DNA from: Paraescarpia echinospica | Taxonomy: Eukaryota > Annelida > Polychaeta > Sabellida > Siboglinidae | Reading direction: 5' to 3' | NCBI GenBank assembly: GCA_020002185.1 | Contig: CM034533.1 | Span: 42,784,880-42,848,879, forward strand | Length of the DNA stretch: 64,000 nt | Shown here: positions 1 through 64,000 of the stretch, one piece after another | How the letters are laid out: each line of letters begins with the position of its first letter | How positions within the stretch are numbered: position 1 is the stretch's first letter | Notes under the pieces: model-generated | Seen by the model: the letters and a program-made list of their open reading frames with translations, nothing else | Database searches by the model: none | What the model was told of the DNA's origin: nothing | Translations under genes and position numbers: made by a program

Positions 1-665
1 GCCGATATATGTCACGAGACTTCGGATGACACGTCACACGAGACTACGGATGACACATCACACGAGACTTCGGATGACACGTCACACGAGAGTACCGACG
101 AGACAAGAGACGAGACAATGACCGAGATATGTCACGAGACTACGGACGACACGAGACTACGGATGACACATCACACGAGAGTACCGACGAGCCAAGAGAC
201 GAGACTCTGACCGAGATATGTCACGAGACTACGGATGACACATCACACGAGACTATGGCCAAGATATGTCACGAGACTTCAGATGACACGTCACACGAGA
301 GTACGAATGATACATCACACGAAACTTCGGATGACACATCACACGAGAGTACCGACGAGACAAGAGACGAGACTATGACAGAGATATGTCACGAGACTTC
401 GGATGACACGTCACACGAGAGTACCGACGAGACAAGAGACGAGACTATGACCGAGATATGTCACGAGACTACGGATGACACGAGACTACGGATGACACAT
501 CACACGAGACTACGGATGACACATCACACGAGAGCGCCGACGAGACAAGAGACGAGACTATGACCGAGATGTCACGAGACTACGGATGACACATCACACG
601 AGACTATGGCCGAGATATGTCACGAGACTACGACGAGACAAGAGACGAGACTATGGACGAGATAC
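1..665 (+). repeat. 24-bp satellite array, left arm of a large inverted repeat
   Basis: Tandem units built on CACGAGACTTCGGATGACAC plus four bases (24 bp). They are mixed with a longer variant that contains GTACCGACGAGACAAGAGAC and CCGAGATATGTCACGAG. Because 24 is a multiple of three, long acidic pseudo-ORFs run through the array, and they are not genes. The same satellite occurs as its reverse complement at 2061-2680, so the two arrays form arms around a CA-rich centre. The array begins at the window edge, so its left end is not seen. Confidence 0.95.
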
Positions 666-930
666 ACCTCAATAGACGGGTTATCGCGATTCCACCACCA
701 CCACCACAATTCCACCACAATAGACAGGTTATCGCTTGAGATTCCACCACCACCACAATAGACGGGTTATCGTGTGAGATTCCACCACCACCACCACCAC
801 AATTTCACCACAATAGACGGGTTATCGCGTGAGATTCCACCGCTTCCACCACAATTCCACCACAATAGACGTGTTATCGCGTGAGATTTGCTTGAAAAGG
901 AAGCAAAGCAAATAGACGTGTTATCGCGAA
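666..930. repeat. Minisatellite with CCACCA-rich units
   Basis: About five imperfect units of the form ATAGACGGGTTATCGCGTGA followed by GATTCCACC and a variable run of CCA triplets. The run length differs between units. No coding capacity or promoter signal was recognised. Confidence 0.85.
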
Positions 931-1456
931 CTTACACAACATACTCACAACACACAACACATACAACATACCCAACACACAACATACACAACTTACACAA
1001 CATACACACAACACATACAACACACACAACATACACAACACACACAACATACACAACACACACAACATACACAACACACACAACATACACAACACACACA
1101 ACATACCCAACACACAACATACACAACACACACAACATATCCAACACAAAACATACACAACACACACAACACATACAACACATACACAACACACAACACA
1201 CACAACACATACTCAACACACAATTTACACAACACATACACAACACACACAACACACAATTTACACAACACACGTAACATACCCAACACACAACATACAC
1301 AACTTACACAACATACACACAACACACACACACACAACACACACAACACACACACAACACACACAACACATACAACATACCCAACCCACACAACACACAA
1401 CACATACAACACACACAACATACACAACACACACAACACACACAACATACAACACA

Positions 1457-1527
<71 letters not shown>

Positions 1528-1668
1528 CATACACAACATACACAACACACACACAACATACCCAACACACAACACATACACAACACACACAACACACACA
1601 CACAATATACCCAACACACAACACATACTCAACATACACAACATACACAACACACAACATACACACAC

Positions 1669-1711
<43 letters not shown>

Positions 1712-1734
1712 CATACACCACACACACACACACA

Positions 1735-1773
<39 letters not shown>

Positions 1774-1895
1774 CATATACACAACACACACAAAATACCC
1801 AACACACAACATACACAACTTACACAAAACATACAACACACACACAACATACACAGCATACACAACACACACAACATACACAACACATACAACAT
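931..1895. repeat. CA-rich compound microsatellite (ACACAACATACAC)n
   Basis: Nearly 1 kb of ACACAACATACACAACAC-type sequence with pure (CA)n runs, for example around 1456-1526 and 1670-1775. One strand is almost free of G, so all six frames give long Cys/Val/Leu or Thr/His/Asn pseudo-ORFs. It forms the centre between the two 24-bp satellite arms. Confidence 0.95.
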
Positions 1896-2060
1896 AGATA
1901 TCGCCATGACAGGTCGTCATGACATTCAAGTAATTTCCGGTGTAACGTCGCTTCCGACGTAGTGTACCTAGTAGAGGCTGCCATAGCAAGCGAATTTGAA
2001 AACTGCTACGATCGAAAACGACTATGTCAATAACATGTAAGGACAACCATCTGACAGGAC
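1896..2060. other. Unique spacer between CA repeat and right satellite arm
   Basis: Ordinary complex sequence of about 165 bp with no ORF, splice signals or repeat similarity that I recognise. It is the only non-repetitive stretch in the first 2.6 kb and would serve to anchor this locus for mapping. Confidence 0.6.
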
Positions 2061-2680
2061 TTCATTCAAAGAGGTACTCTCGTGTGATGTGTCATCCGTA
2101 GTCTCGTGTGGTCCGTAGTCTCGTGACATATCTCGGTCATAGTCTCGTCTCTTGTCTCGTCGGTACTCTCGTGTGACGTGTCATCCAAAGTCTCGTGTGA
2201 TGTGTCATCCGTAGTCTCGTTTGACGTGTCATCCGAAGTCTCGTGACATATCTCGGTCATAGTCTCGTCTCGTCTCTTGTCTCGTCGGTACTCTCGTGTG
2301 ACGTGTCATCCGAAGTCTCGTGTGATGTGTCATCCGTAGTCTCGTGTGACGTGTCATCCGAAGTCTCGTGACATATCTCGGCCTTAGTCTCGTGTGATGT
2401 GTCATCCGTAGTCTCGTGACATATCTCGGTCATAGTATCGTCTCTTGTCTCGTCGGTACTCTCGTGTGATGTGTCATCCGAAGTCTCGTGACATATCTCG
2501 GTCATAGTCTCGTCTCTTGTCTCGTCGGTACTCTCGTGTGACGTGTCATCAGAAGTCTCGTGTGAAGTGTCATCCGTAGTCTCGTGTGACGTGTCATCCG
2601 AAGTCTCGTGACATATCTCGGCCATAGTCTCGTGTGATGTGTCATCCGTAGTCTCGTGACATATCTCAGTCATATTCTCA
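2061..2680 (-). repeat. 24-bp satellite array, right arm (inverted)
   Basis: Reverse complement of the array at 1-665, with the same 24-bp core and the same long variant. Read on the - strand it again gives open pseudo-peptides rich in ETTDDTSH. The last unit runs straight into the Copia fragment at 2678, where the satellite text stops and sequence identical to 8751 onward begins. Confidence 0.95.
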
Positions 2681-3531
2681 TATGAACAGGCTATTTCCTC
2701 TCGCGAAGCAGACAAATGGCATAAAGCTATGAATGAGGAAATGAATGCTCTTTGTGATAATGAAACATTTGAATTCACCACATTACCAGAAGGTAGAACA
2801 CTAGTGGGGGGAAGATGGGTGATGCAATTAAACTCGGTCCAAACAGTGAGGAAAAACACAAAGCGCGAGTTGTTGCTAAACGGTATTCACAGGTCCCAAA
2901 TGTAGATTATCAAGAGACATTTTCGCCAACAGCACGAATTACTTCAATTCGTATGATGATGCAGTTAGCTGTACATGAAAACCTGATAGTTCATCAGATG
3001 GATGTAAAAACAGCTTATTTGAATGCACCGATTGATTGCGAAATCTATGTGGAACAGCCAGAAGGTTCTGAAAAAGATGGTGAAAATGGTGAAAAACTTG
3101 TGTGCAAATTGAAGAAATCGTTGTACGGTTTGAAACAAAGTGGACGTAACTGGAATAACATATTACACGAGTACCTACTTGATGATAGTCTCTAGCTGAT
3201 CCCTTTGTGTATTCTAAAATCACAAATGAGTCGAAGGTAATCATTATCGTATGGGTCGATGACATCATTGTTGCATCTGGCAATGAACATTTACTAAACG
3301 GTGCAAAGAGTTCTCTATGTGAACAATTTAGAATGAAAGACTTGGGAGAGCTGTCATGGTTTTTAGGCATAGAATTCAAATGTACAGATGGATGTGTAGA
3401 AATGAACTAAACAAAGTATCTGGAAAGGGTACTGAGTAAATTTGGGATGGTAGATTGCAAACCCAAAGCAACTCCATGTGAGATGAGTGTAAACAAAATC
3501 AGAGATGATGATCTGACAAAGACAGATTTGG
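2678..3531 (+). pseudogene. Ty1/copia reverse transcriptase fragment, copy 1
   Basis: Remnant of a Copia-type LTR retrotransposon pol gene. The 2815-3195 frame shows the Copia RT signature: KARVVAKRYSQ, YQETFSPTARITSIRMMMQL, the QMDVKTAYLNAP active-site block and SLYGLKQSGRNW. After a frameshift near 3195 the 3207-3410 frame continues with the WVDDIIVASGNE block (equivalent of YVDD) and LGELSWFLGIEF. A stop after EMN and a further shift lead to CKPKATPCEM. Integrase, protease, RNase H and LTRs are absent here. It is nearly identical to 8751-9603 and is broken in the same places, so it was already dead when the segment duplicated. Confidence 0.9.
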
Positions 3532-3641
3532 AAAAAGCACAGGTATTGGCAAATCATTTCTCTTCCGTATTTACGAGAGAACCAGAAGGAGATATTCTGG
3601 AGGAGCCAATAAGATGTCATAACAAAGTTGAATGTTTAACA
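3532..3641 (+). pseudogene. LINE D fragment (pre-RT region), interrupted by CR1
   Basis: The frame LEKAQVLANHFSSVFTRE is the segment that lies just N-terminal to the RT domain in CR1/Jockey-type LINEs. It is fused directly to the Copia remnant upstream. At 3641 a CR1-type LINE interrupts it, and the same LINE resumes on the + strand at 6458 with the RT domain. The flanks share ATGTT (3633-3637 and 6454-6458), consistent with a short target-site duplication. Confidence 0.7.
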
Positions 3642-4069
3642 AGATTTAACAAGATTGCCATCCAGAGAATAAACTCTAGATGGCAGGTGGACAAGGAAGC
3701 CCTTTGGCTTATCGAGAGTCCAACCCTTTTATCTACATATATCCAGCCCTTCTGAGGTATGTGTCGATTTTATTTTTAAACATATTCACACTACTAGCAC
3801 CCACACAATCATCAGATAATCTGTTCCATTCATTCACAGTCCTTTGTGAAAATTAGAACTTTCTCATGTCTAATCTACACTGCTCCTTTACTAATGTAAC
3901 TTCATGTCCTCTAGTCTTTCTATCTTTCTTAACTGAAAAAAACATATTTCTATCAATATTTTCATAACCATTCAATATTTTAAACACTTCTATCTGATCT
4001 CCTCTCAATCTCCTGGTCTCTAGTGTTGTTAAACCACATTCTTTTAGGCGTTTTTCATAACTAAGATCC

Positions 4070-4549
4070 TCAGTTTTGTATCATTTTAGTCGCTCTCCTC
4101 TGTACTCTTTCTAGCATATCTATGTCCTTCTTGCGGTATGGCCTCCACGCTTGTATACAATATTCTAAATGAGGCCTAACTATTGTTTTGTACAGCGGTA
4201 TTATTAGTTCTTTTTCTTTATATGCTATATTTCGCCTAATCAATCCAAGGATTTGATTTCCCTTTGAAGCTGCAATTCCACACTGCTCTGAAACCTTCAT
4301 GTCAGCACCAATTGTCAGCCCTAAGTCTTTTTCTTTTACAGTAGTACTTAGTACAGTTCCCCCCATTGTATATTCTACATATTCGTTCCCATGTCCTGTG
4401 TGAAGGCATTTACATTTCCCAAAATTGAACAACATTTGCCACTTTTCAGACCATTTGATCAACCTGTCAAGATCATCTTGTAAATGCTGTCTATCTCCAT
4501 CACTTTTAATCCTTCTAAACACTTTTGTATCATCTGCAAATTTCAACAC
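4070..4549 (-). pseudogene. CR1 ORF2 C-terminal part (FADD block and thumb)
   Basis: A 159-residue frame beginning at the [20 protein letters not shown] catalytic block and ending with LERVQRRATKMI. It follows the 4735-6450 frame after small indels around 4550-4740. Its distal end is cut by a shift near 4075; copies 2 and 3 continue here with LRDLSYEKRLKECGLTTLET. Confidence 0.85.
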
Positions 4550-4734
4550 CTTTGCTAGCTATATCATCGCCCAAATCGTTTATATATATATTATTAAGAA
4601 TAATATAGGTCCCAGTACTGATCCCTGTAGAACCCCACTCAAAACTGATTTCCAGTTTGAAGCCTCCCCATCAACAACTACCCGTTGTCTTCTGTCAATC
4701 AGCCACTTTTCTATCCAGTTAATTATACCATTTC

Positions 4735-6450
4735 CTATGCATGGGCTTTTAGTTTAAGCAGTAATCTCTGATGTGGCACTTTGTCGAAAGCTTTTTGAAA
4801 ATCTAAGTAGATGATATCTACTGGTGATCCATCATCTACCCACTTAGTGATATCTTCCAAAAAACATAACATATTTGTTAAGCATGACCTCGCTTTTAGA
4901 AACCCATGTTGAGATGGGTTTATCAAGTTATGTTTAACAAGAAAATCCACCATGTGATCTTTAATTAGTCTTTCTAATAATTTACAAATCAACGATGTTA
5001 AACTAACTGGTCTATAATTATTTGACTTGTTTCTCGAACCTTTTTTAAATAACGGTATAATGTTTGCTTCTTTCCATTCTAAAGGAACCACTCCCTCTTC
5101 TAATGACAAGTTGAAAACTGTTGCAAGCGGTATGCTAATTTGTTCTACAATTTCCAATAGTAGTTTGGGTGGAATACCATCCACTCCAGGTGATTTATTT
5201 TCCTTCATAGCCCTAATTTTCTTAGCTACCATTTCTGGGGTTACAATTAACTGTCTTAAATAGTCTGATTCTGCCCCCTTGAACTTAGCCTCTGGTACTG
5301 GCAGTGAACTAGTGTCTTCTCTGGTAAACACTGAACTAAAATACTCATTTAGGTCTTCTGCCATTAAGAATCCTTCTGATATTATATTTCCAGCACTATC
5401 TTCTAGAGGACCGACCTTATCCTGAACTTTCTGTTTGCTTCGAACATACGCATAAAAACTCTTGCTGTCATGTTTTATATTACAAGCTAATTTATGTTCA
5501 TAGCTTCTCTTTGAATTTCTAATTTCAGCTGTAGCTTGGTTTAGTGCTTCTTTATAAATGTTGTAGTCTTCGTCATTTCCAGTACGTCTATATGACTTCC
5601 ACATCATTTGTTTATACTTAATTTTTCTAATGGCTTCTTTCGATAAGTATTTCTTTCTGGTCCGTTTCCCTTGTTTTTTGAAGGGAACAAATTTATCTAC
5701 GATGCACTCTATTTCATTCTTTAAGATATTCCAGCATTCTGTTGCTGTCTTATTCTTCAGTGTATTATTCCAGTCTATCTTTGCTAAATATTTCATCATT
5801 TCCTTATATCTTCCTTTGTGGAAATTTCTCCTGAACTGCTTTTTATTATTTCTTTCTGATTTTACTTTGATGGTAAAATGTATCTGGTTGTGATCACTAC
5901 TTCCCAGAGGCTCACATAATTTAACATTGTCAACTAATTCATTCTGTGAGAACAAAACTAAGTCTAACACATTCTCTCCCCTGGTTGGTTCTAGCACATG
6001 TTGAGAAAGGAAACTATCTTGTACTAAAACTAAAAACTTGTGGTCCTCACTACCCATACTCTGTACAGATTTCCATTTTATATGCCCATGGTTAAAATCC
6101 CCCATAATAACACAGTCCCGTTTGTTCACTTCCCTTATAGCGTTTTGTATTTTTTCATTCTCTTCTATGCTTATGTTTGGACTTCGATAAACTAATCCAA
6201 CCGTTAACGTTGAGTTTCCTGTAACTATGTTACACCAAACAGCTTCTTCGCAATCTGCTTCTCTGTCTAATTTTATTTCATAAGCCTGGATAGATTCTTT
6301 AATATATAAAATAACTCCACCTCCCCTTCTTCCTATTCTATCTTTCCTAAACATTACATATCCTGTCAGTCCCAATTCAGCATCTGATATATCGGTGGTT
6401 GCCCATGATTCGGTTATACCTATTATGTGAGGGTCAATATCTTCTACCAT
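4735..6450 (-). pseudogene. CR1 ORF2: AP endonuclease plus reverse transcriptase (N-terminally truncated)
   Basis: A 571-residue open frame. Endonuclease blocks in order: GITESW (catalytic Glu), GGGVILYIKE, VGLVYRSPN, IMGDFNHGHIKW (catalytic Asp/Asn) and PLGSSDHNQIHF (SDH). The RT domain starts with KSPGVDGIPPKLL and continues through EANIIPLFKKGSRNKSNNYR, SQHGFLKARSCLTNML and IIYLDFQKAFDKVPHQRLL. The frame breaks near 4740, just before the [10 protein letters not shown] block, and the C-terminal part ([10 protein letters not shown] to LERVQRRATKMI) is in another frame at 4070-4549. The true N terminus is missing because the insertion is truncated. In the intact element the enzyme nicks target DNA and primes reverse transcription. 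Confidence 0.9.
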
Positions 6451-6457
6451 GTTGCAC

Positions 6458-8010
6458 TATCATTCCATCGATAGTGGCTTTAAAGCTAAAGAAACTGAAA
6501 ATATTCAAATCACCAGGACCCGACGGCCTCCATCCTCGTGTCCTAAACGAATTGGCAGAGAGTATTAGCACTCCACTATCCATAATTGTTAACACGTCGC
6601 TGAAAACAGGCATACTACCCAAAGACTGGAAAATAGAAAACATATCTGCGATTCACAAGAAAGGAAACAAAAATCAAGCACATAATTACCGGCCAGTCAG
6701 CCTAACGAGCATAGCAGGGAAAATAATGGAAGGCATAGTGAGAGATACCATCACTAAACACTTGAAAGATAATGACCTGTTGAGCGACAAACAATTTGGT
6801 TTCATCAAAGGGCGGTCTACAGTTCTCCAATTACTTAAAGTACTCGATTCATGGACTGAGACACTAGATAACGGTGGATGTATTGATGTAGTATATTGTG
6901 ATTTTATGAAAGCATTTGACAAAGTTCCACATCTACGACTTATAGAGAAACTCCAGAGCTATGGAATTCAAGGGAATATTCTAAGCTGGGTTGCAGCTCT
7001 GTTGGCCCACAGAAGACAACGTGTAAGGGTCAATAATTCTTTTTCAGATTGGCATGATGTCATCAGCGGCATACCACAAGGATCGGTGATTGGGCCCCTA
7101 CTTTTTGTCATATTTATTAATGACTTACCGGATGTAATAAAGAGCTCCGAAGTATTCCTGTTTGCGGATGATATGAAACTCTTCCATCCAATTTACACCA
7201 ACGAAGATTGCACAAAGCTTCAACAAGATCTTACCCATGCAGAACTTTGGACATACGAATCTCTCTTAAAGTTCCACCCAGACAAATGCAGCCATATGAG
7301 AGTAGGATCATCAACCATAAGAAATGACAGCTACACACTGGGACCTAACCATATAACGCTGGCAAGTACGGATAAGGTGAAAGATATTGGCATCACTTTT
7401 GACTCATCACTTAACTTTGAGGCACATATGTCGGAAAAAATTAATAAAGCCAATTCAATGATGGGGATAACTCGTCGCACTTTTGATTACATGGATGAAC
7501 AGTGTTTTTCTACTGTTTTTAAATCTCGTCTGCCCACATATTGAATATACAAATCAAGTATGGGCTCCCTTCTTAATGAAACACATTACAGCTCTTGAAA
7601 ATGTTCAGCGTAGAGCAACCAAATTAATTCCAGGTTTTAAAGATCTTGAATATAATGAACGTCTGCAAAGACTAAAATTACCAACACTGTCATATCGTCA
7701 CCTCAGAGGAGACATGATTGAATTGTATAAGATTTTAATAGACAAATATCATACAGCTGTGACATCGAACTTTATAACTTTGAGGGATACTGAATCATGT
7801 ACGCGAGGACATCACCTAAAAAATATTCAAAGGACGTTGTCGGTTAAACATAACAAAAATTCATTGATACACCGATGCACGGACGTATGGAACAGCCTCC
7901 CACAGTCTGTGGTAGAGGCTCCATCAGTCCAGTCCTTTGAGGGAAAATTAGACAAATTATGGAAAAACCACCCAATTAAGCTCGATTACATAGCCCCACC
8001 CCTATTATAG
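6458..8010 (+). pseudogene. LINE D reverse transcriptase (CR1/Rex1-like), frameshifted
   Basis: Continuation of the LINE begun at 3532. The first frame (to 7544) has FKSPGPDGLHPRVLNELAES, NYRPVSLTSIAGKIMEG, KQFGFIKGRSTVLQLL, VVYCDFMKAFDKVPHLRLIE, GIPQGSVIGPLLFVIFINDL and LFADDMKLFHP. A shift near 7500-7540 moves the thumb region into the 7483-8010 frame (LENVQRRATKLIPGF, DVWNSLPQSVVEAPSV). The tail after 8010 is short and I did not see a simple-repeat 3' end. This LINE is a different lineage from the CR1 inserted into it. Confidence 0.85.
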
Positions 8011-8617
<607 letters not shown>

Positions 8618-9603
8618 TAGCAGGTATCCTCAGAGGCAACGTAACAGGCCAAAATATCTTGATGATTATGTAACAGAGTCGGACACAGATTTTGAAAATA
8701 GTGCAAAATCTAACATTGATTACTGTTACAGAGTAGCCGATATACCGAGATCATATGAACAGGCTATTTCCTCTCGCGAAGCAGACAAATGGCATAAAGC
8801 TATGAATGAGGAAATGAATGCTCTTTGTGATAATGAAACATTTGAATTCACCACATCACCAGAAGGTAGAACACTAGTGGGGGGAAGATGGGTGATGCAA
8901 TTAAACTCGGTCCAAACAGTGAGGAAAAACACAAAGCGCGAGTTGTTGCTAAACGGTATTCACAGGTCCCAAATGTAGATTATCAAGAGACATTTTCGCC
9001 AACAGCACGAATTACTTCAATTCGTATGATGATGCAGTTAGCTGTACATGAAAACCTGATAGTTCATCAGATGGATGTAAAAACAGCTTATTTGAATGCA
9101 CCGATTGATTGCGAAATCTATGTGGAACAGCCAGAAGGTTTTGAAAAAGATGGTGAAAATGGTGAAAAACTTGTGTGCAAATTGAAGAAATCGTTGTACG
9201 GTTTGAAACAAAGTGGACGTAACTGGAATAACATATTACACGAGTACCTACTTGATGATAGTCTCTAGCTGATCCCTGTGTGTGTTCTAAAATCACAAAT
9301 GAGTCGAAGGTAATCATTATCGTATGGGTCGATGACATCATTGTTGCATCTGGCAAAGAACATTTACTAAACGGTGCAAAGAGTTCTCTATGTGAACAAT
9401 TTAGAATGAAAGACTTGGGAGAGCTGTATGGTTTTTAGGCATAGAATTCAAATGTACAGATGGATGTGTAGAAATGAACTAAACAAAGTATCTCGAAAGG
9501 GTACTGAGTAAATTTGGGATGGTAGATTGCAAACCCAAAGCAACTCCATGTGAGATGAGTGTAAACAAAATCAGAGATGATGATCTGACAAAGACAGATT
9601 TGG
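8618..9603 (+). pseudogene. Ty1/copia reverse transcriptase fragment, copy 2
   Basis: Begins with the linker RYPQRQRNRPKYLDDYV, then SYEQAISSREADKWHKAMNE and TLVGGRWV. A +/-1 shift at about 8888 leads to the RT frame 8888-9268 (YQETFSPTARITSIR, QMDVKTAYLNAP, SLYGLKQSGRNW). The WVDDIIVASG block is in a third frame near 9310-9360. It matches 2678-3531 with offset 6073 and shares its frameshifts, but it has an extra one-base loss near 9430. No LTR was recognised. Confidence 0.9.
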
Positions 9604-9713
9604 AAAAAGCACAGGTATTGGCAAATCATTTCTCTTCCGTATTTACGAGAGAACCAGAAGGAGACATTCTGGAGGAGCCAATAAGATGTCATAACAAAGT
9701 TGAATGTTTAACA
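9604..9713 (+). pseudogene. LINE D pre-RT fragment, copy 2
   Basis: Same LEKAQVLANHFSSVFTRE segment as 3532-3641, fused at the same base to the Copia remnant and interrupted at the same base by a CR1 LINE. Unlike copy 1, no LINE D RT domain follows the CR1 on its far side: the sequence after 14046 is unrelated. Confidence 0.7.
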
Positions 9714-9804
9714 AGATTTAACAAGATTGCCATCCAGAGAATTAACTCTAGATGGCAGGTGGACAAGGAAGCCCTTTGGCTTATCGAGAGTCCAACCCTT
9801 TTAT

Positions 9805-12491
9805 CTACATATATCCAGCCCTTCTGAGGTATGTGTCGATTTTATTTTTAAACATATTCACACTACTAGCACCCACACAATCATCAGATAATCTGTTCCA
9901 TTCTTTCACAGTCCTTTGTGAAATTGAGAACTTTCTCATGTCTAATCTACACTGCTCCTTTACTAATGTAACTTCATGTCCTCTAGCCTTTCTATGTTTC
10001 TTAACTGAAAAAAACATATTTCTATCAATATTTTCATAACCATTCAATATTTTAAACACTTCTATCTGATCTCCTCTCAATCTCCTGGTCTCTAGTGTTG
10101 TTAAACCACATTCTTTTAGGCGTTTTTCATAACTAAGATCCCTCAGTTTTGGTATCATTTTAGTCGCTCTCCTCTGTACTCTTTCTAGCATATCTATGTC
10201 CTTCTTGCGGTATGGCCTCCACGCTTGTATACAATATTCTAAATGAGGCCTAACTATTGTTTTGTACAGCGGTATTATTAGTTCTTTTTCTTTATATGCT
10301 ATATTTCGCCTAATCAATCCAAGGATTTGATTTCCCTTTGAAGCTGCAATTCCACACTGCTCTGAAACCTTCATGTCAGCACTAATTGTCAGCCCTAAGT
10401 CTTTTTCTTTTACAGTAGTACTTAGTACAGTTCCCCCATTGTATATTCTACATATTCGTTCCCATGTCCTGTGTGAAGGCATTTACATTTCCCAAATTGA
10501 ACAACATTTGCCACTTTTCAGACCATTTGATCAACCTGTCAAGATCATCTTGTAAATGCTGTCTATCTCCATCACTTTTAATCCTTCTAAACACTTTTGT
10601 ATCATCTGCAAATTTCAACACCTTGCTAGCTATATCATCGTCCAAATCGTTTATATATATTAAGAATAATATAGGTCCCAGTACTGATCCCTGTGGAACC
10701 CCACTCAAAACTGATTTCCAGTTTGAAGCCTCCCCATCAACAACTACCCGTTGTCTTCTGTCAATCAGCCATTTTTCTATCCAGTTAATTATACCATTTC
10801 CTATGCCATGGGCCTTTAGTTTAAGCAGTAATCTCTGATGTGGCACTTTGTCGAAAGCTTTTTGAAAATCTAAGTAGATGATATCTACTGGTGATCCATC
10901 ATCTACCCACTTAGTGATATCTTCCAAAATACATAACATATTTGTTAAGCATGACCTCGCTTTTAGATGTTGAGATGGGTTTATCAAGTTATGTTTAACA
11001 AGAAAATCCTCCATGTGATCTTTAATTAGTCTTTCTAATAATTTACAAATCACCGATGTTAAACTAACTGGTCTATAATTATTTGACTTGTTTCTCGAAC
11101 CTTTTTTAAATAACGGTATAATGTTTGCTTCTTTCCATTCTAAAGGAACCACTCCCTCTTCTAATGACAAGTTGAAAACTGTTGCAAGCGGTATGCTAAT
11201 TTGTTCTACAATTTCCAATAGTAGTTTGGGTGGAATACCATCCACTCCAGGTGATTTATTATCCTTCATAGCCCTAATTTTCTTAGCTACCATTTCTGGG
11301 GTTACAATTAACTGTCTTAAATAGTCTGATTCTGCCCCCTTGAACTTAGCCTCTGGTAGTGGCAGTGAACTAGTGTCTTCTCTGGTAAACACTGAACTAA
11401 AATACTCATTTAGGTCTTCTGCCATTAAGAATCCTTCTATTATATTTCCAGCACTATCTTCTAGAGGACGGACCTTATCCTGAACTTTCTGTTTGCTTCG
11501 AACATACGCATAAAAACTCTTGCTGTCATGTTTTATATTACAAGCTAATTTATGTTCATAGCTTCTCTTTGAATTTCTAATTTCAGCTGTAGCTTGGTTT
11601 AGTGCTTCTTTATAAATATTGTAGTCTTCGTAATTTCCAGTACGTCTATATGACTTCCACACTTATATCTTCCTTTGTGGAAATTTCTCCTGAACTGCTT
11701 TTTATTATTTCTTTCTGATTTTACTTTGATGGTAAAATGTATCTGGTTGTGATCACTACTTCCCAGAGGCTCACATAATTTAAGATTGTCAACTAATTCA
11801 TTCTGTGAGGACAAAACTAAGTCTAACACATTCTCTCCCCTGGTTGGTTCTAGCACATGTTGAGAAAGGAAACTATCTTGTACTAAAACTAAAAACTTTG
11901 GTCCTCACTACCCATACTTTGTAGGGATTTCCATTTTATATGCCCATGGTTAAAATCCCCCATAATAACACAGTCTCATTTGCTTACTTCCCTTATAGCG
12001 TTTTGTATTTTTTCATTCTCTTCTATGCTTATGTTTGGACTTCGATAAACTAATCCAACCATTAACGCTGAGTTTCCTGTAACTATGTTACCCCAAACAG
12101 CTTCTTCGCAATCTGCTTCTCTGTCTAATTTTATTTCATAAGCCTGGATAGATTCTTTAATATATAAAATAACTCCACCTCCCCTTCTTCCTATTCTATC
12201 TTTCCTAAACATTACATATCCTGTCAGTCCCAATTCGGCATCTGATATATCGGTGGTTGCCCATGATTCGGTTATACCTATTATGTGAGGGTCAATATCT
12301 TCTACCATAATGTTTAGTTCATTTCTTTTGTTTACTATACTCCTTGCATTTAAACAAACACATTTATACCCAGCTTCAGAACAGTTTTCCAGACTGTTCT
12401 TTGCTGAATTATTTTTGCTGTCTTTATCTATGCCTCCAGTTTCAGGCTTCTCTGCGAGTCCCCCCTGCGAATTTAGTTTAAATAGATGCAA
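9805..12491 (-). pseudogene. CR1 ORF2 (endonuclease-RT), four frame segments
   Basis: Segments 11976-12491 (endonuclease start CVCLNARSIVNKRNELNI, GITESW, RRGGGVILYI), 11599-11856 (LDLVLSSQNEL, GSSDHNQIHF), 10448-11662 ([62 protein letters not shown]) and 9805-10482 (thumb and C terminus to the end KIDTYLRRAGYM). The breaks are short indels plus a deletion at 11660. ORF2 has no ATG before the endonuclease block CVCLNARSI; it opens in the -1 frame from the ORF1 stop. Confidence 0.88.
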
Positions 12492-13808
12492 CCTGTCCCA
12501 CTGTCAACAGATCGCAGCAGATTCTCTGAGAATACTGCTGCCCCCTTTCCACTTAGATGGAGGCCATCTCTCATGTACATATCTTCTCTCCCAACAAAGT
12601 ACCCCCATAAATCTATGAATCCCACGCCCTCTTCCTCACACATCTGCTCAACTAGTGCGTTGATCGCCATCCTCTTAGTTTCTGTATCTTGCCCCCCTTC
12701 CTCCCATTACTGGCAAAATTCCTGAGAGAATAACCTGTTCCACTCTTGTCTTCTTTAGCTTCCTCACTAGATGTCTGTACTTCTGAACTATCCCAGTTGT
12801 TCCCTCCTTGTCTGCATTGTTTGTCCCAACGTGTACTAGTATAGACCCTCCCTTGCCATGCCCCAATACCTTCTCTACCCTTTCAGTCACATGCTCTATC
12901 CTAGCCCCCGGTAGACATACAACAACGTCCTTCCCCTCGCATATAGTCTTGTCTGTTTTTCTCAGAATTGAATCGCCCATAAACACTCTCTCTTTTCTCC
13001 TTGCCCCCTCAATCACTGCCTCGGAGTAGCTCCTCCGGTTTGCATATGTCTGGTTGTTGTCTTTTCCTCTTGCCGTCTTCTCTCCTGTCACATTCTCTTC
13101 CATTCCCTTCTTTCCTGTCGCGTTTTCTCTTGTCCCCTTTCCTCCTGTCATCTTCTCTTCTAGCACATTTACTCTCACTTCCTTTCGTCCCTTCTTCTTT
13201 CCTCCCATCACATTTTCTTCTCTCCTCTCCCGTCCCTTTTCCCCGGCTACCTCCTTCACTACGGTCACTTTCTCCCCTGTCACCTTCACGCCTGTCATGT
13301 TTTCTGTTTTTTGCTGAACACTCTGTCTTCTTCCATCAGTCTTCTGTCTCACAGTCTTACCAACTGCCTCTGTGGTATCTATCTCTTCACCACCTGTACC
13401 GCTGTCGCGTCTCTCCTCGTTCTTTACAGTCTGACTACCTGTTGATCTATCCCCACTGGCCCGTTTTCTTTTCCTCTGCCGAACACTTTTCCTCCGTCCC
13501 TCTGTTTTCTCAATGTCTTGTTCCTTCACACCGGTCACCTTCCCTCCTCTCAGTCTCCTTTCTTCAGTCTCCGTGTCACAACTCTGCTCCTTCTGTGTTG
13601 TAGAATTCTCAACTCTCTCCGCGTCATCCCTCTCTGCTCCATCTATTTCTATGTTGAGTCTCGCCTCCATCTCCTTCACTATATCCGTCAACTTACACAC
13701 CTCCTTCATCAGACATTCCACCCTCAAACACCCCATACACCGAAATGTGAATCCGTCATCTTTGGTCTCTGCCCATGATTTTGGACAGCCAGACAATGCA
13801 AAATCCAC
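12473..13808 (-). pseudogene. CR1 ORF1: PHD-like zinc finger, basic linker, SGNH esterase (frameshifted)
   Basis: Two frames, 12675-13808 and 12473-12670, separated by an indel next to RGARYRN. In order: the C-terminal part of a PHD-like finger (DFALSGCPKSWAETKDDGFT, CMGC), a helical stretch (VCKLTDIVKEMEARLNIEID), a long Lys/Arg/Glu linker with repeated TGxK blocks, and an SGNH hydrolase domain with VFMGDSILRK (catalytic Ser), VHVGTNNADKEG and MRDGLHLSGKG (Asp/His). PHD plus esterase is the recognised ORF1 plan of CR1 elements; the protein binds element RNA, and the esterase substrate is unknown. Confidence 0.88.
12476..12482 (-). promoter_or_regulatory. Putative -1 frameshift heptamer TTTAAAC (CR1 copy 2)
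   Basis: On the - strand the ORF1 end reads TAT TTA AAC TAA, so T TTA AAC is phased exactly as a classical X XXY YYZ slippery site and lies against the ORF1 stop (12473-12475). A slip of -1 enters ORF2 (CTA AAT TCG, LNS). Downstream, GCCT and AGGC can pair around a GAAACTGG loop in this copy. The same heptamer is in copies 3 and 4. Confidence 0.6.
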
Positions 13809-14130
13809 CCAGCTCTGGCAGTCGTTGCAAACTAAGTGTCATTTTTCCCTGAGTTGCCGCGTGCAAGGTGCCATATCAGAATTTATTTATGTTCAAAATA
13901 GTTTTTATATAGTCTTTGAAAAGACTTTTCTGTGTACAATTTACTCCAGATTGTTTAGGTTATAGTTAGTTATATTTGTTAACACACAGTGACACACCGT
14001 GCCTTACCTAGTTATGATGTTGATGACAATGTATTCAAGTTAGGCTTAGGTACAGAAAGAAACTGACATTTTCTATAAAAAGAACACGTTTGCCTATCAA
14101 TGGCATGTATTTCCTATTGTTGCTGTTTCT

Positions 14131-14157
14131 GCCGGGCAGAAACTGTTTCTGCCCGGC
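14131..14157. repeat. Perfect 13-bp inverted repeat with 1-nt centre
   Basis: GCCGGGCAGAAAC, one T, then GTTTCTGCCCGGC. This is a GC-rich cruciform-capable palindrome in otherwise AT-rich DNA. It could be the fused end of a fold-back or TIR element, since similar sequence flanks it (TTTCTGCC repeated), but no second end was found. Confidence 0.85.
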
Positions 14158-14184
14158 ATAAATCAAACAACCCTGTAGGTAATT

Positions 14185-14262
14185 ATTAATCAAATGTTTT
14201 TTGGTGAATCATAGTTACAGATCATTAAGGGTTATGATGGAAGTAAAATGTTTACATGTTTA
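14185..14262 (+). repeat. Dispersed repeat, copy at 14.2 kb (inverse of 27.4 kb copy)
   Basis: The segment TTTTTTGGTGAATCATAGTT through ATTAAGGGTTATGATGGAAG and TAAAATGTTTACATGTTT matches the reverse complement of about 27375-27450 with few differences. It is not part of any LINE recognised here and could be a short non-autonomous DNA element. Confidence 0.7.
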
Positions 14263-15462
14263 CTGTTCACTGAAAAAAACAGCTCCACAGAACTAATTAT
14301 AGTTATTGTTAAGATGTTTAACCTAGTTCCATTATCTGACATTGTGCGAACAGATTGGTGTATTGGGATCATTAAGCCTATATAATTATTATATAAACAT
14401 AGCAGCAGACACTGGGACAGTGTGACTGCTGCCTGGCTAAATGGATGCAATGGTGCTTTGAAGTTAGTTCTTCTGCCAACTATCCTTTTTACACAAGCCT
14501 ATAGGTTTAGTAGCTGCCAGCACACTACTGAGCCTAAACTACCATGCAGGTGTGAAAAACGTGCTGATGTATTTGAACTTGATCCACTAATTAACTGTCC
14601 ACCAAGCAGTAGCAGAGCAGTTTTATAATAATAATAATCCACAAGTTAAGTGGTAGTGATCTTCCTTTTATCATTCATGTGATGTTTATTGTGAGCAGGG
14701 CGGACAAATGGTTATCATACGTAGACAGGTACAGAAAGAAACTAAAATTTTCTATAAAAAGAACCACATACCTAAACAAAGCGAATGTAATAGGTGAAGA
14801 ACAGGCAGTGTTCAGATAGGGGTATTGGTTGAATTGTATTTGTCTTGACACAAAAGGCTTTATTGTGCCTTAACTATGTCAACTCTGCGCATGCGTCAGG
14901 TGTAGTCCATTCCGATTTTTCCGCTCCACTGTTATCGATTATTTTCACGATTTCGAAACGTTTTTATTACTGTTAAGTGTGTGAGGTACTATTTTAGATA
15001 TACCAGAATATAATCCCATGGTGATATATGCGATCAAATCACGCTAAGACACGATTTGACAAAGGTTTAGCCTTAGCTTCCATAACAACCAGTTCAAAAC
15101 AAGATGGCGAATCTGTAAACAACTTACACAAAGCGCGCCAAAACCAAATCGCCCATAAAACAACCCCAAATCAGTCCATTCACACAAAGCTTACGTAATT
15201 ATACTGTTACAAATCCGGATTGTACGCTGTCAGCAACACACAAGAAACCAACAGCAAACAGAATATACAATACATTTTTGCATTTTATTACTGTCTTTTA
15301 CATGTGATCTTACTACTGTGATTTTATATTAGCTGTGATATATAACTTAATCATAAAAACAATACCAACATCTATAGTGGAATATAATCTCTTGTTTTTG
15401 CTTTTGTTTTACTGCATTAACATAACTGTACAAGCAAAGCAGCTTGTGCAATAGCTGCTCTT

Positions 15463-17569
15463 ATGATGGTGCCGCCCAAAATGGGCACACCAGTGGTAGT
15501 TTTGATTAGTATCATTATTGCATTCATACCCAAATTCCCGATACACCTGGACCATACCCAATTCACGGACAATCCAAATGGTCTGCTAACATATGACAGG
15601 TCTTGCTGGACTGACACAAGTATTAGACTGGCACTAGCTTTCACCAGAGACTCCTGTAACAAGTATCACACCAAACTGGCTTATGCAATCCCTACATCGG
15701 GACACAAAACATGTTATCTTGTTCTACTAATCCTCTGTGGGGACATCCAAACAAACTCCGGCCCAGTCAGACACCCCTGTGGATTTTGTAAAAAGCCTGT
15801 TGCTTCAAACCACCGAGCAGTCTGCTGTGACCGGTGCAACCAATGGGTACACATTAAATGTTGTGACATTAGTCCAGATCAATATAATCTCCTCTGTAAC
15901 AGTTCCTGTTATGGCACTGCATGAAATGTGACCATCCTAACTACACTCATTCCTTCTTCCAAGACCACTCATTGGAATGTTCTTACAACCGATATAACAG
16001 CCTTAGTGACACAGACCAAAATAACCAAAACATTGACCCCCACACACAGATCTCTCAAACAAACTCGAATCGTACATCCCAAACCTGGGATCCAACCTTT
16101 GGACCAAACCCTCAAAATGCATCAACCCCTGAACGTCGTAAGAAAACCAAACGAAACACACTTAGCGGAATTCTAATGAATACCAACAGTGTCAAAAGCA
16201 TTGCAAAGACAACCCAATTAAAAACAACTATTCAGTCAAATAATCCTGACATCATATTCCTAGTCGAAACCAAAATAGACGAAAACTACCCTACCTATTC
16301 GTTCCTACCACCTAACTATAGCGCCATCCGAAAGGACAGAAACACACATGGTGGTGGAGTTCTCATAGCCTTCCGCGATGACATTGTAACAGAACCACTT
16401 ACAAAACTAAACTCAAGCTGTGAAATAGTATGGAAAAAAATCCATTTAACACAAAAAAAATCCATATACTTTGCATCCTACTACCGACCCCCCAGTGACC
16501 ACCTTCAATCCCTTGAAGCTCTCCACGAATCCCTAACAAAACTGTACAGATCACAAAAAACTTCTCCTAATGTAGTTATAGCATGTGACTCCAACCTTCC
16601 TGATATTAACTGGGGCAAGCAGCAAACCACTGACAACAGAACTGCCAGCAAGCATAACAAACTGTTAGAAATAATTAGAGAATTTGGATTACAAAACATG
16701 GTCAACGATCCCACATGAGGTGATTCCGGCAATATCCTTGACCTCATACTCACTTCTAATCCATCGATAATTGCTAACACTCACACCACTCCCGGCATGA
16801 GTGATCATGAAGCTGTGACCTTTAACGTAAACCTAAATCCAATCCGTAACAGTAAACCACCACACAAAGTGTTCCAATATAAATCTGCAAACTGGGATAA
16901 GCCTAAAGATGACATAAAACAACTAACAACAACATATTTTGACACGAACCCAAATTCAACACATGTCAACACAAATTGGAACTTTTTCCGGAATAATTTT
17001 ACTTCATTAGTCAACAATAATATTCCCAGCCACAACACCAAAGCAAAAACCCACCTCCCCTGGATAACACGTGAAATAATAACAATGCAAAGAAAACGCA
17101 ACAAAAGCCACAAAAAAGCAAAACAAACTGGACGTAATAGTGACTGGGAAAGGTTTAGGCAACTCCGAAAACAAGCCACTAAAGCTGCAACCAAATCCTA
17201 CTCAGATTATCTAAACAATCACATTGGAGACAGCCTAAAAACAAACCCAAAACAATTCTGGTCATTCATTAAAGCAAACAAACAAGAATACATTGCCATC
17301 CCTACACTGCAAGCAAACGACCAACCAATCACAAATGATCACGACAAAGCAAATACACTTAACAACCAATTTAGTTCCGTGTTTACTCAAGAAATCTACC
17401 CCATCCCCCAACTAGCTCCATCCATCTATCCCGATATGCCCTCCCGATTTCGGACGGAGTAATTAAGCAACTGAAAAACCTAAACCAAAATAAAGCTACA
17501 GGCCCTGACGAACTCCCAGCCAGAGTCCTTAAAGAGACTGCAGTGGAAATTGCCCCCATCATCACACAC
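15463..17569 (+). mobile_element. LINE E: PHD finger plus endonuclease, truncated by assembly gap
   Basis: A CR1-group LINE reading into the N gap. Frame 15463-15924 carries a hydrophobic start, a degenerate 2A-like motif (GDIQTNSGP at 15739-15765) and most of a PHD finger (CGFCKKPV, CCDRCNQWVHIKCC). Its last pair, WHCMKC, is in the next frame (about 15911-15930), so a small indel split an originally single ORF. Then follow the endonuclease (16160-16860) and the start of RT, KATGPDELPARVLKE, just before 17570 after another shift near 17455. Confidence 0.88.
15921..17462 (+). pseudogene. LINE E endonuclease and linker, one internal TGA
   Basis: The 15921-16718 frame has ILMNTNSVKSIAKTTQLKTT, IIFLVETKIDENYP (catalytic Glu), HGGGVLIAFRDD and VVIACDSNLPDINW (Gly of GDSN replaced by Cys). 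A single TGA at 16719-16721 interrupts NDPT-GDSGNILDLIL, where related elements have Arg (CGA to TGA is the simplest change). The frame then continues with SDHEAVTF and, at 16797-17462, the basic linker to FSSVFTQE. The enzyme would be inactive as read. Confidence 0.85.
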
Positions 17570-18569
17570 NNNNNNNNNNNNNNNNNNNNNNNNNNNNNNN
17601 NNNNNNNNNNNNNNNNNNNNNNNNNNNNNNNNNNNNNNNNNNNNNNNNNNNNNNNNNNNNNNNNNNNNNNNNNNNNNNNNNNNNNNNNNNNNNNNNNNNN
17701 NNNNNNNNNNNNNNNNNNNNNNNNNNNNNNNNNNNNNNNNNNNNNNNNNNNNNNNNNNNNNNNNNNNNNNNNNNNNNNNNNNNNNNNNNNNNNNNNNNNN
17801 NNNNNNNNNNNNNNNNNNNNNNNNNNNNNNNNNNNNNNNNNNNNNNNNNNNNNNNNNNNNNNNNNNNNNNNNNNNNNNNNNNNNNNNNNNNNNNNNNNNN
17901 NNNNNNNNNNNNNNNNNNNNNNNNNNNNNNNNNNNNNNNNNNNNNNNNNNNNNNNNNNNNNNNNNNNNNNNNNNNNNNNNNNNNNNNNNNNNNNNNNNNN
18001 NNNNNNNNNNNNNNNNNNNNNNNNNNNNNNNNNNNNNNNNNNNNNNNNNNNNNNNNNNNNNNNNNNNNNNNNNNNNNNNNNNNNNNNNNNNNNNNNNNNN
18101 NNNNNNNNNNNNNNNNNNNNNNNNNNNNNNNNNNNNNNNNNNNNNNNNNNNNNNNNNNNNNNNNNNNNNNNNNNNNNNNNNNNNNNNNNNNNNNNNNNNN
18201 NNNNNNNNNNNNNNNNNNNNNNNNNNNNNNNNNNNNNNNNNNNNNNNNNNNNNNNNNNNNNNNNNNNNNNNNNNNNNNNNNNNNNNNNNNNNNNNNNNNN
18301 NNNNNNNNNNNNNNNNNNNNNNNNNNNNNNNNNNNNNNNNNNNNNNNNNNNNNNNNNNNNNNNNNNNNNNNNNNNNNNNNNNNNNNNNNNNNNNNNNNNN
18401 NNNNNNNNNNNNNNNNNNNNNNNNNNNNNNNNNNNNNNNNNNNNNNNNNNNNNNNNNNNNNNNNNNNNNNNNNNNNNNNNNNNNNNNNNNNNNNNNNNNN
18501 NNNNNNNNNNNNNNNNNNNNNNNNNNNNNNNNNNNNNNNNNNNNNNNNNNNNNNNNNNNNNNNNNNNNN
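17570..18569. other. Assembly gap, exactly 1000 N
   Basis: A run of N of round length, so its size is a placeholder. On the left the sequence is the start of the LINE E RT domain, on the right the endonuclease of a different, L2-like LINE (F1). The missing DNA must therefore hold at least the rest of one element and the start of the other. Open frames crossing the N run are artefacts. Confidence 1.
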
Positions 18570-21296
18570 GGTGGTGGTGTTGGATTTCTCGTCTCAAAAC
18601 AGTTCAAAGTTAATTTGCATTCAAACCCTGATTACTCCAGCTTTAAGGGCATCTGTGCCGAAATTTCCGATTCATCTTTCTCTGCTTATTTTGTGTGCAT
18701 TGATCACCCTCCAGGACACCATGCCCACTTCTTTGAAGAATTCCAGGATCTACTTGAAAATCTGGCAACTTTATTCAGAATTTTATATACTCAGTGATTT
18801 TAATCTTCATCTGGACACACCTTCATCAACAACAAGTACATTTAATGACACTCTGGCATCCTATGACATGAAACAACATGTTACCTTCTCAACACACATA
18901 CATTGCCACTGGCTCGATCTCTTAATCACCCGTTCAGATTGTAACAATATTCAGACACCTACTGCTTCAGATGGTTTATCAGACCACCACACTGTCATTG
19001 CTGATCTCAAAGTTCCTAGAATTCCCATAGAGTCCAAACACAATGTGTTTTATCGACCGATCCATAAGATTGACATTGCTGCATTAATGACAGACATCCT
19101 TAAATCCGACCTCATCAGTAACCCCAAAGAACATCTGTCAGATCTGTGTCGACAGTACTGTCAAGTACTCAAAGATTTACTTAATAAACATGCACCCCTG
19201 AGATATAAATCTGTGTCCCAAAAGCCACATGCTCCATGGATGACTCCTGAAATTCTACAATCTAAAAAATGCCGGCGCTATCTTGAATGTGTATGGCGCA
19301 AATCATGCTCGCCTTTGGACAGATCACGATATTCTAAACAGTGTCACTACTGCAACAGACAAATGGCCAAAGCTAAATCAAATTATTACACAAACATGGT
19401 CTCGAGTAACTCTGATAACCCACGTCAGCTATGGAACTGCATGAATCATATTTTACACAGACAGCCGCCTCCAAATCTACCTAGTCATGTGTCAGTCAAA
19501 TCTCTGTGTGACTCGTTTTCTAGTCATTTCAAAGATAAAATATGTCTTACACTTTACACACTTTAAGTACTGTAAATGTGGACTCCCCACAAGTAAATTC
19601 TCCACTTGTATTGTTTGAGCCAGCCACAGTTGATGAAGTGAAGAAAATAATAATGTCCTCCCCAAATAAGTCATGCGATCTCGATCCATTACCAACCATA
19701 CTACTAAAAGCATGTCTTGACTCTACTTGGTACAATAACGAATATCATAAATTTATCACTGAGTACGGGTAAATTCCCAGATGATTTTAAACATGGACTT
19801 GTAAATCCTGTTCTCAAGAAGACTTCTCTGCCAAAAGATGATTTCAAAAATTATAGGCCAATTTCTAATCTTAGCTTTATTTCTAAGATACTTGAGAAAG
19901 TCGTAGCAAGCCGTCTAAGATGTCATATCAGCTCAACTTGTTTATCCAGTGTGCTCCAATCAGCATACAAACAATTTCATTCTACAGAGACTGCTCTCCT
20001 AAAAGTACACAATGATGTTATATTAAACATTGATAAAGGCAAAGTAACTGCACTTACCTTGCTTGATCTGTCTGCCGCCTTTGATACCATTGATCACAAC
20101 ACTCTTGTCAAACGTTTATCAATGTGGTATGGTATATCTGGCACAGCTCTGACCTGGTTTTCTTCATATCTAACCAATAGACATCAATGTATAAAGATAG
20201 ATAATTACTTTTCAACCTCACTCCCCACTTCATGTGGCATTCCCCAGGGTTCCGTTCTTGGGCCTTTGCTTTTCACTCTACACTACGCCACTCAGCTCTG
20301 TAATCCAAAGTCATAACTTGGATCATCACCTTTATGCAGATAACACACAGATCTACATTTCCTTGGCCACGCCCGATACAAGTCACTCTCTAAACCGACT
20401 CAAAGATTGTCTCCAAGATGTTTTCTCGTGGATGACCGATAGCAAATTAAAGTTAAATGCAGACAAAACTAAATTCCTCATCATTGGTACTCCAATGCAG
20501 CGAGGTAAACTTAATGACTTTTTTCCAACATGCATCCTGAGTCAAAATATTACACCAGCAGCATCAGTACGGAATCTAGGAGTGACCTTTGATTGCGACT
20601 TCAATTTCAGACACCACATATCCCAAACGTGCCGTTGCTGTTTTTATCATATCCGTGATATTCGCCGACATATGTCGCTTTTTGTTGTTAGCAGCAGATT
20701 AAATTATTGCAATTTCCTCCATCATAATATTGCTATCAAGGACATTGCAAAACTACAAAGCGTCCAAAATTGTTTAGCAAGGGTAGTCACACAATCCCTC
20801 GATTCTCCCGCTCAGTGCCACATCTAAAATCACTGCATTGGCTCCCTGTGCGATATCGCATTATGTTTAAGATCTGCACAATCACCTATCAAGCCCTTTC
20901 ATCCAAACAACCTAGTTATTTACACTCAATGCTCACACCAGCTTGACAAGCCAGACAACTTCGGTCGTCTAGTTCGAAGTTGCTATCTGTTCCCAGAGTT
21001 AAGACAAAGGCTGGAACTCGAGCTTTTTCAGTTGCCGCGCCAACTATATGAAATTCGCTTCCCGTTAATGTTAAATCAGCAGAAAATATTGTTACATTTC
21101 GTCGTCACCTCAAAACCTATCTTTTCAATATTGCCTATTCTCCCTAACTTCCTAGCACATCCATCCATTTGTTGACGACTTTCACCTATCACACGAGTAC
21201 GAGAATGCATAATCCTTTGGTTTTGGTGCGCCACTGAGCTCGGATTGTCTGAGGATATTGGCACGTAAGAAGTTATTTATTATTATTATTATTATG
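18570..21296 (+). mobile_element. L2-like LINE F1, decayed
   Basis: Frames with small shifts give the endonuclease end (GGGVGFLVSKQFKVN, SDFNLHLDTP, SDHHTVIADL). A linker (PHAPWMTPEILQSKKCRRYL) follows, then [57 protein letters not shown] and [13 protein letters not shown]. The catalytic block reads YADNTQIYISLA instead of YADD. The 3' tail is TTA/ATT repeats at 21271-21295. RT motifs and the trinucleotide tail fit the L2/Crack side of the CR1 group. Stops, shifts and the YADN block show it is dead. Confidence 0.88.
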
Positions 21297-21439
21297 AATT
21301 GGTCTGATTAAGTGAAATATGTTGTATGTTATGTAATGACATCAGTACTTCTATCGTGTTTGTTGAAATATTAATTCAGTCGTATAAACATTTCTACGTT
21401 TCTAATTCTTCCTTCACAGACTTGCTGCCTGTTGCAACT

Positions 21440-22469
21440 GATCAAGACATAACTTAGGTCATCATCTTTATGCTGATGATACTCAGATCTACATTTCGTT
21501 GGCTACCCCGGATACAAATCGCTCCCTTAACCAACTTAGTGATTGCCTTCAAGATATCTTCCACTGGATGACTGACAGCAAGTTGAAATTAAATGCAAAT
21601 AAAACTGAATTGATTGATCATTATTGGTACTTCAATGCAGCGTTGTGAACTGGATGGTTTTTTCCTACGCGTATTTTGAATCAGTATATCACGCCAGCAA
21701 CCTCGGTGCGGAATCTAGGAGTGATCTTTGATAGTAACTTCAATTTCCGACAACACATATCTCAAACATGTCGCTGCTGTTTTTATCATATTCATGATCT
21801 TCGCCGTATTCGTCGGTATATGTCATTTTCTGTTGCTAAGACTATTGCAACAGCGCTTGTTAGCAGCAGACTTGACTATTGCAATTCCCTCCTTTATAAT
21901 ATCGCTAGCAAGAATATCACAAAACTTCAGCGTGTCCAAAATTGTCTAGCAAGAGTAGTTACAAGATCTCCTCGTTTTTCTCGCTCTGTACCACTTTTGA
22001 AGTCTTTGCACTGGCTTCCTGTACGATATCGTATACTATTTAAGATCTGTACCATTACATACCAGGCACTGTCCAATAAGCAACCATCTTATTTGCATTT
22101 ATTGCTTACTCCTGTAAGAAAACCTATCCAGCTTCGATCATCTAGTTCTGACCTACATTTTGTTCCTAGAGTCAACACTAACATTGGAACTAGGGCTTTT
22201 TCTGTTGCTGCACCAACTCTTTGGAATATGCTTCCTCTTAGTGTTAGATCAGTTGAAAATATTACAAAATTCTGTCGTCGTTTAAAAACGTAACTCTATA
22301 ATCTTGCTTACCCACCGTAGCTCCCTAGCACCTTGACCCATCTGTTGACAACTGAAAAACTACTTATGGATTTTGAGATTGACCAACCCTTTTGTTTTGA
22401 TGCGCCTCTGAGCTTGGTTTCCAAGGATTTAGGCGCAATAGAAGTTATCTTATTATTATTATTATTAAG
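21440..22469 (+). mobile_element. L2-like LINE F2, 3' portion, ending at AP3D1 exon
   Basis: 5'-truncated copy of the family seen in F1, starting at the YADDTQIYISLATPD-like block near 21470 (this copy has the canonical ADD). The 21676-22293 frame covers the thumb and C terminus: PATSVRNLGVIFDSNFNFRQ, LVSSRLDYCNSLLYNI, LKSLHWLPVRYRILFKICTI and LWNMLPLSVRSVENITKF. It ends with TTATTATTATTATTATTA at 22449-22466, and the AG that follows is the predicted acceptor of AP3D1 exon a. Confidence 0.9.
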
Positions 22470-22601
22470 TATGTGAACAAGGCGATTGAGAAAGGGGCAA
22501 AGGTTGCTGACGAGGTCGCTACGTTGTTTGCGGGAGAATTAAACCCTGTTGCACCAAAGGCGCAGAAGAAGGTTCCTGTTCCCAAAGGGAAGGTCAAAGG
22601 G
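22470..22601 (+). CDS. AP3D1: AP3D1 exon a: AP-3 complex subunit delta, trunk/hinge junction
   Basis: Translates as YVNKAIEKGAKVADEVATLF followed by AGELNPVAPKAQKKVPVPKG and KVKG, open throughout. LFAGELNPVAPKAQKKVPVP is, as I recall human AP3D1, identical to its trunk/hinge boundary. AP-3 delta is one of the two large adaptins of the AP-3 coat, which sorts cargo from endosomes to lysosomes and related organelles. The acceptor AG at 22468-22469 directly follows the TTA tail of LINE F2. The donor is GT at 22602 (phase 0), or alternatively GT at 22593. The WINEP hinge motif that follows in vertebrates was not found downstream. Confidence 0.92.
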
Positions 22602-23235
22602 GTAAAACTTTCCATTGACATTGAGGAGTGTCTGATAGTGTTAGTGACTGGTTGATTTGACACATTGTGCAAAATAACTTTTCAACTAATTTGTACTTAA
22701 ATCATTTTTGTTAGTTACTAATGTCGGTTTTGCTATATTGCTTAGATAAGGTAAACTTTAGTTGGAAATGACAGGGAATCACAAGAAGGAGAGGAAGGTA
22801 GGAGGGACAATTCATTTCAGTGTTTGGGAGAAATATTCATGTTTTTCAAATTTAGCAGCTAGCCAATGTAGTGGGAATCTAAGGTAGGTGGCTTGAACAA
22901 ATGTAAAATGCTACACATTTTCATACAGTAAACTTTGTTGGTGAGTTATCTATGTATTAACACGCTAACATTGGAGTCTTGTAAGTGTATCTCCTTTGAG
23001 ACATCAAGGTCTACTCGCATCTTGCTATGTTCATATGTTGCCTTGAATGGCTTGTTTAGACCATTGGCCTCTGATCCACCAATTGACGATGCATTTTAGA
23101 AAACAAAAAGATAGGTTTCTTTAGAGTTATTTTCTTTCATATCTTTTATATGCGTGACTTTCCGGATATCCTTTTTTATTCAATTGAATGGTGATTCACC
23201 AGATGACACCAATGTAAATTAGTGGTTTGTAGCTG
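22602..23235 (+). other. AP3D1 intron segment without recognised features
   Basis: Complex AT-rich sequence. A short lysine-rich open stretch near 22771-22798 is flanked by AG and GT but is out of frame for a hinge exon. Nothing else was recognised. Confidence 0.5.
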
Positions 23236-24118
23236 CATCGGTGCGAGAGAGAGGGAGAGAGGAGGTTAGAGAGAGAGAGGGGGGTGAGAGAGGGGGTAGA
23301 GAGGGAGAATGAGAGAAAGAGAGAGTGGGAGAGAGAGAGGGGGGGAGAGATAGGGGGTAGAGAGTGAGAATGACAGAAAGAGAGAGGGAGTGAGAGAGAG
23401 AGGGAGGGAGGGAGGGAGGGAGGGAGGGAGGGAGGGAGAGAGGGAGGGAGGGATTGATGGAAGGAGAACGAGAGAGAGAGAGAGGGAGGGAGATTAAGAG
23501 CGGAGTAGGGAGAAAGGGATTGAGAGAGAGACAAAGAGAGAGGGAGGGAGGGAAGGATGGAAGTGGAGGGAGGGGGAGGTGAGAGAGAGTGAGAGAAAGA
23601 TAGAGAGGGGGGAGAGAGGGAGAATGACAGAAAGAGAGAGGGAGGGAGGGAGGGAGAGAGGCAGGGAGGGATGGAGAGAGGGGTGAGAGAGAGGGAGGAA
23701 GGGATGAAAGGAGAACGAGAGAGAGAGAGGGAGATTGAGAGGGGGTAGGGAAAGAGGAATTGAGAGAGAGACAAAGAGAGAGGGAGGGAGGGATGGAAGG
23801 GGAGGGAGGGAGAGAGACAGAGAGAGAGGGGAGGTGAGAGACAGAGAGAGAGAGAGAGAGTGAGAGAAAGAGACAGAGAGGGGGGAGAGATAGGGGGTAG
23901 AGAGGGAGAATGAGAGAAAGAGAGAGGGAGGGAGGGAGGGAGAGAGGGAGGGAGAGAGGGAGGGAGGGATGGAAGGAGAACGAGAGAGGGAGAGGGAGAT
24001 TGAGACGGGGTAGGGAGAGAGGGATTGAGAGAGAGACACAGAGAGAGGGAGGGGGGAGTGAGAGAGAGAGGGAGGGAGGGAGGGAGTGAAGGAGGGAGAA
24101 CGAGAGAGAAAAAAATAG
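23236..24118 (+). repeat. Polypurine (GAGAGAGGGAGGGA)n tract in AP3D1 intron
   Basis: About 880 bp of almost uninterrupted A/G on the + strand, built from GAGAGAGGGAGGGAGGGA blocks with higher-order near-repeats. The opposite strand gives long Ser/Pro/Leu pseudo-ORFs. The tract ends about 35 bp before the acceptor of AP3D1 exon b, so the sense transcript carries a very long purine run just upstream of a 3' splice site. Confidence 0.97.
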
Positions 24119-24152
24119 AGAGATCACTATATTCATCTCTGTTGTCTCCCAG

Positions 24153-24299
24153 CATGAGAGGAAGAGCAAGAAGGGTCACCACCACCACTCCAAAAATTAC
24201 AGTCCCAGTCTCCTCATCGCCACGGCCAATGGTACTGACCAGCCAATGACTCTTGATGACATGCCAGTGACCTCTGACATGAATGACGTTGCCGAAAAG
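24153..24299 (+). CDS. AP3D1: AP3D1 exon b: hinge, His/Lys-rich
   Basis: Between a good pyrimidine-tract acceptor (TCTGTTGTCTCCCAG) and a GTAATC donor lies an open 147-nt exon of phase 0/0. It reads HERKSKKGHHHHSKNYSPSL then LIATANGTDQPMTLDDMPVT and SDMNDVAEK. The KKG plus basic run followed by an acidic MP-containing block resembles the AP-3 delta hinge (BLVR region), where human has KEKKGKRRHS and later TEEMPE. Order and phase fit exon a. The match is weaker than for exon a. Confidence 0.6.
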
Positions 24300-24519
24300 G
24301 TAATCTTGAAAGTACTACAAACTACTCCATTTGATTTTTGTTGCTTACTGACATTTGACATTGTTCCAAACTTCCAGTCCCCTTTATGAGCACCCGTGCC
24401 TGCTGTTTTTCTCTTCAGTGCTATATTTTGGATTATGCTTTGATGAATTAGATAGACAATTTTTATCAGGTCACGCCTGGTCTTTTTTTACCATATTCTA
24501 CACTATTTTCAAAAGTGAA

Positions 24520-24612
24520 CCTCCCATAAGTCACATAAGTGTGAGAAAATGTTTTAATGAAGTTGTAAGACGTTTAAGCTGAAAGGCCGCTGTATAAATG
24601 CTCAGATTATTA
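24520..24612 (+). repeat. L2/SINE-like 3' tail
   Basis: GTTTAAGCTGAAAGGCCGCT followed by GTATAAATGCTCAGATTATT resembles the tail at 48165-48210 (GTTTAGGCTGAAAAGTGTGC then TATA repeat). Such GCTGAAA...TATAAAT tails are typical of L2 LINEs and SINEs that borrow them. The body upstream (24350-24520) is not recognised. Confidence 0.45.
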
Positions 24613-24639
24613 TTAATATTATGTTCATATTAAAATGTA

Positions 24640-25010
24640 CCAATCAAAGATGGAAAGAAGTATGTTAAACATCACATATCGGGAGAGAAAAACAAACATC
24701 TGGGTAAGACAGAAGACAAAGGTCATAGACGAGATAAAACAAATCATAAGACAGAAGTGGACCTGGACAGGGCACAATAGCAGACTACGATATAACCGAT
24801 GGACAACGCATATCACAACCTGGGGACCTTACGAAGGGAAACGATCTAGAGGAAGACCAGCGAAGCGATGGAGAGACGAACTAGACGAGTACTGGAAGGG
24901 CACTATCTGGCAGAGGATAGCGAAATACAGGCAGATTTGGAAACAACATGCTGAGGCCTTCGCCCAACCACGGGACACTCCGGCTGAACAATGATGATGA
25001 TGATGAAGAG
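24640..25010 (+). mobile_element. RTE-like LINE 3' end
   Basis: The 24635-24994 frame encodes the C-terminal tail of a LINE pol: ERSMLNITYRERKTNIWVRQ, VIDEIKQIIRQKWTWTGHNS, RWTTHITTWGPYEGKRSRGR and PAKRWRDELDEYW. The R-x-W-x-GH, RW and GRP-x-RW-x-D pattern is the conserved tail of RTE-type and related endonuclease-RT elements. It ends in TGATGATGATGATGAAGAG, a short-repeat tail, 15 bp before AP3D1 exon c. The copy is strongly 5' truncated. Confidence 0.75.
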
Positions 25011-25025
25011 ATGTTGTTTTCATAG

Positions 25026-25174
25026 ACGGATGACATGAACTTCTGGCTGTCAGTGTCCACCCAAGATGTCCACTCAGCTTTCTCCGCAGCCGGTGAACTC
25101 TCACCCCCTGCCCTCGCGACCCCCACTGCCCCCGCGCTCCCGAGAAACACGTTGGCGTTGACGAAGAAGAAGAG
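25026..25174 (+). CDS. AP3D1: Probable AP3D1 exon c: hinge
   Basis: The acceptor TTGTTTTCATAG and donor GTCAGT bound an open 149-nt exon entering in phase 0 and leaving in phase 2. It reads TDDMNFWLSVSTQDVHSAFS then AAGELSPPALATPTAPALPR and NTLALTKKKR. I do not recognise a vertebrate counterpart, which is expected since the delta hinge is poorly conserved; a Pro/Ala stretch leading into a basic run is typical of it. Support comes from splice signals, frame, position and loss of AT-richness. It lies 15 bp after an RTE LINE tail. Confidence 0.5.
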
Positions 25175-25225
25175 GTCAGTGGGATTGAGTCGTCTCTATC
25201 AGCGTCATTTTAGTTGTTGTTTTGT

Positions 25226-25345
25226 TTAACCCTTTAGACCCCATGGCAATTAATTGTTTAACCCTTTAGACCCCATTACATTTAATCGTTTAACCCTTTA
25301 GACCCCTTGACATTTCATTGTTTAACCCATTAGACTCCATGACGT
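25226..25345 (+). repeat. Intronic minisatellite, ~35-bp unit
   Basis: Four imperfect units of TGTTTAACCCTTTAGACCCC followed by ATGRCATTTAAT-like text, starting 50 bp after the exon c donor. No exon or donor sequence is included in the unit, unlike the arrays at 29.3 kb and 46.8 kb. Confidence 0.85.
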
Positions 25346-25636
25346 TTAAAGAAATATACTTTGATTCCCTATGTCACTCATACACATTCAGCAAATAATG
25401 TTTTCAAATGGAGCTAATTCAACATAATAGACTAAGTTTTAAAATGACATGTAGCATGCAATTATCCACTAGATGACACCACATATATGAGGCGTTAAAA
25501 TCGATTTCAAGTCAGAATGGTGTTGCCTTAAAATGACAAGACGTTGAAATGTTAAAAAATACTTTTGACACCTTCACAGGATGGTTATTAACTGCCCATT
25601 TACTGCCCTCATTATTTGCTGCCTTTGAGGCGGAAA

Positions 25637-25762
25637 TGAAAGAAGGAGAAACGAGAGAAGAAGGAGAAGAGGTCGAAGAAGAAGAGTGACTACATAGAGG
25701 CTGAGGGTATCACCATGCCCACTTAGGAACCCGCAACCCCCGCCACATACAAACTGCTGGTC
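25637..25762 (+). pseudogene. AP3D1: Candidate AP3D1 lysine-rich hinge exon with in-frame TAG
   Basis: One frame reads KKEKREKKEKRSKKKSDYIE then AEGITMPT, a TAG at 25724-25726, and EPATPATYKLL before a GTCAGT donor. The K/E-rich run matches the lysine-rich tract that precedes the ear in human AP3D1, and the phase-0 end would join exon e. The acceptor is unclear and the incoming phase does not fit exon c cleanly. The TAG could be read as mutated CAG. It may alternatively be intronic purine-rich sequence. Confidence 0.4.
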
Positions 25763-25775
25763 AGTTTCTATAGAT

Positions 25776-26600
25776 AAGTTATTATTTATCTATATTATAA
25801 AACAGTTCGTCCTCTGTTTGTTTGTGCCCCCACATCTCCGTCAGTTTTGCATGTATCAGGCTGAAATTGTGCAAGTGATCTACCGGGCCAATTGAGATGG
25901 TTCGTAGATTTAGACATTTTCTAAATTCGTCCGGGGGTGTGGTGAACTTGGGTGGCATTTAATGTTTTTCTATACCATCATAAAGATAATTAAGGCCATC
26001 TACAAATATGTCGGTGGATGTATGCATAAATTTTGAATAGTTTTTAGTCCTTTGGGTCGAAGGTCCAACAGACTGATGTCATCACTCCGCCGTCTGCCGT
26101 GCACCATCACCCGCCATATCTCAGAAACCGTTCAACAGCTTTTTCTTTAATTTTGCATAGACGTATCTTAGGGTACTGCCACTATACACAAGAAATCTGT
26201 AATTGATTGAATCATTCTAAGGGCCCCCAGAGCCCCCGAAACTGATAAATTTCACATTTTGCCTATTTTATTAAAAACTCTTCAGCAACTTTTTCTCTAA
26301 TTTTGCATAGACGTATCTTAGTGTACTGCCAATAAACACAAGAAATCTGTATTTGATTTAATCATTCTAAGGCCCCCCCAGAGCCCCTGAAACTGGTAAT
26401 TTTTTACATTTTGACTATTTTTTCAAAAACTCTTCAGCAACATTTTCTCTAATTTTGTATAGACATATCTTAGTGTACTGCCATTAAACACAAGAAATCT
26501 GTATTTGATTTAATCATTCTAAGGGCACCTGAGGGCCCCCCAAAATGTTATATTTTCATACTGTTTGCCTGCTGCTGTAAGCCTCCTTCACTGATCTTTA
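25776..26600 (+). repeat. Helitron-like non-autonomous element with three 152-bp internal repeats
   Basis: Starts CTATATTATAAAACAGTTCG, then a TTTGTTTG-rich stretch and ACATCTCCGTCAGTTTTGCA, a start shared with 27655 onward. The interior has three imperfect tandem units of about 152 bp beginning near 26131, 26285 and 26438 (AATTTTGCATAGACGTATCT through CAAGAAATCTGT to GGGCCCCCAGAGCCC). No Rep/helicase coding. The right end is not defined. Assignment rests on the start and on the end type seen in the 27.7-kb copy. Confidence 0.4.
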
Positions 26601-27374
26601 TTTATAACTGGATAGTAGACTTTGCCCTATCTCTGATCACTGGGACAGCTGACTGGAGAGATTAAGCTATAACCCTGTTTAGTGGATTTGCCTAAGCTCA
26701 CTGCCTGCCATTGTCCCAGTCTCAAACAGAATACCTCCATGTGGGCTGTAACTATAATGTGTAATGGGAATCCCTACTGCACTGGCAGAACCTTAGACAC
26801 TTTAAAACAGCAATAGACAATGCAATATAAAGATATGATCTAGGATTAAAACAAAATAACTTATGTATAAAATAAGATATAAAATAAAATAACTTAGGTA
26901 TACACGAAGAGGTTAAAGCATATTTAGCCAAAATTACAAGGAATATTGTTCATATGTTTTATATACATGTTGCAGCTATTACTTCACTCCAATTCAATCA
27001 GTATTATGTCATTAATTGCTACTATTTTAAGTCAAAATGCATGCTATGTATATGTACCTTGTGAACAAATAAAGTTTTATCATAGTTCGTCTCTTTCTTC
27101 ATTCCATTCTGGGGGAGGGTGGTAGGCAAAATGAAAACAGAAAATGCATGCACATTTTCTTAAACAACCTTTAACTGTGCTACATGCGAGATTGCAGCTC
27201 ACAACTCTCCTGCAAGGTTTCTACAACCACTGGAAATCGGCCTAAATAGCAGTGTATCAGGATAAAATTCTACAGTATTTTTAATAACACATTAACTAAT
27301 ATATACAATCTTTACGAAATGGTCTACTCGAGTAGTTTATTTCCAGGTGTATCTTCACTGGCATGCAGATAGTC
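26601..27374. other. AP3D1 intron segment without recognised features
   Basis: AT-rich intronic DNA. No ORF, splice-bounded exon or tandem repeat was recognised. An AATAAA at about 27068 has no gene context. Confidence 0.5.
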
Positions 27375-27450
27375 TCCACTAAACATGTCAACATTTTACT
27401 TCCATCATAACCCTTAATCATCTGTAACTATGATTCACCAAAAAACATCT
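27375..27450 (-). repeat. Dispersed repeat, inverted copy of 14185-14262
   Basis: CATGTCAACATTTTACTTCC, ATCATAACCCTTAATCATCT and GTAACTATGATTCACCAAAA are the reverse complement of the 14.2-kb segment with a few substitutions. No terminal repeats were identified, so its class is open. Confidence 0.7.
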
Positions 27451-27654
27451 TGGCCCATTTTTAAGTTATTGACGTTTGAAAATCCTCAGCGCTTAACATC
27501 CACCAGGTCTACCTGTCGTTGGTCATGTCTGCATGGTTACAAGTAGTGCCCTCTTTCCCATTTCATATATTTCCTACAGATGGAGCTATGTGTCATTTTG
27601 TCATTTAGCATTGAAATTATCACCCGTCAAAAGTTATATTGGATAACTAGAAAT

Positions 27655-27953
27655 ACGACATATCTATATTATATAGTTCATTCTCTGTTTTTGGTTGTGA
27701 ACCCACATCTCCATTAGTTTTGCATGTACTGGGCTGAAATTTCAACCCAGCATCCGCTGTTGCTGGTTACGTCAGTTATACGGGTGAGCGAATGAGATTG
27801 AGATTTCTGGTAGAAGGTTGTCCTAACAACTTGACTAATGACCAGTTACCATTTATTAATGCGGGTAGACTGGAAACATTTGGGATGGGTTTGGGGTGTC
27901 TGGTACATATGACTGCCTTTTTTCCCGGGCATTGCTGGGTAACTCAGCTAGTT
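27655..27953 (+). repeat. Short Helitron-like element (~300 bp)
   Basis: Begins TATCTATATTATATAGTTCA and shares ACATCTCCATTAGTTTTGCA with 25776 onward. It ends CCCGGGCATTGCTGGGTAAC TCAGCTAGTT, the CCGGG...GGGTAnnTCAGCTAGT ending common in non-autonomous Helitron-like (Helentron-type) elements of invertebrates. The 60-codon open frame inside is fortuitous. Confidence 0.5.
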
Positions 27954-28250
27954 AATAATAATAATAAAATATAACTCCAAACTCTGACAATCATCTAGGC
28001 ATAAGGTTTGGTCAATCTCAAAATCGATGAGCCATATTAAAGTTGTTTCTAAGCCTGATATGTAAGGTTATAAAGGTAATTTTTTAGTGACGGGGGGAAT
28101 TGTGTAATATTTTCAACTGATCTGACACTAAGAGGGAGCATATTTGAAAGAGTTGGTGCAGCAACAGAAAAATCCCAATGATAGTATTGACGCTAAGAAC
28201 AAAAAGTAAATCGTTACTAGATGATTGGAGTGTTTTTGCATGGCAGACAT
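27954..28250 (-). mobile_element. L2-like LINE F3, 3' fragment on - strand
   Basis: The reverse complement matches the end of F2: GCACCAACTCTTTnnAATATGCT, CTTAGTGTCAGATCAGTTGA and AAATATTAC, followed by a TTATTATTATTATT tail at 27954-27968. It abuts the 3' end of the Helitron-like element, apparently inserted right after its CTAGTT end. Only the last 300 bp are present. Confidence 0.8.
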
Positions 28251-28737
28251 TATTCATGTGTGTTTTGTTTATGCCATTCAACAAACTACTGAATGATTAT
28301 CAATCCGAATTATTTATACATATATATATTTTTGTTACATCAGTTGACTGGGAGTAGACACACAGTGGAGCATTGTTAATCTGGATACTTTAGTTCCCTG
28401 TATATATGTGCAGATTAAGAAGTTTTCTGAATAAACAAACCATGCACATCATGGGGATATATCAGCATTTGGAAATTATGTTCCCATGAAATTATATCCG
28501 AAATCCAAGGTTTCTGGGATATCAGGGTCCGGGTTAATTATGTTCAGCTGCACAGCTTTTGTAATATTGAAGAGAGTATTAAATTATATTCCAATCAGTA
28601 ATTATTTATAACAAATTAAAAAACAAATATCACTCCTTCACAATGTTATTATTAGTTTGAATTTTGTGTATGTTTTGTGCCCAATTTTAACAATTTGAAT
28701 GATCTAATGAATTGTTTGATGTTCCGTTTTGTTTCAG

Positions 28738-28785
28738 CCAATGTCCAGCTACAAATTGTTGGCTGAGGATGCGTCTCTTAAAATG
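28738..28785 (+). CDS. AP3D1: AP3D1 exon e: start of the ear domain
   Basis: A 48-nt exon with acceptor TTTTGTTTCAG, donor GTTAGT and phase 0/0, reading PMSSYKLLAEDASLKM. Human AP3D1 has PESSYSLLAENSYVKM at the start of the appendage (ear), a very close match. Joined to exon f the frame continues without a break (KM-TYETRV against human KM-TCDIRG). Confidence 0.92.
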
Positions 28786-29176
28786 GTTAGTGTCGACACC
28801 AAAGCCTTTAAGGCCAAATTGGATAGATATTGGAATGCCAACGAAAACAACAGATATGGAATAAATCAAGCCCAGCTTGTAAATATCCATTAAACCTTGG
28901 GTGTAAGATACAAAATACACATTTCTAATTAACTAATGCATGGATTTAACACTGGATACCATCAGGTAATACTAATTGTTCTTGCTTGACCAATTGGGCA
29001 GTGTATCAAGTTTATATGAAAGTAGGCCACACATCAAATAATAATAAATTTGCATATGGTATGTTGGTAACTAAATATTTCTGAAATTTTTGTGGAAAGT
29101 GCCATGAAAATGTCTATAAAATATTTCTCTTTTCATACTCAAGTAACGTTACTTGGATCACCATTGATTGTTTCAG

Positions 29177-29317
29177 ACTTACGAGACACGAGTGTGTCTG
29201 GAGCAGAGCTACCAGGTCGTCGTCTCTATCATCTTCTCGAATCTCAACTTGAATCACCTCAAAGACCTCAACTTCAATGTCCTCGACTCACTCAACTCTA
29301 AGCTCGTCTGCAGCAGC
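29177..29317 (+). CDS. AP3D1: AP3D1 exon f: ear beta-sandwich
   Basis: A 141-nt exon with acceptor GATTGTTTCAG, donor GTGAGT and phase 0/0, reading TYETRVCLEQSYQVVVSIIF then SNLNLNHLKDLNFNVLDSLN and SKLVCSS. Human AP3D1 has TVAIVLENRSSSILKGMELS and VLDSLNARM here. The last 29 nt of the exon together with the donor and about 29 nt of intron form the unit of the 58-bp minisatellite that starts here. Confidence 0.93.
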
Positions 29318-29693
29318 GTGAGTAGAGTCTTAGACCACTTTATACCGACTCAACTCTAAGCTCCTCCGCATCAAAGTGAGTAGAGTCTTAGACCACTTTA
29401 TACTCACTCAACTCTAAGCTCCTCCGCATCAACGTGAGTAGAGTCTTAGACAACTTTATACTCATTTAACTCTAAACCTGTCCGCAGCAGCATGAGTAGA
29501 GTCTCAGACCACTTTATACTCACTCAACTCTAAGCTCAACTGCAGCTGCGTAAGTAGAGTCTTAGACCACTTTACATACTCAACTCTAAGCTCGTCTGCA
29601 CTGCAGCAGTGTGAGTAGAGTCTTAGACCACTTTATACTCACTCAACTCTAAGCTCGTCTTCAGCAGCATAAGTAGAGTCTTAGACCACTTTT
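29289..29693 (+). repeat. 58-bp minisatellite seeded on the exon f 3' end and donor site
   Basis: About seven units of CACTCAACTCTAAGCTCGTC TGCAGCAGC followed by GTGAGTAGAGTCTTAGACCA CTTTATACT. Unit 1 is the real exon end plus donor; later units repeat both. The donor position reads GTGAGT, GTGAGT, GTGAGT, ATGAGT, GTAAGT, GTGAGT and ATAAGT through the array. The array is cut at 29693 by CR1 copy 3 and continues at 44185-44342. As 58 is not a multiple of three, use of a later donor shifts the frame. Confidence 0.95.
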
Positions 29694-29714
29694 TAACAAG
29701 AGATTTAACAAGAT

Positions 29715-29744
29715 TGCCATCCAGAGAATTAACTCTAGATGGCA
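29715..29744 (-). other. Conserved 3'-terminal hairpin of the CR1 family
   Basis: TGCCATC-AGAG and CTCT-GATGGCA form a stem around AATTAA just before the AATCTTGTTA tail. It recurs at 3656-3685, 9728-9757, 36088-36116 and, on the other strand, 46400-46429. In the last copy both arms change together (GCCACC with GGTGGC), so the pairing is kept. LINE 3' hairpins of this kind are the usual recognition site for the element's own reverse transcriptase. Confidence 0.7.
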
Positions 29745-29791
29745 GGTGGACAAGGAAGCCCTTTGGCTTATCGAGAGTCCAACCCTTTTAT

Positions 29792-32305
29792 CTACATATA
29801 TCCAGCCCTTCTGAGGTATGTGTCGATTTTATTTTTAAACATATTCACACTACTAGCACCCACACAATCATCAGATAATCTGTTCCATTCATTCACAGTC
29901 CTTTGTGAAAATGAGAACTTTCTCACGTCTAATCTACACTGCTCCTTTACTAATGTAACTTCATGTCCTCTAGTCTTTCTATCTTTCTTAACTGAAAAAA
30001 ACATATTTCTATCAATATTTTCATAACCATTCAATATTTTAAACACTTCTATCTGATCTCCTCTCAGTCTCCTGGTCTCTAGTGTTGTTAAACCACATTC
30101 TTTTAGGCGTTTTTCATAACTAAGATCCCTCAGTTTTGGTATCATTTTAGTCGCTCTCCTCTGTACTCTTTCTAGCATATCTATGTCCTTCTTGCGGTAT
30201 GGCCTCCACGCTTGTATACAATATTCTAAATGAGGCCTAACTATTGTTTTGTACAGCGGTATTATTAGTTCTTTTTCTTTATATGCTATATTTCGCCTAA
30301 TCAATCCAAGGATTTGATTTCCCTTTGAAGCTGCAATTCCACACTGCTCTGAAACCTTCATGTCAGCAGTAATTGTCAGCCCTAAGTCTTTTTCTTTTAC
30401 AGTAGTACTTAGTACAGTTCCCCCCATTGTATATTCTACATATTCGTTCCCATGTCCTGTGTGAAGGCATTTACATTTCCCAAAATTGAACATTTGCCAC
30501 TTTTCAGACCATTTGATCAACCTGTCAAGATCATCTTGTAAATGCTGTCTATCCCCATCACTTTTAATCTTTCTAAATACTTTTGTATCATCTGCAAATT
30601 TCAACACCTTGTTAGCTATATCATCGTCCAAATCGTTTATATATATTAAGAATAATATAGGTCCCAGTACTGATCCCTGTGGAACCCCACTCAAAACGGA
30701 TTTCCAGTTTGAAGCCTCCCCATCAACAACTACCCGTTGTCTTCTGTCAATCAGCCAGTTAATTATACCATTTCCTATGCCATGGGCTTTTAGTTTAAGC
30801 AGTAATCTCTGATGTGGCACTTTGTCGAAAGCTTTTTGAAAATCTAAGTAGATGATATCTACTGGTGATCCATCATCTACCCACTTAGTGATATCTTCCA
30901 AAAAACATAACATATTTGTTAAGCATGACCTCGCTTTTAGAAACCCATGTTGAGATGGGTTTATCAAGTTATGTTTAACAACTAGTGTCTTCTCTGGTAA
31001 ACACTGAACTAAAATACTCATTTAGGTCTTCTGCCATTAAGAATCCTTCTGATATTATATTTCCAGCACTATCTTCTAGAGGACCGACCTTATCCTGAAC
31101 TTTCTGTTTGCTTCGAACATACGCATAACAAATCTTGCTGTCATGTTTTATATTACAAGCTAATTTATGTTCATAGCTTCTCTTTGAATTTCTAATTTCA
31201 GCTGTTGCTTGGTTTAGTGCTTCTTTATAAATGTTGTAGTCTTCGTCATTTCCAGTACGTCTATATGACTTCCACATCATTTGTTTATACTTAATTTTTC
31301 TAATGGCTTCTTTCGATAAGTATTTCTTTCTGGTCCGTTTCCCTTGTTTTTTGAAGGGAACAAATTTATCTACGATGCACTCTATTTCATTCTTTAAGAT
31401 ATTCCAGCATTCTGTTGCTGTCTTATTCTTCAGTGTATTATTCCAGTCGATCTTTGCTAAATATTTCCTCATTTCCTTATATCTTCCTTTGTGGAAATTT
31501 CTCCTGAACTGCTTTTATTATTTCTTTCTGATTTTACTTTGATGGTAACATGTATCTGGCTGTGATCACTACTTCCCAGAGGCTCACATAATTTAACATT
31601 ATCAACTAATTCATTCTGTGAGGACAAAACTAAGTCTAACACATTCTCTCCCCTGGTTGGTTCTAGCACATGTTGAGAAAGGAAACTATCTTGTACTAAA
31701 ACTAAAAACTTGTGGTCCTCACTACCCATACTCTGTAGAGATTTCCATTTTATATGCCCATGGTTAAAATCCCCCATAATAACACAGTCCCGTTTGCTCA
31801 CTTCCCTTATAGCGTTTTGTATTTTTTCATTCTCTTCTATGCTTATGTTTGGACTTCGATAAACTAATCCAACCGTTAACGTTGAGTTTCCTGTAACTAT
31901 GTTACACCAAACAGCTTCTTCGCAATCTGCTTCTCTGTCTAATTTTATTTCATAAGCCTGGATAGATTCTTTAATATATAAAATAACTCCACCTCCCCTT
32001 CTTCCTATTCTATCTTTCCTAAACATTACATATCCTGTCAGTCCCAATTCGGCATCTGATATATCGGTGGTTGCCCATGATTCGGTTATACCTATTATGT
32101 GAGGGTCAATATCTTCTACCATAATGTTTAGTTCATTTCTTTTGTTTACTATACTCCTTGCATTTAAACAAACACATTTATACCCAGCTTCAGAACAGTT
32201 TTCCAGACTGTTCTTTGCTGAATTATTTTTGCTGCCTTTATGTATGCCTCCAGTTTCAAGCTTCTCTGCGAGTCCCCCCTGCGAATTTAGTTTAAATAGA
32301 TGCAA
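29792..32305 (-). pseudogene. CR1 ORF2 (endonuclease-RT) with internal deletion
   Basis: Three frames. 31469-32305 holds the complete endonuclease start (CVCLNARSIVNKRNELNI, GITESWATTD, GGGVILYIKE, IMGDFNHGHIKW, GSSDHSQIHV). 30975-31472 is the linker to FSSVFTRED. 29792-31021 runs from VKHNLINPSQHGFLKARSCL through [60 protein letters not shown] to KIDTYLRRAGYM. The deletion at about 30980 removes KSPGVDG and NNYRPVSL. The frame opens with TTG, not ATG, and overlaps ORF1 by 19 nt in the -1 frame. Confidence 0.9.
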
Positions 32306-33684
32306 CCTGTCCCACTGTCAACAGATCGCAGCAGATTCTCTGAGAATACTGCTGCCCCCTTTCCACTTAGATGGAGGCCATCTCTCATGTACATATCTTC
32401 TCTCCCAACAAAGTACCCCCATAAATCTAGGAATCCCACGCCCTCTTCCTCACACATCTGCTCAGCTAGTGCATTGATCGCCATCCTCTTACAGTTTCTG
32501 TATCTTGCCCCCCTTCCTCCCATTACTGGCAAAATTCCTGAGAGAATAACCTGTTTCACTCTTGTCTTCTTTAGCTTCCTCACTAGATATCTGTACTTCT
32601 GAACTATCCCAGTTGTTCCCTCCTTGTCTGCATTGTTTGTACCAACGTGTACTAGTATAGACCCTCCCTTGCCAAGCCCCAATACCTTCTCTACCCTTTC
32701 GGTCACATGCTCTATCCTAGCCCCCGGTAGACATACAACAACGTCATTCCCCTCGCATATAGTCTTGTCTGTTTTTCTCAGAATTGAATCGCCCATAAAC
32801 ACTCTCTCTTTTCTCCTTGCCCCCTCAATCACTGCCTTGGAGTAGCTCCTCCGGTTTGCAGATGTCTGGTTGTTGTCTTTTCCTCTTGTCGTCTTCTCTC
32901 CTGTCACATTCCTTTCCTTCTTTCCTGTCGCGTTTTCTCTTGTCCCCTTTCCTCCTGTCATCTTCTCTTCTAGCACATTTACTCTCTCTTCCTTTCGTCC
33001 CTTCTTCTTTCCTCCCATCACATTTTCTTCTCTCCTCTCCCGTCCCTTTTCCCCGGCTACCTCCTTCACTCCGGTAACTTTCTCCCCTGTCACCTTCACG
33101 CCTGTCATGTTTTCTGTTTTTTCCTGAACACTATGTCTTCTTCCATCAGTCTTCTGTCTCACAGTCTTACCAACTGCCTCTGTGGTATCTACCTCTTCAC
33201 CACCTGTATCGCTGTCGTGTCTCTCCTCGTTCTCTACAGTCTGACTACCTGCTGATCTATCCCCACTGGCCCGTTTTCTTTTCCTCTGCCAAACACTTTT
33301 CCTCCGTCCCTCTGTTTTCTCAATGTCTTGTTCCTTCACACCGGTCACCTTCCTTCCTCTCAGTCTCCTTTCTTCAGTCTCCGTGTCACAACTCTGCTCC
33401 TTCCGTGTTGTAGAATTCTCAACTCTCTCCGCGCCATCCCTCTCTGCTCCATCTATTTCTATGTTGAGTCTCGCCTCCATCTCCTTCACTATGTCCGTCA
33501 ACTTACACACCTCCTTCATCAGATATTCCACCCTCAAACACCCCATACACCGAAATGTGAATCCGTCATCTTTGGTCTCTGCCCATGATTTTGGACAGCC
33601 AGACAACGCAAAATCCACCCAGCTCTGGCAGTCGTTGCAAACTAGGTGTCGTTTTGCCATGAGTTGCTGCTTGCAAGGTGCCAT
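32287..33684 (-). CDS. CR1 ORF1, intact 465 aa: PHD-like finger, TGxK-repeat linker, SGNH esterase
   Basis: ATG at 33684. A PHD-like finger at about 13-49 (HLVCNDCQSWVDFALSGCPK, FTFRCMGC), a short helix at 55-75 (MKEVCKLTDIVKEMEARLNI) and a highly charged linker at 80-285 with repeated TGVK, TGEK and TGGK blocks. The SGNH hydrolase spans about 290-455: MGDSILRKTD (Ser), VGTNNADKEG and RDGLHLSGKG (Asp, His). It ends IYLN at the TTTAAAC-TAA junction. This is the known ORF1 plan of CR1 elements, and it is the only unbroken ORF1 in the window. Confidence 0.92.
   Translation of the reverse strand: MAPCKQQLMAKRHLVCNDCQSWVDFALSGCPKSWAETKDDGFTFRCMGCLRVEYLMKEVCKLTDIVKEMEARLNIEIDGAERDGAERVENSTTRKEQSCDTETEERRLRGRKVTGVKEQDIEKTEGRRKSVWQRKRKRASGDRSAGSQTVENEERHDSDTGGEEVDTTEAVGKTVRQKTDGRRHSVQEKTENMTGVKVTGEKVTGVKEVAGEKGRERREENVMGGKKKGRKEERVNVLEEKMTGGKGTRENATGKKERNVTGEKTTRGKDNNQTSANRRSYSKAVIEGARRKERVFMGDSILRKTDKTICEGNDVVVCLPGARIEHVTERVEKVLGLGKGGSILVHVGTNNADKEGTTGIVQKYRYLVRKLKKTRVKQVILSGILPVMGGRGARYRNCKRMAINALAEQMCEEEGVGFLDLWGYFVGREDMYMRDGLHLSGKGAAVFSENLLRSVDSGTGCIYLN
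32290..32296 (-). promoter_or_regulatory. Putative -1 frameshift heptamer TTTAAAC (CR1 copy 3)
   Basis: ORF1 ends TAT TTA AAC TAA. T TTA AAC is in the correct X XXY YYZ phase and touches the stop (32287-32289). The -1 frame continues as LNSQGGLAEK into the endonuclease. No ATG occurs in ORF2 before the conserved CVCLNARSI block, so ribosomes must enter by frameshift or non-AUG reinitiation. The heptamer is the one used by coronaviruses and several retroelements. Confidence 0.65.
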
Positions 33685-33865
33685 ATCAGAATAAATCTTA
33701 TGTTCAAAGTAGTTTTATGTAGTCTTTGAAAAGACTTTTCTGTGTACAATTTACACCAGATTGTTTAAGTTATAATTAGTTATATTTGTTAACACACAGT
33801 GACACACCGTGCCTTAGCTAGTTACGATGTCGATGACAATGTATTCAAGTTAGGCTTAGATACAA

Positions 33866-34433
33866 GGTAGTCTTTACAAAGACTGTTTCCTGTGTACTAT
33901 TATACACTTTAAAAGATTGTTATTTCAGGTTTTAATTACTAATCTAACTACACCGATTATCTCAAATAACGCTATTCTATTGTCGTTCACGGTACGCTAA
34001 CTTCGCCAGTGACCTACTTTGTAAACAACGTTCCGATTACATTAACGTCCCCAATTATCGTTCGCAAATTGCCTACTTTTAATCTACCCTAGATTACTCC
34101 CTCTAGCTAACTTTTAACAAAAAATATTGCTTAATATATTGATTTTATGTGAGGCAGCGATGCAATATTTATAGTAAAGGTGCAGATGGTAGCGCCCCCT
34201 AGTAGATAGGCCTGGAGTTTCCCTAGTGATCAAGCTGAGACCAACGCGGAGGAATATGTAAAGGAGTGATAGGGGCTATATAGGCCAGCCACAAAGGAAA
34301 TTCAGCCTCACTCTCTGGTTTGGTTTGATTCAGTGTATACTATTGGCTCGCCAATCACCAAGATTCTGTGTGCTGTTTTTATGTCGATTTAGTTATATTT
34401 GGTATCGTTGTTTTGTGTTAATCGTGTGAGTTA
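33866..34433 (+). other. Non-coding region upstream of SGNH ORF, possible promoter
   Basis: No ORF. 34273-34282 reads GGGCTATATAGGCC, a TATA-like sequence, and is followed at a promoter-like distance by CTCACTCTCTGGTTTGG. AGCGCCCCCTAGTAGATAGG lies upstream. It may be the 5' control region of the element that encodes the SGNH protein, but no terminal repeat was found to prove this. Confidence 0.35.
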
Positions 34434-34616
34434 GTGTGTTGTAGGCGGGGTATTAGCGGAGTTGGAGGAAGGTACGAAGGAGTTCGAACACGGGGACAGC
34501 GTGGTGACGCCATTTGCGCCAGCGTGGGCTATTGGCATTACAAGGTAACCATCATCGTGGGTCGAGCGAGGAAGCTGTGCAAAGATAAGTATAATTTATT
34601 TTGTTACAGTAAGCGT

Positions 34617-35231
34617 ATGATGGATAGTGGCAAGGAAAGTAAGGCGTTAGCATTAGTGATTGGCGATAGCCACGTATTCTGGCTACAGAAGTTTGTCGAG
34701 TCCGAGACGGTTCGTTTTTTTCCGGGGTCGCCGCTCGCGGGTAATGATTGCCGCATCAGTTTTGCGGGTTATCGGGGCGGTTCGGTAAGTTCGGTGGGTA
34801 GCCATAGAGGTTTGGCGAGGAGTGTGGCAAGGGATTTACCTCGGGTTGTGGTCATGAGTGTAGGGGGTAACGACATAGACAGTGCGCCAGGACACCAAGT
34901 ATTGAAAGTAGGGATGCGTCTGTACGAGGTTGCCCAGGATTTGGTTAGAAGAGGGGTTGAGCGCGTGGTGATATGCCAGGTGGTGAAACGTAAAACATAT
35001 CGCCACATTTCAAGCGAGGAAGGAGCTAGGCGCGTAGTCGAAATTAATGAATTTCTTAAGGCAGTGTGTGACACCGGTAAGATTAGCTTTTGGAAGCACA
35101 AAGGGTTGTGGAACTCGCGGCACGAAATTTTTCGGCCAGATGGAGTTCACTTCAACGATCTCGGTAATTACAAGCTATGGCGCAGTGTTAGGGGAGCAGT
35201 TTTTATGGCAGTGAAGAGCATTAAGATGTAA
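34617..35231 (+). CDS. SGNH/GDSL hydrolase-like ORF of a retroelement
   Basis: 204 residues from ATG 34617; the frame is open upstream to 34434. SGNH blocks: ALALVIGDSHVFWL (Ser in GDS), VVMSVGGNDIDSA (GGND) and FRPDGVHFNDLGNYKLW (Asp/His). DLVRRGVERVVICQVVKRKT fits the fold between them. Such stand-alone SGNH ORFs accompany Ngaro/DIRS-type tyrosine-recombinase retrotransposons in many invertebrates, and one such element starts at 39540. TTGTTACAGTAAG just before the ATG is the same motif that repeats in the hairpin array downstream. The frame is unbroken, so the copy is young or conserved. Confidence 0.7.
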   Translation: MMDSGKESKALALVIGDSHVFWLQKFVESETVRFFPGSPLAGNDCRISFAGYRGGSVSSVGSHRGLARSVARDLPRVVVMSVGGNDIDSAPGHQVLKVGMRLYEVAQDLVRRGVERVVICQVVKRKTYRHISSEEGARRVVEINEFLKAVCDTGKISFWKHKGLWNSRHEIFRPDGVHFNDLGNYKLWRSVRGAVFMAVKSIKM

Positions 35232-35414
35232 GTGTGCGGGGTCGCCGACTGACAGTATCGACACAGTGGTAAGTGAGTGAATGTGAAACTTCAAAAGTTG
35301 ACGCTAATGTTATAGATTCGTAATGGTTACTTGGATAATACAATGAATAGGCGTACCTATGTGATATAGTAATGGGATGTTTGTTGGTAGTGATGCTGGC
35401 AAAACAGTAATGTT

Positions 35415-35800
35415 CAGTATCTACGATCAGTCGTCCTTACTGCCAACAGTAAGTGTGATCAGAACATGAGTGAGTGGGAATTACGACTGGTCGTCCTTAC
35501 TGGGAACAGTAAGTGTGTAATAGTCGATAATGCAGTCTACGATAGTAAAGTTAGACGTTTACGACCAGTCGTCCTTACTTGTTACAGTAAGTGTGAAATG
35601 TATGCGTTTGGGTTTGGTTACGACTGGTCGTCCTTACTGGGAACAGTAAGTGTGTAATAGTTGGTGATGCAGTCTAAAATAGTAAAGTTAGACGTTTACG
35701 ACCAGTCGTCCTTACTTGTTACAGTAAGTGTGAGATGTATGCGTTGGGGGTTCGCTATGGCTGGTCGTCCTTACTGGTACAGTAAGAGTGCAATCGTTCG
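35415..35800 (+). repeat. Array of six to seven paired dyads downstream of SGNH ORF
   Basis: Units of 55-80 bp, each with CGACYRGTCG (self-complementary type) followed by TCCTTACT and, after 3-5 nt, ACAGTAAGTG. The CTTACTG/CAGTAAG arms form a hairpin in every unit; neighbouring units alternate CGACTGGTCG and CGACCAGTCG. Spacers repeat alternately (TAGTAAAGTTAGACGTTTA or AAATGTATGCGTT). It resembles in layout the hairpin array at 43330-43690 behind the recombinase ORF. Confidence 0.8.
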
Positions 35801-36074
35801 GGATGATAATGGCTAAGTTAGTAATACTAGGTGTTGCGCCCAGTTGTCCTTAATGGGACCGTTATGGTTAATGGTTGGTAATCCGTTACGGATAATGATT
35901 GGTAATTGGTTGTGATGAGCAACATTGGATGTTTATGTTTTAGTAAGTTGATAAGTTAGGGTAAGGGGTTGCAATAAGCTGCATTTATTGGACACAGTAC
36001 GTGCGATAGCGGGAGTGAGTGAATATAATGGGTTTTACCTATCGTAGGTGTCTTAAGGGTGTAATGAGATGGAA
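35801..36074. other. Gene-free stretch before CR1 copy 4
   Basis: G/T-rich sequence with loose TGGTTGGTAAT-type repetition and no ORF. It ends at the 3' tail of CR1 copy 4. Confidence 0.5.
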
Positions 36075-37557
36075 AATTTAACAAGATTGCCATCCAAAAA
36101 ATTACTCTGGATGGCAGGTGGACAAGGAAGCCTTTTGGCTTATCGAGAGTCCAATACTTTTTATCTACATGTATCCCGCCTTTTTAAGGTGTGTGTCGAT
36201 TTTAGTTTTAAACATTCACGCTACTAGCACCAACACAATCAGGAGATAATCTGTTCCATTCATTTACAGTCCTCTGTGAGAATGAGAACTTTCTTATATC
36301 TAATCTACACTGCTCCTTCACTAATGTAGCTTCATGTCCTCTAGTCCTTCTATCTTTCTTAACTGAGAAAAAAATATTTCTATCAATATTTTCATAACGA
36401 CCAATATTTTAAACACTCTATGCATCTCCTCTCACCTCCTGGTCTCTAATGTTGTTAAACCACATTCCCTTTGTGGCTTATTTCTGTAACCAGACCCCCG
36501 TGATTTGCATCATCTTTAGCCTCTGTACTCTTTCTAGCATATCTATGTCCTTCTTAAGGCTATGGGCCTCCATGCTTTGTATACACATATTCTAAACAGC
36601 TCCCACTATTGTTTTGTACAGCGGTACTATTAATTTTTCTATATCGCTATATTTCACCTAATTAATCCATGACGATTTCCTTTGACGCTGCACCTGCACT
36701 GCTCTGAACCCTTCATATCTACCAAGCAACTCAAAGTCCTTTCTTTTTATATAGTACTCTAGAACAGTACCCCCCATTTTATATTTTACCTCTCTCATTC
36801 CCATGACTATGGAGGTGGTACTTACATTTCCCTAAAAATTGGAATTACATTTGCCAATTTTCAGAATTAGCCTTTGATCAACCTATCAAGATCATCTTGT
36901 AAATGCTGTCTGTCTCCATCACTTTTAATCCTTCTAAACACTTTTGTATCATCCGCAAATTTTAACACCTTGCTTGTTATATCATCGTCCAAATCGTTGA
37001 TATATATTAAGAATAATATAGGTCCTAGTACTGATCCCTGTGGTACCCCACTCAATACCGATTTCAGTTTGAAGCCTCCCCATCAACTACTACACGTTGT
37101 CTTCTGTCATTCAGCCATTTTTCTATCCAGTTTATTATACCATTTCCTATGCCATGGGCCTTTAGCATAAGGAGTAATCTTTGATGTGGTACTTTGTCGA
37201 AAGCTTTTTGAAAATCTAAATAGATGATATCTACTGGTGATCCCTCATCTACCCACCTAGTGATGTCTTCCAAAAAACATAACATATTTGTTAAGCATGA
37301 CCTCGCTTTTAAAAACCCATGTTGAGATAGGTTTATCAAGTTATGTTTAACAAGAAAATCCACCATGTGATCTTTAATTAGTCTTTCTAATAATTTGCAA
37401 ATCACTAATGTTAAACTCACTGGTCTATAGTTCTCTGACTTGTTTCTCGAACCTTTTTTAAATAACGGTATAATGTTTGCCTCTTTCCATTCTAAAGGAA
37501 CCACTCCCTCTTCTAATGACAAATTGAAAACTGTTGCAAGCGGTACGCTAATTTGTT

Positions 37558-38858
37558 CTACAATTTCCAATAGTAGTTTGGGCGAATCCCGTCCACTCCA
37601 GGTGATTTATTATCCTTCATAGCCCTTATTTTCTTAGCTACCATTTCCGAGGTTACAACTAACTGTCCTAAATAGTCTGAATCTGCCCCCTTGAACTTAG
37701 CCTCTGGTACTGGCAGTGAACTAATATCTTCCCTGGTAAACACTGAACTAAAATACTCATTGAGGTCTTCTGCCATTAAGAATCCCTCTGATATTGTATT
37801 TCCAGCACTATCTTCAAGAGGACCGACCTTATCCTGAACTTTCTGTTTGCTTCGAATATACGCATAAAAACTCTTACTGTCATGTTTTATATTACTAGCT
37901 AATTTTTTTTCATAGCTTCTCTTTGAATTTCTAATTTCAGCTGTAGCTTGATTAAGTGCTTCTTTATAAATGTAGTCTTCATCATTTCCAGTACATCTAT
38001 ATGACTTCCACATCATTTGTTTATACTTAATTTTTCTAATGGCTTCTTTCGATAAGTGTTTCTTTTTAGACCGTTTCCCTTGTTTTTTGAAAGGTACAAA
38101 TTTATCGACTATGCATTTAATTTCACTATTTAAGATATTCCAGCATTCGGTTGCTGTCTTATTCTTCAGTGTGTTATTCCAGTCTATCTTTGCTAAATAT
38201 TTCCTTATGTCCTTATATTTTCCTTTGTGAAAATTTCTCCTGTACTGCTTTTTACTATTCCTTTCTGATTTTACTTTGATGGTAAAATGTATCTGGCTGT
38301 GATCACTACTTCCCAGAGGCTCACATAATTTAACATTATCAACTAATTCATTCTGTGAGGACAAAACTAAGTCTAACACATTCTCTCCCCTGGTTGGTTC
38401 TAGCACATGTTGAGAAAGGAAACTATCTTGTACTAAAACTAAAAACTTGTGGTCCTCACTCCCCATACTCTGTAGAGATTTCCATTGTATATGCCCATGG
38501 TTAAAGTCCCCATAATAATACAGTTCCGTTTGCTTACTTCCCTTATAGCGTTTTGTATTTTTTCATTCTCTTCTATGCTTATGTTTGGACTTCTATAAAC
38601 TAACCCAACTGTTAACGTTGAGTTTCCTGTAACTATGTTACACCAAACAGCTTCTTCGCAATCTGCTTCTCTTTCTAATTTTATTTCATAAGCCTGGATA
38701 GATTCTTTAATATATAAAATAACTCCACCTCCCTTTCTTCCTATTCTATCTTTCCTAAACATTACATATCCTGTTAGTCCCAATTCGGCATCTGGTATAT
38801 CAGTGGTGGCCCACGATTCGGTTATACCTATTATGTGAGGGTCAATATCTTCTACCAT
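37558..38858 (-). pseudogene. CR1 copy 4 ORF2 endonuclease and linker
   Basis: 38439-38858 carries MVEDIDPHIIGITESWATTD and GRKGGGVILYIKESIQAYEI; a one-base loss near 38505 damages the GDFN block (IMGTLTMG). 37558-38466 carries LDLVLSSQNELVDNVKLCEP, GSSDHSQIHFTIKVKSERN, the linker and KSPGVDGI. RT continues in 37064-37570 and 36867-37055 after further shifts. Inactive. Confidence 0.85.
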
Positions 38859-39022
38859 AATGTTTAGTTCACTTCTTTTGTTTACTATGCTCCTTGCATT
38901 TAAACAAATGTATTTATATCCTGATTCAGAACAGTTTTCCAGGCTGTTCTTTGCCGATTTATTTCTGCTGTCTTTATCTATGCCTCCAGTTTCAGGCTTC
39001 TCTGTGAATCCCCCCTGCGAAT

Positions 39023-39516
39023 CTAGTTTAAATAGATGCAGCCTGTCCCACTGTCAACAGATTGCAGTAAGTTCTCTGAGAAAACTGCTGCCCCCTTTCC
39101 ACTTAGATGTAGGCCATCTCTCATGTACATATCTTCCCTCCCAACAAAGTATCCCCATAAATCTACGAATCCCACCCCCTCTTCTTTACACATCTGCTCA
39201 ACTAGTGCGTTGATCGCCATCCTCTTGCAGTTTCTATATGTCGGCCCCTTCCTCCCATTACTGGCAAAATTCCTGAGAGGATAATCTGTTCTACTCTTGT
39301 CTTCTTTAACTTCTTCACTAACTGTCTGTACTTCTGAACTATCCCAGTTGTTCCCTCCCTCTCTGCGTTATTTGTCCCTACATGTACTAGTATAGACCCT
39401 CCCTTGCCATGCCCCAGTACCTTCTCTACCCTTTCAGTTACATGTTCTATCCTAGCCCCCGGTAGACAAACAACGACGTCCTCCCCCTCGCTTAGAGTCT
39501 TATCTGTCTTTCTCAA
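39023..39516 (-). pseudogene. CR1 copy 4 ORF1, SGNH esterase fragment
   Basis: Frames 39202-39516 (VVVCLPGARIEHVTERVEKV, VHVGTNNAEREGTTGIVQKY) and 39023-39220 (EEGVGFVDLWGYFVGREDMY, MRDGLHLSGKG) are joined across a small indel at about 39240. The GDS block is just beyond the truncation point. Confidence 0.85.
39026..39032 (-). promoter_or_regulatory. TTTAAAC frameshift heptamer (CR1 copy 4)
   Basis: Same position and phase as in copies 2 and 3, although the ORF1 stop behind it is TAG (39023-39025) instead of TAA. The heptamer is unchanged while neighbouring bases differ. Confidence 0.6.
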
Positions 39517-39648
39517 TTCAGTGATATCAATCGATAAGTGACATTGTTCGGATATGTGGACTCAATGTAAAGGACCAGGTGGTCCGTATGGTTGGAAATG
39601 TTGTATTGGTTTCCTATTGAAATATAACACCACCCATCATATTGTAGA

Positions 39649-40731
39649 ATGGCGCCGGTGAGGCAGTCTGTCCGGCAGCGTGCCAGGGCGGCAGCAAGTG
39701 GTCATCCCCCACAGATTCAAGACGTGCCAGCAGCAGTCCAAGTAGACCCTGCGGCTAGACTGGCAACAGCATCTGCTGCGAGTGCTGCTCGTCGACGCTG
39801 GGAAGCGAACATCGAGAGTCGTCTCGATGCGACAGACCAGCTCCGTCGGGAACTGCGGGAGGTGAAGGACTTGCTGCAGTCGGTCGTACCTAACGTGATG
39901 CCGGCGACGGCAAGTCAACCGATACCTGGGTCTGCTTCGTCGTCGGATATGGCGCAGGGAACTGCCATGGTGGAACCTCCATGGCCTAATGGAGAAGGCA
40001 TGGTGGGATCGTGCCAGTCAATAGATACAGGTATGGTGCAGTGTATGCAGAATTTGCCGGGGCCGACGCAGACAAGGGTGGCCAAAGTAATTAGTAACTC
40101 CTTGTCTCTTCATGGTCATGTTCCTAGTAAAATTAGAAGTAAGATATGGGAGGGTGAATTTGTTGATATGCACTCTCTCCTTCCAGAAGCCACATTCACA
40201 CAACCAGATCTATCCCTCTCAATCCGTCCTGAAGGAGATAGTGGTAGCCCAGCTGTTTGCGTCGTGCCGAAGCCCAAAACAGAAATCAGGTCATTCTACG
40301 TATGGTCCAAAGCGTTTGATATATTCAGTTCAGTGTACATGCTGAAGCCAGGCAATATAGTGGAGGGCCCCAAGCTGCTTAAGTATAGGCACATCATCCG
40401 AAATCTATGTGAACGAGGGGGGAACTGGCGAGGGTATGACGAGTCCTTTCGCACTTTCAAAACAGTAGAGGGTTGGCAGTGGGATGAGATGCATTCTGAG
40501 TTGTGGCTGCAGGCGGCTCAGCCAGTGCCAAAGGGGCAAGGGCGGCCTCCCTTTCTTGGCAAGGGGGCAGCTCTCCGACTCGGACAATGCAATACATACA
40601 ACGCAGGTACCCCATGTCCCTACAATCCGTGCAGGTACAGACATGCATGCAGGTGGTGCGGGGCAGGGCATCCCGGGGTTAGATGTCCAAAGCATAGAAG
40701 AATCCCAGCTCAGCGGGGAGGGTTCAAGTAG
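39649..40731 (+). CDS. YR-retrotransposon ORF1 (Gag-like, zinc knuckle)
   Basis: 360 residues from ATG 39649. The N terminus is basic and Ala-rich (RQRARAAASGHPPQI), with a probable coiled coil at 60-85 (ESRLDATDQLRRELREVKDL). A central helical region (SFYVWSKAFDIFSSVYMLKP) is typical of the Gag-like ORF of DIRS/Ngaro elements. A Cys/His cluster lies near the C terminus (CNTYNAGTPCPYNPCRYRHA and CRWCGAGHPGVRCPKH). It presumably packages element RNA. It stops at 40729-40731, 16 nt before the likely ORF2 ATG. Confidence 0.8.
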   Translation: MAPVRQSVRQRARAAASGHPPQIQDVPAAVQVDPAARLATASAASAARRRWEANIESRLDATDQLRRELREVKDLLQSVVPNVMPATASQPIPGSASSSDMAQGTAMVEPPWPNGEGMVGSCQSIDTGMVQCMQNLPGPTQTRVAKVISNSLSLHGHVPSKIRSKIWEGEFVDMHSLLPEATFTQPDLSLSIRPEGDSGSPAVCVVPKPKTEIRSFYVWSKAFDIFSSVYMLKPGNIVEGPKLLKYRHIIRNLCERGGNWRGYDESFRTFKTVEGWQWDEMHSELWLQAAQPVPKGQGRPPFLGKGAALRLGQCNTYNAGTPCPYNPCRYRHACRWCGAGHPGVRCPKHRRIPAQRGGFK

Positions 40732-40747
40732 TAAAGGTGAACTGGTC

Positions 40748-42337
40748 ATGCCCTCGCCCGTATCCCCAGCCATACTCAGCAAGTGGTTACAGGGATATGA
40801 TATAGCTCAGATTGAATATCTGGTGAACGGTTTTGAAAAAGGCTTTGATATTGGGTGTTTAGGGATACCAATACAGAAGGATAAGAAAGTTGCTAACATG
40901 CGATCTGCTTTTGAATTACCACAGGTAATAGATATGAAGTTGCAGAAAGAATTATCGTTACAGAGAGTTTTAGGTCCCTTTGACATACTCCCCGATGACC
41001 CCACGTTTAGAGTGTCCCCCCTTGGTGTAGTGCCTAAAAAGTTACCAGGGGAATTTCGTATGATTCATAACTTATCTTACCCAGAAGGCTCTTCTGTTAA
41101 TGACTACATACCCAGTGAATTTAGCACAGTTCAATACGCAACAATACAGGACGCTATTTCCTTTATCAAGCAGGCCACCAATATCGTGTTTATGGCTAAA
41201 GTAGATATCGAATCTGCATTCAGAATAATTCCGGTAGCTTCGAAAGACCGTCCACTGCTAGGTTTCTGTTGGAAGGATAAATTTTACATGGACGCGGTCC
41301 TGCCAATGGGTTGTGCTAGTTCGTGTGCTATCTTTGAAGCTTTCAGCACAGCATTAGAGTGGGTGGCTGAGGAGAAGCTGGGTTTGACAAAGGTAATTCA
41401 TGTGCTGGATGACTTTCTGTTGTTAGCGGAGTCCACGGGGAAATGTCAAAGGGATTTGAAAGCGTTCATGCAAATGTGTAGAGAGCTAGGGGTTCCATTA
41501 GCACCAGATAAGACAGTTGGCTCATGTACGGAAATACAATTCCTAGGTATTACTCTCGATACAGTGTCAATGGAGGCCCGCTTGCCAGAAGACAAGTTGG
41601 AAAAGGGCAGGTCATTGTTACAGTCATTTCTTGGTAAGCACAAGGTCACACTCAGGGAGTTAGAGTCTCTGATAGGGTTACTCAGTTTCATGTGCTGTAT
41701 GTTGCGTTTTGCAAGGGCCTTTTTAAGAAGAATGATCGATATAACTCTTGGATTAAGCAAGCCTAATCACCACGTTAGGCTAACAAGGCAGGTCAAGTTG
41801 GATATGTTGGTCTGGCTGGAATTTCTTGATAATTTTAATGGCAGGTCTTTCTTTATAAATGATGAGTTTCTCACAGGAGATTATCTGCAGTTGTTCACGG
41901 ATGCATCGAGGGGCATAGGGTATGGGGCAGTATGTGGGCCTGAATGGTTTTATGGTGAATGGCCCATCTCTTGGCAAGCTCACAACATTACAGTATTGGA
42001 GTTATACCCCATTATGGCTGCTGTGGAGATGTGGGGGGAGGCCTGGGCAAACAGTAGTGTCTGTTTTGTTACGGACAATGAATCTTTGGTCTCGGTGCTC
42101 AACAAACAGTCATCCAAAGAATCATCAGTAATGGTGTTACTTCGTAAGTTGATTTTAACATGCTTGCGTTTGAATATTAATTTTACAGCCCGACATGTGC
42201 CAGGTCGGGACAATACACTTGCTGACAAATTGTCCCGTTCTCAGATCGACGAATTTCACAAGCTGGCACCAGGGGCCAATCACGAGCCGACCACACTGCC
42301 ATTCCACATCTCCCCGGCGGCCTTCGGGACACTGTAG
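40748..42337 (+). CDS. YR-retrotransposon ORF2: reverse transcriptase plus RNase H
   Basis: 529 residues from ATG 40748; the frame is open back to 40484, but that part overlaps ORF1 and has no homology. RT blocks: VVPKKLPGEFRMIHNLSYPE, FMAKVDIESAFRIIPV (first Asp), PLLGFCWKDKFYMDAVLPMG, CASSCAIFEAFSTAL, VIHVLDDFLLLAES (LDD catalytic pair) and FLGITLDTVSMEARLP. RNase H: LQLFTDASRGIGYGAV, LELYPIMAAVEMW, CFVTDNESLVSVLNK and RHVPGRDNTLADKLSR (D, E, D, D). Unbroken. It makes element cDNA in a circular-DNA pathway. Confidence 0.9.
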   Translation: MPSPVSPAILSKWLQGYDIAQIEYLVNGFEKGFDIGCLGIPIQKDKKVANMRSAFELPQVIDMKLQKELSLQRVLGPFDILPDDPTFRVSPLGVVPKKLPGEFRMIHNLSYPEGSSVNDYIPSEFSTVQYATIQDAISFIKQATNIVFMAKVDIESAFRIIPVASKDRPLLGFCWKDKFYMDAVLPMGCASSCAIFEAFSTALEWVAEEKLGLTKVIHVLDDFLLLAESTGKCQRDLKAFMQMCRELGVPLAPDKTVGSCTEIQFLGITLDTVSMEARLPEDKLEKGRSLLQSFLGKHKVTLRELESLIGLLSFMCCMLRFARAFLRRMIDITLGLSKPNHHVRLTRQVKLDMLVWLEFLDNFNGRSFFINDEFLTGDYLQLFTDASRGIGYGAVCGPEWFYGEWPISWQAHNITVLELYPIMAAVEMWGEAWANSSVCFVTDNESLVSVLNKQSSKESSVMVLLRKLILTCLRLNINFTARHVPGRDNTLADKLSRSQIDEFHKLAPGANHEPTTLPFHISPAAFGTL

Positions 42338-43205
42338 AGGTATTATTGCAAGCATCATTAGCTCCTTCATCCAGGGTACAATATGGGAGGGCTTGGACAA
42401 AGCTGGTAGGGTTTTTGCAGTCAGTAAACATAGTTCCCATTTTGCCAATTTCGGTCCCAAGTATGATGGTCTTCATAGCGCATTTGCATAACACCGGTTT
42501 CGCCCCAGCATCTATCGTGTCCACTGTATTGGCCATTTCATATTTTCATAAGATCAATGGTTTCCAGGACCCTGGAAAGAATTTCATTATATCTAAACTT
42601 TTGACAGGGGCTCAGAACTTAAGAGCAGTGCCAGATGTGAGATTGCCTGTAACTTTGCCAATACTCATCCAGCTAGTTAACGCGGTGCCTTCAGTAATTA
42701 CTTCGCATTATCAAGGTCTGATGATGCGAGCCATGATGGTTCTAGCTTTCAGAGCATACTTGAGGGTAGGGGAGATGGTCCCTCGTTCTAGCAAGGTAGT
42801 GCAAGGTTGTATACAGGTCCAGGACGTTACAGTCAGTGGTGAAATAATAACCGTTTCTTTCAGGCATTTTAAAAATAGTGGCAGACAAGATCCCCAGTAT
42901 GTGCAGATTGATGGTGAGTGTTTTCTTGGCACTTCCATTCACACAGCTAAGATAGTCAGGGAGTTTCAACAAGTCAGAGGGGTAGCGCAGGGTACGTTCT
43001 TCGCACATACAGATGGGAGGTCTATGTTGCGAAGAGAGTTTGATGGATTGTTCAGACGTCTGCTGGTATTCTGTGGCCTCAGTAGCACAGTTTTAGAATC
43101 GGGGCTGCGACGTCAGCAGCGCTGCGGGGGGAGTCTGATGCGCAAATTAGGGCAGACGGTAGATGGGCATCAGATGCATTCAAGAAATATATCCGTATAA
43201 CATGA
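42338..43205 (+). pseudogene. YR-retrotransposon ORF3: tyrosine recombinase, frameshifted before HxxR
   Basis: The frame begins without ATG, overlapping the end of ORF2, and reads LAPSSRVQYGRAWTKLVGFL (SAM-like N-terminal domain), MMVLAFRAYLRVGEMV (first catalytic Arg) and FCGLSS. At about 43085 the frame changes. The HSFRIGAAT block (HxxR, 43086-43112) and DGRWASDAFKKYIRIT (nucleophile Tyr, stop 43203-43205) are in the other frame, with several residues before HSFR missing. So a small deletion inactivated this copy. The enzyme would integrate circular DNA by site-specific recombination. Confidence 0.88.
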
Positions 43206-43329
43206 AGAAGGGATAACGCAGTTCCAAGTCTATGGAGGGTTCTGCCAAGCTTTGTCTTAAGTTAGTAGCAATGTGGTTAGGTTGGTAAAGGTTTTGGGCA
43301 AAGTCTAGTCTATGGTCAGGGTTCGGGTT

Positions 43330-43690
43330 ATACATTGGGGGTTCTGTCAGGGGCGGAGCACTCATATTGCGATATATATTGGTATTCCGTACGTGTGACT
43401 AAAAGCAGGTCGCATGCAGCAAGGTAGTTAAGTAAGGGAAGGGGTAATGAAGGCTAGGTGAGCGGGATTCTGATTCAAGTGTTCCAGAATGGATATTGGG
43501 GGCTCTGTCAGGGGCGGAGCCCTTGGTGATATTTTGGGGTGCTGGGTCAGGATCCAGATTCGTGCAGATACAGGATATTGATTGGGGGCTCTGTCAGGGG
43601 CGGAGTTCTTGGTTGTATCTTGGTTTGCAGGAAGTTAGGTATAAGGGTAACTCTGACAGGGGCAGAGTTATTAGTTAGGAGGTTAGCTAG
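43330..43690 (+). repeat. Four covarying hairpins behind the recombinase ORF
   Basis: Each unit reads GGGGGCTCTGTCAGGGGCGG followed by AGC or a variant. The arms GCTCTG and CGGAGC pair around TCAGGGG. In the last unit the arms are ACTCTG and CAGAGT, changed on both sides, so the stem is kept. Units start near 43337, 43497, 43585 and 43645. Probably part of the element's 3' non-coding region. Confidence 0.75.
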
Positions 43691-43746
43691 GTTTTGGTAT
43701 AGATGTAGGTGGGGGTCGGTTACATTGGATGTTGGGTAACCTGGTG

Positions 43747-44055
43747 GCGGAGTGACCCCCACCGTTACGGTGGTAGTGGGAAGTATAGTGCAGTCATGTA
43801 GTTAGTCATGTTAATAAGTAGATGTCTCGGAAGTTATATGCTTAGAAATTGTAGGTATTGCTTAACAATGCTGTTGGGGCCGGCATGCTTGCTGTGTATT
43901 GATGTATGTATATATGGTGTGGTTTTATGTATATATGGTGTTGTTTAATATGTGTTAGTGAATAAATGTCATTAAGTTGGCCTGGTTCAATCAACATTGG
44001 TCTTGTATCGTTGCTTTGCACAGAAAGGTGTATGTGACAGGGGCGCATACATATC
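43747..44055 (+). repeat. Terminal module of the YR element
   Basis: GAGTGACCCCCACCGTTACG GTGG (a CCACCG/CGGTGG hairpin) starts a 300-bp segment containing GGGGCCGGCATGCTTGCTGT, AATAAATGTCATTAAGTTGG and CAGGGGCGCATACATAT. The same order of motifs recurs at 54007-54290. AATAAA at 43971 could be the element's polyadenylation signal. Ngaro/DIRS elements have split direct repeats here, but I could not match A and B parts. Confidence 0.7.
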
Positions 44056-44184
44056 TATAATTACGTTATGTATGCTATACGCTCAATAATATCACTTATC
44101 TTGATCAAATATCCTTATATTTTCGCAAGTTTGCTGCACCAAATTCAAATCAATTCACCACCGGAAGTCCCCCAAAATTTTGTC

Positions 44185-44342
44185 TTTATACTCATTCAAC
44201 TCTAAGCTCGTCCACAGCAGCATGAGTAGAGTCTCAGACCACTTTATACTCACTCAACTCTAAACTTGTCTGCAGCAGCGTGAGTAGAGTGTTGGACCAC
44301 TTTATACTCACTCAACTCTAAGCTCGACTGCAGAAGTGTGAA
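44185..44342 (+). repeat. 58-bp AP3D1-derived minisatellite, right part
   Basis: Almost three units of the array begun at 29289 (CTCAACTCTAAGCTCGTCCA, donor positions ATGAGT, GTGAGT, GTGAAA). It is separated from the left part by the 14.5-kb transposon block and cut on its right at 44343 by CR1 copy 5. Confidence 0.95.
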
Positions 44343-46451
44343 AATAAGACAGCAACAGAATGCTGGAATATATTAAAGAGTGAAATTAAGTGCATGGTCG
44401 ATAAATTTGTACCCTTCAAAGAACAAGGGAAACGGTCCAAAAAGAAACACTTATCGAAAGAAGCCATTAGAAAAACTAAGTATAAACAAATGATGTGGAA
44501 TTCATATAGATGTACTGGAAATTATGAACACTACAACAGTTATAAAGAAGCACTTAACCAAGCTACAGCTGAAATTAGAAATTCAAAGAAAAGCTATCAA
44601 CAACAATTAACTAGTAGTATAAAATATGACAGCAAGAGTTTTTATGCGTATGTTCGAAGCAAACAGAAATTTCAAGATAAGGTCGGTCCTCTAGAATATA
44701 GTGCTGGAAATATAATATCAGAGGGATTCTTAATGGCAGAAGACCTGAATGAGTACTTTAGTTCAGTGTTTACCAGAGAAGATATTAGTTCACTGCCGGT
44801 ACCAGAGGCTAAGTTCACGGGGGCAGATTCAGACTATTTAGGACAATTAATTGTAACCCCGGAAATGGTAGCTAAGAAAATAAGGGCTATGAAGGATAAT
44901 AAACCACCTGGAGTGGATGGGATTCCGCCCAAACTACTATTGGAAATTATAGAACAAATTAGCATACCGCTTGCAACAGTTTTCAAACTGTAATTAGAAG
45001 AGGGAGTGGTTCCTTTAGAGTGGAAAGAGGCAAACATTATACCATTATTTTAAAAAGGGTTCAAGAAACAAGTCGGAGAACTATAGACCAGTGAGTTTAA
45101 CATCAGTGATTTGCAAATTATTATAAAGACTAATTAAAGATCACATGATGGATTTTCTTGTTAAACATAACTTGATAAACCCATCTCCACATGGATTTTT
45201 TAAAGCGAGGTCATGCTTAACAAATATGTTATGTTTTTTGGAAGACATCACTAAGTAGGTAGATGAGGGATCGCCAGTAGATATTGTCTACTTAGATTTT
45301 CAAAAAGCTTTCGACAAAATACCACATCAAAGATTACTGCTTAAACTAAAGGCATAGGAAATGGTATAATAAACTGGATAGAAAAATGGCTGATTGACAG
45401 AAGACAACGTGTAGTAGTTGATGGGGAGGCTTCAAACTGGAAATCGGTATTCAGTGGGGTACCACAGGGATCAGTACTAGGACCTATATTATTCTTAATG
45501 TATATCAACGATTTGGGTGATGAAATAACAAGCAAGGTGTTGAAATTTGCGGATGATACAAAAGTGTTTAGAAGTATTAAAAGTGATGGAGATAGACAAC
45601 ATTTACAAGATGATCTTGACAAGTTGATCAAATGGACTGAAAAATGGCAAATGCTGTTCAATTTTGGGAAATGTAAATGCCTCCACGCAGGACATGGGAA
45701 TGAAGAGGTAGAATATGCAATGGGGGTTACTGTACTAAGTACTACTATAAAAGAAAATGACTTAGGGTTAACCATTAGTGCTGATATGAAGGTTTCAGAG
45801 CAGTGTGGAATTGCAGCTTCAAAGGGAAATCAAATCCTTGGTTTAATTAGGCGAAACAAAACGTATAAGGAAAAAGAGCTAATAATACTGCTGTACAAAA
45901 CAATAGTGAGGCCTTATTTAGAATATTGTATTCAAGCATGGAGTCCATATCGCAGGAAGGACATTAATATACTAGAAAGAGTGCAGAGGAGAGCAACTAA
46001 AATGATACCAAAACTGAGGGATCTTAGTTACGAAATATGCCTAAAAAAATGCGACTTAACAACACTAGAGACCAGGAGATTGAGAGGAGATCAGATAGAA
46101 GTGTTTAACATAATGAATGGTTATGAAAATACTGATGAAAATATTTTTTTCTCATTAAGAACAATAGAAGGACTAGAGGACATAAAGTTACATTAGCAAA
46201 GGAGCAGTGTAGATTAGATATAAGAAAGTTCTCATTTTCACAAAGGACTGTAAATGAATGGAACAGATTATCTGCTCATTGTGTGGGTGCTAGTAGCGTG
46301 AATATGTTTAAAAATAAAATTGACACATTTGAGAAGGGTGGTATACACATAGATAAAAGGGTCGGACTCTCAATAAGCCAAAGGGCTTCCTTGTCCACCT
46401 GCCACCTAGAGTTAATTCTCTGGGTGGCAATCTTCTTAAATCTTGTTAAAG
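44343..46451 (+). mobile_element. CR1-type LINE copy 5 (+ strand, 5'-truncated)
   Basis: Same family as copies 1-4 in opposite orientation. It begins inside the endonuclease-RT linker (NKTATECWNIL-like) and ends with the hairpin at 46400-46429 and ATCTTCTTAAATCTTGTTAAA. ORF2 frames: 44394-44993 (linker to KPPGVDGIPPKLLLEII), then several stops and shifts through IIPLF, YLDFQKAFDKIPHQ and [20 protein letters not shown]. 45498-46196 carries [20 protein letters not shown] to RRLRGDQIEVF. Older than copies 1-3, judging by its many breaks. Confidence 0.9.
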
Positions 46452-46761
46452 TAGATCTGACAGAATAATTATCTTTTTAGTAGCCTGCGTTAATTTTGGA
46501 TACTTAATGATGCAAATTATGTAGTTTGCAAAACAACAGATCGGTTCCAATTACATTGATGTTCGAACTGAATAAGATATATCTAGCTCTCTGATCCAAA
46601 GTGAATTCGACTACCTTCTAACCAGCTGCTCAGGGTGGTCAAGCAAGCACCCCAATAGGGGTACGTTCTTACGTGTAAATGGGTAGTGTTACAGTTTTCT
46701 GTGCTACCTGCAGTGTGTTGCTTGAATGTTTCTCTGTGTACATTGGTGGCAGTATCTGTAG
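46452..46761 (+). other. AP3D1 intron segment; missing exon not found here
   Basis: About 300 bp between CR1 copy 5 and the exon array. The vertebrate protein needs a further ear segment here (about 45 residues ending in a TLSFIAK-like block), but no frame resembles it. It ends with the acceptor GGCAGTATCTGTAG of exon-copy 1. Confidence 0.5.
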
Positions 46762-47409
46762 AATGAAGAGGGAGCGACACAGGAGAAGATTGACTTCAAC
46801 TGAGTCTGCCGGGTACCTCCTACTTGGTTGGGGTGTCTTGTGATGGTTTGTAGAATAAAGATTAAGTGACACAAGAGAAGATTGACTTCAAGCTGAGTCT
46901 GCCGTGTATCTCCTACATGGTTGGGGTGCCTTGTGATGGGTGTGTAGAATGAATAGGAAGCAACACAGGAGAAGATTTACTTCAAGCTGAATCTGCCGTG
47001 TACCTCCTACTTGGTTGGGGTGCCTTGTGATGGATGTGTAGAATGAAGAGGAAGTAACACAGGAGAAGATTGACTTCAAGCTGAGTCTGCATTGTACCTC
47101 CTACTTGGTTGGGGTGCCTTGTGATGAGTGTATAGAATGAATAGGAAGCAACACAGGAGAAGATTGACTTCAAGCTGAGTCTGCCCTGTACCTCCTACTT
47201 GGTTGGGGTGCCTTGTGATGGGTGTGTAGAATGAATAGGAAGCAACACAGGAGAAGATTGACTTGAAGCTGAGTCTACCCCGTACCTCCTACTTGGTTGG
47301 GGTGCCTTGTGATGAGTGTATAGAATTAAGAGGAAGCAACACAGGAGAAGATTTACTTCAAGCTGAATCTGCCGTGTACCTACTACTTGGTTGGGGTGCC
47401 TTGTGATGG
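46762..47409 (+). repeat. AP3D1: Seven tandem 94-bp copies of an AP3D1 ear exon
   Basis: Starts at 46762, about 46854, 46948, 47042, 47136, 47230 and 47324; from copy 3 on the period is exactly 94. Each unit is an 86-nt exon plus GTGTGTAG (or a variant), which supplies a donor GT to the exon before and an acceptor AG to the exon after. Copy 1 begins NEEGATQEKIDF, as in human NDEGATHEKLDF, then loses a base. Copies 2, 3, 5, 6 and 7 have a stop at codon 3-4 or 2 (TAA or TAG). Only copy 4 is open. The 5' flank has the acceptor CTGTAG and the 3' flank a donor and then TTTCTTGTCTTCTAG. Confidence 0.95.
47042..47127 (+). CDS. AP3D1: AP3D1 exon g, the only open copy of seven
   Basis: Reads NEEEVTQEKIDFKLSLHCTS then YLVGVPCD plus two bases (GA), leaving in phase 2. 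Human AP3D1 has NDEGATHEKLDFRLHFSCSS and YLITTPCYSD. The next exon starts C-GATGCC, so the join gives a residue followed by DAFTKLL, matching human SDAFAKLL. Splice signals ATGTGTAG and GTGTAT come from the array itself. Whether it is the copy used in mRNA cannot be told from DNA alone. Confidence 0.8.
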
Positions 47410-47779
47410 GTGTGTTTCTTGTCTTCTAGCAGTTGTTAGATGTCTACAGTGGACACTTGAAAGTCCTGAAGGACTAGTTTGTAATGTCCACTACCTGTTC
47501 ATAATGGTAACCTGGCCATAATGGACATATTTCACAGTCTAAACAATGTCTACTATGGTCAAGTTTTACTGTGTATTGATAGGATTATGCTAGACTCACA
47601 GCTAACTGCACATTAAAATACTTGCAGGAGTTGCTTTTCAGACATGCTATTTGGATTCTATATGGAAAAAATCCCACAATAAAAAAATCTTACTCAAAAC
47701 CAACAAAACTAAGGAATGTCATGTAGTGTAGCATGTCCATGAAGTTTGAGAAAATATATAAGAGTTATGAATGATTATT
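47410..47779 (+). other. AP3D1 intron segment without recognised features
   Basis: Begins with the donor GTGTGT of exon-copy 7 and a pyrimidine-rich TTTCTTGTCTTCTAG that looks like a 3' splice site but has no exon behind it. The rest is plain AT-rich DNA. Confidence 0.5.
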
Positions 47780-48208
47780 TGTAAGATTTGGTAGATATCC
47801 AATGGACATTTGCCAAAATAGTAGCAGCCACAGAGAAGTCTCTTTGGCTTCACCCACACTATGGAACAACATACCTCTATCCATTCGCCAGGCTCCATCG
47901 ACAGACGTATTCAAAAGACAGTTATAAAAATGTACTTATTTCGCAAGGCATTTTAGTACTTTTAATTATTTATGACATTTTATATAAAACACTTGCATTG
48001 TTCATAGTTTTGTATGTGTTTATTCTAGAGATACTTTGTAATTAACATATATTAGATCTCAATTTTTAATTTACCATAGTTTTTTATATAGAAATGTACT
48101 AGATTTTATGTTTTGAGTTTTTTTAGTATGTATGAATTGCTTGAATGAATTTGTAAAGCGCCTTTGAGCCGTTTAGGCTGAAAAGTGTGCTATATATATA
48201 TATATATT
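47780..48208 (+). mobile_element. L2-like LINE 3' end with TA tail
   Basis: The frame TLWNNIPLSIRQAPSTDVFK RQLKMYLFRKAF ends in TAG at about 47955; this is the usual C terminus of L2/CR1-group pol. The 3' UTR ends TTTGTAAAGCGCCTTTGAGC CGTTTAGGCTGAAAAGTGTG C(TA)n, the common L2 tail. The tail stops about 30 bp before the AP3D1 exon h acceptor. It is a different family from F1-F3. Confidence 0.8.
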
Positions 48209-48239
48209 ATGAAATATGGTGCTCTTACGTTTTTGACAG

Positions 48240-48358
48240 CGATGCCTTCACCAAGTTACTAGGCAGTGGCGACCTGGAGTACAAGTCATCCATGTAGGCG
48301 ACAGTCGCCGAGCTGGATCCAATCCTCGCAAAGATCTGCTTCCTCGCCTACTTTTGCG
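48240..48358 (+). pseudogene. AP3D1: AP3D1 exon h: ear, in-frame TAG
   Basis: A 119-nt exon with acceptor CGTTTTTGACAG, donor GTAGGT, entering phase 2 and leaving phase 1. It reads DAFTKLLGSGDLEYKSSM, TAG (48295-48297), ATVAELDPILAKICFLAYFC. Human has SDAFAKLLESGDLSMSSIK and NLLAKICFHHHFS, so both halves are genuine and in the same frame, and the stop replaces one sense codon (AAG or CAG is the simplest source). The flanks are too short for an alternative intron that would skip it. Confidence 0.9.
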
Positions 48359-48823
48359 GTAGGTCATCTCAAGGTCATCCACAGCGAATTGTTGTTCTTG
48401 CTGAACCATCCTCACAACCGAGAGGGTATCATCTTGCTAAAATGCTGAAGTTAACCGGAGCCAGTAACCTTGTTACCTTCAAAATTATATTGTTTCGGTT
48501 TTGGCCATGCAGTTGTGGCTGATATTACATGTAATGGTTAAGAAGTAGTAGTTACTTGAACACACATTACCGCTCAGGAGAATGGTCAAACGGATAATTA
48601 TTTTGGGATTCCCTTGAGTCTGATATGGGGTGCAGGCATCTGCATTGTTTTCACTGGTGGTACAGTCGCGGCCACCGGAGTAAGTTACTAGGTAAAATTA
48701 CAACCGATTTCACTAAATATATTGTTGACAGTTACATTCAAACAAGAAATTAAAAAAATTGAATAATCACTCCGTGTAGATATCATTGGCACCGGTTTGA
48801 ACGTTGTGTTCCTTCACTTGCAG

Positions 48824-48906
48824 TGGTGGAGCAGATCGGTAACACTACATCTCTATACAGCCATAGCATCCGGACCCATTATCTGTGATTACTAGTGAAG
48901 CTGCAG
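48824..48906 (+). pseudogene. AP3D1: AP3D1 exon i: ear, in-frame TGA
   Basis: An 83-nt exon with acceptor CCTTCACTTGCAG, donor GTAAGG, entering phase 1 and leaving phase 0. With exon h it reads VVEQIGNTTSLYSHSIRTHY L, TGA (48886-48888), LLVKLQ. Human has VVERVDSCASMYSRSIQGHH VCLLVKKG; the TGA falls on the Cys codon (TGT or TGC to TGA, one change). The exon boundaries and phases are otherwise intact. Confidence 0.9.
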
Positions 48907-49338
48907 GTAAGGGGGTTTATTCTGCCCATCTCTCTTCATTGTATTTAGTTGCATTGTCTACTCAGTGCCAATATCTCAATATCTTGTATTTGCTCCTGAT
49001 AATTATAATTTTACATTAAAGTGTTTTTCATAGTTCATTGTCTGTGGTATAAATGTGGTATTCAGAATTGTGTTAGTAGTAGGATTTAATGGGGGAGTAA
49101 ACATGTCAAGTGCTATAATATAATGCATTTTTGCGTTATTTCAATAGATGTTTACATCAGCTACATATTAATTGTAGTTGTGTCTCGTGCACTTATATTT
49201 CCAAGTTACCACAAAACTACATTTGATGCTGTTGGTTTAATAACTGACATTGGTCTGTGCAATTTCATAAAAACTAACAGAATTGCAGTGACATGTCTTG
49301 ACAATGTAGATTGGCACTTTCAAACTGTTTTGTTTCAG

Positions 49339-49428
49339 CCAAACACCTTGAACTTTGACGACAAGAGCAGCGACGAATCAATATTGTTGAACATCATAGA
49401 TGAGATCCGAGGTATCCTTACTACATAG
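49339..49428 (+). CDS. AP3D1: AP3D1 last exon j and stop codon
   Basis: Acceptor TTTTGTTTCAG, then an open phase-0 frame PNTLNFDDKSSDESILLNII DEIRGILTT and TAG. Human AP3D1 ends KCSDSTLLSNLLEEMKATLA KC, a clear match in pattern and position. It closes the adaptin ear. Confidence 0.9.
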   Translation, partial: PNTLNFDDKSSDESILLNIIDEIRGILTT

Positions 49429-49916
49429 TGACTACGACTGTGTTCACTGCCGTGCTGCTAAATGTTGCCGCTGTCATCAATCAGGTGCTAAATGTGGAGT
49501 TGTATTATGTTGCACAGTCCAAAGACGCAACTGCCTTCATCAGGGCTAATAGCATAGGATAAATTACTCTCCATCTGCCTGTAGTTCAAGACAACCTCCA
49601 GGTGGCCAAAATTGAGCTTTGGCACATTTAGGAAACCAAGGGTAGAGTGTTTGCAAGCTCTCTGAACTCGACTCCCTTCCCAATTGTGTCATGTGATCGG
49701 TTCGATTGTCCAAAAATCAAATTAACCTTGTGGCACGAACGCGATCGGGGAGTTGAAATAGGGGTGCTTGCAAACACTACTGAGTTTGTGTGCAGACCTT
49801 CCTAATCTTCTGATATAGTAGAAATCTGGTTTGTGGTCAATTTGCAAAGAATATGCACCTGCTTTTGTTGTATTTGATTTGAAATTTTAAGTTTAAGCTA
49901 ATGAGTTATTGGAGAA

Positions 49917-50006
49917 AATAAACTGATAAAACAAAAAACATGAACATTTTTACTGTGGGCTGGATGTGTAGAACTACCAGATTTCTTATGTAATTCAGGA
50001 AATAAA
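49917..50006 (+). terminator. AP3D1: Candidate AP3D1 polyadenylation signals
   Basis: AATAAA at 49917-49922 and again at 50001-50006, 490-580 nt after the stop codon, the first two in the sense strand after exon j. The region between is AT-rich and free of repeats. Use of either signal is not shown by the sequence. Confidence 0.45.
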
Positions 50007-50720
50007 CATTTTGTAAATGGCGCTACCAACAAGAAACTGTAAAATTTTCGAACAAAACTCCCACTTTCAGATGCCCCATATGGGAGAGATCTCTCGCTAT
50101 TAGATTGTCAACTTGGAAGGTCTGGGCTGGTGCCATTGTTCCAGTAAGGAAAGACCTGGCATTTCCATGCATCAGTATAACTGCTGTGCCACTTAACGAT
50201 TAATTTGTAAATCAAACTAATCAATTTTGGCAATGCATGTTGTAGCCTTCGATGAAGGTAGTGTGCCTCTGTTTACATACAGTTATGTGTTATTTATCTA
50301 TTGCTAACTCTGATATTTCAGATTTATTAAATGTAGTATCCCACAATTTGACAATACGCTGTGGGTCGTTGTGGACACTTTGACAGCCACAACTGAGCAA
50401 TGGTGATATGATGTACAAAGGGAATTAGACTAGTTATTAAATTCATTATGGTGTTGAATCAGTTGGTAGCAGTTCTTAAATGTTGGTCTGCCGAGATGGT
50501 AATAAATTGTTCCAAAGCATTTTCTTGGTTACATCATAATGTTATTTTTACCGAAGTAAATGCAGACACCGGTTCAAAGATGACAATTTGTGCAGCCAAG
50601 AGATTTTCAGTTTTGTCTGGCAACATTTAAACACTTCAAACATTGTATATTCTCACTTATATTATTGTTAAACTTGTTTAGTTGTCTTGTCTTGTATATA
50701 TATTGTTATGAATGTTCTGA
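50007..50720. other. Downstream region without recognised features
   Basis: No exon-like ORF or transposon similarity was recognised. It ends with TTGTATATATATTGTTATGA ATG...AATAAACG before the ATTC repeat, which looks like the 3' end of a retroposed sequence. Confidence 0.4.
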
Positions 50721-50799
50721 ATAAACGTTCATTCATTCATTCATTCATTCATTCGTTCGTTCATTCATTCATTCATTCGTTCATTCATTCATTCATTCA
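50721..50799 (+). repeat. (ATTC)n tetranucleotide microsatellite
   Basis: About 19 units of CATT/TTCA with a few CGTT interruptions, preceded directly by CTGAATAAACGTTC. The AATAAA plus simple-repeat tail suggests the end of a LINE or SINE. Confidence 0.95.
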
Positions 50800-52060
50800 G
50801 TGGCTATGTAGGCAGTATTAGGTTAACTGGTTTGTCGCAATATGCTTTCACAATTGATCTTTCTAAACAGAAGGTACCTTTCCAAAGAGAAGGTACTAAT
50901 GTATATATTTAGATGATTATCACAATGCTGGATGGTAATTAGAGCAATTCAAAGAATGATTTAGTAGCAACATTGTTTACCCTGTAATGTTTGTCGGTCT
51001 AATAAAGTATTTCACTCTTAAGATAACATGAATTGTATATTACCAGGATAGCATCCCACAGAATGTACATTATGATGTATGCGTGTGTACGTACAAATGA
51101 ACATTACATAATGTGGGGGGTTTAGTTTGGGGTAGGTACTAGGTAATGTTTAGCTTTGATGCATGTCCAAGTGCAGGTTTCAAACAATTAATAACAGGTG
51201 TTGTTAAATTCTTGTTGGTGTATTTGTCAGTCTCAATCAGATACCAATCTTAAATAGTCCCTAATGCTGCATTGTGTATATGGAGTTGGCACAGTGGTGC
51301 TTGTGATAATGTAGCAAATGCAAGATTGCAAGAAAACGTTGTATATTAAGCATTGTGTGTTGTGAATGGAGGTTGCTATTGATAGCATGATTAGCACCGT
51401 ACAATCACCATTTGAATTTCAAGGTACACCTTTAAAAACAGCTATCCAGATTTCTTCAGGAAATACTCGGTGTTAGTAGAATAACTAAACTGACTGTTTA
51501 ATGAACCAGCTGTGGTTCCACCAAGAGACGTATACTGTTATTTCCTGTGCCGAACGTATCTTGAAATTAGTATGTGAACATTCAGTCCTTTGAATAGCCT
51601 TAGGCTAATTTTGAGGACTTGTATAGGGGGTATCATAGCCAGGCTGTTGTCTCTTGAAATACAGACATTTGCCATCTTAGTAATGTGGTGGCAATATGAA
51701 TTCAGTTGGGGTCCACCAGGACATAAGTCCTGCAGTCTACATGGAGAACCATGTGTATGTATAGACATACATATGTAACATGTATGTACATTGTATTGTA
51801 CAATACTGTTTAGGACAACCATGATGTTAACGACCTGTAGCGTTGGTGAAGAACATGTTTGTTCACCAGTAGAGGGCGTGCCTGTCTCTATGTACACTGT
51901 TCGAGGTGTCCTCCTGGTTGCCATGCAAGTCACATGACACTGTTGCCATGTGATGCAAATTGTGCAACATTCCCATGAACACAATAAAGTTTCTGAGAAA
52001 TAGTGTGGTTTACATTTTGTCTAGCTTTTAAAGCGTAACGGTCATTACTATGATTTGGTG
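50800..52060. other. Intergenic or intronic DNA, nothing recognised
   Basis: AT-rich complex sequence. Open frames are short and lack homology or splice context. AATAAA at about 51981 has no coding partner. Confidence 0.5.
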
Positions 52061-52069
52061 GGATTTCAC

Positions 52070-52215
52070 TATTAAGGTCACCCACAGGATTGGGTCGAAG
52101 TGACCTGAATTCCAAGGTCACCATATTACTTGCTATAATTTACTGTTACACAAATAATTTGGGACTGTCCTAGGGTGACCTTAAATGCGAGGTGGCTGTG
52201 TACCGAGGTGACCAC
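52070..52215. promoter_or_regulatory. Cluster of AGGTCA-type half-sites
   Basis: AAGGTCAC at 52074, AGTGACCT at 52099, AAGGTCACC at 52114, GGGTGACCTT at 52173 and AGGTGACC at 52206, with both orientations represented, and another AAGGTCAC at 52436. AGGTCA is the nuclear-receptor half-site, but GGTCACC/GGTGACC strings also occur in dispersed repeats, so regulatory function is only a possibility. Confidence 0.3.
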
Positions 52216-53685
52216 ACAGCGAGGTTCTGCCATATTTATAAATGCTCTCTGCAGGTGCACTACTTGCAACATGTCAGACAATACACATTGGAAAACCAAA
52301 ATTAAATCACATTTTCAGGTAATTGGAACTTGCACATTTACATTTGATCCAAGGAACAACCTTGCAAACTATTTTCACTAGAAAAACATCTGGTCTGAAA
52401 ATGGTTTGTGTGGAAATGTCGGCAGTACTGCACTAAGGTCACGCCTTGACGGCTTTGGGTTGTTGTTACCTGCACACATCTATCAGTCTTCTTGTAATTA
52501 ATTTCATAGGAAAGAACTGTTTACACATTACATTTTATTTGGATGCTTATCTCATGATGTTGTCTGACCCACAATTAAACATCCTCATATGACCGATTAG
52601 TGGAGCCAATTTGTGACTATGACCGTGTCATAGAATTGTAACCGATTCCACTTCTAGGACACGCTGGTGTAATTTCTGAAACACTAGCAAATCAGAGAAT
52701 ACAGCAACCTACACATGGGACTTGTGGCCATTCTATAAAACACTTCCCCAGATTGGTGCAAGCTAATAGCTGACACCCGCAGTTTCTAGACAAGTGACAT
52801 AATTGCACCAAAATTGGATATAAAGAAACCATTCGTGTAAATGGCCCTTAATTTATTGAACATTTCATAAACTAATCACCTGCAAAACATTTGGTATTCA
52901 ACAGTCGCACAATAACTGCATTAGACTTGTATGGTACAAAAACATCATAAGTTCTTGAATTCAGGTGATATGACTTTCGTTTGTGTAGTAAGGTGATATA
53001 AATTGACTTACATAAACAGGCTCATCTGTTAAATACCAACATATATATGTATAACTCAGTAGAGCTCTAAGACAAATAATTGTTACAACTAATGCATTGA
53101 ATAAGATGACGTGCACAAGTACAGCTGCACCTAAAACATCCTGTATAAAACATTAAGGGCAGAATGGCAGCCATAGAATGAGCAAAGAATGCTTCGATTA
53201 GAAACATACTTCACTTGTGCATCAACACACATCATTTCTTTACTGGCTGCCCTTACACATACCACACGGAGAAGAGACAAGACAGATACACTAACTCCTA
53301 TTGATGAATACAATCAAATCAGACATACGAACCAGCAATATTTTGTGCAATTCTCAAAATAGTGCCAGCTAACTTCAGACTTACATCCATACCGACCACA
53401 ACATCAAAAGTTCAGACACAACAGAGATTCATGCACAGACTTGTGCCAGAAATTATTTATAGTTGTCTTGCAGAAAAGCTGGACATGAATATTATAATGC
53501 GCATTCTGTGTTTACTGTACATGTTTTAAGTCACAAAAGTATGATATGCATTCTGGTAGTGAAAAGTTATAGAAATACAACAAAATTAAAAACAACTGCG
53601 CAACTGTTATTTATAACTTCATTGTGTCAAGCACAGCTAAACAAAACTGGTTTCCTACAGGCCCATCATGCATTGATGCAAATGT
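52216..53685. other. Intergenic DNA, nothing recognised
   Basis: Complex AT-rich sequence without supported genes or repeats up to the GC-rich satellite. Confidence 0.5.
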
Positions 53686-53918
53686 TCAGACACGCACAGG
53701 CACGCGCAGGTACGCGCCAGCACCCGCAAGCATGCGCTGACACGCGCTGGCACGCACAGGCACGCGCAGACACACAGATACGCAGAGACGCGCACTGATA
53801 CGAGCAGACACGCGCAGACAAGCACGCACGCATGCGCGCGCGCGCGCTCTCACACACAAATATTGACATCATGTCATGACCTTCGATATACAACATGAAG
53901 TAACTCGCAACAGTGACT
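53686..53918 (+). repeat. Left arm of a large inverted repeat: CACGCGCAGG satellite plus 40-bp core
   Basis: 10-12-bp units such as CACGCGCAGG, CACGCACAGG and CACGCGCTGG from 53690 to 53850, then a unique core at 53878-53918 (GACCTTCGATATACAACATG AAGTAACTCG). The core is the reverse complement of 56301-56340 with few mismatches. Satellite lies outside and core inside in both arms. Confidence 0.88.
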
Positions 53919-54006
53919 TCTGCGCTGATCTGTTGGTATACCACTCCAGAAGAAGGTATATCCACCAATACCTCCTAATGTCAGAAATACGTGCTTCACT
54001 AGATGC

Positions 54007-54290
54007 AATGACCCCCACCGATACGGTGTCAATTGTAAATATAGTGTCGTGAGATAGTTAGTACTGGTGGTTGGTAATACGTCTACGACTTGTAGGTAGT
54101 GGTTAGCAATACCATTGGGGCCGGCATGTTTGCTGTGAATATGTATTTATGTTGTAATTTATGAGTTATGTAAACGAATAAAGCTAAATGTCATTAAGTT
54201 GGCCTATTTCAATCTACACTTGTCTTCCATTGTTGCTTTGCATAGGAGTAGGTATGTGTCAGGGACGCATACATATAAATATTATATCTG
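54007..54290 (+). mobile_element. Solo terminal module of the YR retrotransposon family
   Basis: TGACCCCCACCGATACGGTG, GGGGCCGGCATGTTTGCTGT, AATGTCATTAAGTTGGCCTA and CAGGGACGCATACATATAAA occur in the same order and spacing as in 43747-44055, with substitutions and short indels. No coding part is nearby, so it is a solo relic, comparable to a solo LTR. Confidence 0.85.
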
Positions 54291-54959
54291 TATTGGTAGT
54301 TCCCTCGCTATATACTAAGGCAGTACGTCATTGTGATCATTTAAATGTGCTTGCTCTATCTAGCAGTGTTCGCACATCCATTGCGCGATGATCATTTTGC
54401 TTCCTTGTAAATTGTCGATTCCAAAGAAATAAATGTTTGGAGAACGCGGCTCTAGTTTACCCAGGCGACGGCTAATCTGGTGTGAGGCTTCGTACATTTG
54501 TGAACCATTTGAACTGCGGGCAATTGTATTACTGTGATTGGAGGTTTTATTGTGACTGGTTTAACATTACTTCCACCACTCTCTCGATGATGTGAAACTG
54601 GATCTATCAGCAAGGACAGGCCAAGACGAGTGAGAGTCCTACACACTGTGAGTAATCGATCGGGAGAGGGCAGTTCTAACAGTCTACCGACCTTAAGTGC
54701 TACCATATGGCCAAAGAGCTTGAAACCACAACACAGTGACTGTTATTTGCCCATAATTGAAAGATGGGTTTGTACAGTGACAGAGCTTGTCCATACCTCG
54801 ATAGGCACTGCACAATTCACCTCTGGGGCCCCATGCTGTTCCGAGATCCCCCATCTAACTAGCCTGGTGCGTTACGGTGACCAGTATCCGTCGGATACCT
54901 CGAGTAGGTTGTAATGGGAGTCTTGTTTCAGACGAGATAGGGTATGTTGTTCTCCTCTT
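54291..54959. other. Spacer inside the inverted repeat, unrecognised ORF
   Basis: Contains a 94-codon open frame at 54630-54914 with no domain that I recognise (it includes SLKPQHSDCYLPIIERW). GC content is above the surroundings. No splice signals strong enough to propose a gene. Confidence 0.3.
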
Positions 54960-55655
54960 GATCCTCTCCTTTCCACTCAAAACACAACCCAACCTTCCAT
55001 TGACATTACGTTCCACTCACAACACACCGCAACCTTCCATTGGCATTACCTTCCACTCAAAACACACCCCGACCTTCAATTGACATTACATTCCACTCAC
55101 AACACACCGCAACCTTCCATTGGCATTACCTTCCACTCAAAACACATCCCGACCTTCAATTGACATTACATTCCACTCACAACACACCGCAACCTTCCAT
55201 TGGCATTACCTTCCACTCAAAACACACCCCGACCTTCAATTGACATTACATTCCACTCACAACACACCCCGTCCTCCCGATGACATTACGTTCCAATCAC
55301 AACACACACCAACCTTTCATTGACATTATGTTCCAATAACAACACACCGCAACATTCCATTGACACTACGTTCCACACACAACACATTCCGATCTTTCAT
55401 TAACATTTACCTTCCACTCACAACACACACCAATCTTCCATTGACATTACGTTCCACTTACAACACCCCCAACCGTTCTTTGATATTACGTTCCACTCAC
55501 AAGACACCCCGACCTTCCGATGACATTATGTTCTACTCACAACACATCCCAGTCTTCTGATGACATCACGTTCCACTCACAACACATCCCAGTCTTCTGA
55601 TGACATCACGTTCCACTCACAACACACCCCAATCTTCTTATGACATTACGTGATG
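54960..55655 (+). repeat. 40-bp minisatellite, ~17 units
   Basis: Unit AACACACCCCGACCTTCAAT TGACATTACATTCCACTCAC. From 54960 to 55260 units alternate between two subtypes (CCGCAACCTTCCATTGGCATT and CCCGACCTTCAATTGACATT), giving an 80-bp higher-order repeat; after 55300 the units are more diverged. No exon or splice sequence in the unit. Confidence 0.95.
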
Positions 55656-56296
55656 GGTAGCGCAAGGCAATTGCACAGAAGCAACACTGCAAGAAAGAAA
55701 TAACACGTACGCAAAATTGCCTGACACCATTCGCGGATGACAACAACAGTGGACACTGTCACTGTAGAGTTGGCCACACCAAGAACAGCTTGCCATTTTG
55801 TTAACTAACTAATATATATGGGAACTGATCGCATATCCAATGGGGTATTGGTTCAGTTGGTATATTGTACAGGGACTGTATGTGTAATTATGGACGTTCT
55901 GCAGGAAAGAGTCAACATTGTCGCGATTGGAACATTACAAAATAATTATGTATGTCCATGAATTACAACAGACTGTGCTCCTCCCCTGCCAATAGAAGGG
56001 TTTTGCTTACAGACACAAGCTACAGACGAGCTACTGACGAAGAATCGATCACACACCTGGGCAAACTATTCACCTGTCGTGAGCACATGCAACGCCATTT
56101 GGTATCGAAGAGAACCAACCTCGTCGTTCTTCGTGGTTTTAGTGAGTGGATTATACTTGGATTTCCCGCCGTCGAGCTCTACATAATGGTACATAACCCG
56201 TTCCATACAGTTAAACATTTGAAAAAGGCAAGGCTGTTTCGCAACTGTTCCGCAGTCAACAAGAGAATTGTGCAGACCCTAAGGACACTTTATTGG
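55656..56296. other. Spacer inside the inverted repeat
   Basis: Holds an open frame from 55952 that runs on into the satellite. The first 110 residues (for example THLGKLFTCREHMQRHLVSK) are not simple repeat but match nothing I know. Confidence 0.3.
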
Positions 56297-56690
56297 GTAA
56301 GTCACTTTTGCGAATTACTTCATGTTGTATATCCGAGGTCTTACGCGTGTGCGTGCATGTCTGCGCGAGTCTGCGCGTATCTGCTCGCATCGGTGTGCGT
56401 CTCAGCGTATCTGTGTGTGTCTTTGCGTGCCCGCGCGTGCCATCGCGTGCCATCGCGTGCCATCGCGTGCCATCGCGTGCCATCGCGTGCAATCGCGTGC
56501 AATCGCGTGCAATCGCGTGCCATCGCGTGTCATCGCGTGTCATTGCGTGCCTGTGCGTGCCTGCGCGTGCCTGCGCGTGCATGCGCGTGCCTGCGCGTGC
56601 CTGCGTGTACCTGCGCGTGTCTGCGCGTGCATGCGCGTGCCTGCGCGTGCCAGAGCATGGCAGAGCGTGTCTGTGCGTGCCTGTGACCAA
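56297..56690 (-). repeat. Right arm of the large inverted repeat: core plus CATCGCGTGC satellite
   Basis: Core 56301-56340 (GTCACTTTTGCGAATTACTT CATGTTGTAT) is the inverse of 53878-53918. Outside it lie about 33 decamer units, of which ten in a row are CATCGCGTGC or a one-base variant and the outer ones CTGCGCGTGC. Decamers give three open pseudo-frames on each strand. Confidence 0.9.
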
Positions 56691-59600
56691 TTTGCAGCAA
56701 ACCAAAATCGTACCGTATACATCACACCCACTTGAATAACAAAGAATAATATCTTGTGAACACGGACATTCATTCATATTCATAATCAGGTGGTTTACCC
56801 CGTTTCAGTTCATTCATAAAACATAACTCAAACTAAGTTTAGGCGATGCGTCTCTGGAAATTAGTACCTCTGGTGGATTCTGAACAGTACCATTGCCATT
56901 AATTGTGTTTGAGCTGACACAAACCCTTTGACATTTACTGTTGGCAATGCTAATAGAATGTGCTTCAGGTTGGTGTGTACATTTTGTTGTTTTCATGTTT
57001 GTTCTATTAACAATGAAGCTGGCTTTTTGCGCTCCGTGAGTAGAATAGTGTGAGGCGTTTTACTTTCATGAAGCAGTTCATGATTTAATTTTGATTCGGG
57101 TTCTGCTCTAGCTGTTGTTTGAAGTAACTGATGTTCCTGCTGATGCAAAATGGGTGCTTAGCACAAAGGCAACGGTTTCATCTTTTCGGGATCTAAAATT
57201 TGCTTGGTAATTTTATCCTACAAATGTGAAACTACTTTTCCAATCGCCCTCTCTATAACGCGCATGCGCATGCGCGCGTATCTGCACACGAAGTTCTAAA
57301 TTATTTGTGGACATAACATAATTATATATGTATGTATATTACTTACACAATTATAACCGATCGCTAGATGTCAGGTTACTGTTGTTTTCGGAATAGATCT
57401 AAGCACTGATGGATTCAATAATTTGAACCTTGAACTAGAAGCCACAAATGAAACATGAAACTGAAATTATTGAGTCGTGCAACGATGTTAATTAAACTTA
57501 AGAATTAGTTAGGGTGATAATTTATGTTGGTGAACATGTCGATAAACTGAACATTTAGCGAAGCTGGGAAGTGATTTCTGTTGTCAATTAAGATGATGGA
57601 GTCAATTCGGAACAGGCATACTTCTTTTCCATTGAGGTATTTTGTCATCAGTAAAAGTGCAGGTTTTGAGAACATTATGAATAATTAGCTTTTTTGAGAA
57701 AAAATGCCATTTTCGCACACATCCAATATGTTGTTCATTTGGTAATTGAAAGGAAATGTTCATTGTATGGAAACCTGCGTCATTTTGATAGTGAAAGTGC
57801 TATGTTTGGGTCTTTGCTCTAATACTATGTCATTTTATAGCACCCTTTCCCCTTTAGAAAACAAAATCGAGCCTAGTGAGGCTTGTATTTTTGTGGATAA
57901 AATATACTTGTTTAGTCATGCTGTGATTCTAATTGAACTCAGAGGGATCAGTTTGTTCAGTTCATTGTGTTAAGCTGTGGAAGTAAGTTATGTAGTCAAT
58001 TCAGGTGACATACCCATCTATGAGCGTACACTTCCCCTATCCTGCTTTCTTAACCGGTAATTTATCACAATTAAAGTGTAAGTTTGGAATAATGCTCTGT
58101 TATAAAGACATTTCTATTTTAAAAACAAAATGCTGTTTGGGACATAGCTTCCGGTATACTATCTTTTTACTTTTATCTTTTGAGACAGGAAATTATAATG
58201 TTTAGCAACTTTCCCTTGTAACCGTGGAAGTGTCCTTTTGGGGACACTCCCCACTAATGTGTCCTTTTATAGCACAGTTTTTGCTGTTGACAATATAATG
58301 TAACTCTTGGACTTGCCATTTTTTTAAATAAATTGTCCATTTGTCTTTAAAAATATCCTTTGTTAGCAAAGAACTTGCGGCATTGGAGAATAATTGGCAA
58401 TTGTTATAACGATTTAGCTCCCCAACTTACGCCTTGTTATGAGACCTCGGTTAAGACTTTAACCCTTTCATAGACAGTTTGGTTCTGTTTGAAGCGGAAA
58501 GTGCCCGTTTATTGAGAATGTTGTCCTGTTTGGAATGGAAATGATAGTCCCGCGTAATTGCTCCAATATAGTTGTCGTTTTATTTTAGAAACAAAATTGC
58601 AATTTACCCTTACTGCAGTTTTTGAGACATGACCACAAGTATTTGCCCTTTTATAGAGCAATTGGCCTATTTCTGTACGGACTTACATAACAATTACTTA
58701 ATTGCCTTTTATGATAACGAAGATCAGGATATTACCTTCAATAAATTGCTATTTTAAAGTTGGCTTGTTTTACCATTGAAAGGGCCTTTTGAGGACTTGC
58801 CCTTAATGGCTAAATTTGCACATTGTAAGATTTAAAAATACCCTCATAAAATCTATAATGTGTATATTACAAAGGATGATCTGTTAAAAAGAATAGAAAC
58901 TGTGTAAAGATTGGGGTTAGCGGCAATGCCACGGTTTTGTATGTAAAAAACGTCCTATATGTAAACAGTCATTCGCATAGTACGTCACGATTAATGGTGG
59001 GGTTCTCCAGATCAGCATAAAAAAGCGTATTAGGAGGGTCTACGGGCAAGCGTTACGAAACGTTTAAAAACAATTCCTTGAATTCAAACATGGATAACTC
59101 CGTTCCATGTTTAGGCTTAAAGCCAAATTGGCTAGGAGTGTATCTATCTGCATCAGTATATTACGTTGACCGACCAATCTTGATCATCAAACAACGGTTG
59201 GTTTATTGTTAGAGGAAACAAAAAAGAGACGAAAAAGAAAACATACGAAAGACCAAAAGTATGAGAGAGAAAAGAGACACAAAATATATAAAACTGTCGT
59301 TGTATTTTTTATGTATCAGGTCTAGGCCAATTCGGCAACCGTAGCGGTCCCCGAAGATAAACCCCATCGCGTGAATGCGTCCAACAATCCTGATCTGGTC
59401 GCATGCCAACACGGAGTTATCCAATATAGCTTCTATTACGTAACAAACCCTGCCGAGCGGGCGCTTCTGTCAAAGCACCTGGAAATTTGTAAAAGCATGA
59501 GGTGAACAACCAGCGTTAAACAACCGCCACTGTTTATGTGGAAGGAGCGCAGTTGCCTTCAGGTGTAGCAGTACCAGAATTGTAATATCGCCAGACTACC

Positions 59601-60060
59601 GGACAAAACAGACGTCTAGCAGGGTTTGCATTTCCCGGATGATTGGCGCAGAAACACGCACTATGGAAGGTTGGTTAGTAGATGTTGTATTGTCGCGCGA
59701 GATCAAGGACAAATCAGACACACAGCTATTCACACGCAGAGACAGACAGCCAGACAGATTTACACACACGCACTATTGTGATGTCTATTGAACATCTTGC
59801 CAGTCTCAATACAGATATACATACGCGTGTTCGATTAATTAAGTTAGTATGGAATTATCAATGTATTAGAAACAAATCTTATTGTATTGTTACTTACAAC
59901 ACAATTATATGTAATAGTTGAAATATTTAATAACGAAACGCACCACGAGGGAGAAAACTGGCTGTAGCCAACCGTGACTATTTAAGACGTAAACATTTAG
60001 AATTAGAAACATATGTTCTCACTTCAACACTCCCCGTTTCCAATTCACCATCACTACTGT
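56691..60060. other. 3.4 kb without supported gene
   Basis: AT-rich complex DNA. GCGCATGCGCATGCGCGCG at about 57261 is a short alternating purine-pyrimidine run. A - strand open segment at 59209-59460 with some protein-like character is discussed under rejected items. Confidence 0.5.
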
Positions 60061-60073
60061 GCTGTGCTGTACC

Positions 60074-60364
60074 GTAAAGAATTGTATTGTACTGTACTGT
60101 ATTGTATTGTATTGTACTGTACTGTACTGTACTGTATTGTATTGTATTGTATTGTACTGTACTGTACTGTACTGTATTGTATTGTATTGTACTGTACTGT
60201 ATTGTATTGTACTGTACTGTACTGTATTGTATTGTATTGTACTGTACTGTATTGTATTGTATTGTATTGTATTGTACTGTATTGTATTGTATTATACTGT
60301 ATTGTATTGTATTGTACTGTACTGTACTGTATTGTATTGTACTGTACTGTATTGTATTGTACTT
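60074..60364 (+). repeat. Pentanucleotide microsatellite of two unit types (ACTGT / ATTGT)
   Basis: About 58 units in strict 5-bp register. Every unit is ACTGT or ATTGT (one ATACTGT slip near 60293), and the two types come in runs of one to six. Any frame gives a YCTVLYCIVLYC pseudo-peptide. Confidence 0.97.
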
Positions 60365-60464
60365 GATCCTTTGTTATGATATATCTGGTACGAGGCCACT
60401 GGGTCGTTATAGCATTTAATGCACTTTATCATACATATAATGTGTATATAAAAACTACTATCTA

Positions 60465-60850
60465 TTGTATTTATTGTTATGTTATTGCGTATATACGCAC
60501 GTACGTGTTGCACACATGATAACAATTTATTCACACTGTTGATCTCATAAACAAACAACCGGCGCCGACATTGTGTGCGCCATCTTGTGAATCACCCATT
60601 CTAATAACATGACTATCCACGAATCTTCATAGATCAGAATACATGTAATAGTAATACTATTTTCATGTTATCGCAATTATATACAAGTATGTGTTGCACG
60701 CATGATAACAATGTCATAACATTCTTGATCTAGACTAAACAATCGATCAATCGGCGCTGGCACTCTGTCCGCCATCTTGGAGTTGCTCACTTCCGTCATA
60801 GGCATAGCTCAGAATACATATAATAGATTACTAATATTATTTACGCCGCG
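60465..60850. repeat. Tandem pair of ~190-bp segments
   Basis: Segments starting near 60470 and 60660 share GTGTTGCACACATGATAACA AT, a CGGCGCCGAC/CGGCGCTGGC block, CGCCATCTTG, and ATCAGAATACATGTAATAG-type ends. Similarity is imperfect, so the duplication is old. GCCATCTTG is a common promoter motif, but there is no gene to attach it to. Confidence 0.7.
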
Positions 60851-60949
60851 TATACATAAGTTTACCGCATCATATCATGTAACATAACATATGACCAAAG
60901 TTTTAGTACTATTCTAACGAATCAATATCTTCACTAGGTGTAGATATGC

Positions 60950-61865
60950 AAGATTAATTAAAATTGAAGTTCACACCACAAATCTGCCGGTTTGTGTCGG
61001 GCAGGGTTTAAAAGCAGGTAAATGTTATATTTTAATTGCAGCTTGACGTGCTCAATATATAGGGTTATACCAAACCGGTTATGGGAAAACCGGACGGCCT
61101 GGGATCCGGTATTTCTCTCCCCTGCAGGGTACTTCCACACGGTGTGGGTCAGCTGTGAGAGATAAGGCTGTGACACTACTCTCCAGGGTAGTGTTGTAAG
61201 AAGCTCCCGAAGCGAGATCCCGAGCCGATCATTGGTACAGTTAGCTCTGTATCATAGGCAGTACGACTCCAGTGTCTTCCACTTCCTGATTCTCTCTTTT
61301 GTCTTGCAAACATAAAATTAAATCTTACTGGGCCATTTTCAAGACCTGAAAAGTAACTGAATAACATTGAATTAATGTTCCACATGTTTGTCTACGTTTT
61401 GTTTTTCGAGGAATGGTGCCAAGCCACGAAAGCAGCATTATTATAATTCATCTATTATGTGACATAAAAATGATAATACCATACGTTTCTAGATATAATA
61501 TGTAAGATTAATAAAATTCGAAGTTCACACCCACAATTGGTGTCTGTGTCTGCCATGGTATAAAAACAAGTAAATTGTTTATACTGGTTGTGACTTGATG
61601 TGCGCCAACATTAATACGATTATATATTACGTGGTATGGATGACCACAACGGTTTGGAACGCCGGGGCCTAGGGGCCACTATAATTCTCCTTTGAGGTGT
61701 CACTACCAACCTGTAATTGGTCAGCTGTGAGGGATCAGGCTGTTACAAATCTTCGAAAGACGCCGATGCGATGTCCCGAGCTTATACGTAGCACTGTTAG
61801 TTATGTACTATAAGCAGTATGGCACCAGTGTCTTCCACTTCCAGATCTCTATTTTGTCTTGCTTG
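60950..61865. repeat. Direct pair of ~360-bp segments, 553 bp apart
   Basis: 60950-61310 and 61503-61865 share AGATTAATTAAAATTGAAGT TCACACC, a TTTAAAAGCAGGTAAAT-like block, GGTCAGCTGTGAG, CCCGAGC, and CCAGTGTCTTCCACTTCC to TTTTGTCTTGC. Both are diverged. They might be copies of a non-autonomous element or a duplicated regulatory block. No coding potential is conserved between the two. Confidence 0.75.
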
Positions 61866-64000
61866 GTGCCATTCATGGTTTGTCTTTTTATTATTATGAA
61901 TGCTGCAATTAATATGTTAGTACATAAAAAAACTTTAATATCACTGAAAGCGGGATTAATATAATTAATTGATGTGATAATTATGGACTTGCTACACATA
62001 ATATAAATTTAAATAAATTATAACTAATCCTGTGGCTAATTCGTCCCTGTGTTCCTATATAGATTAAAATTGATGTTTTGATATATCACCTCATAATTAT
62101 CCATGTATTTCGCTGACATATTGTGACCAGATATGATGCGAAAACACAGTTGTATCATCCACATTCTACAGTGTCTAGTTAAAATCACACAACACAAAAA
62201 AATTAACATCACGCTTGTGTGAGTATATTGGTTGACGTATACGCTATCCATTTTTAAAGTGTTATTTGACATAAGGAAAACAGAACAACTAAAGATTATG
62301 TTTCATATTGGTAAATACTACAACATGTGCCAGTGTAACAGTCATTACTTACTCAGTCATTACTTACTTGGCTGTTCCTACTAGGATACATGTGCACGTC
62401 TTTGAATGTCCCATTTTCTGAACAAAACAGACACACTACGTGAGTGTTGGACAACCAGTTTGACTGAGCGTGATTCCACGGAAGAAATGTACAAACAACA
62501 GTTGGCAGCCTAGTTCATAGAAAAGTGGGTTTATATGTTTGATCACATTGTTTCTATGTATTGTATTATACATTTTTGTCAGATGATAAGATTTATTAAT
62601 AACAATAGAAAATAAATGTGTGACTGATTGCTAGCTGTTAGAGTCTGTGTTGGAAAATATATTGGCCAGGCCACCGAAAATGTTCCCGTACCAAATTTTG
62701 GTAAGCAAATGAAACTGTGTTCTAGTACTTTCATTTCCACATGTTCCTGATAACTATATTAGCGTACCAATATGGCAATTCAGTGCATAACCTATAAAAA
62801 TCACCACAAATACAGCGTTTTTACAATACCAGCAATTTTGCACTTTTTTCTGCATGTGAAGGACATCATGTGCCAAATTATATAGTTCATATATCAGCCA
62901 TACCATAATGTAGAGTCAAATTGCATTACAATAATTGTATCAACTACAAGATTACTTGACCAGGCACTTTTGCAAGAAACGTAAAATGTGTGTAGCGTAT
63001 GTCGACCGAACAGTTGCTTGCATTAGAAGTAGGTGCAATTTTCCTCGACTGAATATTTTAGATTGCATTTTTCATGTTTTTTGCACATTCTGTAGACAAT
63101 TCCATTCGCTTCCGTGTGTATCGCAACATCTTGATAGTTCAAATCTTATATATCATAGTCATCTATAATTAGCTGAATAATTATTGATGACAATTGCAAA
63201 ATCGACCATGTTAACGTTATGCACATCACACGTATTGTTCAGAACGAAATGAAGTATCAGTTATTTTTATTTCTAACAACATTTAAAGAATGAATTTGTC
63301 GCTAAAAATGCACCTATTACACATGCTATTGCATCACATATCATTGCAGCACTATGGCTACATTGAAACAAACATGTTGTTTATGTTGATTCATAATATT
63401 TTTATTCCACAAACCCAGCAAAAGTAATTCACACGGCACTAAATACAAACATATATTATGCACTTACCTCGGGTAATAAGTTGGTATTGAACGCATGTTG
63501 CTACTTGACCGATTGTAACCAGTTTGTCATCGAAAAACGCTAATCTAATCGTAACATATTTCGTGACGGACATCATGTTGAACACACTAATTTACGCAAT
63601 ATGTTCTGATACTAGGATGCCCAGAAAGATGTTACAATAATTATGCATCTAGCTAATCGTGTCTGCACTGAGAAGAGAAGACAGAATAGATGATCAAAAC
63701 GTTTATAGCAGCATGACTGGGACAAAGAATATGAACGAATTCGCTGACGAACATAATTGGTTAAGCGATTTCCACGTTATGGCTACTTTATTTTAATAAG
63801 CAGTCAGCGTCACGTACGAATTTATGTGTCTTCGTTGATCAGTTTTACTACGTTAATATAAAATGTAACATTTGGATGTGTCATATTGATGTTTGCGAAC
63901 TGAACTTCGGAAACCTTTGACATCATTTAAGTTAGCATGCTCCATGCTATTTACGTCGCTATCTTTTCTGAACCGACATTTCCCCCCAACTACAGTTCAT
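61866..64000. other. Right end of window, nothing recognised
   Basis: AT-rich complex DNA with only short open frames and no splice-bounded exon, tandem repeat or transposon similarity that I can see. Confidence 0.5.

What the first reader, a model, noticed from the sequence alone, without database searches (positions are those of the whole stretch)
46762..47409. A complete AP3D1 exon amplified into a seven-copy minisatellite with an 8-nt spacer that is both donor and acceptor
Each 94-bp unit is the 86-nt exon encoding NEEGATQEKIDF...YLVGVPCD plus GTGTGTAG or a variant. GT at its left end is the donor of one exon copy and AG at its right end the acceptor of the next. The unit therefore carries all splice signals, yet the copies cannot be spliced to each other because an 8-nt intron is impossible; one copy must be chosen, or the exon is lost. 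Five copies have early stops, one has a frameshift and only copy 4 is open. This is a natural test of splice-site choice among near-identical competing exons, and a possible route to rapid exon turnover. I recall reports of minisatellites across splice junctions in amphioxus genes but cannot check them here.
Basis: partly seen in the sequence, partly recalled or inferred. Interest (0 to 1): 0.88.

Follow-up and report, generated by a model that had tools for sequence, protein, structure and literature searches.

The report
Dead-gene exon turned dispersed minisatellite
One exon of the gene AP3D1 has become a tandem repeat inside dead, scattered copies of that gene in what is probably a deep-sea tubeworm, while the working gene elsewhere keeps the exon once, so this is a case of how an exon can seed a repeat rather than a live test of splicing.

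Summary
The array is real: seven units at 46762-47417 (TRF period 94, score 1059; best of 200 shuffles 47), each the AP3D1 exon plus 7-8 nt. The setting was misread. The working gene lies elsewhere (C2, 14.42-14.49 Mb) with the exon once, open. The window holds a dead partial duplicate: one neighbouring exon is gone, two later exons carry stops shared by most fetched sisters, and codon positions diverge equally. The next exon occurs at 59 places and a unit core at 1277. So 'one copy must be chosen' has no live AP-3 product here. The seed is visible: in the working gene GTGTGTA sits at both splice sites, exactly 94 bp apart. Copies with one unit, seven, and 70 or more coexist. Closest known: amphioxus 'mirages' and internal tandem repeats in human segmental duplications. 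In passing: the working gene has a mirage-like 58-bp repeat across a donor.

The parts
46762..47417 (+). Seven-unit array of the AP3D1 exon plus 7-8 nt spacer (unit starts 46762, 46854, 46948, 47042, 47136, 47230, 47324)
   Evidence: TRF; unit table; live-gene comparison
47042..47135 (+). Copy 4, the only open copy; three amino-acid differences from the exon of the live gene
22474..22589 (+). AP3D1 exon remnant (YVNKAIEK...VPVPKG); the match runs from 22434, its first part not resembling AP3D1
   Evidence: tblastn
24150..24302 (+). AP3D1 linker-region exon remnant (approximate start)
   Evidence: tblastn with Lamellibrachia protein P0001, match 24081-24302
25029..25142 (+). AP3D1 linker-region exon remnant
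25622..25756 (+). AP3D1 linker-region exon remnant with two in-frame stops in the aligned stretch (the first lies near its start and may be outside the exon)
28738..28785 (+). AP3D1 exon (PMSSYKLLAEDASLKM)
29177..29317 (+). AP3D1 exon whose donor end is inside the 58-bp repeat
29286..29692 (+). 58-bp minisatellite across that donor site (7.0 copies); a 58-bp array is also in the live gene
   Evidence: TRF
29693..44183 (.). Block of LINE-like and other mobile-element sequence inside the 58-bp array in this copy; in the C9 copy the sequences matching 29692 and 44184 lie about 50 bases apart
   Evidence: ORFs; C9 copy, L017
44184..44341 (+). Rest of the interrupted 58-bp array
44322..46450 (+). 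LINE remnant, present at least in part in 8 of 10 fetched left flanks of sister copies (not in C14:17.0 or C2:27.53 Mb), lying where the live gene has the exon DGVKVPF...MYIVK, which is absent here
   Evidence: ORFs; repeats; flanks; homology with the live gene resumes at 46450; exon absent
48241..48358 (+). Next AP3D1 exon, with an in-frame TAG at 48295-48297
48824..48906 (+). Penultimate AP3D1 exon, with an in-frame TGA at 48886-48888
49339..49428 (+). Last AP3D1 exon, ends in the normal stop

Best explanation
The array is a neutral minisatellite inside a dead, partial duplicate of AP3D1 in a siboglinid tubeworm (most likely Paraescarpia echinospica). Origin: in the live gene the exon is bracketed by the same short sequence, GTGTGTA, at its acceptor and at its donor, 94 bp apart. 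Slippage or unequal exchange between these two short repeats in a duplicate produced a tandem copy of 'exon plus one spacer' whose junction is automatically donor on the left and acceptor on the right. Once tandem, the array grew and shrank by ordinary minisatellite turnover. An already dead, array-bearing copy (one exon replaced by a LINE, stops in two later exons) was then spread to many places as part of long genomic segments. SHOWN: live gene with a single exon; 94-bp spacing of the GTGTGTA pair; stops shared among duplicates; a first-unit deletion and a last-unit donor variant shared among arrays; equal divergence at the three codon positions; genome-wide counts. INFERRED: slippage or unequal exchange as the act of duplication; the order of events; segmental duplication as the vehicle; the species.
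For: Live gene with one open exon and open downstream exons. Outside C2:14.464-14.494 Mb nothing matched AP3D1 residues 1-238 except one 27% adaptin-like place on C12, all 23 of 23 candidates being scored, so no other full-length copy was found. GTGTGTA at 2889 and 2983 of the reversed L044 is the only 7-mer repeated at spacing 60-110 in the 150 bp examined. In one search the in-frame TAG is in 12 of 13 distinct duplicates that hold that exon and the TGA in 11 of 12; the exception both times is C14:17.0 Mb, which has its own deletion and stop. Genome-wide, an exact 21-base pattern in that exon occurs 59 times: 29 with TAG (window included) and 30 with CAG (live gene included). Of 188 non-redundant units from 13 duplicate arrays, 62 are open, 105 have a stop and 21 an indel; divergence from the live exon is 5.3, 6.9 and 5.9% at codon positions 1, 2 and 3. 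A 23-base unit core occurs 1277 times (up to 1 mismatch; reversed control 0). The first held unit carries the same 1-bp deletion in 10 of 13 arrays, and the last held unit the donor variant GTGTGTTTC in 7 of 13 (several arrays are cut by the ends of the fetched stretch). Unit numbers: 1 at C2:52.1 Mb, 7 in the window and at C4, 72 seen at C2:27.53 Mb. In 2 kb of 3' flank the window and seven other copies (C4, C2:27.44, C5, C12, C6, C3:0.55, C10) are 0.8-2.8% apart, and about 10% from the live gene.
Against: Copy 4 is open, and 62 of 188 units are open, so a coding product from some unit is not formally excluded. 29 of the 58 duplicates counted lack the TAG. The single-exon copy at C2:52.1 Mb, fetched, has neither the TAG nor the TGA and no stop in its matched C-terminal exons; some partial duplicates could be transcribed. 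C7:38.2 Mb has the TAG together with the exon that the window lacks, so the losses did not all happen at once, or copies have exchanged sequence. Splice-site dinucleotides are kept in most units (AG in 181 of 188, GT in 157 of 178 that align there), although much of this is shared descent. In C2:52.1 Mb and in 7 of 13 arrays' last held units the donor side reads GTGTGTTT, so the repeat may have been 6 rather than 7 bases when the first duplication occurred. Two copies are more diverged: C2:27.53 Mb (about 4% from its sisters) and C9:28.24 Mb (about 16%).
Confidence: 0.92

Rival explanations
1. One reading: this is the working AP3D1 gene, and the spliceosome picks one of seven competing exon copies or skips the exon.
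For: Exon identity, spacer with donor and acceptor, one open copy; [quoted passage not shown]
Against: Another locus has the complete gene with a single open exon; this locus lacks exon DGVKVPF...MYIVK and has in-frame stops in the next two exons.
Confidence: 0.03
2. The truncated duplicates are transcribed and some spliced RNA includes one unit, giving a non-coding or truncated product with variable exon use.
For: Most units keep AG and GT; 29 of 58 duplicates lack the shared TAG.
Against: No match to the live gene's first 238 residues was found at any duplicate; codon positions diverge equally.
Confidence: 0.15
3. The array is an assembly artefact.
For: The best-fitting published assembly is built from Illumina and nanopore contigs with Hi-C (PMC8476170, passage), where repeat number can be wrong; the window has a gap of about 1 kb of N near 17.6-18.6 kb.
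Against: Array matches lie at dozens of places (190 matches; 39 of 134 candidates scored), with different unit numbers, unit-specific variants and shared end units.
Confidence: 0.02
4. The array is a satellite with a role in chromatin (for example near centromeres) that was co-opted from the exon.
For: 1277 unit cores; several loci clustered on the same chromosomes, e.g. C2:27.39-27.53, C3:42.83-42.99, C9:28.24-28.37 Mb.
Against: The total is only about 0.12 Mb by inference (1277 x 94 bp), in arrays inside gene duplicates where I looked; centromere positions are unknown to me.
Confidence: 0.05

Closest known systems
'Mirages' of amphioxus genes (Adh3, TnC, globins BflGb6 and BflGb9; PMC3087553, passages read; PMC3902484, one passage read)
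   Same: Minisatellite-like tandem repeats that include an exon-intron boundary; unit number varies; cluster ends escape the homogenisation seen inside.
   Different: Mirages duplicate one boundary in a live gene; here the unit is a whole exon with both boundaries, in dead duplicates, in an annelid, with more than a thousand unit cores in the genome. The 58-bp array of the live AP3D1 gene is the better match to a mirage.
Variable internal tandem repeats in human genes hosted in segmental duplications (PMC2812944, passages including part of the abstract read)
   Same: Minisatellite expansion in large families of recent segmental duplicates, some of it at exon-intron boundaries, changing gene structure between paralogues.
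   Different: Those units average 30 bp repeated 4 times and are retained in, or spliced out of, transcribed genes; here a full exon plus spacer is the unit and the duplicate in the window is dead.
Exon tandem duplication leading to mutually exclusive exons (recalled)
   Same: Neighbouring near-identical exons with their own splice sites.
   Different: Those have introns long enough to splice and are under selection; here the spacer is 8 nt and there is no sign of coding constraint.

Membership tests
Working AP3D1 gene | Full set of exons including the N-terminal trunk | tested here: not met
   Residues 1-238 matched only at C2:14.464-14.494 Mb, apart from a 27% adaptin-like place on C12; 23 of 23 candidates scored; no trunk exon in the window
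Working AP3D1 gene | Open reading frame through the C-terminal exons | tested here: not met
   In-frame TAG at 48295 and TGA at 48886, one exon absent
Processed (retro) pseudogene | Introns removed, poly-A tail | tested here: not met
   Introns and 3' flanking DNA are conserved with the live gene
Duplicated (unprocessed) pseudogene | Introns kept, disabling changes, intact parent elsewhere | tested here: met
Minisatellite | Tandem units of roughly 10-100 bp, variable number | tested here: met
   94-bp units, 7 in the window, 72 seen at C2:27.53 Mb
Amphioxus-type mirage | Tandem repeat spans an exon-intron boundary | tested here: met
   Unit spans both boundaries
Amphioxus-type mirage | Resides in a working gene that is spliced normally | tested here: not met
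   Locus is a partial duplicate with stops; expression itself not testable here
Amphioxus-type mirage | Length instability between individuals or cells | not testable with these tools
   Only between-locus variation was seen

The most novel reading that the evidence does not exclude
Short GT-rich repeats shared by the acceptor and donor of an exon are a general seed that turns whole exons into self-contained 'exon plus splice-site' minisatellites in this lineage; gene duplicates that carry them form a graded natural series (one unit, seven, tens of units), and any that are transcribed would yield RNAs with a chosen or skipped unit, or antisense RNA against the live gene.
Probability: 0.12. Interest if true: 0.62.

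Novelty: new variant of a known kind. Interest (0 to 1): 0.42.

Why it matters
It shows, with the parent state preserved in the same genome, how a repeat can be born from an exon: a 6-7 bp repeat at the two splice sites sets the unit boundaries and makes the junction double as donor and acceptor. Because copies with one unit, seven units and long arrays coexist among close duplicates, growth of such arrays can be studied in one genome. The live AP3D1 gene of the same genome also carries a 58-bp repeat across a donor site, which would move the 'mirage' phenomenon outside amphioxus and is the better place to test splice-site choice.

Tried and rejected
Rejected: amphioxus as host (closest protein is Lamellibrachia satsuma, 88%; the listed Branchiostoma proteins are at 54%). 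Rejected: processed pseudogene (introns kept). Rejected: LINE 3' transduction as the vehicle, because homology among copies runs past the gene end, to 59.3 kb of the window in L016, and trunk exons (residues about 285-576) occur upstream of arrays on C2, C11 and C12. Led nowhere: Pfam with short exon peptides gave only a sub-threshold fn3 hit at E 0.22; searches for mirages or minisatellites at splice junctions or in annelid genes listed nothing that I recognised as this case outside amphioxus and human segmental duplications (listings only), and none for tubeworm segmental duplications. Not obtained: the ends of the duplicated segment (the search did not complete). Fetched but not analysed: L043, and L029-L040.

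Rows dropped: one search keeps units whose match covers positions 15-90 of the reference, from 17 listed loci, the window and L042, de-duplicated by position; L041 (same place as the live L044) was not used, and the live unit was excluded from the 188. Ten of the 188 did not align at the donor and are left out of the GT count. The second tree left out the C9 copy; the first included it. Pattern counts are lower bounds for the family, and small unplaced contigs could be second alleles of placed loci. In one search only 39 of 134 candidates were scored.

Full report
THE OBSERVATION. TRF reports one array at 46757-47415 with period 94, 7.0 copies and score 1059; 200 shuffles of the region never exceeded 47. 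I cut it into units at 46762, 46854, 46948, 47042, 47136, 47230 and 47324, ending at 47417. Copy 1 is 92 bp and frameshifted; copies 2, 3, 5, 6 and 7 stop within the first four codons; copy 4 is open. The spacers after copies 2, 4, 5, 6 and 7 start with GT; those after copies 1 and 3 do not.

WHAT GENE. tblastn with a recalled human AP3D1 finds the C-terminal half of AP3D1 across 22.4-48.9 kb of the window and none of the N-terminal trunk. A protein search scored on a 223-residue C-terminal stretch (16 recalled human residues, the rest translated from the live tubeworm gene) finds AP-3 delta of Lamellibrachia satsuma first (88%), then other animals at 61% or less among the 120 listed of 686. 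Each of the 120 listed proteins gives one match to the exon peptide. The genome holding the window has 1.084 Gb in 3111 contigs; the Paraescarpia echinospica assembly is described as 1.09 Gb with 14 pseudochromosomes (passages of PMC8476170). The species is therefore an inference; that it is a siboglinid relative of Lamellibrachia is well supported.

WHERE THE WORKING GENE IS. A query of human AP3D1 residues 1-271 matches, for everything before residue 239, only C2:14.464-14.494 Mb, apart from one 27% adaptin-like place on C12; all 23 candidates were scored. The remaining exons follow on the same strand. In the reversed locus L044 the exon is present once, open, as ...CTGTGTGTGTAG|AATGAAGAG...TGTGATGG|GTGTGTATC..., followed by open downstream exons and a normal end.

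WHAT THE WINDOW HOLDS. The window copy differs from the live gene by about 10% in the 2 kb 3' flank. It lacks the exon DGVKVPF...MYIVK: a LINE remnant lies in its place, and homology to the live gene resumes at 46450. It has an in-frame TAG in the next exon and a TGA in the penultimate one. Among the distinct duplicates the TAG is in 12 of 13 and the TGA in 11 of 12; the exception is the C14:17.0 Mb copy, which has its own deletion and stop and still has the missing exon. A further copy fetched later, C2:52.1 Mb, has neither stop, and C7:38.2 Mb has the TAG together with the exon missing here. Across the genome an exact pattern in that exon gives 59 places, 29 with TAG and 30 with CAG, live gene included. 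So 58 places besides the live gene hold a partial duplicate, half of them (29) with the TAG; some small contigs may be second alleles.

NO SIGN OF CODING CONSTRAINT. From 13 duplicate arrays I aligned 188 non-redundant units to the live exon: 62 open, 105 with a stop, 21 with an indel. Divergence by codon position is 5.3, 6.9 and 5.9%, with no third-position excess. The units share ancestry, so they are not 188 independent observations.

THE SEED. In the live gene the heptamer GTGTGTA ends one base before the exon and begins again right after it; the two copies are 94 bp apart, and no other 7-mer in the 150 bp examined is repeated at spacing 60-110. The repeat period is 94. A unit made by slippage or unequal exchange between the two heptamers has exactly the observed junction, GATGG-GTGTGTAG-AATGAA: donor side on the left, acceptor side on the right. 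This explains why the spacer is 'both donor and acceptor' without any appeal to function. The single-exon duplicate at C2:52.1 Mb carries the acceptor GTGTGTAG and a donor GTGTGTTTC, the same donor variant as the last held unit of 7 of 13 arrays; so it looks like the pre-array state of the duplicates, with a shared 6-mer.

GROWTH AND SPREAD. Unit numbers seen: 1 (C2:52.1 Mb), 7 (window and C4), 9, 18, 19, 23 and 72 (several arrays are cut by the ends of the fetched stretch); at C7:38.2 Mb the stretch held has 4 and a further unit matches about 4 kb away. Matches on contig C2494 run from 210 to 8889, about 92 units by length (inference). The same first-unit deletion in 10 of 13 arrays and the shared last-unit variant in 7 of 13 suggest that the array arose once before the spread, while inner units vary. 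Of 188 units, 91 have their nearest or tied relative in the same array, so homogenisation within arrays is weak. In trees of the 3' flank the dispersed copies are separated from C2:52.1 Mb, C14:17.0 Mb and the live gene with support 1.000; the order among those three is not resolved. Eight of ten right-hand flanks match the window out to 55.6-59.3 kb; the other two (C14:17.0 and C3:0.55 Mb) stop near 50 kb. So the spreading unit is long genomic DNA rather than a retrocopy. I could not find its ends.

VERDICT. Observation confirmed. What remains is a clear example of an exon becoming a dispersed minisatellite by way of a short repeat at its splice sites. Related phenomena are known (PMC3087553, PMC3902484, PMC2812944: passages read); I saw no report of this one in the listings, which says little about subscription journals, mostly missing from that library.

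Noticed in passing
L044 (G000:C2:14421001-14428500, reversed) about 1040-1664; window 29286-29692 and 44184-44341: The live AP3D1 gene itself has a 58-bp minisatellite that repeats the end of an exon together with its donor GTGAGTAGAG. Lamellibrachia's protein is consistent with use of the first copy only. This is a mirage in the amphioxus sense, in an annelid.
   Followed up: partly
L045 (G000:C2:52116501-52119500): A single-exon AP3D1 duplicate whose matched C-terminal exons carry no stop; N-terminal exons are not found there, so it is truncated, but its expression would be worth checking.
   Followed up: partly
G000:C2:8864651-8888349: Another AP3D1 duplicate with a stop-free trunk exon match (residues 494-574) and the same variant as the live gene in the later exon.
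   Followed up: no
G000:C2:27.39-27.53 Mb, C3:42.83-42.99 Mb, C9:28.24-28.37 Mb, C11:29.09-29.18 Mb, C14:37.0-37.3 Mb: The AP3D1 duplicates cluster several to a region on some chromosomes, and many lie on small unplaced contigs; the cause is unknown.
   Followed up: no
L042 and G000:C7:38215962-38220904: A duplicate that has both the exon missing from the window and the shared TAG, so the disabling changes came in steps or copies have exchanged sequence.
   Followed up: partly
window 29693-44183: About 14.5 kb of LINE-like and other mobile-element ORFs inside the 58-bp minisatellite of this copy; the C9 copy shows the site almost uninterrupted.
   Followed up: partly
window 54971-55651: A 40-bp minisatellite (17 copies) in the 3' flank of the duplicate; it lies within the homologous segment of several sister copies, where overlapping matches suggest length variation.
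   Followed up: no
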